In this document: one piece after another, positions 1 to 64,000 of the stretch | Numbering within the stretch: position 1 is the first letter of the stretch | Layout of the letters: every line of letters starts with the position of its first letter | Assembly: GCA_964036195.1 (NCBI GenBank) | Contig: OZ038459.1 | Coordinates: forward strand, 186,001-250,000 | DNA from: Sphaerolaimus hirsutus | Taxonomy: Eukaryota > Nematoda > Chromadorea > Monhysterida > Sphaerolaimidae | Reading direction: 5' to 3' | Length of the DNA: 64,000 nt | Program-made: the position numbers and the translations under genes | The notes under the pieces: generated by a model | The model's input: the letters and a program-made list of their open reading frames with translations, nothing else | Told to the model about the DNA's origin: nothing | Databases searched by the model: none

Positions 1-570
1 TAATATTTTTCGGCACAAATTTATATATTTAGCGATAAAGACAAACGGAAACTGAGGGCAAATATGCACATCAATGGGTTTTAATTTGTGTGAGTGAATA
101 GCCTTTTATACCATGCACCTTTAACGTGTTGGCATGCGTGGATTGGCTGCGTGCAGCTGGTTCCTGCGCCAGGCTGGATCAGCGGTGATTCCACTGCAAA
201 TGCAATCTGCAGTCCACTGTTCTGAGTCTACCTAACCTACTTGCAATCTGCCGTTGTTTTTCAGTTTTCATGGTCATTTTGATTTGATGAGTTTCAAAAT
301 ACCGGTATTACGTAGAATCAACCTCCTTGTATTACCCCCCTCCTCAAAATACCGGTATCACCTCTAATTACCACCAGCCTTGATAAATCCAAGTGGGGAT
401 AGATAAACGACATGACAGAGACAGTGTTTTTGTGTGAATTTGCTAATGCCTTCACGCAACACCAATTTTAGTAACAGGGCGACAGGGATACGCACCAAGT
501 GCACCGGCGGGAGGCCATCATGCGACGCGACTTCGCCACACAAACCTGTTATTGCTGTAAGTACAGGGTG

Positions 571-1076
571 TGGCAATTTAGACGGACCCCATAAAGTTTT
601 GAATAACTTGTCACTGGGTAGTCGGATTAACGTGAAAGGAGCCCTGAAAAGATGGCTGCGATAGCTCCACTCGTTCTCAAGTTATTTATGCAAACACAAA
701 ATTTTTTGCTTTACTGCCACCTTGCTTTACAACCAATTACGCAAGCGTCTGCCGATTTCCTCATCGGGTAAGGCAAATTAGTGGCGCGCGCGAACGTATT
801 TTGGCATGCCGCTGCGAAAAAAAACTGAAAAAACAATCCCAATCCCGATCCGGGTCCCGAAAAGTGGATCCCGTTTGAAACCTTTCACGGGGTGGTGGTA
901 AAGTGACAATTACGCGTTTGCATGAATAACTTGAGAACGAGTGGAGCTATCGCAGCCATATTTTCAGGGATCCTTTCCCATTTAGTTGTTAATGTTGAAC
1001 TCAAATTTGACGATAATCCGACCACCCAGTGACAAGTTATTCGAAATCTAGAGCGCAGATCTAAATTGCCGCACAC
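571..1076. repeat. Foldback (inverted-repeat) element
   Basis: The left arm (about 571-725) and right arm (about 905-1076) are imperfect reverse complements. The left arm begins TGTGGCAATTTAG and the right arm ends CTAAATTGCCGCACA. Both arms share the stretch reading GATGGCTGCGATAGCTCC on one strand. The centre holds a fragment of the GATCCC-type hAT family (830-890). No coding potential was seen. Confidence 0.65.
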
Positions 1077-1185
1077 TGTGATGAATAAATCGACAATTGA
1101 TATGCGGCGCCTATGGAAACAGAAAAAAACGTTGAAATGTCATCCACGGCGTAAGAGGCTGACTTCGACACATTCGTTTTTATTA

Positions 1186-1600
1186 CTGTATTTCTTCGAA
1201 ATATCCCCCTCGAAATACCCCCTCAAAATTTACACAATTGATTTATAAACCCCCTTGAAATACCAACCCCCCCCAATTTAGTGTATAGAAAACGTAATGC
1301 AGTTTGTGATCTGGGAAACACAGAACACATGTTGAAAACAATGACTGTGTTGTGTTAGAACAGGGTTTGTACCATCTACGTACTTATATAAGTCTGTAGA
1401 GTCTCATAAATGGCAGTGTTTGTTGCATTCTTTGACATCTGTGTTACTTACAAACAACAATTTAGGACTGCGATTTCCAAAAAATTTCTGGCAAAATAAT
1501 AACCAATCCTCGAAACACCCGCCCTCGTTTACCCCCCCCCCAAGTTTCCACTGAAAAAAATTAACCCCGGGGGGGGGGGGGTTAATTCAAGGAAAGACAG
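1186..1600 (+). mobile_element. CCGTATTTCCTCGAAATAC-type MITE, diverged copy
   Basis: Degenerate copy of the 400-450 bp MITE best seen at 58933-59376. It keeps the CTCGAAATACCCCC words at the left, the internal stretch with AACACA..GTTAAAACAATG and TTATAAATGGC, and a C/G-run right end. The ends are decayed, so the borders are approximate. From 1600 to 2480 I see AT-rich sequence, including an ATTCAAAAATTTGAA-type array at 1850-2010, and no gene. Confidence 0.6.
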
Positions 1601-2499
1601 TATTTGATGCCAATTTTTTTTATACTGTGCTGATATTTTATTTGACGCCAATTTTTCAAATTGTTGTTTTTATTGCCTTTGATGTGTTGCTGATTTAAAT
1701 GTGTCAATGTGTGAATCAAATGAAGAAGCAGCACACTGGTTTGCATAACTCCTTACACCATTTTACATGCTAATTTATGATATATTAAAGGTTATAACAA
1801 CTGAGCAGAACATGAAGACAGTCCAAATTCTGTGTTTAAAGCTTCAGATTCAATATTTTTCCAAAAATATTCGAAAATTATTTGAAAAAATTCAAAAACT
1901 TGCCAAAAAAGATTCAAAAAATCGAAATTTGAAAATTAAATTCAATATTCAAAAATTATTTTGATGAAAAATTCAAAAATTTGAAAATTCATTTCAGATA
2001 AAAACTTAAAAATTTAAATACTTTTTTTCGACTGTTTGCCATCATTATCTGCACTCGCATTGATTTCGCATCATGTTCAAAATCATCTGCCATCCGTTGG
2101 CAGACAAATATCAACCTGGCATGGTGCGCATTTTTGAATATATGAACAAAACGAAATGTTGGCACTGTGCCAGCTCAGGACTGAACGCATAAAGTGAAAT
2201 GTAAAAAAGCAAGAAAAAATCGCAAAAAGCACTGCGTTTACGGTTCACAATATATTGGCTATATACGCAGAAGGGGGGTCATATTTATACTGTGTTGGGT
2301 TGACATAATTACACACCCTATGTATGAGTTTCAACCCTCAGTGACCCATATTTGATGTTTCGTTCACCATTGAACCAAAAAAATCAAATGGATAAAGACA
2401 TTTTTTCCAGGAGTGTATGTGTAGCTGCAATGCTAATTATTAGCAGTGATAAATACACCATGAACGTTGCATACATGAAGTACATCATTCTGGAGGTGG

Positions 2500-2593
2500 G
2501 TAGTTCGAGGTGGGTTTAAAATTTCCCCAGCCCATTTTGAGGGGGTGGTAATTCAAGGGGGTTTATTCAAGGGGGGGATAATTCGAGGTAATA
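2500..2593 (-). mobile_element. CCGTATT-type MITE fragment
   Basis: Only one end of the C-rich MITE family, in reverse orientation: GGGGGTGGTAATTCAAGGGGG words ending ATTCGAGGTAATACTG. It is truncated. The following 600 bases (2600-3200) contain no recognisable feature. Confidence 0.5.
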
Positions 2594-3228
2594 CTGTTGT
2601 GATGAAGCCACCGAAATCAGCGTCTTCTACCACCGAATCCAGCAACTCCAAGACCGTAGTGAGAAACGGCCTTTAGAGTGGTTTGATTTCCCGTTGTAGC
2701 CGAACGTCCAGTTGTCGACAGCCAAGTTGAGTTTATTTTGTAGTTGCGTGTTGAAAAGGGGTTTCGAGATTGTTTCAGGTACTTTATTTGATCATATACA
2801 GCCAAATACAAAAGCGCAACGCCTAGCAAGCTTCCTAGTCGAAGTTTCTATCACTAGCTTATTTTCTGGGTCGAGACTGGGGTCAGAAGACTGAAGTAAA
2901 AACTTCCAAAGTAGCTAAGACACGGAAATTATGTATAAAACATGAATACAGTAATTTCCTAAATTCAAATGCACAAATAAAGCATAAATGCAATAATAAA
3001 ATATATTTAGCCGAAACAGTTGGCTTATTCTACGCGTGCATACATTCAAACAATTATGGTAAAGAAATACCAGGTACAAATTGGGCTAATGGAAAAACTA
3101 TTAATCTTGAGAGGCGCGAAGTTGGCAAACTCAGCCGATTTACTAATTTGCTTCAATTTGTCAGAAAACATTGACACACATTGGAACTAATATAATAGGG
3201 TTTGGAAATTGTAAATAGTGGTGCAAAT

Positions 3229-3820
3229 GAGGCATCTAGTTCCGAATGTCGGTAAAGACCAAAGTGTAAAAAAATGAGTTAAGTGCGGATCTGTGATAAG
3301 TGCACTTATTTCTTCATGATAGCAAAAGATTTTTTTCAATATCTTATACCGTTCCCAAGATATATATATGCCGATTTTTAGAAAAAAACAAAAAAAATCA
3401 TCCAAAACAGGGTATCTCCACCCTCAAATTGGAAAAAATTCACTCGAAACAGGGTATCTCCAAAAAGAGCCACCAAAAATTTCACTCGAAACAGGGTATC
3501 TCCACCAACGGAAAAAATCATCCGAATTACGGTATAGATTTGACGCAAACAGTCCAAATTCCCATACAAAACAGAAAAAATCATCCGAATTACGGTATAG
3601 AATTCCAAACCAGTTTTTGAAAAAAATCATCCGAAAATCATCCGAAACAGGGTATCTCCAAAAAAATCTTTGTCGGAAACAGGGTATCTCCAAAAAGTCT
3701 TTGTCCGAAACAGGGTATCTCCACTGCTCTCAGGTAAGAAATTTGCTCTCAAGTGGGGCAATGGGCCAGCAGAACGGCAGCACACATTCGGAGATACCGA
3801 CATTCGGAACTAGATGCCTC
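3229..3820. mobile_element. Inverted-terminal-repeat element with internal GGGTATCTCCA array
   Basis: The left end GAGGCATCTAGTTCCGAATG is exactly repeated, inverted, at the right end (3795-3820). Between them lie at least six copies of a short word of the form CGAAACAGGGTATCTCCA, separated by A-rich spacers, and a related word CCGAATTACGGTATAG. A 6-bp direct repeat CAAATG flanks both ends. Reading frames across the array are a by-product of the repeat. I do not recognise the superfamily. Confidence 0.7.
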
Positions 3821-4706
3821 AAATGTTCCTAATGACGTAAATAGAGTAGGGTATATTCAATACAATAATAATAATCACTTCCTGGAAACGTATGTTAAAT
3901 AACTGGTAAACTAGGACTTATTTGAGGTAAATGGGTGTCTTTATTGAGCAGGGTTTATAATATAACTGTGATATAATTTGAGCAGGGTATTTACTATAAA
4001 TGTCAAAGTAAATATAAATACAAAGTAGTGAACAGGGTTATAATAATTGTGCCTATGCGAAGGGCTTGTTTATCTACGTACAGTAAATGCTAGTCACCCA
4101 CAGGGCACCATTTCTCTATTAGGACGCTGGCCTAAGTAAGTACGTAGCACATAAATATTTACAAGATTTGAGTTTATCAACTTGTAAGTAAACCATGTAA
4201 ATGTATATATAATAATGATCAGAAAATTACGGCGAGTTGAATGAGCCTAATTTCATGTTAATACACCTAATAATAACTTATTTGACCTTTTAACCTAAAT
4301 ATTCCACATAAACATCTCAACAACTTATAATACACTTTCTTAATTGAATATTTTCCATGGATAAATAATATAGTGCAGGAAATATAATTTGCGTGGTAAA
4401 TTAATATAGTGCATGAAATGTAAAATAGTGCAAATAGCTAAATGGACAAATATGAGCCTAATTATCAAATCTCTGTATTTCTTTATCCATCCATTTTTGC
4501 CATGGTCAGCACAACTGCAATATGATCAGATAATAGCATTTCTGCAGATAATGGGCCTGTTAAATGCTGGTAGATCAAAAGAATTTTAGAAACTATAGAA
4601 TTATAGAACAATAAAAATATAATAGAATAGAAGGAAACAATGTAAAGTTAAGAACATTATATTTTAAGAACATTTAAAAATGCAATCTGTCACCCAGTTG
4701 CCACAG

Positions 4707-4714
4707 TATAAAAT
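4707..4714 (+). promoter_or_regulatory. TATA box of the ShKT gene
   Basis: TATAAAAT lies 79 bases upstream of the ATG at 4793. This places a start site near 4737 and gives a 5' leader of roughly 55 bases. No initiator element is obvious. The preceding 800 bases are AT-rich with no repeat or gene that I recognise. Confidence 0.55.
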
Positions 4715-4792
4715 ACCAGTGAAAGCATAAACCGTTTTATTCTGACCTTCATGATAGAGATTCATATTAGTCGGACAATTAGAAATTCAAAA

Positions 4793-7700
4793 ATGATTAT
4801 GCAAATTCTTTGCATCCTGTTTGCATTGGCGAGCGTGCAGGGTTCCTTCTGCGACAAGCTGCCCACGAAACATTTCAGCCCCTTCTCCCAGGTGAACTAG
4901 CGCCAACCAGTGATACAAAGGCACCAGAGCACCGGTGCCCAGGTGCTGGTCACCGAAGGGCACCAGCACCACGCTGGTGCGGTGCACTTTGCTGTTTTCA
5001 GAGGTGCCCCGCTGGTGCCGGTATGTGCCATTTTTTCAGAATAGCACCAGTGTCAGTGCGGTGCTGTGCCATTTTTTGAGGGTGGTTTTTGGGTTTTAGC
5101 ACCAGGCAGAAGTAAAAGGCACCTTGAAAGGCAACAGCCAAGTCTTCATGAAATTGCCTTCGGAAGACGGAAATGGAAAACAAAAAAATGGAAATATGAC
5201 ACCCTAGTGCCAGGTGCCCTTTCTAAGGAATGGCAGAGGTGCCAGTGCGGTACGGTGCTATATTTCCAAGCGCCTTTAACATCACTAGCGCCGACGTGCG
5301 TGTCATTTCAAATGTGTCACGGATGTGGCTGAACATGCTGCCACCTCCATACAATGTAAATGCAAAATAAACACCTTCCCGGTCACGTCCGGCACCATAT
5401 TTTTGATCTTACTTGTGACTAGTGATGGAATGGCGCCATGGCGCTGGCGCCATTTGAGGGCGCCAACGGGCGCCGCGCCGTGGCGCCATTGGCGCTTGGC
5501 GCCCTTTTTCTGTGGCGCCCTTGGCGCCTGGCGCCGACATTCTGAAAGGCGCCATGGCGCCCTTGGCGCTTGGCGCCCTTTTTCCGTGGCGCCCTTGGCG
5601 CCTGGCGCCCTGCTTTAAAAGGGCGCCAAAAAGGCGCCATCAGGGTTTCAAAGTGAGTGCTGTGTAAATGAAAAAAATAATGAAAAATGCATCTGTGGAT
5701 GATCTAAATTCGTCAGAAAAAAGGACGAAGTGGTGTGAGTTCGTGGAAATCATATGTCCAACGTTTCATCAGATGTGTCTGACGGATCAGAAGACAAGAA
5801 TGATGGACCGTCGAACTTGAAAAATTATAAAAAAAGGATTCAAATCGTTGCAATTCCGGTTTTGTCCATTTCAGGGAAATATTGATTGGAAAAGCCTATT
5901 TGAAGTGTATGGATTGTTATCAAATGAGAAATGTTTGAATTCGTCATGTGGATTTTATTGAAAAATTTTTTGTTGCCAGATGTGTTTTTGCTCATTACAT
6001 CCTGAATGCGTGTACCACGGTGCTGTAGCAACATTTTAGCACAAGCAGGGGGTTGTAGGCACTTATTTTTCCTGGCGCCCTTGGCGCCTGGCGCCCTATT
6101 TTCCAAATGGCGCCATGGCGCCCTTGGCGCTTGGCGCCCTCTATCCGTGGCGCCCCTGGCGCCTGGCGCCCACTTTCCGAATGGCGCCATGGCGCCCTTG
6201 GCGCCTGGCGCCCTTTTTCTGCGGCGCCCTTGGCGCTTGGCGCTCACTTTCCGAATGGCGCCATGGCGCCCTTGGCGCCTGGCGCCATTTTTTCTGGCGC
6301 TTTTCCATCACTACTTGTGACACCGTATCTCTAGTTCTAATGCGTGCCAGAAGCTGAAACTTAGCGGAGGTATTGGCGCAACCCCCCTCTACTTCGCATG
6401 AATTTGGGGGGTCACGGCGACCCCTCTCAAGGTGGGTCGCCCTTACTGCAACTTTTTTTAGGCTTTTATGGTGTCCCACAGCAGATCGGCACCTGCTGAT
6501 TTCTGAGCTGCGGGAGGGGTATAAATCTAAAATTTTGGGGATGTGTTACCAACACCACTCCCCAATAGATGGATGACAAAAAATTAACTTTTTGGAACAT
6601 TTTCATTAGATACTTGAAGAGATGGTTTACGATACTTTAAAGGGAACAGTTTGATGTTTAAAGTTATGTAAAGAACCATACCTCTAAAATGCATGCATTG
6701 CAAAATTTACTTGGGGGGAATTTCAAAGTGTAAATTTTGTAAATTTTTGTTCCTGCAATGATGTCATTATGATGTCATAAAATTCACCCTACGTAAAATT
6801 TTGCAATGCAGGCATTTTAGAGTATGGTTCTTTACATAACTTAGACATCAAACTGTTCCCTTTAAAGTATCGTAAACCATCTCTTCATGTGTCTAATAAA
6901 AAAATTCCAAAAAGTAAATTTTTTGTCATCCATCTATTGGGGAGTGGTGTTTTTTTAGAGAATAAGGGAATTTTTGAGAAATTTTTTTACATTAATCTCA
7001 CATTATTGAATAGTGTATAGTAGGGGAGTGGTGTTGGTAACACAAACCCAAAATTTTGGATTAATACCCCTCCCACAGCTCAGAAATCAGCGGGTGCCGG
7101 ACCTGCTGTGGGACACCAAAAAAGCCAAAAAAATTTTTCGCACTTAGGGCGACCCACCCTGGGAGGGGTCGCTGCAACCCCCCCATTTCATGCGAAGTAG
7201 AAGGGGGGTTGCGCCAATATCCCCACAAGTTTCAGCCTCTGGGCGCCCAAGAACTGGGGACAGGATGTTTAAGCAGTATAATCAAAAAATGGGTGCCGGA
7301 CCTGACCGGGAAGGTGTTTATCATATAAAATGTCAAAATCATGTTAATGGCAAATGCGCTGCGGTTGCTTAAAAAGCGGTTTTCCAAATGAACAGCCGTT
7401 TAATCACAGGACATGGTCAAGAACTGCGTGGTGTGCGGCTCGGCACCAGTGTGTAGCGGACTGCATTGCCCAGACGACTATCCATACAAAGTTTGCAATA
7501 CATGCGGTAAATGAGTTCTGCACATGTCCCTCTCTTGCACCAGAGATGTTCAAAGTACTTAAGTGGCGTTTACAGGACCATGACAAAATATTGTGTGATG
7601 ACTAACGATGGCAAAAAAAAGATTCAAAAATTCGAAAACATTATTGAATTTTTGAATTTTTTTTGGTATTTGCGAATTTTTATTTCACCCCTGCAAAAAA

Positions 7701-10700
7701 ACACTTAAAATCGTTTTTTTAAATTCGAAAATAGTTTTCAATTTTTGGGAATTCAAGGCCACTAAATACATTCTTAAGTTGAACCTGCTAAATTAATTGA
7801 CAATTGAAATGTGGTGTGTCTGAAAATATCTAAAGTAATGAAAAAAATGTTAAAAAACATTGAAATGGCGTCCGCCACGTAGTCGGCCACCGACACATCA
7901 GTTGAGTGAACTGAGCTATACTGGCTGCAGCGCAAAGTATGGGCAAAATCCCACCATAATCTAATGAATAAAATCTTATGATAAATTTTGTGATTACCAT
8001 AAACATTTCCCTGAAACTACTTGCCCTCCCACATTCTAGACAAATACCCAGCCCACAAATACCCAGCCCACAAATACCCAGCCCGTTACACATCTGACCC
8101 CAGGTCTAGAGTTACCAAAATTGAACAACAACGAAATTCATTTGATCAAACAGGAATGTAACGAAATTGGTGAACCAGGCTTAATACAAGTTGCACAGAG
8201 TTGTCTGAGTGTCCTTCGGCACCATTTTCGTCGTTTTACAGCATGTTTGGCAACGGTTGTTTAAAACGATTTCATGTGTTTTGGCATGCAGCCAGCTGTG
8301 TCTTATATTAGAGGTATACCTGATATTAGAGGTATGCCTTATATTTATTTCAGCACGTTCAAAAAGGCCAAAAGGTATACCGTATTACCTCGAAATACCC
8401 CCATGGGGGTATTTCGAGGTAATACGGTAAGCTCATTTATGCACTCAGAAAAGCGATTTTCAATCATTAATGTGCAAAGAGAGGTTCTGGAGAAAATCTC
8501 TCACGCGTATTACACGTGCAGTTATAAGATCTATATGAGTTGCATCTAGTGATGGAATGGCGCCATGGCGCTGGCGCTATTTGAGGGCGCCAAAAAGCGC
8601 AGCACCATGGCGCCCTTGGCGCTTGGCGCCCTTTTTCCGTGGCGCCCTTGGCGCCTGGCGCCCTGCCCTAAATGGGCGCCAAAATGGCGCCAGCAGGATT
8701 ACTAGGTAAGTGCTATGTAAACGTAAAAAAATAAAAAAGCGTGTCTGTGGATGATTCGAAATTCGCTGGAAAAGTGGACGAAGTTGTACGAGTAGATGGA
8801 AAGATTACGTCCAACATTCATCAGACATATCTGACAAATCAGAAGCTGAGAATGATGGACCGGTGAAACTTAGAGTCTCGTAAATCAACGGATCAAATCG
8901 TCATAATTTTGTTTTTGTCCATTTCAAAAATACTCCGTTGGAAAAATCTATTGGAAGTGAATGCATTTTTTTGAAATGACAGTTTTCAGTGTGTTTATAT
9001 TGAATGTCATGTATGAGTATGACATTATGCAGAAAAAATCAGTGCTAGTCTTGTTGATTTTGTGCTTACATCCTGGGGAACGTGAATAAGGAAGTGAATG
9101 TGTGCTCCACGGTGGTGGAGAAACATTTTTGGTAACACAGGGTATTGTACACAGTGATTTATACTGGCGCCCTTGGCGCCTGGCGCCACTTTACGAATGG
9201 CGCCTGGCGCCCTTTTCCTGTGGTGCCCATTTTCCGTATGGCGCCATGGCGCCATTGGCGCCTGGCGCCCTTTTTTCTGGCACTTTTCCATCACTAGATG
9301 TATCCATTTATCTAGTATGAGTGATTTTCGCAGTGATTTTTTTCTTGAATTTGGAAAATATAAAGAAATATCACTCAGAATNNNNNNNNNNNNNNNNNNN
9401 NNNNNNNNNNNNNNNNNNNNNNNNNNNNNNNNNNNNNNNNNNNNNNNNNNNNNNNNNNNNNNNNNNNNNNNNNNNNNNNNNNNNNNNNNNNNNNNNNNNN
9501 NNNNNNNNNNNNNNNNNNNNNNNNNNNNNNNNNNNNNNNNNNNNNNNNNNNNNNNNNNNNNNNNNNNNNNNNNNNNNNNNNGATTTTTAACGCTTCATTT
9601 AATACCCACCGGCTTTCGATAGATATTTTTTGGCCTGCCTAATTTATTATGCGAAAATAGATAACTAAAATGACATCCCCATCGTAGATAATTAGTTAAG
9701 TTATCCCTCGCGAACACACTTTTCGAATGGGGTCTACCATCGAATATATTTAATTTTAAATTAACACGCGACTTTTCACCGCAGGATGATGATGATGAAC
9801 AGCAAGGTGAGTCATGAAATAGCACAAAAAAATCGAAAATTCTAAGTTATAATTCCAATTTCTGAGAAGCAACTACAGCGCGTTTTAGTGACTGCCAACC
9901 TTCAAAACCAAACGGTAAAAATTAAGCTAATACGCTAACAAAACTAGGTAAAACTTTGTGTCATTAAAAAATGCGCTACGAATAGTTCTACTTCTAACTT
10001 GCTTTTTCCAGCTGTACCGCATCATAAAAATGGTACAAATGATGTTGCCAACATCCTGACTACATTTCTAGACAAAACTAACTAGACAATTTCTAGACTC
10101 AATTTCCTATATTGACATTCAACATATCCAAATTTCAATCCCATTTTCCAAAAAAAAATTTCAGACGACAGCAACATCAAGGATTTTCACTCATTCTGCT
10201 GCAAATGGGCAAAGGATGGAGAATGCGAAAAAAATCCAAAATTCATGTGTCCAGTTTGTCAAAAAGTATGCGGCACTGCCGGATGCACATGTAAGTGAAT
10301 TTTTTTGGGATGTGTTTTGCAGATTTAACTAGGGTTCAAACGGGATCCCGATCCCGAATCCCAAGAAATTTCGGGATTTTCAGTCCCGATCCCGATCCCG
10401 AAACATTTTGAAACCCAATCCCGATCCCGAAAACTTTTCCCTAATCCCGATCCCGGGGAATTTGCCATAAGACCTTTTTTGCACCGAGAAAGATGTACAG
10501 AAACATGCAGTGAAGTATCTTTTACCAGGGACGTATCCAGGATTTTTGAGCGGGGGGGGCTGCTTGTTTACGGAGGCCGGCGAGGGGGGGGGCTCAGCCC
10601 CCCCCCCCCCTAAAATTTTAGGTACATAGTGGCGGAATGACGTCATGGCGCTGGCGCCATTAGTAGGCGCCACGCCATGGCGCCATTGGCGTTGGCGTCA

Positions 10701-12148
10701 GCGCCATGGAACGCTGTATATATATGAAGGGTGTGCTTCTAAAAGTACCGATCTACAAATTTTTCAAATTTGAGTTAGGACCATTTTTGGGGTCCCCATA
10801 AACATGCGCTTCAAAAAAATATATAATATGTGGGGGGTGTGAAATTCAATTTTGAGATATGGGGGGTCGAAAAAAGCAAAAAATTCGCAAAATACGGTTT
10901 TTGAAATTTTAAAAGTACCGATCTACAAGCTTTTTCAGCTTTTGTGTCTTTAAAAGTACCGATCTACACACTTTTTCAAAATTGTTCTTTTAAATGTACC
11001 GATCTGCACATTATTTTTTGTGCTTCTAAAAGTACTGATGTCAGATCGGCATCTGATTCAGCAAAAACTCATTTTGTGCTTTTTTATTATGGGTAAAAGT
11101 ACCGATCTACAGCGGTCTGATTTTGTGCTTTAAAAAATACCGATCTACATGCTATTACCAATTTGTTCCTTTAAAATGTACTGTATTACAAAAATATAAT
11201 TCACTAAATTTTATATAGCTAGTGTTATGTGTATAATCAATGATTATACCCATGCATGTGGATACCCAACAATATGGCCGAAATACCCATACCAAAAATT
11301 CCCATACCCAATACCCATGTATGGGTATTGCATACTCCAAACTTTCAATTGCGATTATCTCTAAATCGATTTTTTGTAGATCGGTACTTTTAGAAGCACA
11401 CCCTTCATTTGTAAATATGCATACAAAACAGCAAAAAGCACAACATTCAGTGTATTTATAATGATTTGCGGTCACATGGAGCAAATCTAATGGTAATACC
11501 TTATGTCTGGTGAAGAATGCGCGCTCGCGCGCAAAATTTTTTACGCTGAAGTTGAAAAAGTCGCATTTTCCTGTCACTTTCTGGCCTCGCCCCGGGAGGG
11601 GGGGGGGGCTGCAGCCCCCCGCCCCCCCTGGATACGGCCCTGTCTTTTACCACTTATATGACATCCTAAGTGTTTTGAGCCCATTTTTATGCAAATTTGG
11701 CAAAAAAACCTTCAATACCAGAACATTATCCAAAGTCCCAATCCAGATCCCGAAAAAATGCCAATTCCGATTCCGATCCCGTGACCCCACTCCCGATCCC
11801 GAAATCTCAGAAAGGCAATCCCGATACAGATCCCGATCCCGAAAAGTCAATCCCGTTTGAACCCTAGTTTTGACGATAACAAGCTAATTGATGTGAATTA
11901 GCGGCGTGAATATGAGCTGTCAACTGAATTTTCTTTTGAAATTGTGTCAATACGACATTTTTAAAGTTAAATTCTTCCAATAATTCAAATTTGAGGATTC
12001 ATTTGAATCAATTCAGATCAAATTCACACTGATATCGGTTTACACCGGGTCAATTAGCTTACATAGACAGATTTGTCAACTAAAACTTTTTCTCCCAGTT
12101 GACAACTTCGCGACATTTACGCCGTCAGTCAACACCGATCACTGTTAA
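4793..12148 (+). CDS. Small secreted protein with a ShK-type (ShKT) cysteine domain, at least 4-5 exons
   Basis: Exon 1 (4793-4891) encodes a signal peptide, MIMQILCILFALASVQG, followed by SFCDKLPTKHF, and ends in phase 0 at CAG|GTGAAC. A possible second exon is 7410-7506 (see its own entry). Exon 9785-9806 encodes DDDDEQQ and ends in phase 1. Exon 10165-10290 starts in phase 1 and carries the ShKT signature FCCKWAKDGEC..NP.FMCPVCQKVCG. Exon 12099-12148 (phase 1) ends in NTDHC-stop. Without the 7410 exon the product is 98 residues. ShKT domains are disulfide-rich folds found in cnidarian potassium-channel toxins and, mostly non-toxic, in many secreted nematode proteins and metalloproteases; nothing here says this one is a toxin. 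Exons 4 and 5 are separated by a 1.8 kb intron made of nested hAT elements. The gap at 9382-9581 could hide a further exon. Confidence 0.7.
4908..5287. mobile_element. hAT-like MITE, GGCACC family
   Basis: Ends CAGTGATACAAAGGCACC and GGCGCCTTTAACATCACTA. Direct repeats GCGCCAAC/GCGCCGAC (7 of 8) flank it. Both subterminal regions are packed with GGCACC/GGTGCC words. It begins 16 bases after exon 1 of the ShKT gene, inside intron 1. Confidence 0.8.
5420..6313. mobile_element. hAT-like MITE, GGCGCC family (reference copy)
   Basis: The terminus TAGTGATGGAA is repeated inverted at the right end (TTCCATCACTA). The 8-bp duplication CTTGTGAC is perfect on both sides (5412-5419, 6314-6321). About 200 bp at the left end and 250 bp at the right end are dense arrays of the palindrome GGCGCC joined by AT, TT or CTT spacers. 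The unique middle (5650-6060) is shared with 8700-9150. Long open frames here simply reflect the stop-poor array. Confidence 0.9.
6345..7245. repeat. Long palindromic (foldback) element
   Basis: Two arms of about 420 bp in inverted orientation meet near 6790. For example, GATGGTTTACGATACTTTAA at 6621 is mirrored at 6860-6885, and the GGGGGTTGCGCCAATA end is mirrored at 7205-7225. No target duplication was found. It lies in an intron of the ShKT gene. Confidence 0.75.
7410..7506 (+). CDS. Probable Cys-rich exon of the ShKT gene
   Basis: AATCACAG|GAC opens a frame encoding DMVKNCVVCGSAPVCSG followed by LHCPDD and VCNTCG, ending at TGCG|GTAAAT. It is 32 codons with seven cysteines in CxxC-like spacing. 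Its phase-0 start matches the end of exon 1 (4891). Its phase-1 end does not match the phase-0 start of the 9785 exon, so another exon, possibly in the sequence gap, would be needed between them. It could instead belong to an alternative transcript. Confidence 0.5.
8380..8427. repeat. 48-bp perfect palindrome: two CCGTATT ends fused head to head
   Basis: The sequence CCGTATTACCTCGAAATACC followed by its exact reverse complement makes a 48-base perfect palindrome centred on CCCCATGGGG, bordered by TA on both sides. It is the minimal form of the C-rich MITE family: only the two termini remain. Confidence 0.85.
8547..9296. mobile_element. hAT-like MITE, GGCGCC family
   Basis: Second full copy. 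Termini TAGTGATGGAATGGCGCC and CACTTTTCCATCACTA; flanks GTTGCATC/GATGTATC agree at 6 of 8. The interior is homologous to that of the 5420 copy (GTCTGTGGATGAT..., CATCAGACATATCTGAC). It lies in an intron of the ShKT gene. Confidence 0.85.
9382..9581. other. Assembly gap (200 N)
   Basis: Exactly 200 N, probably a fixed-size placeholder. It falls between supported exons of the ShKT gene, so an exon may be missing. Confidence 1.
10165..10290 (+). CDS. ShKT-domain exon
   Basis: The acceptor TTTCAG|AC and the donor ACAT|GTAAGT bound 41 codons. Cysteines fall at FCCKWAKDGEC, MCPVCQKVCG and GCTC, with the aromatic and glycine positions typical of ShKT (W-A-x-x-G-x-C, N-P-x-F-M, C-x(3)-C-G). Both splice sites are strong matches to consensus. 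This is the most reliable part of gene 1. Confidence 0.8.
10526..11642. mobile_element. hAT-like element (CGTATCCAG family) nested in the GATCCC element
   Basis: Left end CAGGGACGTATCCAGG, right end CCTGGATACGGCCCTG. The duplication TCTTTTAC is perfect on both sides. The ends carry G/C runs of the form GGGGGGCTCAGCCCCCC. The interior holds a GGCGCC-type fragment (10625-10707) and a further palindromic element (10728-11410). Confidence 0.85.
10728..11410. mobile_element. Element with repeated AAAAGTACCGATCTACA word
   Basis: Inverted ends GAAGGGTGTGCTTCTAAAAG and its complement. The word AAAAGTACCGATCTAC recurs at least six times near the left end (10740-11150). Target duplication unclear. It is the third level of nesting in this spot. 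Confidence 0.7.
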
Positions 12149-12206
12149 AGATTGATGACTGATGTTTCTGTGATTATTTATATTTAGTATAACAGATAAT
12201 GTAAAT

Positions 12207-12212
12207 ATTAAA
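12207..12212 (+). terminator. Candidate polyadenylation signal (ATTAAA) of the ShKT gene
   Basis: ATTAAA lies 58 bases after the TAA at 12146-12148. It is a common variant of AATAAA. No canonical hexamer is closer. Confidence 0.35.
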
Positions 12213-12932
12213 AAACTGTGAAAAATTGTTTAAAAATAAGGGTGGCATGCTTTTTATGTTGGAATGCAGACTAGCAGAGTTGTTCAAATACTGGTATTTT
12301 TGGAAAATTTGGAAAACGTGAACTAAAATGTGCTATCTAAACCAAAATTTTGAGTATTCATGCAGAAAAAATTTTTTACAGGTTTTTAAACACCTGGGAA
12401 CATAAAATTGAGATAAATGACAATGGTATTTTCTGGGAAATGGAAATAAAAACAAAAATACTGAATACTTGGAATCCAGGATAACGTAAATACTTTTTCA
12501 CAGCTCTGGTAGAATCATCAAGTCATTAGTTTACTTATTGGTTAATTTAAAGCACGCACTAATTGCTCGCATTTGCAGTGAAAATGAAGTGCACTTCTGC
12601 TGGCAATGGCAATGGATAGAAAACAAATTTAGGCATTTTCGGACTTAAAGATATGGTTGAGAAGAAAAAAATCATGACTTATCTTAAAGAAGACGCACTA
12701 CTGAAACCATGATGGAAAAACTCACATAGTGAAGTCATGAACGTGACTAGTGATTAGGGTTGGCCTAGGGTTGGAAGAAAATCGATTGTTTTAACGACCC
12801 CGATTTTTTTATAAATCGCTGGGGTCAAAATTAGTCCCATTTCTCTCAAAAATCGCATCTGAGTGTAATAAAAGACATGTAAATTGAAAGGCAGTGCAGT
12901 TATTCTTTCGGTGGTAATGTAAGTACTGTAGA

Positions 12933-13816
12933 CAGGGGTCTCGAATGGGGGTTTCGGGGGGGGGGGGGTGGGGGTGCACTGAGACGCACATCTGCCCGTT
13001 ACTCACATTTGCCCGTTTTTTTCACTTGACACTTTTTTAAGTGATTTTCAGATATGAGTGAAGTGAAAAACGCTGCGCAATGACATTAGTGAACTTTTTT
13101 CACTTCACTCATATCTGAAAATCACTTGAAAATGTGTCAAGTGAAAAACAGTGAAAAATAGCATTTTTTTCACTTGACACATTTTCAAGTGATTTTCAGA
13201 TATGAGTGATATGAAAAAAGTTCACTAATGTCATTGCGCAACTTTTTTTCACTTTACTCATATCTGAAAATCACTTGAAAAAGTGTCAAGTGAAAAAAAC
13301 GGGCAAATGTGCGTAATGGGCAGATGTGCGTATCAGGCCTGCCCCGGGGGGGTTACCCCCCCCCCAAACCGACCAGCTATTTATCTATCCCGGAGGCCGC
13401 TCAGCTATCTATCTATCCCGGAGGCAAAATTTCTGGCTACCACCCCCTAAACCCCCCCAAATCGCCCAGCTATCTACCTATCTGGAGCGATTTTTGCTAA
13501 ACTATACCCCAATTTTCGCTCAAAATCGCTATTTTTCATACCTTTTTATAGATTTTCACTTCCAAAGTCATGGTTCTGGTTCCTATTTGCCTATTTTCAG
13601 CTATATTTAGTACTATATTCTATTGTATACCCATGTTGAGCCATTTTACACCTACTTTTGCGATTTTTCTCACTTTTCTTCCTTCTATGCCCCGAAAATG
13701 CCTATATATCCAACCACCACAACCCCCCCCAGAAAATTTTTCAGCTATCTATCCTCCGGATGAGCGATTTGCTATCTATCCAACCACTCGGAGGGTCAAA
13801 ATTCAAGATACCCCTG
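12933..13816. mobile_element. hAT-like element, CTATCTATC family
   Basis: Termini CAGGGGTCTCGAAT and its decayed inverse ATTCAAGATACCCCTG. Perfect duplication ACTGTAGA. The interior is rich in CTATCTATCC and GGAGGC words, shared with 18474-19620 and 52024-52550. Another palindrome (12985-13330) is inserted near the left end. Confidence 0.88.
12985..13330. repeat. Multi-armed palindrome of TTTTTCACTTGACAC and GATATGAGTGAAGTG words
   Basis: Terminal inverted repeat ACGCACATCTGCCCGTTA. Inside, a 45-base unit (CACTTGACAC..TTCAAGTGATTTTCAGATATGAGTGA) occurs four times in alternating orientation, so single strands could form a cruciform or multi-stem structure. Confidence 0.75.
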
Positions 13817-15444
13817 ACTGTAGAGCTGTGGAAAAGCTTAAAAGTCAGTGATTTTGAAGTTTAAAAGTAATAAAATTGTTATATTTGCTGCTTGAATAAA
13901 ATTTCATCGATTATGTGCAATTTTGTTTGCAGAAATTGCATGTTTTTGCTGAGAACACAATCAAAATCACTTTTTAAGTGAACATGGATGCATTTCCATT
14001 CTTGATATGAAAACACATAGCAAAATAATGTATACTTCCCCCAATGATTCACAGCCTACCTAACATGCTTAAAAGAAACGTGTGCTACACCACCAAATTG
14101 CTTGTAAAAGCCATGAAAAAAGCAACCGGTGGATTGCTTGCATGAAAATGGCGCGCATGCGCGCAAAATTTGCACATTTTACCTAGCGCATGAGTACCAA
14201 AATGTTTCCCCAGCGATTTTTTTTTAAATCGGCGCAGGGGCTGCGATTTTTTTTTAACTCTGAATTTTTTTTAAAAATCGCTTTAAAAAATCGCTTGCTA
14301 ACCCTAGGTTGGCCAATGTTATTTTTGAACGTTTTTAAAAAAAAACGTTGTCGTTTTTTAAAAACACGAGGTCCGAAACGTTTTTTTAAACATCGGCCGA
14401 AAATTATAGTACTAAGCACTAGGTATTTTGCAAAAATTTTGCACGCAAGCGCGCAATTTCACACACAAATTGACATTGGTGGTTGTTTCCATTGGTTTTC
14501 TGGCATTTATAGTATCAAAGCATCCATTTCTATCTGCTGCCATGGGTAAATAAGCCACCATATGTTGCTGTAGTATATAATATTCTGGTAATGTGCTTCC
14601 ATGTACCTCCACAGTGTGATACATCACTCCCAAAGTAACAACCTCCTTTTATAACCTTGATTGATCACTATTCCGTGCTAAACTTCACTTGAAGTCACGA
14701 ACATTCGACTATAAAGCGAAATACAACATGTAGACAAAAAAATGGACATTTTTGACACAAATCACCATTATAATGCTATCCCATGGCTCCACAGCCATTA
14801 TATGGTCATATATAACATCACAGTACATTGTCACTTGTCTGATATACCTATGTACATATGTTGACACAGGGTAATATCTGGGAGCTTTTTAAAAAACGTT
14901 GTTTTTTAAAAAAAAACGTTAAAATTATTTAAAAAAACGTTGTTTTTTAAAAACATGGCATTAAAAAACGCTTTTTTCCAACCCTACTAGTGACTCGTGA
15001 CATGACTAGTCAAAAAAGTGACTAGAGCACCGCCAAAAGTGACAGCCAGTAAAACCGCAGTATACATTGTAAAAAACGCTTCCGGACACTATTTACGAAT
15101 TTCCATTCTCGTTGGAGAAGATAATAGAAATGCTCTTTGGATAATCTTTCACATCAATAGGGATGGTCGGTGAGGGGGGGAAGAAGGTAAAAAAATGATG
15201 ATCGAAACAGTTTTTTACTTTAAAAAATGTTGTTGTTTTTTGAACCAGATCATTGGGAAAAAAAACGTTTTTTCCGTTCCTGCACATAAATACATGTAAT
15301 CCACGGAATACGCTGTACAAAGAAAGTTTTGAACAGTAATTTGATGAATAAAGGATCAGCAAGATCAAAGGATGCGCGACTAGCAGCCAAAATAAAATCA
15401 ACACAAAAAATGAGCCAAAAAGCAATGCCAAGCCCAAAGCGCAC

Positions 15445-15621
15445 CTGTCCACTGACATGAGCGAATGTGCGAGCGACGTGAGGCGACCGGGCGGCGGGTG
15501 GGCCAGCTGCGGGCGCGGCGCTCTTCTCCACCGTGGCGTACATCTCCGAGCGGGAACTGTCGCGCGTCAGCGGCGAGCTGGCCAAGTTCCCGCCGGGGCT
15601 ATTGTTCGCGTTCGCGTCCGT
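15445..15621 (-). CDS. Exon 4 of the membrane protein (59 codons)
   Basis: Acceptor CCCCTAG|ACG, donor GGACAG|GTGCGC, both phase 0. It encodes TDANANNSPGGNLASS, then SRSEMYATVEK and an Ala/Pro stretch. It is markedly GC-rich. It lies between 11-bp inverted repeats TAGGGATGGTC (15158) and GACCATCCCTA (15681-15691), which look like ends of a hAT-type element. Confidence 0.65.
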
Positions 15622-18600
15622 CTAGGGGATGCAAAAGATTTTTACAACCGTTTCTAAAAAAACTTTAAAAACACCAAAAAGACCATCCCTAGCCGAAAAA
15701 ATTTTTTTATGGTTTTGAAGTCGAAAAGTTTTTAAAAAAAGTTGTTTTTAAAAAAAAAGTTGTTTTTAAATAAAAAATAATTTTCCCATCATTTTTGTTC
15801 CTTCAAAATGACCCAAAAGTGTTGTATCAACTAGACAATGTGAACAAATGGAGATCAAAAGGCACTCGAGTAGGGTTGGGGAACCGAACCGAACCGAGAA
15901 CCGAGCACAAATTTGGAACCGAGAACCGAGAACCGGAACCGAAAAAAATACCCGAACCAGAACCGAGAACCGGCACTTAGACCCGGAACCGAACTAAAGA
16001 ACCGAAAGAACCGAAATTTTATACAATAATCTGCGGCCGCCCCCCCCCCCTTCCCGGGTGATAGTAGGAAGATGCATGGAAATGTAACTTCCAGGATCAA
16101 TTTTTAGGGTGATTTGTAAAAATTTTGCGCGCAAGCGCGCAATTCTTGCTTCACGCGACCGATGATTCATCTCACTGGTCGCGCAGCCTCATGTGTTCAC
16201 GATCCCGCCTAAAATGTGTATATGTATGTAAAATACATATACAGCAGTCTGTGGGGGTCTGTGCCAGTGTGCATGTAAACCTGGTGTGCATGTAGGCCCA
16301 TTTTCCCACATTTTTCAATCACACTGATATTTTAGAAGTACATTGGTAATTGTACTGTTAATTCTCTACAAAATACAGCGAGTGGGGTGCCAGTCTCTCT
16401 ATATGTACATGTATTTACATACATATCAGAGATTTTTGGCACCAATGCCAATGGCGCCAGGGCCATGATGCCATTTTGTCACCATGTAGGTAAACTTTTA
16501 GGGTGGGTGGCTGAATCCCCCTCCCATACACCGGGCTCAGTAAACAAACAGACACCATGCAGACACCAAACAGACACACCTGGATATGTACCTGGCCCAC
16601 AAAGCAAGGGTCTACATGTGCACTGGGTTTACATGCGCACCGAGTTTTGGCCGTCTGGGGCACCTACACCAACGCCAATGGCGCCATGATGTGGCGCCTA
16701 GGAATGGCGCGAGCGCCATGACATCATTCCGCCACTACAGGGGCAAAAATTTTTTTTTTTTGGGGGGGGGATTGTTTTATGTTGTTTTTCCTTTGTTCAG
16801 CTTATTATTTTTATATTCCCGATTTTTTCATTACCCGATACCCGACTTTTTCATTACCCGGAACCGAAATTTTTGACCATTTGGAACCAAAAGAACCGAA
16901 CCGGAACCGAACTTAAGAACCGAACCGAGAACCGGAACCGAAAATTTTGAGGAACCGAGAACCGAACCGAAATTTTTTAGAACCGAGAACCGAGAACCGG
17001 AACCGAAAATTTTGAAATTCCCAACCCTACACTCGAGTGCGAAGTCTATTGTGGGCAAAAATGACCAAAAAAAAACGAAATATCCAGCGAAACACCTTCC
17101 GGCCTTTATTTTTTCTGATTGCCGCAAATCCTTGAGTCCTCAGGGGGGGGGGGGTATTTTTCGTCAGAATTTTTGCAGGGGACTAACTCGACGGGGTAAA
17201 TCTTTTAGGGGGAGTACTTCGAGGGAAGACCTATTCGGGGATTTACGGTATCTAAAAAGCAAGTAAATCAACACAAAAACGCACCCCCACCTCGCCCACG
17301 ATCAACCGATGGGTTCCCAAAGGCCGTGCCAAATTATTGTGTCCATCAATGTCAACCCGGCTGTGTTGCGTTACGGGGGAGGGCTCGTAGGGCACCGTGG
17401 GCAGGGCGCGCTGGGACAACGGCCGCCCGGAGAGGTAGGGCTTGCTGTCGAAGCCCATGTTGTCGTTGTAGGGCTTGCTTCGGGGCTGCAGGGGGGTCTA
17501 GGGGGGAGTGGGTTTTGAAAGGGTAGGTGGATTTTCTTTTCAGTTAAAAAAATTTAAATGTCATCAAAAGCGTCAAATGAAAGGTAGGTAATTTACTAAA
17601 CTTTACTGGGCACTACACTTTCTGTCATTTTATTTTACAGTTCAAGTAAGTGGCCTCTGGTGCCAGTCCCAAACCCTGTAAAATGTCAAATGTCATGCAA
17701 AGTGTCAAAAGACAAGTAAAATGCTCTGCAAAATAGCAATAGGGTTGGAAAAAAACGTTGTTTTAATAAAACAACGTTTTTTTAAAAATTTAAAAAGTTT
17801 TTTTCAAAGCTCCCAGATATAGCCTTGTGTCAACATATATAGGTATATCAGACAAGTGGCAATACTCTGTGATGTTATATATGACCATATAATGGCTGTG
17901 GAGCCATGGGATAGCATTATAAGTGATGATTTGTGTCAAAAATGTCCATTTTTTGTCGACATGTTCATATATCGCCTTATAGTCAAATGTTCGTGACTTC
18001 AAGTGAACTTTGACACGGAATAGTGATCAAACAAGTTATAAAAGGAGGTTGTTGCTTTGGGAGTGATGTTATACACTGTGGAAGTACATGGAAGCACATT
18101 ACCTAAATATTATTTACTACAGCAACATATGGTGGCTTATTTACCCATGGCAGCAGATATAAATGGATGCTTTGATACTAAAAATGCCACAAAACCAATG
18201 GAAACAACCACCAATGTAAATTTGTGTGTGAAATTGCGCGCTTGCGCGCAAAAATTTTGCAAAATACCTAGCGCTTAGTACTAAAAATTTCGGCCGATGT
18301 TTTTTTTAACGTTTCGGACATGGTGTTTTTTTATTAAAAAAAACGTTTTTTTTGTAAATAAAAAACGTTTGAAAAAACATCGGCCAACCCTAGATGGCAA
18401 ACGTACTTTTACCATTTTCCAGGCGTTTTAAATGACCTTTGACACTTTGCATGACATTTTGATTTGACACATTCAGGGGTATCTTGAATTTTAACCCACC
18501 GAGTGGTTGGATAGATAGCTGAGCGGCCTTCGGGATAGATAGATGGCTGGGAAAAAATTTGGGGGTTGGGGGGGGGGTTGGGGGGGGTTGTGGTGGTTCG

Positions 18601-21600
18601 ATATATAGGCTATTTCAGGGTGTAGAAGGAAGAAAAGGGAGAAAAATCGCTAAAAGTAGGTGTAAAATTAGGGTTGGAAAAAAAACGTTTTTTTTTAACT
18701 CGATGTTTTTTTGTTTTTTTTAAACGTTTTTTTTTTTTAAAACGTTGTTGTTTTTTAAAAACGTTTTTTTTTAAAAGCTCCCAGATATGACCTAGTGTCA
18801 ACATATATAGGTATATCAGACACTGGCAATACTCTGTGATGTTAAATATGACCATATAATGGCTGTGGAGCCATGGGATAGCATTATCAGTGGTGATTTG
18901 TGTCAAAAATATCCATTTTTCGTCGACATATTGTTCGTATATCGCCTTATAGTCGAATGTTCGTGACTTCAGGTAAAGTTTGGCACGGAATGGTGATCAA
19001 ACAAGGTTATAAAACGAGGTTGTTACTTTGGGAGTGAAGTTACACACTGTGGAGGTACATGGAAGCACATTACCTCAATATTATATATTACAGCAACATA
19101 TGTCGGCTTATTCACCCATGGTAGCACATAGAAATGTATGTTTTGATACTAAAAATGCAACAAAACCAATGAAAACAACCACCAATGTCAATTTGTGTGT
19201 GAAATTGCGCGCTTGCGCGCAAAAATTTTGCAAAATACCTAGTGCTTAGTACTAAAAATTTCGGCCGATGTTTTTTTAAAAAAAAAAACATTTCGGACGT
19301 CATGTTTTTTTTTTTTAAACGTTTTTTTTATTAAAAAAACGTTTTAAAAAAAACATCGGCCAACCCTATGTAAAATAGCTCGTATTTTGGAGGTGAAAAT
19401 GTATAAAAAGGTATGAAAAATAGCGATTTTGAGCGCAAATTTGGGTATAGTTTAGCAAAAATCGCTGTAGATAGGTAGATAGCTACGCGATTTGGGAGGG
19501 TATAGGGGGTAGTAGCCCAAAATTTTGCCTCCGGGATAGATAGATAGCTGAGCGGCCTCCAGGATAGATAGCTGGGCGGTTTGGGGGGTAACCCCCCCCC
19601 CCCCCCATTCGAGACCCCTGGACACATTTCAGGGTTTGGCACTGCCCCCAGGTCAAAATTTATACATTCAAATACATTTGCAGTTGAATAAGTCAAGTCA
19701 GACGAACAGTATTATCGCGAACGGCAACGCCTGGACGAGATGCGGGTGATTGTTGCTTGACTCCGCCCACTCCGCTGTGACTGACGGGCGCGTACACATC
19801 GCCCTCGTCGATTTGTCTGCCAAATTTCACCATTGCCAAATTCGAGAATTAATTGAAACACCCACCATTCGTCGAATGGATAACAGTTACTAAATGACAG
19901 CTATGGCGTAATGAAGAATTTGGGACAACTTTTTATTCAACTGCGTTTTCAGGTGCACGACGCGTCAATTGATTTTGTGAGTCCCTCTCTGGCGAAAACC
20001 ATCCACTTTCAACAAGGACGTATCCAGGGGGGGGGCGGGGCTATAGCCCCCCCGTTCCCGGGGTGAGACCTAAAAATACCCGGTAAATGCTACTTTTAGT
20101 ACAAATTTTTCGCTGTGCCCCTAAAAATTTTGCGACAAGCGCGCAATTTCTTCCACACACATGGTATTGTCAGCGGGTCGGCCCTGTAGACATAAATCTC
20201 TGAAAATTCGCACAATTATGTGCCTGTCGCTGTATATGAATGTATATTTACTAGGGTTGGCCGATGTTTTTTTTGAAACGTTTGATTTTTTTAAACGTTT
20301 TTTTAAAACGTTTTTAATTAAAAAAACGTTTGTTTGTTTTTATAAAAACATGGCGTTACAAAAAACGTTTTTTTCCAACCATAATATTTACATACATATA
20401 AAGCGGTTCCTGGCGCTGGCGCCAACGCCAATGGCGTCATGGCGTGGCGCCTATGAATGGCGCCATTCTGTCACTGTATAGGTGAAAATTTTAGGGGGGC
20501 TGAGCCCCCCTGTCCGCCGGCCTCCGTAAACAAGCAGCCCCCCCCCGCTCAAAAATCCTGGATACGTCGCTAACTGTCAAAATATGACCTCGCAAACATA
20601 AAACACAAAATAAGTGTATTTACCGACCCGTGATTAGTGATGTTAAAGGCACCGGGAAAAATGGCACCGCACCGCACCGGCACCTTTGCCAACGCATGAA
20701 AAGGGCACCTGGCACCCTGGGGCACCGGCCAGAAAATGGCACCGCACCGCACCGGCACCGGTGCCTTTTGGAAAAAATGGCACCGGCACCGAAGGGCACC
20801 GGCGGGTTGCCGGTGCTAGCACCGAAAGGCACCGCACCGGGCTGGAACTTTTGAAGTAAATATCGGGCAGTTTCTCAGTGGTCTCACCTTTGGAAGTGCA
20901 TATTTCCATGAATTTTCAACCGATTTTGATGGTTGAGCACTTAAAATGATCAGAATGATGTGGCTATCACTTTTATGAAGCAATTACAATGATTACGAAT
21001 GAAAGATAAAATATTTAATTCATTACAATGTCCATAGCCACTATTGTCTACTGATCGGAGTCGTTGCTGTACAGAGAATGGAACTATCTCTGTCATATAC
21101 TGACAACAAATTTTGAACAAAAAAGTAGGATAAATATAAAATAAAAAAATGATATAAAATTCAACAAAATTTTAGATTCACTCATCAGATCATGTATCGG
21201 GTATAATGGATTTCACAGTAGGTATATTTATTTGATAGGGAGGTTTACAAAATAGGCAAAAACAGTTGGGTAAATATATCGCTGTTTTTTGAAATATGAA
21301 TAAGCACATACTATGGACAAAATTGCACAGCACATGAAGCCTTGGCCGGTGCTTTTCCCGGTGCCTTTTACTTTGCCCTGGTGCTAGCACCTTTGGCACC
21401 GGCAAAAAAATGGCACCGCACCGCACCGGCACCGGTGCTATTCTGAAAAAAATGGCACCGGCACCGGCATGGCACCCCTGAAGATTGCAATGGCACCGCA
21501 CCAGCACCGGTGCTGGTACCCTTCGGTGCCCAGCACCGGGGCACCGGTGCTCCGGTGCCTTTACATCACTACCCGTGATACGATTCATCGGCATTCTTTA

Positions 21601-22228
21601 TACGATTTTTCTGATAAAGTGCCACAAATTCGATTTGAATACTCTTTGAAATTTTGATTCAGATACGGTTTGTACTACGCATACACATACTTTACATACA
21701 AATTTTAGGCTCTGCTTAGGCTTAAGTCAAGTGTTTTGGTGACACACTCATTCCCTGGAAGGAGGTACGAGTGTGATTTGGACCTAAGCCAATTAGTAAA
21801 CCAACACTGACAAATTGTTTGCCAAAGCTTGCTGACGAGCGGACGGGCGACGTTGAGATGCAAATGGGAAGTGTTGCAAATGAAAATGTGGTATTGAAAA
21901 ATATATTGCGGTGTGTACAATATGTATGTCCAATATGTGTACAATATGTGTACAATAAGGCCAACATGTATATGGGTATACAACAGTGCGCAGTGTAACT
22001 CATCAGCAAGCTTTGAATTGGGATCGGAACCAGTTGACAGTTAGTACCCTTGTCAACTAGTATGAGTTTCCTGTGACCAGTCCCAACAAACCTATTCTTC
22101 GGTTTCCTGTGACACTTGCAGCAGGCGCAGCCCACCAAAACAGTGGACAAAGTCAAGCCCACAGCGGCAGAAATGAGCCATGAAATCGCCAGTGAACCCC
22201 CGGCCAATGCGCTTTCGATTACTGCCAT
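15445..22228 (-). CDS. Single-pass membrane protein with tyrosine-rich cytoplasmic tail (4 exons found, 3' end missing)
   Basis: Minus-strand exons: 22228-22092, 19816-19708, 17485-17291 and 15621-15445, with matching phases (2, 0, 0) and GT..AG borders. The start ATG is preceded by an in-frame TAA. Translation: a short N-terminus MAVIESALAGG, one membrane span (about residues 12-33), then CACCKCHRKPKNR, a likely palmitoylated, positively charged inner edge. The tail (about 160 residues seen) is Pro/Ser-rich with tyrosine motifs VYAPV, KPYNDNMGF, SKPYLSG, VPYEPS and EMYATVEK. Two are YxxV-type, like SH2-binding sites. By the positive-inside rule the N-terminus is outside. I do not recognise a family; a membrane adaptor or the tail of a receptor is inference. 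The next exon should start in phase 0 below 15445 and was not found; reading through gives a hydrophobic frame to about 15250. Introns are filled with hAT elements. Confidence 0.65.
15871..17029. mobile_element. hAT-like element, GAACCG family
   Basis: Termini TAGGGTTGGG and CCCAACCCTA. Perfect 8-bp duplication CACTCGAG (15863-15870, 17030-17037). Both subterminal regions are arrays of GAACCGA/GAACCGG. The interior (16030-16740) holds parts of the CGTATCCAG and GGCGCC families. Confidence 0.9.
17291..17485 (-). CDS. Exon 3 of the membrane protein (65 codons)
   Basis: The acceptor CCTGCAG|CCC and donor GGCGAG|GTGGGG are both phase 0. It encodes PRSKPYNDNMGFDSKPYLSG and continues with RPLSQRALPTVPYEPSP. 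GC-rich against AT-rich flanks. The other two frames give Thr/Ser- or Arg-rich shadows. Confidence 0.7.
17740..18392. mobile_element. hAT-like element, AAACGTTT family
   Basis: TAGGGTTGG... / ...CCAACCCTA ends; flanks AATAGCAA/GATGGCAA (5 of 8). The interior carries a TATAAAAGG box (about 18035) and a 73-codon open frame (18057-18278) also present in the copies at 14412-14633 (-) and 19028-19249. Confidence 0.8.
18474..19620. mobile_element. hAT-like element, CTATCTATC family (reverse orientation)
   Basis: Ends CAGGGGTATCTTGAAT and ATTCGAGACCCCTG; perfect duplication GACACATT (18466-18473, 19621-19628). Interrupted by 18669-19368. Confidence 0.88.
18669..19368. mobile_element. hAT-like element, AAACGTTT family, with paralogous empty site
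   Basis: Ends TAGGGTTGG / CCAACCCTA; perfect duplication TGTAAAAT (18661-18668, 19369-19376). The matching place in another copy of the host repeat, near 13640-13655 (reverse strand), reads AGGTGTAAAATGG uninterrupted with one TGTAAAAT, which shows the pre-insertion state. Confidence 0.93.
20025..20572. mobile_element. CGTATCCAG-family element with nested insertions
   Basis: Left end GGACGTATCCAG, right end CTGGATACGTCG. G/C runs GGGGGCTGAGCCCCCC lie near the right end. Contains 20252-20383 and a GGCGCC fragment (20405-20476). No clear duplication. Confidence 0.65.
20252..20383. mobile_element. Short hAT-like MITE, AAACGTTT family (132 bp)
   Basis: TAGGGTTGGCC left end, TTCCAACCATA right end; perfect duplication ATATTTAC. 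The related repeat at 16400-16430 reads TGTATTTACATACATAT without the insertion, a second internal empty site. Confidence 0.9.
20635..21571. mobile_element. hAT-like element, GGCACC family (reference copy)
   Basis: Termini TAGTGATGTTAAAGGCACC and GGTGCCTTTACATCACTA; perfect duplication CCCGTGAT. Subterminal arrays of GGCACCG/GCACCGC, about 200 bp each. The termini match those of the GGCGCC family except for one or two bases, but the array word differs. Lies in intron 1 of the membrane-protein gene. Confidence 0.92.
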
Positions 22229-22642
22229 TTTAATTAGATACAAGTATATAATTCTATATTAATTACTGCGACATTGGTACGATCAAGTGACTAGTAGCGG
22301 ACGCCGCGGCGAAATAGGGCGACATCTGGATAAACATTGCGGCGCGGTTCGATTTATTTTAGTATGATGCGTCAGCGACGCGCTGCCGCCGGATTTACAA
22401 GGGTACAGTCGTACTGAAAAAGGAAGGAATGGGAAATACCACGTATGACACATTGGCAGCTTGCCAAAAAGAAGCCTGCCAAAAAAATTTTCCCAATCGC
22501 AATAAATAAAACAGCTAAAAATAGGTATATAACCTGTATATAGATGAAAAAAGCGATCATGAAGGTGATAGTGGGCAAAATGGGGCTAATTTTAGCGATT
22601 TTGAGCGCTTTCACTCTCACTTGTAAAATACGTAACCGATAG

Positions 22643-24160
22643 CTTGGACGAGTGCCAAGTTGTCATAAATAGCCCGATCCAAAGTATTTTGTGTCAGTTT
22701 TTATTTCAGTAATTTTTATTTTTATTTATTTACATTCACGTGTGCAAAATCAGATTTGAAAAAACGTTTAATTTCTCATGTGATAATTTATAGAATATGG
22801 AAAATTAGGAATTCGGAATATAAAAGGAAGAGTGGCTTACCTGATAAATATTTACATAAACAATGCAGAAGATGCAGCTTGGGACGAAAGAGTACACAAC
22901 CAAAAATTTATTTTTTTGGCGAGAAATCGGATTTCTATACACATCCAAGTGTTCCGTTTTTATCTTAATTTAATAATTCTAACATTTAGAATTGTAGTGG
23001 GGGGCAATTCCGCAAGTGAACAAGTGACAACTAAAACGCTAGGTGATTAGGGATCGGGTCACGTTTGATCACTTGTTCCAGTGGACAACTTACACAAGCG
23101 ATTTGACCCATGTCCAAGTCCGAGCGATGCTTCCCTAGTATTTTGCTCAAAATCGCTATAATATGATATATTCTGCTAATTTTGGCCTTAATGAGCATTA
23201 TTGTAAATATATATATATATATATATGGATATATGCCTATTTTTAACCTATTTTTTTATATTTATAGCAAAGTCAAAGAATTTGGCAAGTTCCCAAGTCA
23301 TCATATGGTCACTTTTCCGACCCTAGCCCAGTGTTGCAAAAACGTATCTGACCGAAATACCTGGTTATTTGGGTATTTATATTTACGTTTACGTTTATGC
23401 TTTCCAAAAATACCATTACATTTTGTTACGTTTTCCTGGCATAATTACCCAGGTACCAGAGAAAATGTAAAAATAAGTTATAAGGAACCGTGTTGTTTGA
23501 CAAATGTAGTGTATTATGATAAGTTCAACATGATTTACAGTGCGCGCAGAAATTTCTGTTTTTTATTATTTTTTGTCTGCGGGAACAACTGGTGCCAGTG
23601 TCACTTCGCGCACTCGCGCCCGCCTATATCTAAAAAACCGCGCGCATCGTTTTCCCTATACAAATTTGTGATTTTTACGAACTTTTTGAGGCCCATCAAG
23701 CGCGTGAAAATGGGAATTGTGGGTAGAAGTTACACACAGAGGGCTAAAATTATGTGCGATTTCTGTAAAATATAAGAAAATGCAAAAATTTAACTCTCAT
23801 TATTGAGCTCACACACAAAAAAGGCGGGCCTGACCGATTTTCGGGGTTATCGCTTGTGGGCATTAAGACCAAAGTGGGCGGAGCTTACGTGGACCGGCGC
23901 ATGCAAAGCAAAATATATGCGCGCACTGTAATGTTAAGAGGGTGCAAATTCTATTTTTGGGGTACAAGTATTTTTCAGCATATTTTATTGAGTCTGGCTA
24001 TGAAATTTTTTTAAATTTTGCAAGGTCTCCGTTGAACTTGCGGGAGTATTGATTTTATGGTCGTCATCCCTACTGGTTTCAATTTCGACCACTTCTGCGG
24101 TCACAGCCACTTTTAGAAACGGACCCGCGGCTCGATTTTGTTTTAAAAACGCATTGACAT
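22643..24160. other. Intergenic, no gene recognised
   Basis: AT-rich sequence upstream of the membrane-protein gene. It includes a TA run at 23204-23226 and a half copy of the GCTTACGC-type hAT family at 23330-23480 (GTGTTGCAAAAACG end). A 197-codon open frame crosses it but has low complexity and no domain. Confidence 0.6.
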
Positions 24161-24164
24161 TGAC

Positions 24165-25920
24165 ATTCCTCAGAAAAGGCACCTGGCACCATGGGTACCG
24201 GCAAAAAATTGGCACCGCACCGGCACCGGTGCCATTCTGAAAAAATTAGCACCGGCACCGTGGGGTGCTAGCACCGAAAGGCACCGCACCGGGCTGGAGG
24301 TTCCGAAGTATTTATATCGGGTATTTTCTTAAGGCCGCACCTTCAGAATTGCAGATTTCAATGAATTCTCTACCGATTTTGATGTTTGAGCATCTAAAAT
24401 GACCAGAATGATGTGCTGATCACTTTAGGAGACAATTAGAATGATTAAAAATGATAGCTCAAATATTTAATATCTCCAATACACAGTCACTGTTGTCTAC
24501 TGACTGGGGTGGATTTTGTACAGAAATTATATTACTACCATATTACCTTGAAATACTCCCGGGGGGGGGAGTGATTGCCTCAGAGTGAGAATTTTGAGGG
24601 GGGTTTATACGAGGGGGGGCTTATTATTTCACCAGAAATTTTTTGAACTCCCAGTACAAATTTGTTGTTTGTAACGTATGCAGACGTTAAAAAATGCAAC
24701 AATAACAACCATATATAAGAATATACCTAGACTTATTAAAGTGTGTAAAAATGAAACGAATCAGCTTTCGTTCTTTTATGTACAAGTAAGATATGTCTCA
24801 AGTTCGAATTTGAACGGACGGATTCCGTTCGATTCACAGTTTATTTAAACCGATTGAACTTTCAAATGTGAAAAATGAATGGATTAAGCACGGATATAAA
24901 AATACACAGTCGGAAAGCTAGATATCTCGCTCAAACAGTGCTAACAAATTCCTAAACAGCACGAATGTGATGGATATCCGGTATGTTAATTTGGCACGTG
25001 TCGGGTTAGGTATTGTACGAATAAGGTGAAAGACGCAGGATTTACGTTTGGGTTACTCATTATGTCTGTGGAATACAATTAAGCGATTGGAAATGATCGC
25101 AAATGTGTCAACTAGTGTACGGGCCGCCATTTGTGATCATTTCCGGTCGATTTATTGCATCCCGCAGCAATAATCAGTGACGCGAACCTGCGTTTTTCGT
25201 TCTCATTTGTCTAAAACGCAAAGCGACTTGGACGTGGGCCAAATTCACATATGACCCTATCGTTAGTTTATACCGCACTCGTACAAAAATTCCTTAGACC
25301 ATTGACTTCCATAATGTCCGCCGAGTTTACATGGTACAAAACCTGTTCTAACGTAACACAGTCATTGTTTCTGACGTGTGTTCTGCATTGCCTGGATACC
25401 AAACTGCAGCTTTAGTCGTATGTTTCCCTTTACATACAATTTGGGTGGGGGGATTTCGAGGGGGTGGGTAATTATTTCATAAAATAATTTCATGGTGTCC
25501 ATTTGGGTTTCAAAGGGGGGTATTTCGAGGAAATACGGTATATTTGTCATAAACTGACAACAAATTATGAACTAAATGGTAAAATAAACGTAATATTTAT
25601 GATTGAAAATACAACACAATCTTTTGTTCCCTCTTCAGAAGGGTAAAATATGTCAAATTTCAAAGTATATTTGATGGGATGCTTTTCCAAAATACACTAA
25701 GAAAGAGCTGGGTATATTGCTGCTTTTTAAAATATGACACATAAGCACAATATGCTCTTTGCGAAATTTTAACTACCGGTATATAAAGATTTGGTCGGTG
25801 CGTTTCCCAGTGCCTTTTACTATGGCCCTGGTGCTAGCACCTTTGGCATCGGCCGAAAAATGGCACCGCACCGCACCAGCACCGGTGCTATTCTGAAAAA
25901 ATGGCACCAGCACCAGCGAT
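24165..25920. mobile_element. GGCACC-family hAT-like element interrupted by a C-rich MITE
   Basis: The segments 24165-24539 and 25549-25918 together reproduce the interior and arrays of the 20635-21571 copy (ATCGGGTATTTTC..., CATAAACTGACAACAAATT...). The intervening 24540-25548 is a CCGTATT-type insertion. Outer termini are missing. Confidence 0.7.
24540..25548. mobile_element. CCGTATT-type element, about 1 kb
   Basis: The left border has decayed (CATATTACCTTGAAATAC); the right border reads GTATTTCGAGGAAATACGG followed by TA. C/G-rich subterminal blocks lie at 24555-24620 and 25440-25540. It is longer than the usual 430-bp copies and has unrelated middle sequence. Confidence 0.6.
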
Positions 25921-26507
25921 TATTCGAGGATATACAGTAGTGGTTTTTTTTGCTATTCTACGTCTGCATACGTTATTAGTACTGGGAGTTCAAAAAATTT
26001 CTGGCGAAATTATAACCCCCCTCGAATTACCCCCCCCCCTCGAATTACCCCTCCCCCTCGAATTACCCCTCCTCAAAATTCTCACTCTGAAAAATAAACC
26101 CCCTGGGGGTATTTCGAAGAAATACGGTAAACACAATGCCGAAACAAAATGGTGCCCAAATGAATGTGTGTTTTTACACGTTGACATCGCTGTCATTCAA
26201 CATATTCATACCGTATTACCTCGAAATATCGTATTACCTCGTTACTTCTAAATTACTTCAATCAAACGTCTCCATTGAAGGGAATGATAATTAGTGAGAT
26301 TCCAATTTGAAATTGAATGGTGATCTTATAATACTAGTGTCAACTGGAGATTTCCATAAACGTTCAATGTTATTTTAATAACAGATGAGTTGACAGTCTG
26401 TAACACCTTCTAGCCACGCTAAATTTTGTCAAACATCGAAGCCACTGACAAATGTTGCGTCACTCATTTCAACTTTCTGACACTCTACGTAGCACACCTG
26501 TTAGCTC

Positions 26508-27445
26508 CATAGTTGTTAAAACGTATTTACTTTTACTCGATAACTACATATACTCGAGTACAGAGTAAATACGTTTACGTTTCCTCCGAAAAAAGTTCCG
26601 GTACTCGCTTTTACGTATACTTTTTGAAAGTACTCGAGTACAGAAAGCGTATTTCGGATCATCTTTTATAAAGTTTTTTAAAGGCATAGAAGGAAAAAAA
26701 AGGAGAAAATAAGCTCAAAATATGGAAAACTAGTCGAAAATGGCTATAAAACCAAATATATTGTCAACGATTGCATAAAATACCGTATTTCCTCGAAATA
26801 CCCCCCTCGTTTGACCCCCCCCCCTCTCGAGACCACTATGAAACAATCACCCCCCCTCGCAATACCCCCCCCCCCCAGATTGAGTGTAAAGAGAACGTAC
26901 ATGACAAATACTGCAGTTTGTGTTCTGCGTAGTTAAAACACACGTTAAAACAATGTCGTAATCACGTTAGAACAGTCTTTATACCATCTACGTACTAATA
27001 TTAGTCTACAGGAGTCTATACATGTCAGTCATTGATGCATTTTTCTACCCCAGTGTACATCACAAACGACGATTTTGTACTAGGATTTGAAAAAAATTCT
27101 GGCGAATTAATAACCCCCCCTCGAAATACCCCCCCCCCCCCTCGTTTAACCCCCGCCCCTCTCGGGACCACTATGAAACAATCACCCCCCCGGGGTGTAT
27201 TTCGAGGAAATACGGTAGGCAAAAAGTTCAACATTTCTCATTTCATTTCAAAATTGCGACCTTTCTCAAAAGTACTCACGTTTACATTTTCGGAGGGGAA
27301 AAGTACGTTTACTCATGTTTACTCATGAGTAAAAGTATAAAAAATTTACTTTACGTTTTATGTACTCAGGGGGTGAGTAAAAAATAAATAGGTACTTTAC
27401 GTTTACGTATACTTTGAAAAAAGTTCGGTACTTGTAACAACTCTG
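26508..27445. mobile_element. hAT-like element, GTTTACGT family
   Basis: Ends CATAGTTGTTAAAACGTATT and ACTTGTAACAACTCTG; perfect duplication GTTAGCTC. Subterminal words are ACGTATTTAC, CGTTTACG and TACTCGAGTA. It contains a nested CCGTATT MITE at 26783-27215. Confidence 0.92.
26783..27215 (+). mobile_element. CCGTATTTCCTCGAAATAC MITE
   Basis: TA|CCGTATTTCCTCGAAATAC at the left and the inverse at the right, TA duplication. Contains the family's internal AACACACGTTAAAACAATG and a TGAAACAATCACCCCC word near each end. Confidence 0.88.
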
Positions 27446-27453
27446 GTTAGCTC

Positions 27454-28180
27454 ATGCCGCTAACTTTCTGGGACCAATTATGCATGTGGTCAGGTGAGAA
27501 GGAAAGTGAGTTTAAAGCAAGTGACAAGTAAATGAGTATTGATGAGTAACGGGTATTTTTGCCCGGTAACACATAATGACAACTTCGCTGCCAAATGTTG
27601 AAATTCTGTGGTTGTAAATGTGTCAGATCTGCGGTTTTTGTGCCGTGTCGATTTAAAATGATTCTGATTTCAGATGTCTGATGATTTTCTCTACATATTT
27701 CTGTTGAAGCAATGGCTTGGCTTTTGGCTGATGATTTGGCTTTTGATGATTTGGCTTTTTTGAGACGACAAACAGTCCGGTAAAGAACTTTTTCAACCAC
27801 TATGAACCCAACTCAACCAGTGTACAAAAACTGACAAAGAAGTTTTAATTGGTAATTTGATTGTGATTTAGGTATAAGTGTTAAGTAAAGTGAAAGTTTG
27901 GTACCTTATTTTGATACTTGTTAAGTAAATATTTATAAGTCTCTGTCATTTATAAGGTTTGCCACTTTAGCGTCAATCTACCACTTTCTTCAAACTTCTT
28001 ACAACCACGTTCTTCAAATTTCCTTGAATAGCACATAAATATTTGCAATTCGCAACGTCACAACGTTCACATCCATTATCGCGCACTTTTTGTGGCATAA
28101 CCCAGGTCATGTCAAACGTTTGACATTGATGCAATCGGGGTGTCCCCCTCAACATCAAAGGTTACAGCCGAGATTTTCGA
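27454..28180. other. Intergenic, weak minus-strand open frames only
   Basis: Frames at 27800-27447 (-) and 28158-27973 (-) have no family I recognise. The second contains a small CxxC..C..C cluster (GCERCDVANCKYLC). No signal peptide, splice pattern or neighbour supports a gene. Confidence 0.35.
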
Positions 28181-28495
28181 ACTTGAAGGTAGGGTTGGGA
28201 ACGCGACCCGACCCGACCCGACCCGACCCAACCCGACCCGACCCGACCGAACCCGACCCGACCCGACCCGACCCGACTCGACCCGACTTAACCCGACCCG
28301 ACCCGACCAGACCCGACCCGACCCGACCCGACCTGGCCCTACCTGAACCCAATACCTGCACAGTTTTTCGAACTGAAACCCGATATCCGAGCACGACTCT
28401 ACTACCCAAACCCAAACACAGTAGCCGATACCAATACCCGAAATTACCTGCTAAAGTTTCTTACAGCTCAATCATTCAAGTGGAAGTGTTGTGAG

Positions 28496-29432
28496 CAGGG
28501 TTGGTTTTATAAAAATCATTTGTATACAAATAGTATAAAAATGTATTTTATTTTTTTATGTTTCATTTTATTCCAAAATGTTAATAAAATAATAAAATGG
28601 AACCATTTTACAAAAAAATTACAGAAATTTTACAAAAAAATCAGAATCTTGCATGCAAGGGCAGCAAAATGTGATAATTAGACCTTAACATGAAAAACGT
28701 GTGACAAAATTTTTCATTACTTTGCAAAAGTAGCTTGCAGTAGGTATTGTTAGCTAGTTGCAAGTGGCAAGTCACAATTATCAATAACAATGTTTTGCAT
28801 TTTCAGTAGAAGGATTACTGTAGTGTGCTGGGCACATTGTAAAATGTCATGCAAAGTGTCAATTGTCATAACAAATGTAAAGTAAATAGTCAATTGACAT
28901 CTCAAATGTGTAAATTGTGTATCTGAATGTTATGGTATCCAAATCTTATGTCTTGGTATCCAAATATTATGTCTTTGTATCATAAGATGTTCACATAAGA
29001 TTTGGATACAAAAACAACAACAAGATTTGGAAACAAAAGATAAGATTTGGATACAATTTGCTTTACAGTTTCCATTTTAATTTTATATTTGTCATGACAA
29101 TTGACACTTTACTTAACATTTGTCATGACAATTGACACTTTGCATTTCATTTCATATGACATTTTGAGACTTCACAGGGTTTGGGACGGCCCCAGCTCCT
29201 CAAATAAACAGGTTGAACAATAAACAACAAGATAAAAAATTTACAAAAAATATGAATTCGTAAATATACAATTTTTACAAAAATATGAATTTGTATCCAA
29301 TTTTTTAAAAATTAGCAAAAATTCAAATTTTTATAATTTTTTTTTTAAATTTTCCATTTAATTTTATTCTTAAATTTTCCATTTTATTTTAATTTTATTT
29401 TTATATTTTTTTCTGAGATTTTGCCAACCCTG
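28496..29432. mobile_element. hAT-like element, TTTTATT/AAATTTT family
   Basis: Ends CAGGGTTGG and CCAACCCTG; perfect duplication GTTGTGAG (28488-28495, 29433-29440). AT-rich subterminal words. A foldback MITE copy (28826-29205) is inserted in it. Confidence 0.9.
28826..29205. mobile_element. Foldback MITE, GTAAAATGTCA family
   Basis: Left CATTGTAAAATGTCATGCAA, right TTCACAGGGTTTGGGACGGC; inverted arms with TTTGGATACAAA words in the centre (28980-29060). Confidence 0.75.
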
Positions 29433-29891
29433 GTTGTGAGTACAACTTTCAGCTGTGTTGTGTAGTTGTAATTTAGCTATTTTCCTTTTTGCCCTTTTTC
29501 TGGAGAAATATGATGTTTCCACATTTGTATTTGCACTTGGTTACACTTGGCTTTTGGCATAAGATTTATGGACTCTATTTAACTTTGTTAAAATAACGTT
29601 TGGATTATGTGCATGCAGGGCCTGTCAATTGTCAGGTATCAAGCAGGGAGATCAGAAATCATCCCACCTGATAAAATTTGGGTGCTGGTGAGAGCCACAC
29701 TACACTATGCTGTATCTTTTGTTGTTTTATCCAATACCAGATGATGTTATTTCCAATAACTGACAATCCTATTACCCAATACTTGACAATACCTGATACC
29801 CAACAATTATGTTACACAATACCCAGCTATTGAAAGATCTGACCAGACCCTATACCCAACCTAAATACCTGAACCCAAACCCAATGGCCCT

Positions 29892-30087
29892 GCACACACT
29901 AGTTTACTGCCAGATTTTGGCAAACTCATAAATCAGCTTTGAACACATTTGAGTTTACCAGAATGAGGTATCTGTCAACTGTGGTTGATGGGGATTAAGA
30001 ATAACTAATTTCAGTAAACTCAAATGTGTTCAAAGCTGATTTATGAGTTTACCAAAATCTGGCACAGTAAACTAGCGTGTGCACAAT
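29892..30087. mobile_element. Short palindromic MITE (CTAGTTTACTGCCAGATTT family)
   Basis: Arms of about 85 bp, TGCACACACTAGTTTACTGC versus its inverse at the right end. Same family as 56540-57507. Confidence 0.8.
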
Positions 30088-30801
30088 ATTTTTGGAACCG
30101 ATACCCGATACACGACCCAAACTTTTTGACCTGATACCAGATAACTGAACTCGAAAATTAAAAATTCCCAACGCTAATTGAGAGCATAACAAACGCCGCG
30201 CATAAATCAAGGGGGTAATAAATGTTATTCTTGGAATTACCACATTTCGCATTTTCGAATTTACCGGCAGTTTTAAATTGATGGGATCTGTAAAATCTGT
30301 GAGATCTGTATCTATGATATTATATCAGATAATTTTTGTGTGACATTGTAAATACCTGGGTAAATAAATATTTGACGAACGGACAGTATAAAAAAGGATA
30401 TCGGTCGCACTGAAGTTGAAAAGTACATGGTAAGCTGAAACTTTTACGTTTGCATGCAAAACGAATCATGCAAAATCAAAACTTCAACAAAGTCGTTTTC
30501 ACCCAGACAGTGCCTGCGCAAGTTCATCCTGTAAACTGATTCTTCTTCAAATTAGGGTGCCTTGAAATTAAATGATGTCACTTTACGTCACTTTTAGAAT
30601 TAATTATTTGTGTAAATATACACAACCTTAACAAACAAACAATTCTGAAAACGTCACAAAATGACGTCATTTTGTTCAAAAACATCTTCCCAAATTTTAA
30701 ATTTTCAGAGCAAGCTTATATAAATGTCACTAAAGTTATGTACCTGTTATTCTATTTAGGCATTTTCTGTTCTTAACCCAAAAAAGAAACTGTGCAGAAA
30801 C

Positions 30802-32016
30802 CAGAGTTGTGAAAGCGTATTTACGCTTACCCGAAATACCCGGGTAAATGGGTATTTATACTTACGCTTACGCTTACGCTTTTGTAAAATACCCGTACGC
30901 TTTATTACGCTTTCCCGGCGGAAACACCCGGGTACTAAAAGCGTAAATTTTTTTCACGCAACCCAGTTTTACGCTTTTGAAAAAGGAAGAAAGGAACATA
31001 AAGTGATTGAGAAAGCGTACAAAAAAACGTGTGTGCGCTAACGGAGTGAAAATAGTGGCACATGTGCAAATTGTGTCGTCTAGCAATATCGTGGCTTACG
31101 ATAAGGAATTTTCGGTCAGATAATGGATACCGTATTTCCTTGAAATACACCCAGGGTTTTTCTCAAAGTGCAAAATATAAGCGTCTAGGTACCGTATTTC
31201 CTCAAAATACCCCCCCCCCCTTGAAATACCCCCCCTCGTTTGACCCCCCCCTCTCGAGACCACTATGAAACAATCACCCCCCCTCGAAATACCCCCCCCC
31301 CCCAAATTGAGTGTAAAGGGAACGTACATGACAATAACTGTAGTTTGTGTTCAGTGTACTGCAGAACACACGTTAAAACAATGTCGGTGTCACGTTAGAA
31401 CAGTGTACATACCATCTACATACTAATATTAGTCTACAGAACCTTATAAATGGCGGTTTTTGTTGCATTTTTCGACGTCTGCGTACGTTTCAGACGACAA
31501 TTTCGTACTTGGTTTTCAAAAATTTTCTTGTGAAACAATAACCCCCCCCCCCCTCGAAATACCCCCCCCTCGTTTAACCCCCCCCCCCCTCTCGGGACCA
31601 CTATGAAACAATCACCCCCCGGGGGGTATTTCGAGGAAATACGGTATACACTTACATAAGTATGTACCTATTAACCTACCTAGTTGATATAAGCCCTGTC
31701 CTAATATAACTCTGTATTCTTTTTAACGTGTGTTTTGTATTGCACAGATACAAAACTGCAGTTTTTGGATATTATTAGACACATTTTGGGTAGGGGTATT
31801 TTGAGGGGGTGTTTTGAGTAAATACGGTAATCTGATAATCTGATGCTCAACAGCAAGAGCACCTTGTAAAACTTTTTTTACGCTTACGCTTTATTTTACG
31901 CTTTCCTAGGTATTTTAAAAATACCTTACGCTTTTAGTATCCGTACCCATAATTTGGAAAGTGTATTTACGCTTACGCTTACGCTTTCCAAAAATACCGG
32001 TATTTTAACAACTCTG
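30802..32016. mobile_element. hAT-like element, GCTTACGC family
   Basis: Ends CAGAGTTGTGAAAGCG and TTTTAACAACTCTG; perfect duplication GCAGAAAC. Subterminal words TTACGCTTACGCTT and AAATACCCG. Contains the CCGTATT MITE 31192-31644. Confidence 0.92.
31192..31644 (+). mobile_element. CCGTATTTCCTCGAAATAC MITE
   Basis: TA duplication, 20-bp inverted ends, the duplicated word CCACTATGAAACAATCACCC at both ends, and an internal region nearly identical to 58933-59376 and 46283-46711. Confidence 0.9.
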
Positions 32017-32024
32017 GCAGAAAC

Positions 32025-34595
32025 TTGAAAACAACACCACTGGCCACTGCACAATAATGCATTTGCAAATTTCCTTTTGAATAAGAGAGCGCCCCATCTA
32101 CAAGTACCATACGTAGGTAAATATATTTGACAATAGGTCACTTTTTATTCACCCATACAAACACCTGCACACTGATTTTCAATCGTCAAATGAACAAATA
32201 TTTTGAGTGACCCCGATAAAACAATATACCTACATAGATTAGAATACCGCGGTCAATAGATAAAAATCTCGAACGCAGTAAATAAATGGATAAACAGTCG
32301 AATAAATCGGCCGGCTGCAAATAAAACCTGTCGCGTCAAAAATCAAAAATTCCAGTGGACAAAATTCGCGCGCGGAAGGTCACTTGATACAGGAAGAATT
32401 TTAGATAATGAAGTACAACATGTGGGTCACTCGGAGTTCAGCGGTGTTTTTGAATTCTGATGTAGGTGCATTATTCGCAGGTGAACGACTCATTACACGC
32501 ACACCTGTGTGAACTCGCAACTGCGAATGCTCTATTCCTTTGTGCGAATTTTGTGGATTTTTGTACAATTAGATTGACTACAGATTTGGTTTGCTGTCGA
32601 ATTGACTTTTTGGTGTTTTTCCTTTTTGTGTCTTCAAGTTGTTTTGAGGTTATAAAATTTATACCAGCTAATACATTCTTGTCGCTATGTTTATCATTGA
32701 TTTTTTGGTTGTGCTGTGTGTTCGTCATTTTTACGGCGTACATTCCATGCGGTTGTCACTTTTACACTTACCTAAATATTTTACGCAACACACAACCAAG
32801 GTAGGTTACATACATAGCAGTGTGATTTGCTGAACAGCAGTTTGTTTGCCTAGAGCGCGCACTTTGTTGCACAGTTGATAACGCCATTTAAAAATAAACG
32901 TAAATACTTTTTTTATAAACGATACCCAGGTATTTCAGGCGTTTATACTCACCTTAACCATAATATTACTTACCTATTTCTCCATGTAAACGGTCTGGGT
33001 GTTATACCATATGAAGGCACTCTTCAGTAAACTAGGTATTCTTAAACTTGTATAACACCTGGGCATAAGTTTCTTGGTTTTCTACAAACAACCGTATTAC
33101 CTCAAATAACCCCCCCCTTGAATAAACCCCCCCCCCCCTCGAATTATCCCCCCTCAAATTTTGCTGGCAAAATAATAAACCCCCTGGGGGTATTTCGAGG
33201 TAATACGGTACTCACATATTTTTTTCATAGTGTGCAGTCAACTCAATAAAAAATTTGCATGCTGCATAAACACAATGAGAAAAACCAGTCACATGTTCAA
33301 AACAGGTGAATATTTGATGTTTGTGCAGCTTTTATATGCAGTGTGAATATTTGAAATTTCCTAATTTTTTGCCATGAAGCATAGTACTTAGGAGGTTCTA
33401 TAAAGCTGTGCATTGGGCATTGTGCATGGGCAAATGGTTGGCAGAGAAATGCAGACGTTTTAATGTGTAGGACCGCAACTTTCTGTTTTCTGTTTTCTTT
33501 TTCCACTTTCCACAGGGAAAATTTTTTTCCATTCAGTTTTTACAGCTGCTCAATTTTTATCGATTTCCGTTTCGGTAAAAAAATTTTGACACCCTATTAA
33601 TGTGTAAGGTCAAATGTGAAATGTCATTGATAATGCCATACAAATTTTTTGAGTTTCCAAATGACAGTGATAAAATCCTTTCTCTTTTATTTTGATTGAC
33701 AATTTGTATGACATTTTACATGAATGTTTACAGGATGCGTGACTGCCACATTGTCCGTATCTTCTTCTATAGAATAATGTTGAGTATTTACATTACAGCT
33801 TTTTATACTCATACTTTAACAACTCTGATCTGTTGCAATGAACGCTCCCAGGTGCTAAAATATGTACATCAAATCATGCAAATACATATCACCACACCTA
33901 AATATGTACGGAACAAATGGCATTTAAATAGTAGTGAAATGTGATGCAAATCTGCCTGCGACCTTCTTTTCCGCTGAACCATCAAGTGGATCCCTCCAAT
34001 AAATTCAATAAAATTGTATTTATTTATTTACGTGGCCATGTATGGCGGCTGTGCCAAAATCTCCGGTATGAATTCTTTCGTGAAAATGTCCGAGTAATTA
34101 GCTGTTTTTTACGGAGGCATTTATAATAGATATGCATTAGTTAGCGTTTAGGTATTGTCCCAAGAATTTCAGAATTGTCCCAAGCTGCCCAAAATATTTC
34201 CCTAAACCTTCCCCTAAGGCTCTAAGTCTTCCCCTAAATATTTTTCTGAACAGAATTGCATCTTCCAGTTTCAAAAATAAAATAAATGCGCAATCTTTTT
34301 GACATCTGCCCATGGAAGAATTTGTCACGCAAATCAGCCAATTGCCCAATTTCACACCTGCGAACACCTGTCTTGATAACGAGAAATTGCACCCACATAT
34401 ACATTTATCCCTTCCCACCCATGGCTTTTTTATGTTGATCACCGTAAATTGTTTAAAGGATCGACCTATTTTAATATTTCTGTTGAAGGGGCCATTGTGG
34501 CCACGTCGTCGATTTTGAGAAACTCAGAAATCTGTTTTGAACACATTTGAGTTTTCCACACCCACAAAGCTTGATTTTTATGGCCGTCAACAGTA
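32025..34595. other. Intergenic, no gene recognised
   Basis: It holds a 117-bp CCGTATT palindrome (33092-33208) and a half copy of the TTTCCG family (33500-33597). The open frames are AT-rich and lack signal peptides or domains. Confidence 0.55.
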
Positions 34596-34603
34596 GTCGA
34601 TAC

Positions 34604-35208
34604 TAGGGTGTCAAATTTCCGTTTTTCGGTTTCTGTTTCGATTTTCCGCAGGCAATTTTTTTCCGCTTTCTGTTCCGCTTTCCGGCTACTTTTTCCGTTT
34701 CCGTTTTTCTGGCTCTTTTTCCGTTTTCCGGCTAAATTTACAGTTTTTCCGCCATTTTTCTGTGTTCCACCTCAATTTCCAGTTTTTCTGCTTTTTTCCA
34801 TTGTCTGCCTCAATTTTCCATTTTTCTGCCTCATTTTACCTTTTTCTGATTCAACTTTCTGTTTTCTGTTCCAGCCAAACTGGTAAACCTTCATGCAGAT
34901 TGTCATCTATGTAAATTTTTTCTGTTTCCAGCAAAATTTCAGCAAATTTTTTCCACTTCCAGCAAAATTTCAGCAAATTTATCCATTTTCTGGCAAAATT
35001 TCAGCAAATTTTTCCATTTCCATGCAAATTTCATTTGTCCGTTTCCGTTTTTCCGGCCCCTTTTTTCCGTTTTCCGGCTGCTGAAAAAAATTTTTCCATT
35101 TCCGTTTCCATTTTCTGCCAAGTGCAATTTTTTACCGTTTTCTGTTCTGTTTTCCGTCCGCTGAAAAAAATTTTTTCCGTATCCGTAAAAAAATTTTTTG
35201 ACGCCCTA
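34604..35208. mobile_element. hAT-like element, TTTCCG family
   Basis: Ends TAGGGTGTCAAATTTCCG and TTTTTTTGACGCCCTA; duplications GTCGATAC/GTCGAAAC (7 of 8). The whole 600 bp is built from TTTTCCGTTTTCC-like words and AATTTCAGCAAATTT units. Confidence 0.88.
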
Positions 35209-35650
35209 GTCGAAACTGATAAACTTCTCATTCTTGTATTTAAACTCAAATATGTTCAAAACAGATTTGTGAGTTTAAAAACATCATTTTGTTTCATTTG
35301 ACATGCTAAAAAGTGTCAAAATTAGCTGCTAATTGGCTGCTCTTCTACGTTTTGATCCTGTTTATTTGAAGTATCCTGTTTATTTGAAGGAATACGGTGT
35401 GCTTCACAAGTAGCGATGTAATGACGGCGCTGGCGCTTGCGTTTAGGGCCAGAAAAGCGCTTTGGCAATGTTCGCATCACTGCTTCAACTACGTACTTAA
35501 TTTTGACCGATCAAATTTTTTCCGGTGTGTAGCATTTTTCATTTCAAAGTTTGAACTTAATCGCGCCCAAATCTTTCACCGCAACATAAAATCTTTGTTA
35601 TTTGTGGGCGACGGTCAATTGCGTCACGTCGACCAGGGGTCAGTTTCGAA

Positions 35651-36175
35651 ATTGGAAAAGTGAGAAGAAAAGTTCTGAGCTGTAAGTGTAGTTATCAGTG
35701 ACAAGTGAAGTGACAAGTATTTTTATACACCTATTCTAATTTGTACAAATTGTGTTGTCAGTAGTGATGGAAAAGCGCCAGAAAAAAGGGCGCCAGGCGC
35801 CAATGGCGCCATGGCGCCATTCGGAAACTGGGCGCCAGGCGCCAATGGCGCCACGGAATCAGGGCGCCAAGCGCCAAGGGCGCCATGGCGCCATTTGAAA
35901 ATTAGGGCGCCAGGCGCCAAGAGTGCCAGTATAAATCACTGCGTACAATACCCTGCGTGTGCTAAAAATGTTTCTCCAACACTGTAATGCACTCATTCAC
36001 TTCCTTTTTCACGTTCCTCAGGACGATTTTTCCCATTCGAAATTGAAAATTCTAAATTCTAAATTGGAAAAAGTGAGAAGAAAAGTTCTGAGCTGTAAGT
36101 GTAGTTATCAGTGACAAGTGAAGTGACAAGTATTTTTATACACCTATACAAATTTGTACAAATTGTGTTGTCAGT
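35651..36175. repeat. 112-bp direct duplication flanking a truncated GGCGCC hAT copy
   Basis: 35651-35762 and 36063-36175 are nearly identical (GAAAAGTTCTGAGCTGTAAG..TTGTGTTGTCAGT). Between them is a GGCGCC element starting TAGTGATGGAAAAGCGCC at 35762 and truncated near 36035. Confidence 0.8.
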
Positions 36176-37735
36176 TATGAATTTTCTTGTTGTTTTTTAC
36201 TCATCAGTGCCAACTTCTCTTATCATCTGCTATATCTTTTGTCACTTGACCGCAAGCGGATATTGCGGCAGTTGACAATCACTCGAATCACGATGAACGA
36301 GTTAACTTATCACTTGTCAGTCACAATTTTACTTGTCACTTTTCATGTAACTTACAAATTTAATTATCACTTCATCAGCTGTCAATGTGTAAAGTCTTAG
36401 TGGTCAATTCCGCTAGTAGACAAGTAGCAAGAGAAGTGGAATGTGTAATTGGTGAAGTTATGATAAGTGGTAAGTCAAGTAACTGGTAAATTTGTATCTG
36501 ACAAGTATTTTCGGTAACAAATTCACTTGTCATCTTGTCTTCTCACTTGTCAACTTGCCAAGGTGTCACCTGGAAGATGGAGCACGCAAATTGTTGTATA
36601 CCACGCCGCATAAAACGTGCATCACTTTATTCACGCCTGATAGATTTGAACGGGACATCAAAAATCGTTCGGGCAGTCATAATCTGTGCGAAATTGCGCA
36701 TTCCTTATCCCTAGCTTTTACGTGGATTATGTATGGTAATATATTCAGCCCGCAGGAATGTTGTGTATGCGCTGAGCTGAGTAATGACCATTTGATTTTT
36801 CACACGGGCGTTGCTACGTTTTTTAGAAAGAAATTTGAAATTTGATGAAAAAGTATTTAAATTTTGAAGAATAGTTTTCGCTCTGCTCTGGGCTGCTGTT
36901 TGCACAAATCACCTTGATTTTCCTCCAATTTTTGAGAACGATTTTTCATTTGGATTGGTATAAGCTCTTGATGGATAACCAAGGTTTATCTCAGTAAAAA
37001 TTAGTTAAAATAAAATTTTAAGAAAACTTTTGTAGAAAATATTTTAAATTTCTTTAAATTTTCGAGTAAAAAGGTTGATTGTTTCTAGACGTCTGCCGAA
37101 ACTCATGAAAAACCAAAAATTAAAAAAAAATTCCGAGTTTTTCGCTCGCCACCGTAAGACTTGAATTCAAGCGATTCACGAATGCACACGGCAGAAACTT
37201 TATCGCATGTTTTTATATTTTACACATCTATTGTTGATATGAGCAGTGAAATGTTGCGTCTTTTGTTATTTCAGCGTCATTTAGTGGTGGAATATTCTGT
37301 GGCGCTATCGGCGCCATTTCGAATTACGTGCGCCAAAAATGTTGGTGTAAGTGGGCACGCATATTGCAGGTGCAACTGCAAACGAAAGATGCCTTCATTT
37401 TATTATTTCAACCTTTATTTCAAAAAATTTTTTTTATGGTTTTCAATTAATTGGCACATGCTGATTATTGTCAATGCCATCAGACACCACGATATGTAAA
37501 CAACACGATTTTTTTATCCCAAAGCTAATGTAGGTATTTAGGCATTTAGATAATTCCCATAAAATGACAGCCATTTATAAATGGGGGCCTCTTATCGACG
37601 CCTTTTTATGGTGCCACTTTGTGTGGCGATTTTCCATCTCTAGTAGCGTGTGAATTTTTCCGGTATTTCTTTGCGCACTGCGTCCGCCCCCTGCCGGAGA
37701 TGATTCAGGTCACGGATTTGGGGATGGTCATTACG

Positions 37736-38024
37736 GCGCAGTTGTTTAAAGTACTGACCTTTTTTCGAAGTAAACGTAAAGTATTTTATTTTTAGTCACA
37801 CCCAAATACAGAAAACGTAAAGTAAAAATTTTCTACTTTTACGCTGTGTAAAAGGCGAGTGAACGTAAATATCTGTAAATACACGTTTTCTGTACTCGCG
37901 TACTTTCAAAAAGTACGCGAGTAACTGAGTACCGGTATTTTTTCGGGAGGAAACGTAAACGTATTTACGCAGCCCTCGAGTATACGTATTTATCGAGTAA
38001 ACGTAAATACGTGTGTACAATTAT
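37736..38024. mobile_element. hAT-like element, GTTTACGT family
   Basis: Left end CGCAGTTGTTTAAAG, right end decayed (GTACAATTATG); flanks CATTACGG/CCTTACGG (7 of 8). CGTAAACGTA and AGTACGCGAGTA words throughout. Confidence 0.7.
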
Positions 38025-38656
38025 GCCTTACGGCCGAGTTTACTTTACGGCCGAGTTCTCGCCCACGGATTTGTGTGCGCCATTCAAAGAATCCAAGTTG
38101 CCCTCGTCTAGTTGACTGACTGTCAAATAAAGCTAGCCGTTTTCTGGGAAAAACGCGTTTCCTCAGCATTAGTCCATGCGAAATTACCTGTACTCGACCG
38201 ACCGCATGCTATGCATTTTTCTGAAGGAAATATTCCATCATGACGTCATCATTAATAGAATAAACATAATTCCATCAAAAAAAGAAAAAACATTTCGGGA
38301 AAAAACATTCCTCGTTTGTACGCGACTCCGCCTTTAACAATTTTTATTCCTTTTGTGAAAGTGCATACATAAGTAAGTATCCAGCTCGCGCGTTATCGAC
38401 CAAGACATAAATAATTTTGGGCTCATACTTTGCGGTCCGCCGAGTATACCTATTATCATTTTTGGTCAAGAACGATATTATTAAATATTATCTTACATAA
38501 AAGTCGTTCAGTACCGATGTTAAAGTAGAAAGTGCCGCCAAAGTAAAAATAATTTTTTCTTCTTCAAATCTTCGATTGTCCAATCATAAGTTCAAAAACT
38601 TTCATCGTTTGAACTTTTTACTCTGATAAATACCCACCCAGAAAAAACGCGACATC

Positions 38657-38744
38657 ATGCGGTTGAATGCGGCACTTTCACTAGTCTTTCCGGGCTTATT
38701 TCATCTGCTATTGCTAACCGAAGCCGCGTCAGATCCGCTCACAG
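38657..38744 (+). CDS. Exon 1: start codon and signal peptide of the PAN protein
   Basis: 29 codons plus one base. The hydrophobic core LVFPGLFHLLLL is followed by TEAASDPLT. The donor ACAG|GTTTTA leads to a short 64-base intron. A GATAAATA-like box lies about 30 bases upstream and CCAAT near 38580, neither convincing. Confidence 0.8.
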
Positions 38745-41700
38745 GTTTTATACAATCCATTTTTTCAAATTGTCAGTGCTTTTTAAAAAAAATTCCACTT
38801 TTTTTTAGAATGCGACAACTTGCCGAGAATGGTGGTGCAGCCGATGAACGACGACCAGAGGAGCAAAATCGACTTTTACTTCACTTCAGAGCCGTTAGAA
38901 GACTTTGGTTCGACGGGGACAATTTCTTAACAATAGGATACTAAGATGCCGTTTTTTCTTTAATTATTCTTGATTGAATATAAACCTCTGCCTTATGCTG
39001 CGATTACAGCTCGGGCGTAAAGCGGGAATTAGAGCTCAGCGTCGATTCGACGTGAAATGACAACGTGAAATGACGTCGTGAAATTAATTACACGAGTGTG
39101 GATCATGCTACGGGTCTACAATTTTTTAAGGATAATATATGAATCAATACCTTAATCGTGTCCAATACTGAGTGTTATCAGCCACAACTAGAGCGAATTG
39201 AAAAATTCAATTTTTATCATTTCACGTCATCATCATTTCACGTCACAGTGTCAGGGAACAACTTGACATTTCACGTCAGACTATTGCAAAGCAGCAAATT
39301 GATTACAGGTTAATGGATAAAGATATGGCGTTGTAATTTCAGTCAAAGAAAGCGCACATGCAGATGTTGCTTGTGTCCAAAGCTCATCAGTTTATTTTAA
39401 TTGTACTAGAAGTTATGAATTTTGGTGCAAACTTTTTTTATTTTACGCCCTAATTTTATGCAACTTACAGCGCATAATTGAAAAAATTGTGCTAAACTTG
39501 ATAACTCCCAGTACGATAGAAATAAACCCAGGAGCTTTGGACACAAGAAACGTCTGCATCTAAGCTTTATTTGACTGAAATAACAATGTTGTATCTTTAT
39601 CCATTCATCTGTAATTAATTTACGCCCAAAATCAATTTTACGCCAAGTCAATTTTTACGTCCGAGCTGTAATCGCAGCATTAACGGCAACGGAAAAAGTT
39701 CCCCATTGAATGTTGAGTTTACGAGTACCTAGTCTTGAGAAAAATTATCATACAAAACATCCGAAGTCGCCCTGCTCGTTTACCCCCTCCAAACCGCACC
39801 CTCCAGTTATCACCTCTCGCAGAAATGCAACTCAACCATACCCCTCAAAACCCCCCCCCCCCTCTTCACAGAAGCGTGCGCGCGCTTGTGCTACACAGCT
39901 CAATTCTGCTGGACGGCCGTCTACTCGCGGCTGGACCAAACTTGTTCCATCAGCTACACGCACAGAATAGACTGTCCAAAATTGGGGGCGCCCAGAGCTG
40001 TGGCCGCTGATGAAGCTGATGCTCAATACTTGCTCATTGGATGCATTGAATGCGCCGGCGCCGGAAGTCTGTGTTTTACGATGTTTCAGCGTGAACCATT
40101 GCATTTTGGGTTTTTTGGATGGGTTTTAGTTGGACATTTTGTTAAGTGGGACTGTATTCAAGCAGGGGGGGGTCTATTTTACACTTTCGTGGTTGAATAA
40201 TTGATTGGGCGGGAACATTACGCGTTCCGTCAACTTTACCGGGAATATTTTATTTGGCCAATATCAATGGAACTGAATTGGCATGAAAACCACACATTAT
40301 GCAACTGTTGCAGGTTTGTTCAAACTGGCGAATGGATATCTTCATTGTAAATAGTTATTCTCTATATGCGAGGTGTATTGACGCTTACCTGCCTAAAATA
40401 GCCACGATTTTTGATTATTTATATAATTACACTTACACTTACGCTTTCCAAAAATGATAGTTTTTAACTACTGTATTTAAGCGGACCATTCAAAGATCAT
40501 TGAGGGTAAGCTAATCGAAAGGCGATACAGGCACAAAACCACCGTCACAAAAAACCACTGCCAACGCAAAAATCAGCACATCATCCAAACCACCAACCCA
40601 AACATCTTCCATCAAAACCACAGTGGCACCAAAAACCCCACCAAAAACACCAGAGCACATCAAATCGATCACCAACGGCAGCAGCACGTTGTCGCCCCTG
40701 AACGAGTCCGGCGAGGTGTTGGACCTGACCACTTCGACCGCCAACGGCACCTTGCTGTCCGACGGCTTGGGCCCCGAGCAGAATGACACTTTGGAGAAGT
40801 TCATTGGACCCACAGCTTTGGGTCAGTATATTGGACATGTCGGGCTGGTTGGGCAGTGACATGTGAGCAGAGAAGTAGTAAAAATCAAAACTGGAGTCAA
40901 ATATAGGTGGTGGATCGAGTAATAAACACCTTCCAAGCCAAGTTCACCTGCCATTTTTTATTTGATAATTTGATGTTATATCTCCAGCTGTGGGAGCATT
41001 TTTACCGTATTTACTCGAATACTTCCCCCCACTGGAATCATTCCCCCCCCTCGAATAATTTCCCCCTGTTAGACAGGCGAGGAAAAAATAATTCCCCAAC
41101 TTGAATAATCCCCCCCCCCCGCATAATGAACGTGCTTTTAACAAAAACAATCGATGAAGCCAAACCATACAAAAGAGCGGTCTGCGGTTTGATTCATCGA
41201 ATGGAAATGCAGCACATTCGGGTGCAAAGATGCAATGGAATGTGCACTATCAATGGAAACCAAGTTACATGTGTATGTAGTGTGATAGAAACGTGCTTGA
41301 AAATTGTGATGACATAATAATCCCCCCACTTGAATAACCCCCCTCGAATAGTTTCCCCCTCAAAAATGTCTGACGAAAAAAAAATTCCCCGGGGGAATTA
41401 TTCGAGTAAATACGGTATTCATTCAGATTTTTCCCAGAGAAATAAAATTATATTTATTTTCATTTTGAGATATTTTCTGAGGTTACATTAATTTAGATTT
41501 TCTCAAACCCCCCCCCCCCCCGCCCCTACACAGCGATGGCTCCCTGCTTCACGCCTCGAACAGCACGCACCCTACCAGGCAGCATATTCGCCACGGAACA
41601 GCCAGTAACCTTGGCACTGTGCCAATGTCTGTGCGCGGCCAGCTGGTGCCAATCCCAGACCCTGTAAAGTTCCCTGTAAAATGTCAGATATCATGCAAAG

Positions 41701-44700
41701 TGTCAAAAGTCATATAAAATGCCCTGCAAAATGGCAAGACGGTTGCCATTTTGCAGGGCATTTTACGTGACTTTTGACACTTTGCATGACATTTTATATT
41801 TGACAGGGCATTTTACAGGGTGTGGGACTGCCCCCGGTTGACACAGCGCTACGAAAGTAATAGATGCCGCTCCATGAATTACGCGACTGGTGAGCGCAGG
41901 TGCCAATTGAATGGAATGGACCATGAAACTGGCGAGGAATTGGTCCCTGCTGGAGATGCGGAGATCTATATCACGTTTACGTGCTATAATAGCGAGTCAG
42001 ATATGACACAGGTGACCTTTTTTCCGCAGTTCCAGATAAATAACGTATTTCCGCGAATTACCCTCTGGAAGGTTATTTTTTCGTAGTGGAAATTTTGATG
42101 GGGGATTCAACCAAGGGGGTTTATAAATTCATAGTGGCCATTTTGAAGGAAGGTAGTGGGGGTTGTTTCTTCCCGCAGTTCGAGATAAATAGTTCTGCAC
42201 GCACAATGTACAGTGTTGTGTCAAATTGGGATTGTCTGGTCAAGGCAAACTTGACGTTTTACCTACACCGCATTTGACAAATTTGTGTGACATTTTGCAT
42301 TTTACAGGATGCGTGACTGGTCCCAGAATTTATGCTGTGTGGAAAAAACAGAAAAGCTTGTCAACTTGTTTTTCCATTATCGACGCATCAGCTGTCGGAA
42401 ATACTGATAATAAAATCATCTTAAATTCTCAAATATGTAATTATCTCCTTATACCTCAAATTATCCGCCCACCCAATAGACAAAGAAAAACCTATATCGT
42501 AGTATTTAGAAGAACAAACCTAAGGACAAAAGGAAAAATGACGACAAAGCAACAACAAGTGCCTATCATAAACTGGCAAGCAGCCAAGCCCCCTGTAAAA
42601 GACCCCCAACCCCCAGATCATAATCGACCAGTGCGAGGGGCGGCTGCCGCGCACAGACGAGCTGGTGACGGCGCGCGACAGCAACAGACAGGCGCTGCAG
42701 CTGGAGGGCGCCGCCGCGCAGCCGCAGCACGCCCCGCCGCCCATCACGACAGGTGTGCGCCGCTATGGATTCAGTTGACCGGTTAAAAGTGCCTTGGAAC
42801 TGATACACGTTCGGCACACACACATCAAATGCGCCATGGCCTTTTTGGCGCTCTGCTTTATTTTTGCGTGGCGCCAGGAACAAAATGCCAGGTCCTGGGG
42901 AATTGCGCTGGCGCCAAAGCAACAAGCACCATGGTGACTCTGGTCCTCGTGCAATTTTTCCCTGGCGCCATTGGCGCTTGGCGCTAGCGCCAAAACAAAA
43001 AGCGTCATGGTGCTTCTGGCATTTGCAGTGAACCGTTCGGCTCGCGACTGTCTTCGTATAGAAAACACATCTTTACTATCAGTGATATTTTTTGCACATC
43101 AGAAACACCTTTTCTTGAGTTAAATTTCCGTGCCGAACTTGATATTTATTTTATAAATTTCCAAAACACCACACCCAAATGTGCACCGTACTGCCGCACT
43201 GCACTGATACAGCTATAAGTAAAATTCATTGCCACATCAGTTCGTGTTCACATCGCATTGGCATCGTGGCCGTGGGTCAACGATGGGTAAGCTCCCCAAA
43301 AAACACACTTTCTGTGTTTTGAGTTTTTCAAAAATGAATACCTGTGTTTTGAGTTTTTTTATTGAAAAAAACTTGAGTAACTCTGTTTTTATTTCTGTGT
43401 TTTTTGTTAAAACTCAAGTTTTTTTCAGTTTTTTTTTCCTAAAAAACTCAAGTTTTTGTCTAAAAAATTCGAGTTTTTGTCCAAAAAACTCGAGTTTCCC
43501 CCCAAAAATTCTGATTTGCAGCATTTTGATGTGGAAACAGCAGTTTTCTTATACAATATTGGTTTTGCACATGTTTTAACCCCACATAACATGTGTATTC
43601 ATTCAAGTGTCAAAAAAGTCCGTAAGAATGTCCTCAGTGAGGACATCCACCCACATCACAACACCAGCATCAACAAAATGCTCACAAACGACAATTTACG
43701 CAGTAGTCCAAAATTCTTCAATGGATGTGCACTGTATGGAAGACCACAGAATTGATTTGAACTATAATTATATTTAAACATGTCCACCAGGAGATGTGCA
43801 TGCCATCTTTAATTTATTTTTTGTTCCATCATAAAATATGAATACATTATGTACATATTTACATGCTATACATGCACATCTTATCTTGTTTAGTTTAGGT
43901 AACTGAATTCATGTGCGTTCTGAAAATGTGTTCAACCACTACGCTGAAAAAAACTCAAAAAACTTTTCTGTGTTTCCGTGTTTCTGTGTAAAACAAAAAC
44001 ACAGAAACTCAATGAGTTTCTGTGTTCAATTTCTGTGTTTTTTCCATCGTTGGCCGTGGGTCAACTGGATTTCATTTCAATTCAGATTCTAGTTGACGGT
44101 CGCACTCGCGCTCGTCCATGTTCAAATTCAAATTATGTTTGCGGCGCGCACGTTAGAACCATGTTCCGCGACAGGTCAACTAAAACCTGAATTTCCATGG
44201 AAACATGGATGGTATGAACATGGACACATGATGTCAGTGTCAACTGGTAACAGTCAACTGTGATCCCCACGTACTAGAGGGCGAAAACGGGGCGCCGGCG
44301 CCGCGGCCGGTCTTGGTCACCTCCAACGAGATCGACGTGCGCTCGAGCGACAGTCGGCAGCTGCACGGCGACGTGTTCACCGCGCCCATCGGAGGCAGAC
44401 GCAGCGAGTTTGGCAGCGTGCCCATTCAATCTGTTTGCACCAGTGTGTCATGGTTCTGGCTTGACTTTTGAGTTCACTTTGACACGATTTTGTGTTCTTG
44501 TGCCAGTGTTATGTTACTTTCGGCCTTGGTTCAAATGATAAGCGGTCAATTGACGGGCAAGTGGTAATCTGTAATTCCAGTGATGTACACTTTTAATAGA
44601 TTGCAAGAATTATATTGACATCCACGAAGAACAAAGTCGACATCGTTCTGGCAATTATACACAACATAAACTAACAAATCTGATGACCATAAGAGACAGA

Positions 44701-47700
44701 AATTGATTTCAATTAAAATATGCAAACTTTTAACTAAAATTTGTAAATACCGTATTTCCTCGAAATACCCCCCCCCTCGAAATACCCCCCCCCCCTCGAA
44801 ATACCCCCCCTCAAAATGGACACTATGAACTTATAAACACCCCCCTCGAAATACCGAAATATTTGTCATCCGGGCAATGCAGAACACACGTTAAAAACGA
44901 TGACTCTGTTATGTGAGAACAGTGTTTGTACGTCTACACACTTATAAATGTCTTTAGAGTCTTACAAATGGCGATTTTTGTTGCATTTTTCAACGTCTGC
45001 GTACGTTTCAGACGACATTTTAGTACTGGGATTTCAAAAAATTTCTGGCGAAATAATAAACCCCCCCCTCGAAATACCCCCCCCCCCCTCGTTTAACCCC
45101 CCCTCAAAATTCTCACTCTGAAACAATAAACAATATTTCGAGGAAATACGGTATTTACTCGTCGGGTCATTTGACTAGGTAAGTGCGGAATCACACCCAG
45201 CGGAATATTTTTCAATAGATGATCATACATTCAAGCTTGAACTTCATCACTTTGTATATTCTGTTCAACCAAATTTAGTTGCCTTCCGAGCTATAGAAAG
45301 AGTACAAAATGGCACTTGCCGAAGTGGGAATCGAACTCGCGCATCGCGTATAGAATAGTGGAGGCCTGGCCGCTGGGGGGAAAAAGGGTCGCTTTAAGAA
45401 TATGGTATTTATCGAGCAGGCGGAGTTCGGCTCCGCTTCTGAAGTGGTCATCGGTGCCAGATCATGATTTAAAAATGTATAATCCGACTGCGGCATCACC
45501 TCTGATTGTAATATTTGTGCAGATTCGTTCAGCATTTGTCGGGTGGTCCAAATAAAGGTTCATGGGTGGAAGTATGAAAGGTAGTTAGCGAATTAAAAAT
45601 TTCGGGATTGCAAACCGTATTATTGAGCAGCATTTGTATTCATATTTTGTGTTCAGTACTATAATTCAGCGTTGTTTCACATTAGATTTTGTTTGAATTG
45701 ATGCTTTAATATTTAAATATTGTTCATGTTTCACTAAAAACAGTCAATTTCAAATGAAAAATGTGTGAGAAAAGTTGGTGAACAAATAGAACGGCAGCCT
45801 CCAATAGAAGAAATACGGTAATTATCTGCATCATCAACTTTTTTTAGAGAATTTTGATAACATCTTTATGTTTTGTGAACTTCCGAGTTTTTATGACATT
45901 ACATGTTCATCGCTGAATACCTTTTTTATTATTCTGCCTTTGAACATTTATTTGAACCACACCACAATTCACAATCTCTATAAACATCATTATAAACATT
46001 GACTTTTTTGTATCCTTTATGTCATAATTTATATTTGACCCACCCTGCTCAATTCACCATCTAAAAAAGTGTTCTTTGCCTGCCTCCATAGCGAGTGAAC
46101 ATGCAAATGCTGCACTAATCTCCTGTGCAAACAAAAGTGGCCATTGGTCAGCCATAATTACCGTATTTCTAACGTAATTCTAAAGCGACCCTTTTTCCAC
46201 CCAACCGGCCTGGCTCTAATTGAGTTGATGGCAGAATCATGTCCAAATGCACAAGCCACAAACATTCAAAACAAACAACATACCGTATTTCCTCGAAATA
46301 CCCCCCCGGGGGTGATTGTTTCATAGTGGTCCCGAGAGGGGGGGGGGGTCAAACGAGGGGGGGGGGGGTATTTCGAGGGGGGGGGGGTCATTATTTCACT
46401 AGAAAATTTTTGAAAACCAAGTACGAAATTGTCGTCTGAAACGTACGCAGACGTCGGAAAATGCAACAAAAACCGCCATTTATAAGGTTCTGTAGACTAA
46501 TATTAGTATGTACACTGTTCTAACGTGACACCGACATTGTTTTAACGTGTGTTCTGCAGTACACAGAACACAAACTACAGTTATTGTCATGTACGTTCAC
46601 TTTACACTCAATTTGGGGGGGGTATTTTTAGGGGGGGGGTGATTGTTTCTTAGTGGTCTCGAGAGGGGGGGGGGGTCAAACGAGGGGGGGGGGTATTTCG
46701 AGGAAATACGGTAGCAGTCCGTGCAGATTTTGAACATCGTTCTCCAATCACTCAACCATAATCCAAAATCGAAAAGCAAACCAGGGGCTACTCCCATAAC
46801 CTGTAAAATGTCAAATGTGTCAAAAGTATCGAAAGTCATGTGAAATATTATTTAAAGTAACAAAAAATAGTACTGGACGTTTGACAGTGTGCGTGCGTGA
46901 CATTTTACATTTCACAGGGCATTTCACAGTGTCCGACAGTGGCACCAGTTGACATTTGACCATGCGTGTGAACTAGTTTGCCTACTGCCAACCCGAAACT
47001 GTGCCGCGCAGACGACGTGTCGCACTGCTTCGAAGTGCTGCCGCTGCACGTGTTCGCGGGGGTGGCCATCGCGCACGAGCAGGAGGTCACGTTCGAGCAG
47101 TGCCGCTGCGTGTGCGCCACCAGCATGCACCGCTACGGCTTCCACTGCAAGTCCGCCCTGTTTCATAGGTGGGTTGTGTGGGGGGGACAATATAGTAATT
47201 TAATTTTCTAAAATTTTCTGCATTTCTAAAAATACCCACTTTTACGATTTCCGGCGACAATATAGTAATTTACTCACATTTACCCATGAGTAAAAGTAAT
47301 AAATAAATAATTTACGTTTTCTGTAATCACCTGTGAGTCAAAAATAAATACTTTACGCTTACGTTTACTTTTGGAAACGTACAGTACTTTTAACAACTCT
47401 GTCACGGAATTTGCGCGTTCTTCCCACGTGTAAATCAACGCAGTGCAAAATAACGACGGATTCGGGGGGGGGGTATAAAAAGGGTAATGAAGCGGCAGAA
47501 CAGGTGCACAAGATTGTGCAATCAACTATTTACAATAATGGTGTTTCAAAAGTGTTAAAAACACATAAAAAATTTCGCAATCAAGTAATAACAAATCAAC
47601 AGAAAATCACAAAAAAACACGAAGATCCAAATCACAGCCAAAAAAGTGGTGAAGCGTCGGGAAGTGTCTTCACGCCGACGCTTCCCGACGCTTCACGCAG

Positions 47701-50700
47701 CACCGCACACATCACGAATATATGCGTGAAGACAATTCACGCTTCTTACTACCGCACTGGCACTTAAATGTATACAATGAAGCGTGTGGAAGCGCCAGCG
47801 TCGTGAAGTGTCTTCACAAGTTTGGATGCACGTGAACCACGCGGTGAAGCTAGGTGAAACGTGTGGAAGACACTTCACCGAACATTTCGTGATGCTGGTG
47901 GAAGCGTGTGGAAGTGCGTCGCCTCAGGCGCATCTAGCCCGCTTGCACACGCACCACGAAGCCATTGTTTGCTGTGAAGTGTGAATACTTGTTCACACCG
48001 TTGAGCATCATGCACAGGACCACGGGGGCATGCGCGCTCTTCGACGCCGACAGAAACAGCGAGCCGGCGCTGCTGAGACGAGTGCCCGCAGACGACTCCG
48101 TTGTTTATATCGGCCTTGCCTGTGACCGTTGGTTGATTGTTTCTAGGGCTTTCGGCTTAGATATGCGGCTAGATTTCCAAGTGGACAAGTGCCATCAAAA
48201 GTGCCTAGTGATATGGCTGTGTCGAATTAAGTGACAAGTAAACCTGTAGTTGTCACTTATGTTCACTTGTCACCCCACTCACCACTTTATTTAACACTTT
48301 TCCCTCCACTTTTGCATACAGAATATTGGTTCCAGCGATGTAAGACTAACTTTAAATGACATTCTACATCAGAAGAATAAACTCTCGTAATGACATATAA
48401 AAGATGTATTTACATGGTCGGGCTGAAAAGTCCCCGGGCAGTGCTCGCCATTCGCGCTAGGGGTAAGCTACGGTCATAAAATTTCAACACGTTAATATAT
48501 CAGATGTTTTGAGTTATCACCCAAAATTTCACCCCTCTAGCTCCACCCACTGAGGAACTGTGGTGGTTACAGTTTCGGTCATTTTGTACTGATGTACAAA
48601 TGGTGCTCTAGCTCAACGCTGCTTTAAGTCGTGATCATGAAACTTTGGCTAGTGTGAGCCACCAGTGTTGGCAATGTGCCAACACTAACCAACATTAGCT
48701 ATGATATCATAAGCCTAGTCCATATTGTCATTACTGTCACTACTCTCTCTCACAACCACATCCATCATTCTGCCTCTCCTTCTCAAAATAGCCCCCCTTG
48801 GAGTCTACTCACTGCTGTTGAACACAGGTAATGTCCACTACACATTAGTAATGAAACATAGGGCAATTTTTTCCACATAATTCATTTACTGCACATTACA
48901 AAACAACATTAAAATCACTGCAATACAACATGATCTCAGATGATCACCAAAAACATCCACCACAGTTCCCACATTTCTTGCACATCACCCTGATCTGCAT
49001 ATTAATCTTACCTTAAAAGCAATGATGTTGATGAAAGTGTTGAATACTATAAGCACATTGTGAACACTGGTGGCTTACACTAGCCAAAGTTTCATAATCA
49101 CAACTAAAAGCAGCGTTGGGCTAGAGCACCATTTGTACATCAGTACAAAATGACCAAAATTTTAACCCCCACAGTTCCGCAGTGGGTGGAGCTAGAGGGT
49201 TGAAATTTTGGGTGAAAACTCAAAACACCTGATATATAAACGTGTTGAAATTTTATGTCCGTAGCTTACCCCTAGCGCGAATGGCGAGCACTGCCCGGGG
49301 ACTTTTCAGCCCGACCATGTACAATGTAGATACCTAATATGAAGTCCCCATTTCTGAATGTAAATATATGAATATGAATTTGCCATTTGTGAACTTCTAA
49401 ACAATCAAAAATCGTAAAGCCTCTACGGAGCATCATCATTGCTAGCTAGCCCCACACCTGCCTACACATATTCATCTACCCACTAGTGATGGAAAGGTAC
49501 CGGGGCACCGGTGCCCCGGTGCTGGCCACCGAAGGCCACCAGCACCGGTGCTGGTGCGGTGCGGTGCCCTTTTTCGAGGGTGCCCTGCCGGTGCCGTTGC
49601 CATTTTTTTAGAATGGCACCGGTGCGGGTGCGGTGCGGTGCCATTTTTCCCTGTGCCTTTTCCATCACTACTACGCACTGTATAACAGCGGACGGGTTCG
49701 GGGAGGAACGCCTGCAAGGCAGCTGCGGTCTGTGGTACGAAAACCAGCAGCTCAGCTCCATCGACGACAAGAAGACGACCGCGCGGCCGGGCGAAGGCAG
49801 CACCCCCGCAGAGCGCCTAGCCGTCCACAATCAGATCATCGCGCAGGTTCGCATCTGCTTTGACACTCTGTCAAATCTGTGCACTGCACATGAGCAGCAA
49901 TAACGATTAAAATTTACTGTCCAGTGGGAAAAAATTTCAATTCCAAATTTGAAACATTCTCCAGAACTAGTCACTTGACCCCCCCCCCCAACACAGATCG
50001 TGCGTCAGGCGCTGGTCAGAGGGGGTCCCCCGAAACCGATCAACCTCGACCTGCATTCCAAGTACACAGAGGGTGGTCAGTTACTGTTAACCACCCAACC
50101 TACAGCCATCACATGGCTCCCGCAAAGTGCCAACAACAGAATAAAGAACCATGGTACTATTACGGTGCCGGCCTTCCCGTCACAACCATTGCCTCAATAC
50201 TTCCATAGATATTTGTACGACAGAAATACGACTAGAAGCGGTATATAATCTAAACACTTGTCTTTTGAAAGTGCACTTTTTCTTGAATATAGATATCTGA
50301 TAGACGTGAAACTAAACATACCTAGGTATTTAGGTATGTAGTCTGATCTAAAGCACTGATTCCCAATATAAATTGTCACACAAATAGACAGCAGCTCTTC
50401 GAAGTCAAATATGCCAAAGTGATTCAAGGAGCTCCTTTCAAATTGCCAAAAAATCTTTCTAAGGTGACCCGTTAAAAATAATATCAATTTTAACTATGCT
50501 AGCCTAATTTCCCCTTGACAAGATCAAACTACCTATTTATATCCCAGTAATAAATTCCCAATCAATCAAAGTTCACAATTCATCCACTCATCCAAAACGT
50601 AACATAAATAATCCCCCCCCCAGCCAACACGGACTACTGTTTTGCTGAGCACGAGCAATCGGTGCTCAAAGGTGCTGGCTCAGCCATTCTGAAATCGGTC

Positions 50701-53700
50701 ACAGTGGCTGAATGCAAGTGTGAATGTGCAATGGCTGAGTATGCCTATGGTTTCAGGTGAGTGATTAGCATTTAAAAATCTCTTTGAGATTTATATTTTA
50801 AAAATCTTAGAAAATCACCAAAAATAAAAGATTTTCTGAGATTTATATTTTTTCACTATTTGCTAGAGAGATTTAATTATATTTTCTTTCTGAGAGATTT
50901 TCTGAGATTTGTAAAAATATCAGAAAATCTCTCAAATTATGATATTTATATTTATTTCCAGGTTTTTTTAGAGAGATTTAATTATATTTTTTTGTTGAGA
51001 GATTTTCTGAGATTATATTGAATGATATTTTCCAAAAATTGATAATTTTTTCAATGCTATGAGTGATGCATGCAGTGATTGTCAATGTGTGCTTTATTCT
51101 TATTGATGTCACTGTGACAAAACGACATGCCACTGCATGACGTCACTGCTTCATCATCACAGCAACATCAGTGTTTATTGTGTGTTGCCATGTCATGCAG
51201 TTCTTAATGCCAACACGTTGTTGGTGTGAACATGCTTCACTATACCACCAGATGCCTCAAAATGCTTGAAATGTCTACATGGATTTTTCACGATGATCAT
51301 AGTTTGCAATGAAAGACAGTCCACTTATTATCTCACAAAGTGTGTGGAAGTGTCTAGCTTGTCCCTATTTCCCATGCCCACTTTTCTTGTGCTACTTTTT
51401 TGATGAATTATTTCCAAGCAACCAAAAACAGCTTTGAGTAGTAGTGGCAGCTATTAAAACACAACACTCACAGTTACAGTCAAAAATTTCAACTATTTCA
51501 ATCTTCAGGTGCCTCTCTGCCCAGTACTACTATGACAGCAGGGTGTGTTTGCTGAACAGGCAGACAGCAAGGACCCTCGGCAGGGACTTTATGAGAACTG
51601 ATAACAGAGCTAAATTGAGCTATTTTGAGTTCCATTGTGCTGGAAACGGTGCGTTATGGATGTTGATCTGTTTTCCGCTTCTGGGAAGGTTTCCATAGAA
51701 AGTTTATGGGTCTGGGGTACTTTCCATTGACACTTCAAGATTGGGTTATTGTGGTCATCTTCTTTGTGGCTTGACCTACTTTCAATTGGAATTCCAATTT
51801 GATTCAACATTGCAGCAAAAGCAGTGAAAACCTACAAGGATATACACTGTGATGAATATAGCAAGCCATTGACAAACATTGACAGTGGAGTGGAACAGAG
51901 CAAAGGCACTACCAAATTGGGCAGTGGTTCCAAACCAAAACAGCAATCAGACTCAGATGGTGAAACTGATGAGTCACCTGAAACTGACAATGTGAAAACT
52001 ACTACCAAAACATGGTTGGTGATTAGGGGTTTAGTAGGGGGGTGGGGGGGGGGTTACCCCCCCCCAAATCCGCCAGCCATCTATCTATTTCAGAGGCCCA
52101 CTCAGCTATCCATCCATCCCAGAGGCAAAATTTGGACTACTATCCCCTAACCCCCCCCCCCAATTGGCCAGCATCTATCTACCTGGAGCGATTTTAAAGA
52201 AATTTTGCCCCAATTTTGCTGAAAATCACTAATTTTCATATCTTTTAATAGTTTTTCACCTTCAAAATTCCAATTCATGTTCTTATTGCCTATTGTTTTG
52301 ACTATTTTTTGTACTATATGTACTTATATACCCATTGTTAGCTGTTTTTCTCCTACTTTTAGCGATTTGTATCCCTTTTCTTCCTTCTATACCTTGAAAA
52401 AGCCAATATATTGAACCCCCGCGAACCCCCCCCCCCAACCCCCCCCCCCCCAAAAAAAATAATACCTTTTTTTCAGCTATCTATCCCTCAAGAGGAGCGA
52501 TTTATTATCTATATGAACTTCCGCGGGGGTCAAAATCTACAAAACCCCTGTTGGTGTTAGAACTATGTCACAAACCTATAAAAATCCATCAAATTCGATG
52601 GAACCATGCAGGACCATCTCAGCCAGTACATCAGCAACAGAAAGAGCACCAGGTGTTGCAGACAAAACATACAGCACTGCTGTGCACACCACTGTGAGTG
52701 CAGATAATGTAAATGGAGGGACAACCGAAAATGTAAATGGAGCAAGGAAGACGAGGACTGCCACAACTGTGGAGAAGGTTGTTTGGGGGCTGAGTTTTGT
52801 TTGTTTCAAGTTTCTTGCAAACGTTACTATCTTGTGTGACCAATGCAATTTCAAATGCAGACTACCACAACAACACCAAAGCCAACCACTACCACAACCA
52901 CAACAACACCAAAGCCAACAACAACAACAAAAACAACAACAAAATCAAGAACAACAACAACAACAGCCAGATCCACCACTACAGCAGAAAGCAGCACATT
53001 GGCACCCACAACAACCACTGAGGCACCCACACAGCCACCTACAACAACCACAGCATCAACCAAAGCACCAGCAACCACAACTACTACACCCAGCCCTCCA
53101 TTGCCAAGCCCAGTTACTAAAGGGAAACAAAGCTTCAAGCAGATCAATGAAAAGGACACTGTCAGACCGTGGCCGGTAAATATGCCCGCATTTGTCACTG
53201 GCCAGCCTGAATTTGGCAGTAAAGATGGTGGCAATGATCTTTGGGCGAGCACTACATCTAAAGTCATATTTGGCTCAGCGCCAAGTTCTGGATCAGGACC
53301 CAGCTCTGGCTCAAGTGGTCTGCTGGTGGTGGCACACACTCCAGCACGCCCACCTGTGGGGGATGGGGGTGTGGAGTTGTCAGCTACCACAGAACCTGCC
53401 AATTTTGATGACCCCTACATGGTGCTACCTGACTTGGCAAACTTCATCACTGGCCCTTGTAGATACAGTGCATATTATCAGTCGAGATTTATTGCGGATA
53501 CTAAGATTTTGGAGTTGCCTGTTAGTTGGGTGGGAATGTGTGCTTTGCAGAGCGTGATTTCTTACAAGTTAAGTGGCAAACGCAATGCAATGAAACCCAA
53601 TGTGTGAAAATGGAGAGAAAAAATTATAAATTATCACATTAACTTGGTTAATCACTCCTTAATCACTCCCCTTTATTGCTACCATATTTCCGTGAAATAC

Positions 53701-54838
53701 CCCTATGAAATAGTTCACCTCAAAATTGCCACTATGAATTAATAACCCCCACCACCTCGAAATACCCCTACCCGATACGTGTAAATAGAATGTGTCTAAT
53801 TGCCAAAAACTGCACTGCATAGTTGTTTAAACGTATTTACTTTTACTCGATAAATACGTATACTCGAGTACCGAGTAAATGCGTTTCCTCCGAAAAAAGT
53901 TCCAGTACTCGCTTTTACGTATACTTTTTCAAAGTACGCGAGTACATAAAACGTATTTTCGATAGTCTTTTATATCTATTTTTGAAGGTATAGAAGGAAA
54001 AATGAGAGAATATGCTTAAAAAATAGGGGGGAAATAGTCGAAAATGAATATACAAGCCCATATATAGCCAAAATTTGCGTAAAATATGCAGAAAGTTATG
54101 AATATTAGTGATTTTGAGTGAAAATTGGGGTGACATTTCTCAAAAATACTCACGTTTACGTTTTAAATGGGGAAAAGTACGTTCACTCATGTTTACTCAT
54201 GAGTAAAAGTAAAAAATATATACTTTACGTTTTCTGTACTCAAGGGGTGAGTAAAAAATAAATACTTTACGTTTACGTATACTTTGAAAAAAGTTCGGTA
54301 CTTTTAACAACTCTGCTGCACTGTGTGATCTGTGTAATGCTGAACACACGTTAAAAACAGTGACTGTGTTTCATTAGAACAGGGTTACTTAACTACCATC
54401 TACATAAGTATACTCGGCGGACATCACGCCTAGCATGAAAACCTACCATAAGATAATGAATAAAATATTGTCATAAATTTCGTTATTAATTATTCGATAG
54501 TATAAATGAAACATTATGATGAAAAATGTATAATTTTTGGTTCATTATTCATATGGGTTATGGTAGGTTTGCATACAGAGTGTGATGTGGGCCGTGTACA
54601 CTTAGCTCTATGAGTGTATGCCGCACAGGTGTCTAGCGCGGCGATGTGTTTCCGCGCGTGCGCCCTGAAGAAGTGCCGCAGCGCGAACATGCGCAAGCCG
54701 CTCGGCACGGCGGCGGGCGGTCGCTTGAACGTGTGCGAGCTGTACTCGTCGGCGCACAGCGACTACTTGTTCGCAGACAGACTCGCCCCCGACCGAGACA
54801 GCGTCTACTTCGATGCCATCAACTGCTTGAGACTGTGA
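38657..54838 (+). CDS. Large secreted multi-PAN (apple) domain protein with mucin-like linker, 18 exons
   Basis: Exons: 38657-38744, 38809-38907, 39872-40066, 40531-40821, 41534-41663, 41819-42011, 42617-42752, 44278-44442, 47012-47168, 48018-48127, 49689-49846, 49997-50240, 50624-50756, 51509-51648, 51816-52014, 52612-52777, 52861-53520, 54629-54838. Every junction keeps frame; the sum is about 1157 residues. Order: signal peptide (MRLNAALSLVFPGLFHLLLL), PAN1, Pro/Thr linker, PAN2, linker, PAN3, linker, PAN4, acidic linker, Thr-rich mucin segment, Gly/Ser linker, PAN5. PAN domains are disulfide-bonded binding modules of extracellular proteins; in ecdysozoans they are common in cuticle and apical-matrix proteins. 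No ZP domain, protease or membrane anchor is seen, so a secreted matrix or mucin-like role is inferred. Less certain: the ends of exons 3 and 8, and whether the TGA at 54836 is the true end. Exons are more GC-rich than the introns, which are largely transposon. Confidence 0.82.
38809..40066 (+). CDS. PAN domain 1 (exons 2-3)
   Basis: Exon 2 (38809-38907) encodes ECDNLPRMVV...EPLEDF. Exon 3 (from 39872) continues EACARLCYTAQFCWTAVYS and then DQTCSISYTHRIDC, ending YLLIGC. The C-x(3)-C-x(5)-C cluster and the closing cysteine fit PAN. Donors at 40066, 40069-40071 or 40090 all keep phase 1; I chose the first. The intron between them carries a Harbinger-like MITE. Confidence 0.8.
38996..39679. mobile_element. 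PIF/Harbinger-like MITE in intron 2 of the PAN gene
   Basis: Inverted ends TGCTGCGATTACAGCTCGG and its inverse, flanked by a 3-bp TTA duplication, the target typical of PIF/Harbinger. Subterminal words CGTGAAATGA/TCATTTCACG occur repeatedly (39050-39080, 39215-39285). No transposase. Confidence 0.85.
40531..40821 (+). CDS. Exon 4: Thr/Pro/Ser-rich linker
   Basis: 97 codons between GATACAG|GC and TTTGG|GTCAGT. Low complexity, rich in KTT/PPKTP repeats, with N-glycosylation sequons (NGS, NES, NGT, NDT). It is probably an O-/N-glycosylated spacer between PAN1 and PAN2. Confidence 0.75.
41005..41416. mobile_element. CCGTATTTACTCGAATA-type MITE
   Basis: TA|CCGTATTTACTCGAATA at the left and the inverse ATTCGAGTAAATACGG|TA at the right. 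Subterminal words CTCGAATAATTCCCCC. Sister family to the CTCGAAATACCCCC MITE. Lies in intron 4 of the PAN gene. Confidence 0.85.
41534..42011 (+). CDS. PAN domain 2 (exons 5-6), split by a transposon-derived intron
   Basis: Exon 5 encodes APCFTPRTARTLPGS...VTLALCQCLCAAS. Exon 6 encodes RYESNRCRSMNYATGERRCQ and ends TFTCYNSESDMTQ at CAG|GTGACC. The only phase-compatible splice that keeps the cysteine cluster is ACCCT|GTAAAG (41664) to TTTTACAG|GG (41819), both phase 2. The transposon arms left in the exons would then add 13 residues, WCQSQTLVWDCPR, between CAAS and LTQRY. Confidence 0.72.
41644..41840. mobile_element. Foldback MITE inside coding exon, acting as an intron
   Basis: Near-perfect inverted arms meet at ACGGTT (about 41739). 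The ends GGTGCCAATCCCAGACCCTG and its inverse carry a 5' splice site on one side and a 3' splice site on the other. Removing the whole element joins GCCAGC to TTGACA in frame, the likely ancestral exon. Confidence 0.85.
42617..44442 (+). CDS. Exons 7-8: linker between PAN2 and PAN3
   Basis: Exon 7 (42617-42752, phase 0 to 1) encodes IIIDQCEGRLPRTDELVTAR and an Ala/Gln/Pro tail. Exon 8 (44278-44442) encodes EGENGAPAPRPVLVTSNEID and ends near VPIQSVCT. Both are strongly GC-rich. The intron between them holds a 776-bp hAT element. Confidence 0.7.
43277..44052. mobile_element. hAT-like element, TGTGTTTTGAGTTTTT family
   Basis: Ends TCAACGATGGG and TTCCATCGTTG; perfect duplication GCCGTGGG (43269-43276, 44053-44060). 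Subterminal words AACTCAAGTTTTT and AAAACACAGAAACTC. Intron 7 of the PAN gene. Confidence 0.85.
44750..45151 (+). mobile_element. CCGTATTTCCTCGAAATAC MITE
   Basis: TA duplication, CCGTATTTCCTCGAAATACC left end and inverse right end, with the internal block of the family. Intron 8 of the PAN gene. Confidence 0.88.
45310..45400 (-). repeat. tRNA-like (SINE-type) segment
   Basis: On the minus strand, GCGAGTTCGATTCCCAC matches an RNA polymerase III B box, and AGCGGCCAGGCC upstream resembles an A box. Stems do not pair well enough for a working tRNA. The adjoining word AAAGCGACCCTTTTTCC recurs at 46175-46200, so this is probably a tRNA-derived dispersed repeat. Confidence 0.4.
46283..46711 (-). 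mobile_element. CCGTATTTCCTCGAAATAC MITE (reverse orientation)
   Basis: TA duplication; nearly identical interior to 31192-31644 and 58933-59376, indicating recent spread. Intron 8 of the PAN gene. Confidence 0.9.
46779..46949. mobile_element. Foldback MITE, GTAAAATGTCA family
   Basis: Left GGCTACTCCCATAACCTGTAAAATG and right CATTTCACAGTGTCCGACAG. Arms are diverged. It ends about 60 bases upstream of exon 9 of the PAN gene. Confidence 0.7.
47012..48127 (+). CDS. PAN domain 3 (exons 9-10)
   Basis: Exon 9 (47012-47168) encodes DDVSHCFEVLPLHVFAG, EQCRCVCATSMHRYGFHC and KSALFH. Exon 10 (48018-48127) joins in phase 2 to give HRTTGACALFDADRNSEPAL and ends IGLACD at ACC|GTTGGT. The C..C.C.C...C spacing equals that of PAN4. 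An alternative earlier start at 46977 cannot be excluded. Confidence 0.8.
48413..49319. mobile_element. Palindromic Tc1/mariner-like MITE
   Basis: Inverted arms of at least 140 bp (CATGGTCGGGCTGAAAAGTC...), TA duplication on both sides, 907 bp. No transposase frame. Intron 10 of the PAN gene. Confidence 0.8.
49484..49670. mobile_element. Short hAT-like MITE, GGCACC family, beside a splice acceptor
   Basis: Ends TAGTGATGGAAAGG and CTTTTCCATCACTA; duplications CTACCCAC/CTACGCAC (7 of 8). The whole 187 bp is GGCACC/GGTGCC words. Confidence 0.88.
49689..50240 (+). CDS. Exons 11-12: linker between PAN3 and PAN4
   Basis: Exon 11 (49689-49846) encodes DGFGEERLQGSCGLWYENQQ and an Ala/Arg stretch ending NQIIAQ. 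Exon 12 (49997-50240) begins IVRQALVRGGPPKPINLDLH and ends NTTRSG. No domain recognised. The acceptor of exon 11 lies only 18 bases after the end of a hAT insertion. Confidence 0.75.
50624..51648 (+). CDS. PAN domain 4 (exons 13-14)
   Basis: Exon 13 (50624-50756) encodes NTDYCFAEHEQSV and VAECKCECAMAEYAYGF, with donor TTCAG|GTGAGT. Exon 14 (51509-51648) encodes RCLSAQYYYDSRVCLLNRQT and ends FEFHCAGN. All six PAN cysteine positions are present. This is the clearest PAN domain in the window. Confidence 0.88.
51816..52777 (+). CDS. Exons 15-16: acidic and Thr/Ser-rich linker
   Basis: Exon 15 (51816-52014) encodes KTYKDIHCDEYSKPL followed by a SDSDGETDESPETDN acidic run. Exon 16 (52612-52777) encodes TISASTSATERAPG and a NVNGGTTENVNGA repeat. 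The phase-2 junction makes a single Trp codon. The intron between them is almost wholly a hAT element (52024-52550). Confidence 0.78.
52024..52550. mobile_element. hAT-like element, CTATCTATC family, filling an intron
   Basis: Left end TAGGGGTTTAG, right end AAAACCCCTG; duplications TTGGTGAT/TTGGTGTT (7 of 8). It takes up 527 of the 597 bases between exons 15 and 16 and starts 9 bases after exon 15. Confidence 0.85.
52861..53520 (+). CDS. Exon 17: mucin-like Thr-rich segment, Gly/Ser linker and start of PAN5
   Basis: 220 codons. Residues 1-85 are Thr/Pro/Lys runs (TTTTTPKPTTTTTTTTPKP...), likely heavily O-glycosylated. A SAPSSGSGPSSGSSG spacer follows. From 53451, GPCRYSAYYQSRFIADTKIL opens PAN5. 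The donor TTGCCT|GTTAGT is phase 0. Reading past it gives VSWVGMC and a late stop at 53605, which I take as intron. Confidence 0.8.
53690..54420 (+). mobile_element. CCGTATT MITE split by a GTTTACGT hAT element
   Basis: The sequence before 53810 and after 54323 is the decayed C-rich MITE (CGTGAAATACCCC..., AACACACGTTAAAAACAGTG). The inserted hAT element (53818-54315) has ends CATAGTTGTTTAAACG and TTTTAACAACTCTG and a perfect duplication CTGCACTG. Intron 17 of the PAN gene. Confidence 0.85.
54629..54838 (+). CDS. Exon 18: second half of PAN domain 5 and stop codon
   Basis: CGCACAG|GTG opens VSSAAMCFRACALKKCRSAN and ends FDAINCLRL-stop. It completes the PAN5 cysteine pattern (C-x(3)-C-x(4)-C...C...C) right up to the stop, so the protein ends with a PAN domain. 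A cryptic donor (GACT|GTGATT) just before the stop could in principle extend it. Confidence 0.8.
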   Translation: MSSAAMCFRACALKKCRSANMRKPLGTAAGGRLNVCELYSSAHSDYLFADRLAPDRDSVYFDAINCLRL

Positions 54839-55049
54839 TTTGGGCTTCTGCTTTTTTGCGAGTGTATTTTGTAGTTGTAATTGTGTACTTTGCCAACGGT
54901 AAGTTGAATTTTGTGTGTGACATGAGCTGTCATTTGTGAGTTAATTTATCACTTTGTCATTTTTCAAGTTTACTTATTCCATATCATTCAAATTATCACT
55001 TGACATCGAATTATCAGTATGCCAATTGAATTTTCACATTTTTTCATGT

Positions 55050-55055
55050 ATTAAA
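55050..55055 (+). terminator. Candidate polyadenylation signal (ATTAAA) of the PAN gene
   Basis: ATTAAA lies 212 bases after the stop codon. No AATAAA is closer; the next is beyond 55790, after another transposon. Confidence 0.3.
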
Positions 55056-55231
55056 TGAGGGTACAGTATGATTCGCGCTCCCTACACATATTTACCATAT
55101 TGATTGCCTCGAATCAACTTTTTGGAAGTTTCATATATGTACAATATTTACAACAAAAAAAGTAAAAATAAGTTAAAATTTTCATTCTTATTTCACTCTA
55201 TTTAAAAGTTAAAGTGATCAACTGTTGCATA

Positions 55232-55990
55232 TCAGAGTTGAGAAAGTGTATATACACTTACCCGAAATACCCGGGTAACTGGGTATTTATATTTACGGTT
55301 ACGCTTACACTTTCATAAAATACCCGTACACGTTTTTACGCTTTCCTGGGCAAAATACCCAGATACAGTAAGTGTATTTTTTATTTTCAGATGGCCCTGT
55401 TTTAAGCATTTGAGAAAGCATAAAACAGGGTCATGTAAAAAAACTAACTGCACAGTGCACATGCAGTTATGCATTGAATGTAGGAAATATTGCAAATGTA
55501 CAAATGAGCACTAGCTCCAACCTTTGATCAGTACTCATGGTATTCTACAGTTGTAAAAAGGACAAGATCGATGTAAATTCAACAGCTGACCACAAAGTCA
55601 ACTGGCTTTTGCATTGACATTTGCTGCATGTCCATTTTTGCATTTAAACGGTGTGTATCACATTGCTTAATCAGTAAAATCTCATCTCTGAAAAAGTGCC
55701 ATTATTAGCAGGCAACTTCATACCACTGAATTTGTTACAGTCTGAAATGTTTCATAATTGGTAGTCAATGTGAAATAATGCATGAAAATGATAAATAAAT
55801 TGATCTAAATGTGAAAACAGCGATGCTCAACAGTGAGAGCTCTTTCTAAAAAAATTTTTACGCATACACTTTATTTACACTTTCCGAGGTATTTTAAAAA
55901 TACCTTACGCTTTTGGTATCCATACTCAAAATTTGGAAAGTGTATTTACGCTTACGCCTACACTTTCCAAAATACCCGTATCTTAACAAC
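55232..55990. mobile_element. hAT-like element, GCTTACGC family
   Basis: Ends CAGAGTTGAGAAAGTG and ATCTTAACAACTCTG; flanks TTGCATAT/TCGTATAT (6 of 8). ACGCTTACACTTTCC and AAATACCCGG words at both ends. Confidence 0.8.
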
Positions 55991-56539
55991 TCTGTCGTAT
56001 ATTCAAAAGGGGGGGGGGGCTCATTCGCGAAAGATGTTGGAATGGTGTTTTTAAGGGCGCCATAGAATACAGTTTAACATGTCGCTACTTGTTTCCTATT
56101 CTGTGACGCCGTTAACGAATGGCGCCATTCCATTTAGCAATGTGATAAATTATAACGTGATTTCACTTCCCCAACCGGTGCTTTTCAAACTTCACCCATC
56201 GTAATAATGTTGTATTTATATTCGTATTGTAGACGTTTATTTATTGTTAGTTGTTTTCCTAGTGTCTTTGCCACTCACACTCAACTTTGCCCAATAACTT
56301 TCCTCACATTTCTTCGCTGCCTTATTGCATTATTATCGTTTGACGCATTCCATTTGACAAATGAACAGTGTAAAGGAGTGATTAGAAAAAATATATAAAT
56401 GAAAATACCTAATTATTTTTAATGGAACATCTTTCATCACACCAATTATTCACATTCTATAACTAACTTGATGGCTCCTCCCACATGAACGTTTTTGCCC
56501 GCTCCTGGTGGCTCCTTGGCATGGTGCCATAAAAGCGCC

Positions 56540-57507
56540 ACAATGCGCGTGCGCACACTAGTTTACTGCCAGATTTCGGTAAACTCATAAATCGGCTTTG
56601 AACGCATTTGAGTTTACCGGGATCAGTTCTTCTTGATCTTCATCGACTGCAGTTGGGGACTTCCATTCCAAAAGTTCACAAGCGCCAAATCCAGAAAAAT
56701 CGAGTTAGCTGTGGATTCGACATCCACGTATAATTCTGCCCATTTTGGTAAAAAAATCAGTGTTATAGTCCATTTCGTTCCCGAGATACAGTGGTACCGT
56801 TTTGCAGAATTTTCATATCGAAAGTGCACATATCCATCTCAGATCCCCTATGAAAAACAGAACTATCATTTCGTAAGTGCACATATCCATGTCGGACCAC
56901 CGCAGTTTCATTTCATAAGTGCACATATCCAAAAAAAGTTTCATTTCCAAAAGTGCACGCGTGCTCCGGATCGCTCGCGAAAAGCCGGCCGGATTTCCCA
57001 TACAAAATAAAGTTTCATTTCCAAATGTGCATACGTGAATTTCCAAATTTATTTTGCTCTATAAATCGAGTACGGGTCTAAATATAGATCTGAAAATTTA
57101 GGTTTGTGTACTTCTCGAAAAGGGCTTTTCAGTGGTATAATTGGTTTTGCCCTGCGATGCACCGTTAGGAAGTTATTTACATTTCAAGTTCAAATTTACT
57201 CCTTATTTTGGGTGGTTTACAAAATACGACATAACTCCCAAAATATTTACCAGCCGACAAAATTTAGGGACACAAAAATTGTAGACAAATGTCCAAGATA
57301 TCTGAAAAGTGCAGGGCAAGCTTTGTCGCCCAAACATGGCGCTGCCGGGCCAGCGCCAAACTTTAAAATGCGATTTTGAAAAATCGAAAAATCTGGTTAT
57401 GTTAACTTTTGGAATGAAAGTCCCCAGTTGACAGACGTCTAATTGTAGAAAACTCAAATGCGTTCAAAGCCGATTTATGCGTTTAGCAAATCTTGCAGTC
57501 AAATAGT
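56540..57507. mobile_element. CTAGTTTACTGCCAGATTT-family element, about 970 bp
   Basis: Inverted ends TGCGCACACTAGTTTACTGC and its decayed inverse at 57480-57507; short relative at 29892-30087. The middle repeats AAGTGCACATATCCA several times (56820-57035). An open frame crosses it without a recognisable domain. Confidence 0.65.
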
Positions 57508-57762
57508 GTGCGCAGTGGCAATCGATGGCAAGGCCTTACACTTGTACTTTGGCGCGGCGGCATGGCCTTCTAACATTGCTACTTACAGCAAACCACCGAA
57601 CAATGCTAATGACCGATGAAAATATAGCGAGCAAGGGAAACTTTTCACGGTAAAAAATGCATAAACAATTTACAAACTTTGCCACACAATCCTTTGTCCA
57701 CGCCAGCAAAGTGTCGGTTACGTTTATTTTAACAGAAAAACGCTCGTTCGCCCAGCTGATCG

Positions 57763-57770
57763 TATAAATA
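57763..57770 (+). promoter_or_regulatory. TATA box of the six-cysteine secreted protein gene
   Basis: TATAAATA is followed 30-40 bases later by TCCAGTCAGG, an initiator-like site. A non-coding first exon would run from about 57800 to AACACAG|GTGTGA at 57846. The next acceptor, CCCTGCAG|GTAGAC (58295), lies 21 bases before the ATG. The 5' intron holds a foldback MITE. Confidence 0.5.
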
Positions 57771-57913
57771 GGCCGCACTCAAACAGCTGATCGAAACATC
57801 CAGTCAGGAAAGCAGCGCCAGAAATCAACCCAGCAACCCAAACACAGGTGTGAAATTCAATTGACCCAAAACGGTGTGCCCGATTTTGGCAGTTCCGCCC
57901 ATCGCATACTGGG

Positions 57914-58290
57914 GGCAGTCCCAAGCCCTGTAAATTTTCTGTAAAGTGCCCTGTAAAGTGTCAGTGAAGTCTAAATGTAAAGTCAAATGGAAAGTCAAAT
58001 GTCAATTGTCATAAATACAAAGTATCAAATGTAAAGTCAAATGTATCCAAATCGTATTTTGCATATCCAAATCTTATGTTGCAAAAAATATTTGGATACA
58101 AAAACATGAGCTTTGGATAAGATTTGGATACACAAATGACACTTAACTTTACATTTGACACTTTGAATGAAAATTTACACTTGATTTTGCATTTGACTTT
58201 ACGTTTGACACTTTATTTTACACTTTACAGGGCTTGGGACTGAAACCTGGTGCTAGTCCCAGACCCTGTAGAATGTCAAATGTCAAACCC
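57914..58290. mobile_element. Foldback MITE copy in the 5' intron of the secreted-protein gene
   Basis: GGGGGCAGTCCCAAGCCCTG at the left and CAGGGCTTGGGACTG at the right (58230-58245), then a second partial left end GGTGCTAGTCCCAGACCCTG (58251). Central TTTGGATACA words as in 28826-29205. Confidence 0.8.
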
Positions 58291-58316
58291 TGCAGGTAGA
58301 CTCGCTTCGGAGCAAA

Positions 58317-61300
58317 ATGCATTCTCTCCTACTTTTGTGCGTCTGCGCCGCGACTGCCTGTCTGGTTCAAGGCGGCCACGAGAAGTGGGCCTCATTTCCG
58401 GTCAGATTTGGGGGTGCAATTACCATATATCCTTGAATAAGACCTCCCCCTTGACCAACTCCCCCCTCCTAAAAACTCCCCCCTCTCGGCATTTGATATG
58501 TGTATCCACAATATGTATTTGAATGATTCGAATGCAAATGAACATGAATTTTAGCATGGATACCTTTTTTTGTAATTGTTGAACGGTTAAATACCTGTAT
58601 TACATGAGTTTACAGAATGTATTTATACAATGAATAAAGTGCAACTTCTGAGGAAAGAATAACTCCTCCCCTTGAAAAATATCCCCCCTTGAATAATATC
58701 CCCCCTTGAATAACTCCCCCTCCAAAAGGTCTGACGTAATAATAACTCCCCTGGGGTCTTATTCGAGGATATACGGTACATTGATTTTTTTTGGATTTTC
58801 GCTTAGATTTAGACGAGATTGCGATACGGACGAGATCTAAATGTGTCTGCGGTTTATAAGTATTCAACTTTCCATTCGTGATTGAAATTCCAATTTTTTT
58901 CCGCTGACAATGTGTACTTATGAAAGTCGATACCGTATTTCCTCGAAATACCCCCCCCCTTGAAATACCCCCCCCCCTCGTTTGACCCCCCCCCTCTCGA
59001 GACCACTATGAAACAATCACACCCCCCCTCGAAATACCCCCCCCAAATTGAGTGTAAAGGGAACGTACATGACAATAACTGTAGTTTGTGTTCTGTGTAC
59101 TGCAGAACACACGTTAAAACAATGTCGGTGTCACGTTAGAACAGTGCACATACCATCTACATACTAATATTAGTCTACAGAACCTTATAAATGGCGGTTT
59201 TTGTTGCATTTTTCGACGTCTGCGATCGTTTCAGACGACAATTTTGTACTTGGTTTTCAAAAATTTTCTTGTGAAATAATAACCCCCCCCCCTCGAAATA
59301 CCCCCCCCTCGTTTAAACCCCCCCCCCCCCCCCCCTCTCGGGACCACTATGAAACAATCACCCCCCGGAAATACGGTATTAGTGATTTTGAGTGAAAATT
59401 GGGGTGACATTTCTCAAAAATACTCACGTTTACGTTTTAAATTGGGAAAAGTACGTTTACTCATGTTTACTCATGAGTAAAAGTAAAAAATATATAATTT
59501 ACGTTTTCTGGACTCAGTGAGTGAGTGAAAATAAATACGGTACTTTTACGTATAGCTTGAAGAAGTTGGGTCCATGTTTTGCAAGCCTGCTACCCGCTCG
59601 CAGCTCTGAGAAGTGGCACCACACAGCCGACAGGTGCTTCAAGTCGCTCAGCGGCGCCGAGGAGAGCGAGCCGGCCACGTTGGCGGAAACTATCGCCGCC
59701 TTCGCCAACGGGCCCGCTGCAGACGCGCAAACTGCCGCAGACGAGTTGAAGGTGCTTTTTGCCTTCCACTATGCAATTAAATGTACACATCCCCCGGTAC
59801 CGTAAGACTCGAAAAACCAGTAAAATGCGGTATTTTTCAGAATTTTTATGTGGTGGCTGGATAGAATACTTCCTTGGGTATTATGGCGTACGTAAATACG
59901 TTTTTACCACTTTTATTTGTGAATATCGCCTCCCACCTTAGCCTAAGAACGTTTTTTATTATGAAAAATGTCTTCAAGCTGTCATGCAAGGCTAATACAC
60001 TACCGTGCAGAATAGTTGAGACTTTTCACACATAGAGAAACAGTAGGCTGGGGGTCCACCGCACTTTTTTGCTTCCCAATTTCTTGTCCCTTGCCCAATT
60101 TTGATGCTGTTTGAGTATGTTGGGGTTTGATGCTGGGGCTACTACAGAAAATTTTTGTTTGCTCAAATAATCCCCCAGGCCCAAGATAAGGGGGGTCTAT
60201 AAAAAGATGGTCAATAAATATATAACAAATGGGCAATCTGGATGAGTGTGTTTGAAGCTTAATAACTCAACCATTTCTGTGCTGATTTGAATCATTCAAC
60301 ACTTAAAATGATTGGGACAACATGTAAATTCTATTTTTGTGGTCGGTTTAGTGATGTCTAAACTATGTATGTCAATTTGACCCAGTTTTTGAACATGAAA
60401 AAAATAAATTTTTTGAACATGCTATCATATACTTTAGACAACGGGGATTCATTTAAAACAAAAATGAGTTCACTATCTCTTTCCTATCAAAAGTTATGGC
60501 ACTTCAAAGTTTTCAATGGTGTCTAAATATTTTATGCTTTTTTTTACTGGGGTTTGCAGCATCAAAATTTTGTTATTGTACAGTCTATAACATTCTTTAG
60601 ACAGAGAGAATTAATATGACAAAAACGTTTTTTCAATATCTCTTTCCAATCAAAATTTTAAGCACTTATAAACTTCCATTGTCATTCCATACAAAATAAT
60701 TGCACATTACTCATTCACAGTTGGGCCAACTTTTCTCCCTAATAGAGCAAAGCCATAACCTCAAATTTACACATCAAATAGCCCCACTCAGTAGTATGCC
60801 TACCCCCATTTCTGAGGTGCTGGCAATGGATGCAAAACTGCAGCAAAAATAAATAAATGCCACATTTCCATATATGCATTGCCATATGCTGTTCATGCTT
60901 AGAATGTTTTTTGCTGCACACAGAGCTCAGAAATGCAGGCGAGCAGTTCCCATGGTAAAATTTTTGTTAAAAAATGAACGTAGGAATTTGATATAGACTT
61001 TAAAGTGAGATACTGGGTGGCTACTGCCCAAAACAAGAAAAGTCTCAACTATTCTGAAACATGAACAAACTGAGTAAATATGTTTGTACACTACGAATAT
61101 ACGCAGATTTGAACTTGAGGGGCAGTCATCCTGGGCATGTGTAGTCAACCCCCCTGGGTACCCATGTATAGTATCCAAATGTTTTGCATATCAACCATTT
61201 CAAAATTCTGGCAAAATTAATCACGCAGCGCAAAAAGTCTCAACTATTCTGCACGGTAGTGTATATTGAAAAATGCAATGAAACATGCGTGAAAACTTGC

Positions 61301-61829
61301 AGGAACCAAGTGCCGAAGGTGTCGCCAAGTGGAGCGAATCTATCGCCTGTTGGAATGCCTTGGATGCGTCCATGCTGCGCTGCAATGCCGACGTCATTGA
61401 GAACTGCAACCTGGGGGCTGTGTGAGTTGACGCTCCACCACTTTTGCATATGCTCCGAGGAGAGCACAGTTTACATGCAAAAGCCTAATCGTTTACAATC
61501 TTTGATGAAAAAATTCTGGATTGAAAACCCCCTCCCTCGAATTAACCCCACCCCCCTCCCCTCGAATTGACCCCCACCACAAAATTTGCATGTGAAATTT
61601 AAAAAAAACCCTGGGTGTATTTCGAGGAAATACAGCACCTGATTGTGATAGCGATTCTGATTTTCTACAGCTAACAGCGTAACACCCCCACAGCTGCATG
61701 GGGCTCGGCCACAGTCCAGTGGACAGGACGCAAGCCCGCTGGCACTGCCAGGCACACTTGGAACGCAGCCAAACTGATCAGTTCGCCATCCGCATGCATG
61801 CTGCTTTCAGGATCAGGGAGGGGTACTGA
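58317..61829 (+). CDS. Secreted 156-residue protein with six cysteines, 4 coding exons
   Basis: Exons 58317-58384, 59604-59751, 61303-61421 and 61694-61829 join in frame (phases 2, 0, 2). Exon 1 is a signal peptide, MHSLLLLCVCAATACLVQGG. The mature part has six cysteines after the signal: TADRCFKS, SIACWN, MLRCNA, IENCNL, AVCMG and RWHCQA. Two segments are alike: EKWHHTADRCFKSL and AKWSESIACWNALD (KW-x(6)-C-x(2)-L). Exon 2 also has an Ala-rich, probably helical part. The protein ends FRIREGY. I do not recognise a family; the spacing does not fit insect odorant-binding proteins (no C-x(3)-C). The donor of exon 3, GCTGT|GTGAGT, is strong; without it a stop would follow at 61423. Introns hold a CCGTATT MITE and a Tc1-like element. 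Confidence 0.75.
58430..58779. mobile_element. CCGTATATCCTCGAATAAGAC-type MITE
   Basis: Left end TACCATATATCCTTGAATAAG, right end CTTATTCGAGGATATACGG followed by TA. Subterminal words TTGAATAACTCCCCC. Third variant of the CCGTAT group. Intron 1 of the secreted-protein gene. Confidence 0.75.
58933..59376 (+). mobile_element. CCGTATTTCCTCGAAATAC MITE (reference copy)
   Basis: TA|CCGTATTTCCTCGAAATACC to GGAAATACGG|TA, 444 bp. CCACTATGAAACAATCACCC near both ends; interior with GGTGTCACGTTAGAACAGTG and TAATATTAGTCTACAGAACC shared with the copies at 31192 and 46283. Its right end is followed at once by a GTTTACGT-hAT remnant (59377-59560). Confidence 0.92.
60003..61256. mobile_element. Tc1/mariner-like element, no transposase
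   Basis: Inverted ends CCGTGCAGAATAGTTGAGAC and the exact inverse, flanked by TA (60001-60002, 61257-61258). A second AAAAGTCTCAACTATTCTG lies inside near 61035. The interior shows ATTTGAATC and AAGTTATGGCACTTCAAA blocks related to 62650-63500. It ends 46 bases upstream of exon 3 of the secreted-protein gene. Confidence 0.85.
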
Positions 61830-62185
61830 GTCAGAGATGGTCAACTGCGATTGGACTGATGCCAATTTTGTGGGTGCATGTTGTTTTTGAGTGATTGGAA
61901 AGTGGGAAGTGGTATTTGAGTAAAGTTGGCCGTATTGAAACAAGTATTTCGACAGATCTTTTCATGTTTTCACTTACCTAAGTGCATGTCACATTGTTTT
62001 CTGTACTCTCAACTTAATTGCCATTTATAGCTTCATGCAATGCTTACCGCTTTTCCAATCAATTCTAGATTCCGGAAGAATTCTATTTATCATTCCTCAC
62101 ATAATATACTTATAATACGTTGAGTGATACTTTTTAGGTACATATCCTTATACAAGTGAAATGAAATGAAATGAAATGAAGTGTC

Positions 62186-62191
62186 AATAAA
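62186..62191 (+). terminator. Polyadenylation signal AATAAA of the secreted-protein gene
   Basis: Canonical AATAAA 357 bases after the TGA (61827-61829); a second copy at 62225-62230. A short (GAAAT)n tract precedes it at 62157-62180. Confidence 0.5.
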
Positions 62192-62391
62192 AGTTTGGTC
62201 TATGCTTCAGTTATGGACTCTATGAATAAATGTGAAAAAGACAAGAAGTTCTGGCAATTTTCTACCGGTCAAAACAAGTATTTGGCATGTGTTTGAGTAT
62301 TACACACATTACAAAGATACATAAATATAATGTGGGAGTTGCAGCTTGGCTGAAAAATTTAAAGTGAAAAGACAAATTCAGTGGCGACTAG

Positions 62392-63905
62392 TGATGGAAA
62401 AAGCGCCAAAAGCGCCATGGCGCAGTTCTGGACCTCTGCGCATAGGGGATTTTGAGGGTAGCATTTTGGGGGGGGGGGGGGTCGGCCCCCGAGCACGTGC
62501 TAATAACTAAGGAATGGCTTGGTGGAAAATGTTGAAATTTTGATATATTATAGTTTCAGGTCGGGGCTAATTACAAGTCCGAGGAAATTTCGCTACGACC
62601 CCCCTGACTGGAGATAGGGTGGGTCTATAAAAATGTCGTTTTTGCGAAATTTTTCGGTGTCGCTCAGAACATGTTAACTTTGGACAGCAATAACTCGGTG
62701 ATTTGTCAACCGATTTTTGTCGTTTAACTTTCATAAATATCACAACTGTTTGGAGAGTTCATTTCTGAGGTCAAATCGGTTATATTCAATTGTGTATATA
62801 TTGATTTTGCCGAATTTCCGGGTGTAAAATTTCGCGCAAATTTTTTTTGTTAGACATGCTATCTTATACTCCTGATCGAGAGAAACTCAAAAATAAAAAA
62901 ATGAGATCGATAGCTCTTTCCAATCAAAAGTTATGGCACTTCAAACTTTCGCCTTTCATCCACACAAATAACCACATGAAGAACTTCAAAACTCCATATC
63001 TGGACCATTTCTTGGCCGATTTTCATCAATAAGCACTTAAAATAATTGGAATAACCTGGAAATTTCGTTTTCGTTCTCTATTTATCTATATGTATTTTTA
63101 TCCTGATAATTACACAGAAGAATTTGCGTTGCTTTGTTGTACGGGAAATCTGATTGAATATATACATATGTAAATAGAAAACAAAAATGAAATGTTCAGG
63201 TTATTCCAATCATTTGAGGTGCTCATTGACGAAAATCGGCCAAGAAATCGTCCAGATATGGAGTTTTGAAGTTGCGTGCATTGTTCTTCATGTGGTTATT
63301 TGTGTGGATGGGAGGCGAAAGTTTCAAGTGCTTTAACTTTTGATTGGAAAGAGCTATCGATCTCATTTCTGTATTTTTGAGTTTTTCTCGATCAGGAGTA
63401 TAAGTTAGCATGCTCAAAAAGAATTTTTTGCAAGAAATTTTGCATTCCGAAGTTGGGCCAAATCGATATATAAAATATTAAATGTCACTGATTTGACCCA
63501 AAAAACGAACTCTCCAAACATTCATGATCATTTTAAAAGTCAAACGATAAAAATCTGTTGAGAAATGGGCAAGTTATTGAGGTGCAAAGTTTGCGTGTTC
63601 TGGGCGACACCCAAATTTTTTCGCAAAAAGTACGTTTTTATAGACCCACCCTATCTCCAGTCAGGGGTGTCGTAGCGAAATTTCCTCGGACTTGTAATTA
63701 GCCCCGACCTGAAACCATAATATATCAAAATTTCAACATTTTCCACCAAGCCGTTCCTTAGTTATGAGCACGTGCTCGGGGGCCGACCCCCCCCCCCCCT
63801 AAAATGCTACCCTCAAAATCCCCTATGCCTCTGCGTCAAGCGCAAATGGCGACAGACGACAATGACGCCAAACGCCAATAGTGCCATGACGCTTTTGTTT
63901 TGGCG
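62392..63905. mobile_element. Decayed GGCGCC-family copy hosting a large palindrome
   Basis: TAGTGATGGAAAAAGCGCC at the left; AGCGCAAATGGCG..GACGCTTTTG at the right. It was opened by the insertion 62441-63827. The right terminus is lost. Confidence 0.65.
62441..63827. mobile_element. 1.4-kb near-complete palindrome with 8-bp target duplication
   Basis: Ends CATAGGGGATTTTGAGGGTA and the exact inverse; perfect duplication CCTCTGCG (62433-62440, 63828-63835). The two arms (about 650 bp each) match almost throughout. Each encodes, inward, a similar 60-64-codon frame (TPDREKLKN..RSIALSNQKL). Confidence 0.9.
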
Positions 63906-63911
63906 CTCGTG

Positions 63912-64000
63912 AAGGTAATACGGTATGTACGTAGTATGAACACTGTTCTAACGTAACAATTCATTGATTTTAACGTGTGTTTTGCATTGCCCGAATCAGA
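63912..64000 (-). mobile_element. CCGTATT-type MITE cut by the window end
   Basis: GGTAATACGGTATG followed by GAACACTGTTCTAACGTAAC and TTTTAACGTGTGTTTTGCAT, the reversed interior of the family. Confidence 0.55.

Follow-up and report, generated by a model that had tools for sequence, protein, structure and literature searches.

The window, by which we mean the whole 64-kb stretch of DNA analyzed, contains a multi-PAN gene with a foldback element of 195 bp (41643-41837) lying within its second PAN domain, PAN2. Exons were placed by a frame-consistent gene model, partly by eye, giving a model of 715 amino acids with the following parts:

38657..38744, plus strand: exon A, start codon and signal-peptide-like sequence (placed by eye)
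38809..38907, plus strand: exon B, predicted first half of PAN1
39872..40066, plus strand: exon C, predicted second half of PAN1 (16.4 bits on PAN_1 for the open reading frame 39739-40197)
40531..40821, plus strand: exon D, predicted Thr/Ser/Pro-rich linker
41534..41642, plus strand: PAN2 exon, first half, AMAPCFTPRT...CQCLCAA and two bases of the following codon (gene model and PAN_1 match of the joined halves)
41838..41995, plus strand: PAN2 exon, second half, LTQRYESNRCRSMNYATGERRCQLN...FTCYN, 3' end uncertain (gene model and PAN_1)
47012..47168, plus strand: first exon of PAN3, starting at 46977 or 47012, uninterrupted through the site that is split in PAN2
48018..48127, plus strand: second exon of PAN3, 3' end uncertain
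53440..53520, plus strand: first half of PAN4, whose frame runs on upstream as a Thr-rich linker
54629..54831, plus strand: second half of PAN4, 3' end approximate

Scored on the Pfam PAN_1 model (PF00024; gathering cut-off of 21.4 bits), the joined PAN3 and PAN4 reached 37.7 and 26.5 bits, respectively. The joined PAN1 scored 19.2 bits, below the cut-off, and the downstream half of PAN2 alone (open reading frame 41790-42083) scored 20.6 bits. A phase-1 acceptor, CTACACAG, precedes the start of the PAN2 exon at 41534. Exons A-D and PAN3 have open frames and consistent phases, so that the gene appears intact elsewhere; its product is probably secreted. Searches of a protein database, a collection that we suspect to be poor in animal proteins, recovered no relatives: the Thr-rich linker with the PAN4 reading frame had none at E 0.001 among the 7973 candidates sharing most words, the PAN2-PAN3 region of the gene model had none at E 0.01 (403 candidates), and the 90-residue PAN2 joined without the element yielded zero candidates. 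An orthologue with an empty site was likewise not found in these searches, and the joined PAN2 had no match among PDB sequences at E 10.

The foldback proposed in an earlier, sequence-only reading of this DNA is real. Its arms (41640-41737 and 41743-41840) are 98 nt each, 85% complementary and separated by a 5-nt spacer, and the element is predicted to fold as DNA at -81.4 kcal/mol, compared with -29.0 +/- 3.4 kcal/mol for 200 shuffles (z -15.5). The ends given in that reading, CCCTGTAAA and TTTACAGGG, are not those of the element: the family terminus places them some 20 bp farther outward in both directions, at 41643 and 41837, with an outer boundary uncertain by about 6 bp. This terminus, written as the pattern C(T/A)GGNGNCAGTCCCANACCCTGTA, occurs at 41643-41666 on the plus strand and at 41814-41837 on the minus strand, so written that the element begins with CTGG on the left and ends with CCGG on the right (CCAG in most copies). 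The pattern matched eight times in the window and not once in 100 shuffles. Thirteen arms could be aligned, ten of which extend to the terminus, with CTGG in most arms and CAGG or CCGG in some. Overall, the family occupies eight loci in the window:

41643..41837, no strand assigned: foldback (MITE-like) element in PAN2, 195 bp (inverted repeat, folding, terminus pattern and arm alignment)
17657..19651, no strand assigned: family copy, broken up by other sequence
28828..29195, no strand assigned: family copy, outside the predicted exons
33693..33749, minus strand: family copy, single arm
42251..42327, minus strand: family copy, single arm, in the intron after PAN2
46782..46948, no strand assigned: family copy, in the intron immediately before PAN3
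57909..58249, no strand assigned: family copy, its right end overlapped by the partial copy starting at 58247
58247..58285, plus strand: family copy, single partial arm

MITEs and foldback elements are short and non-coding, with long inverted arms and a tiny loop. The element in PAN2 is likewise short and without coding capacity, with long arms, a tiny loop and several copies in 64 kb, and its terminal inverted repeats are common to several of these copies. A target-site duplication is usual for MITEs, although it does not define every foldback element. Here the family differs from MITEs, as no duplication was recognized at the four copies examined: the best exact matches were 4, 5, 3 and 4 bp, none beyond chance, and the 4-bp match flanking the PAN2 element was equalled or exceeded by 201 of 400 random site pairs. 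The exact family-end pattern had no matches in viral contigs or in prokaryote genome contigs, collections that may omit the genome to which the window belongs, and an Rfam scan of the window returned no family at the gathering threshold. Similarity between the two PAN2 arms is 87.5% over 88 nt; similarity to the arm at 17657 is 89.4% for each of them, across a shorter span of 66 nt. Because the PAN2 arms are thus not clearly mutual closest relatives and may have differed before insertion, we dropped arm divergence as a measure of insertion age.

PAN-like coding sequence flanks the element in different frames, with CQCLCAAS up to 41643 and LTQRYESNRCRSMNY from 41838. The claim that the element interrupts PAN2 codons holds, as does the claim that the unspliced frame stops (TAA at 41665-41667). 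When the flanks were joined in frame without the element, all five joins exceeded the PAN_1 cut-off (28.4-31.4 bits). These joins are hypothetical, because removal of 41643-41837 alone fails to restore the frame (195 nt is 0 mod 3, and the frame calls for 2 mod 3), and they presuppose a small indel, a duplication that has since been lost or an element of greater length. Removal of an element spanning 206 nt (41638-41843) would put the flanks back in frame, with a joined protein of 29.8 bits. The outer bases of the right PAN2 arm contain the motif TGTCAAC, as do those of the copy whose end is at 46948.

The reading we favor is insertion into an exon, given that PAN3, in the same gene, runs uninterrupted through the corresponding site. 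On sequence grounds, the PAN2 exon appears to have been continuous and then interrupted by a foldback/MITE-like repeat. The earlier proposal that a foldback had become an intron within a PAN domain thus stands in part: the repeat splits an apparently once-continuous PAN exon, as indicated by the uninterrupted PAN3 and the scores of the joins, and the intron with the splice sites named there is unsupported. With somewhat better than even confidence, we consider that this multi-PAN gene, with its probably secreted product, had its frame broken when a foldback transposon inserted into the PAN2 exon. Under this model, the insert would be a member of a non-autonomous foldback (MITE-like) family of DNA transposons that entered the PAN2 coding exon, and any protein from this allele would be made by an imperfect route, through splicing at sites in or near the element or through skipping of the PAN2 exon. 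Otherwise, the copy would represent a polymorphic or damaging insertion.

We see an even chance that the allele is damaged or polymorphic, with PAN2 lost, or that the PAN2 exon is skipped and exon D joined to PAN3. The stop within the element breaks the frame, a skip from 40821 to 47012 would be in frame and would let the protein continue into PAN3, and a phase-1 start right before the CF is available to the PAN2 exon and the PAN3 exon alike. However, both halves of PAN2 appear well kept, and the acceptor on which the skip relies, 47012, is one of two candidates, the other (46977) being in a different phase.

We tend to doubt, rather than dismiss, that any pair of sites is used to splice the element out as an intron. 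The pair 41664/41818 had been described as the sole pairing found to preserve both the frame and the cysteine cluster. For the frame, we counted 23 GT/GC-AG pairs that preserve it across the element, 16 of them GT-AG. PAN_1 scoring took in 13 of the 23 (11 GT-AG); the other ten, with donors 41601, 41605, 41614 and 41619, were left unscored because these donors delete the conserved CQCLC helix. Splicing by sites other than 41664/41818 was represented by 41646/41818 (22.4 bits), 41646/41857 (30.8 bits) and the GC-AG pairs 41638/41846 (30.1 bits) and 41635/41846 (32.4 bits), the last three scoring level with the element-free joins, which makes a clean splice conceivable. Donor 41646 (CTG/GTGCCA, at the left terminus) would leave just three bases of the element upstream of the junction, and putative splicing at 41638/41846 would leave none in either exon. 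Nevertheless, we rate the use of such sites as unlikely. Acceptor 41857 is preceded by a purine-rich stretch, GCGCTACGAAAG, and brings in an odd cysteine. GC donors usually need a strong consensus, which 41638 and 41635 do not have. The natural end-to-end pair, 41646/41846, breaks the frame (201 nt).

The splice proposed earlier is the following:

41664..41818, plus strand: candidate intron (CCT/GTAAAG ... TTTTACAG/GG), phase 2, 155 nt, one of the 23 frame-keeping pairs, with no particular support

A working intron with exactly these ends, adding at least 13 residues with two cysteines to PAN2, strikes us as quite improbable. The pair is indeed GT..AG, phase 2 on both sides and stop-free, and we take its acceptor, TTTTACAG at 41818, to be fair. 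On a metazoan matrix, its donor outscored the two other in-frame GT donors that were scored (41631 and 41646, against 41664) and four of the seven donors in the gene model, but reached only the 79th percentile among all GTs in the window; with four model donors scoring lower, the donor score is weak evidence either way. The spliced PAN2 scored 20.3 bits, below the 21.4-bit cut-off and no better than its second half alone, which placed the pair below nine and above three of the 12 other scored pairs, and eighth of the 11 scored GT-AG pairs. Nor is the cysteine cluster kept as claimed, as 25 residues would separate cysteines that are 10, 5 and 4 residues apart in PAN3, PAN1 and PAN4. The pre-mRNA is predicted to trap both splice sites in the hairpin, where they pair with each other at a probability of about 1. 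The predicted mRNA would also retain 40 element bases, 21 nt upstream of the junction and 19 nt downstream of it. Some published introners do add codons, as in Aureococcus (PMC9860276, Fig. 2F legend). That survey required family similarity to start, at each of the two splice sites, no more than 5 bases into the exon or 10 bases into the intron, and the suggested match to introners fails on this point for this pair (21 and 19 nt in exons versus about 5 allowed). The element is probably an exon insertion, perhaps intronized, and splicing is probably not at 41664/41818.

Some other origin, be it an old intron or an assembly or annotation problem, seems improbable. We disfavor in particular, as very improbable, an old non-repeat intron filled later by the element: an acceptor-like CCCCCGGTTGACACAG/CGC lies directly outside the right terminus, but no intron sequence separates codon AGC from the terminus on the 5' side, PAN3 has no intron at the corresponding site, and the sole GT from 41600 on that fits this acceptor in frame, 41605, would delete the PAN helix.

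Maize Ds and dSpm insertions are spliced from exons, as shown with transcripts. The PAN2 element, also a transposon, resembles them in its exonic position and its splice-like termini, and differs in that splicing is transcript-based there and predicted here. It also resembles introners (PMC9860276): it is non-autonomous, lies in coding sequence and carries splice-like motifs in its terminal inverted repeats. There are introner families with terminal inverted repeats but without target-site duplications, as in Acanthoeca (PMC9860276). The survey required at least four similar introns per family (PMC9860276), whereas the putative intron in PAN2 is a single locus. No family copy was seen to make an intron elsewhere in the window, where the other seven of the eight loci lie outside the predicted exons of this one gene, and none of the predicted introns of the gene is filled by a family copy.

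It would be a long shot to regard this as a new animal introner family, in which a foldback without a recognizable target-site duplication supplies donor and acceptor through its inverted termini, splits a PAN module and forms further introns genome-wide. A dated, RNA-supported animal case would help the question of intron birth, and this locus is a good candidate for a transcript test. More generally, inverted repeats containing CTGTAAA automatically provide both a GT and an AG, and in-frame pairs are common, as the 23 found across this element illustrate.

On the forward strand, reading frames assemble into a phase-consistent multi-PAN gene model running from a signal-peptide-like start at 38657 through PAN1, a Thr/Ser/Pro-rich linker and PAN2 to PAN3 (to 48127), with a Thr-rich linker and PAN4 after PAN3 at 52.8-54.8 kb; the exon ends are inferred, and several model donors are weak. 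Against the Pfam PAN_1 profile (PF00024, cut-off 21.4 bits), PAN3 scored 37.7, PAN4 26.5 and PAN1 19.2 bits, the last below the cut-off. The flanks of PAN2, joined without the element that interrupts it, scored 28.4-31.4 bits (joins AAS+QRY, AA+RY, AAS+RY, AAS+LTQRY and A+QRY, picked for being in frame and not equivalent to literal excision of 41643-41837), and the downstream half by itself 20.6 bits. Because PAN3 carries no intron at the matching place (CRCVCATSMHRYGFHCKS) and, when the four PANs are aligned, the additional PAN2 residues stand out as an insert that none of the others has, the element most likely entered a formerly continuous exon. Transposon insertion into PAN2 coding sequence, as the sequence-only reading proposed, is well supported.

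The proposed foldback structure was likewise recovered: 98-nt arms at 41640-41840, 85% complementary and 5 nt apart, fold as DNA at -81.4 kcal/mol, versus -29.0 +/- 3.4 for 200 shuffles. The family terminus, CNGGNGNCAGTCCCANACCCTGTA, is reached by 10 of 13 aligned arms (all from the window) and sets the limits of this copy at 41643-41837. The CCCTGTAAA/TTTACAGGG pair, previously taken for the inverted ends, is thus internal by ~20 bp. The outer boundary is uncertain by ~6 bp.

With up to three mismatches, the CNGGNGNCAGTCCCANACCCTGTA pattern matched eight times in the window (two in the PAN2 element) and never in 100 shuffles. A profile made from the 13 arms recovers them (at least 33.0 bits) by construction, and also matches a terminus at 19625-19652 (14.8 bits) that the pattern search finds too; since the reversed window reaches 25.8 bits, matches below that carry no weight alone. 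The window holds eight family loci, and only the PAN2 copy lies inside an inferred coding exon, exons having been inferred for the multi-PAN gene only.

Coordinates of the eight family loci
17657-19651, interrupted
28828-29195
33693-33749
41643-41837, within PAN2 exon
42251-42327
46782-46948
57909-58249
58247-58285

At 17657-19651 two stretches of other sequence separate the copy halves. One is a loop segment (~17740-18393) bounded by TAGGGTTGG and CCAACCCTA; the other, ~1.15 kb long and flanked by TTCAGGG motifs near 18470 and 19628, resembles a nested insertion that duplicated 7 bp. At 57909-58285 two termini meet head to tail and share CTG (58247-58249), the arrangement expected had one copy jumped into the end of another.

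No outstanding target-site duplication was found at four family copies (best exact matches 4, 5, 3 and 4 bp); 201 of 400 random site pairs match over at least 4 bp. Excising exactly 41643-41837 (195 nt) does not restore the frame, which requires 2 mod 3; excising a longer element, 41638-41843 (206 nt), does, giving CLCAQRYESNRC and 29.8 bits. The right arm in PAN2 and the copy ending at 46948 have TGTCAAC in common outside the terminus, absent from other copies. Immediately past the terminus, both right flanks (41838-41843, 46949-46954) read TTGACA; this may mark a subfamily whose ends are longer, or it may be coincidence.

To ask whether the element might also be an intron, GT or GC donors in 41600-41699 were paired with AG acceptors in 41760-41874. 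This gave 23 frame-keeping pairs (16 GT-AG), of which 13 (11 GT-AG) were scored.

PAN_1 scores of candidate splice pairs (donor/acceptor, bits)
GT-AG 41646/41857, 30.8
GT-AG 41664/41863, 26.0
GT-AG 41631/41857, 25.8
GT-AG 41664/41857, 24.4
GT-AG 41646/41818, 22.4
GT-AG 41646/41806, 22.1
GT-AG 41631/41818, 20.7
GT-AG 41664/41818 (sequence-only reading), 20.3
GT-AG 41631/41806, 20.2
GT-AG 41664/41806, 19.8
GT-AG 41631/41863, 18.5
GC-AG 41635/41846, 32.4
GC-AG 41638/41846, 30.1

Taking all pairs together, a new intron is conceivable, though we lean against it. Splicing at exactly 41664/41818, put forward as the only pairing found to keep both the frame and the cysteine cluster, is unlikely: given the 23 pairs and this ranking, it is one choice among many and serves the domain poorly, scoring no higher than the downstream half alone. 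By a metazoan donor matrix, 41664 does outscore 41631 and 41646, stands at the 79th percentile of window GTs and exceeds four of the seven other model donors. Against this pair, 41664 and 41818 are base-paired with each other in the predicted pre-mRNA hairpin (probability ~1), although that fold could also draw the splice sites close.

The suggested introner (intron-generating transposon) origin is possible in kind, since the survey by Gozashti et al. 2022 (PMC9860276), in the portion drawn on here, covers families with terminal inverted repeats that lack target-site duplications as well as families that add codons. That portion sets a minimum of four introns per family, names only two groups with introners among animals and land plants, and requires family similarity to start between 5 exonic and 10 intronic bases at both ends; 41664/41818 falls outside this range, leaving 21 and 19 element bases in exons versus ~5. 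An active gene from the insertion allele might instead escape in frame by skipping the PAN2 exon: the join from 40821, where the linker exon ends, to 47012 stays in frame.

Other repeats occur as well. The intron directly before PAN2 contains a separate inverted-repeat element (41003-41417) with an abundance of CCCCCTCGAATA-like units; its arms (TACCGTATTTACTCGAATA...) are 27 nt long and 96% complementary. The window also contains numerous short CCCCC(T)CGAATA/CCCCCTCGAAA-type arrays (e.g. 26017-26072, 44758-44810, 58657-58720), arrays of TGGCGCC/CTTGGCGCC-like units (5478-5611, 6066-6292, 8608-8664, 35788-35921) and, at ~9380-9590, a run of undetermined bases (X when translated) that is probably a scaffold gap.
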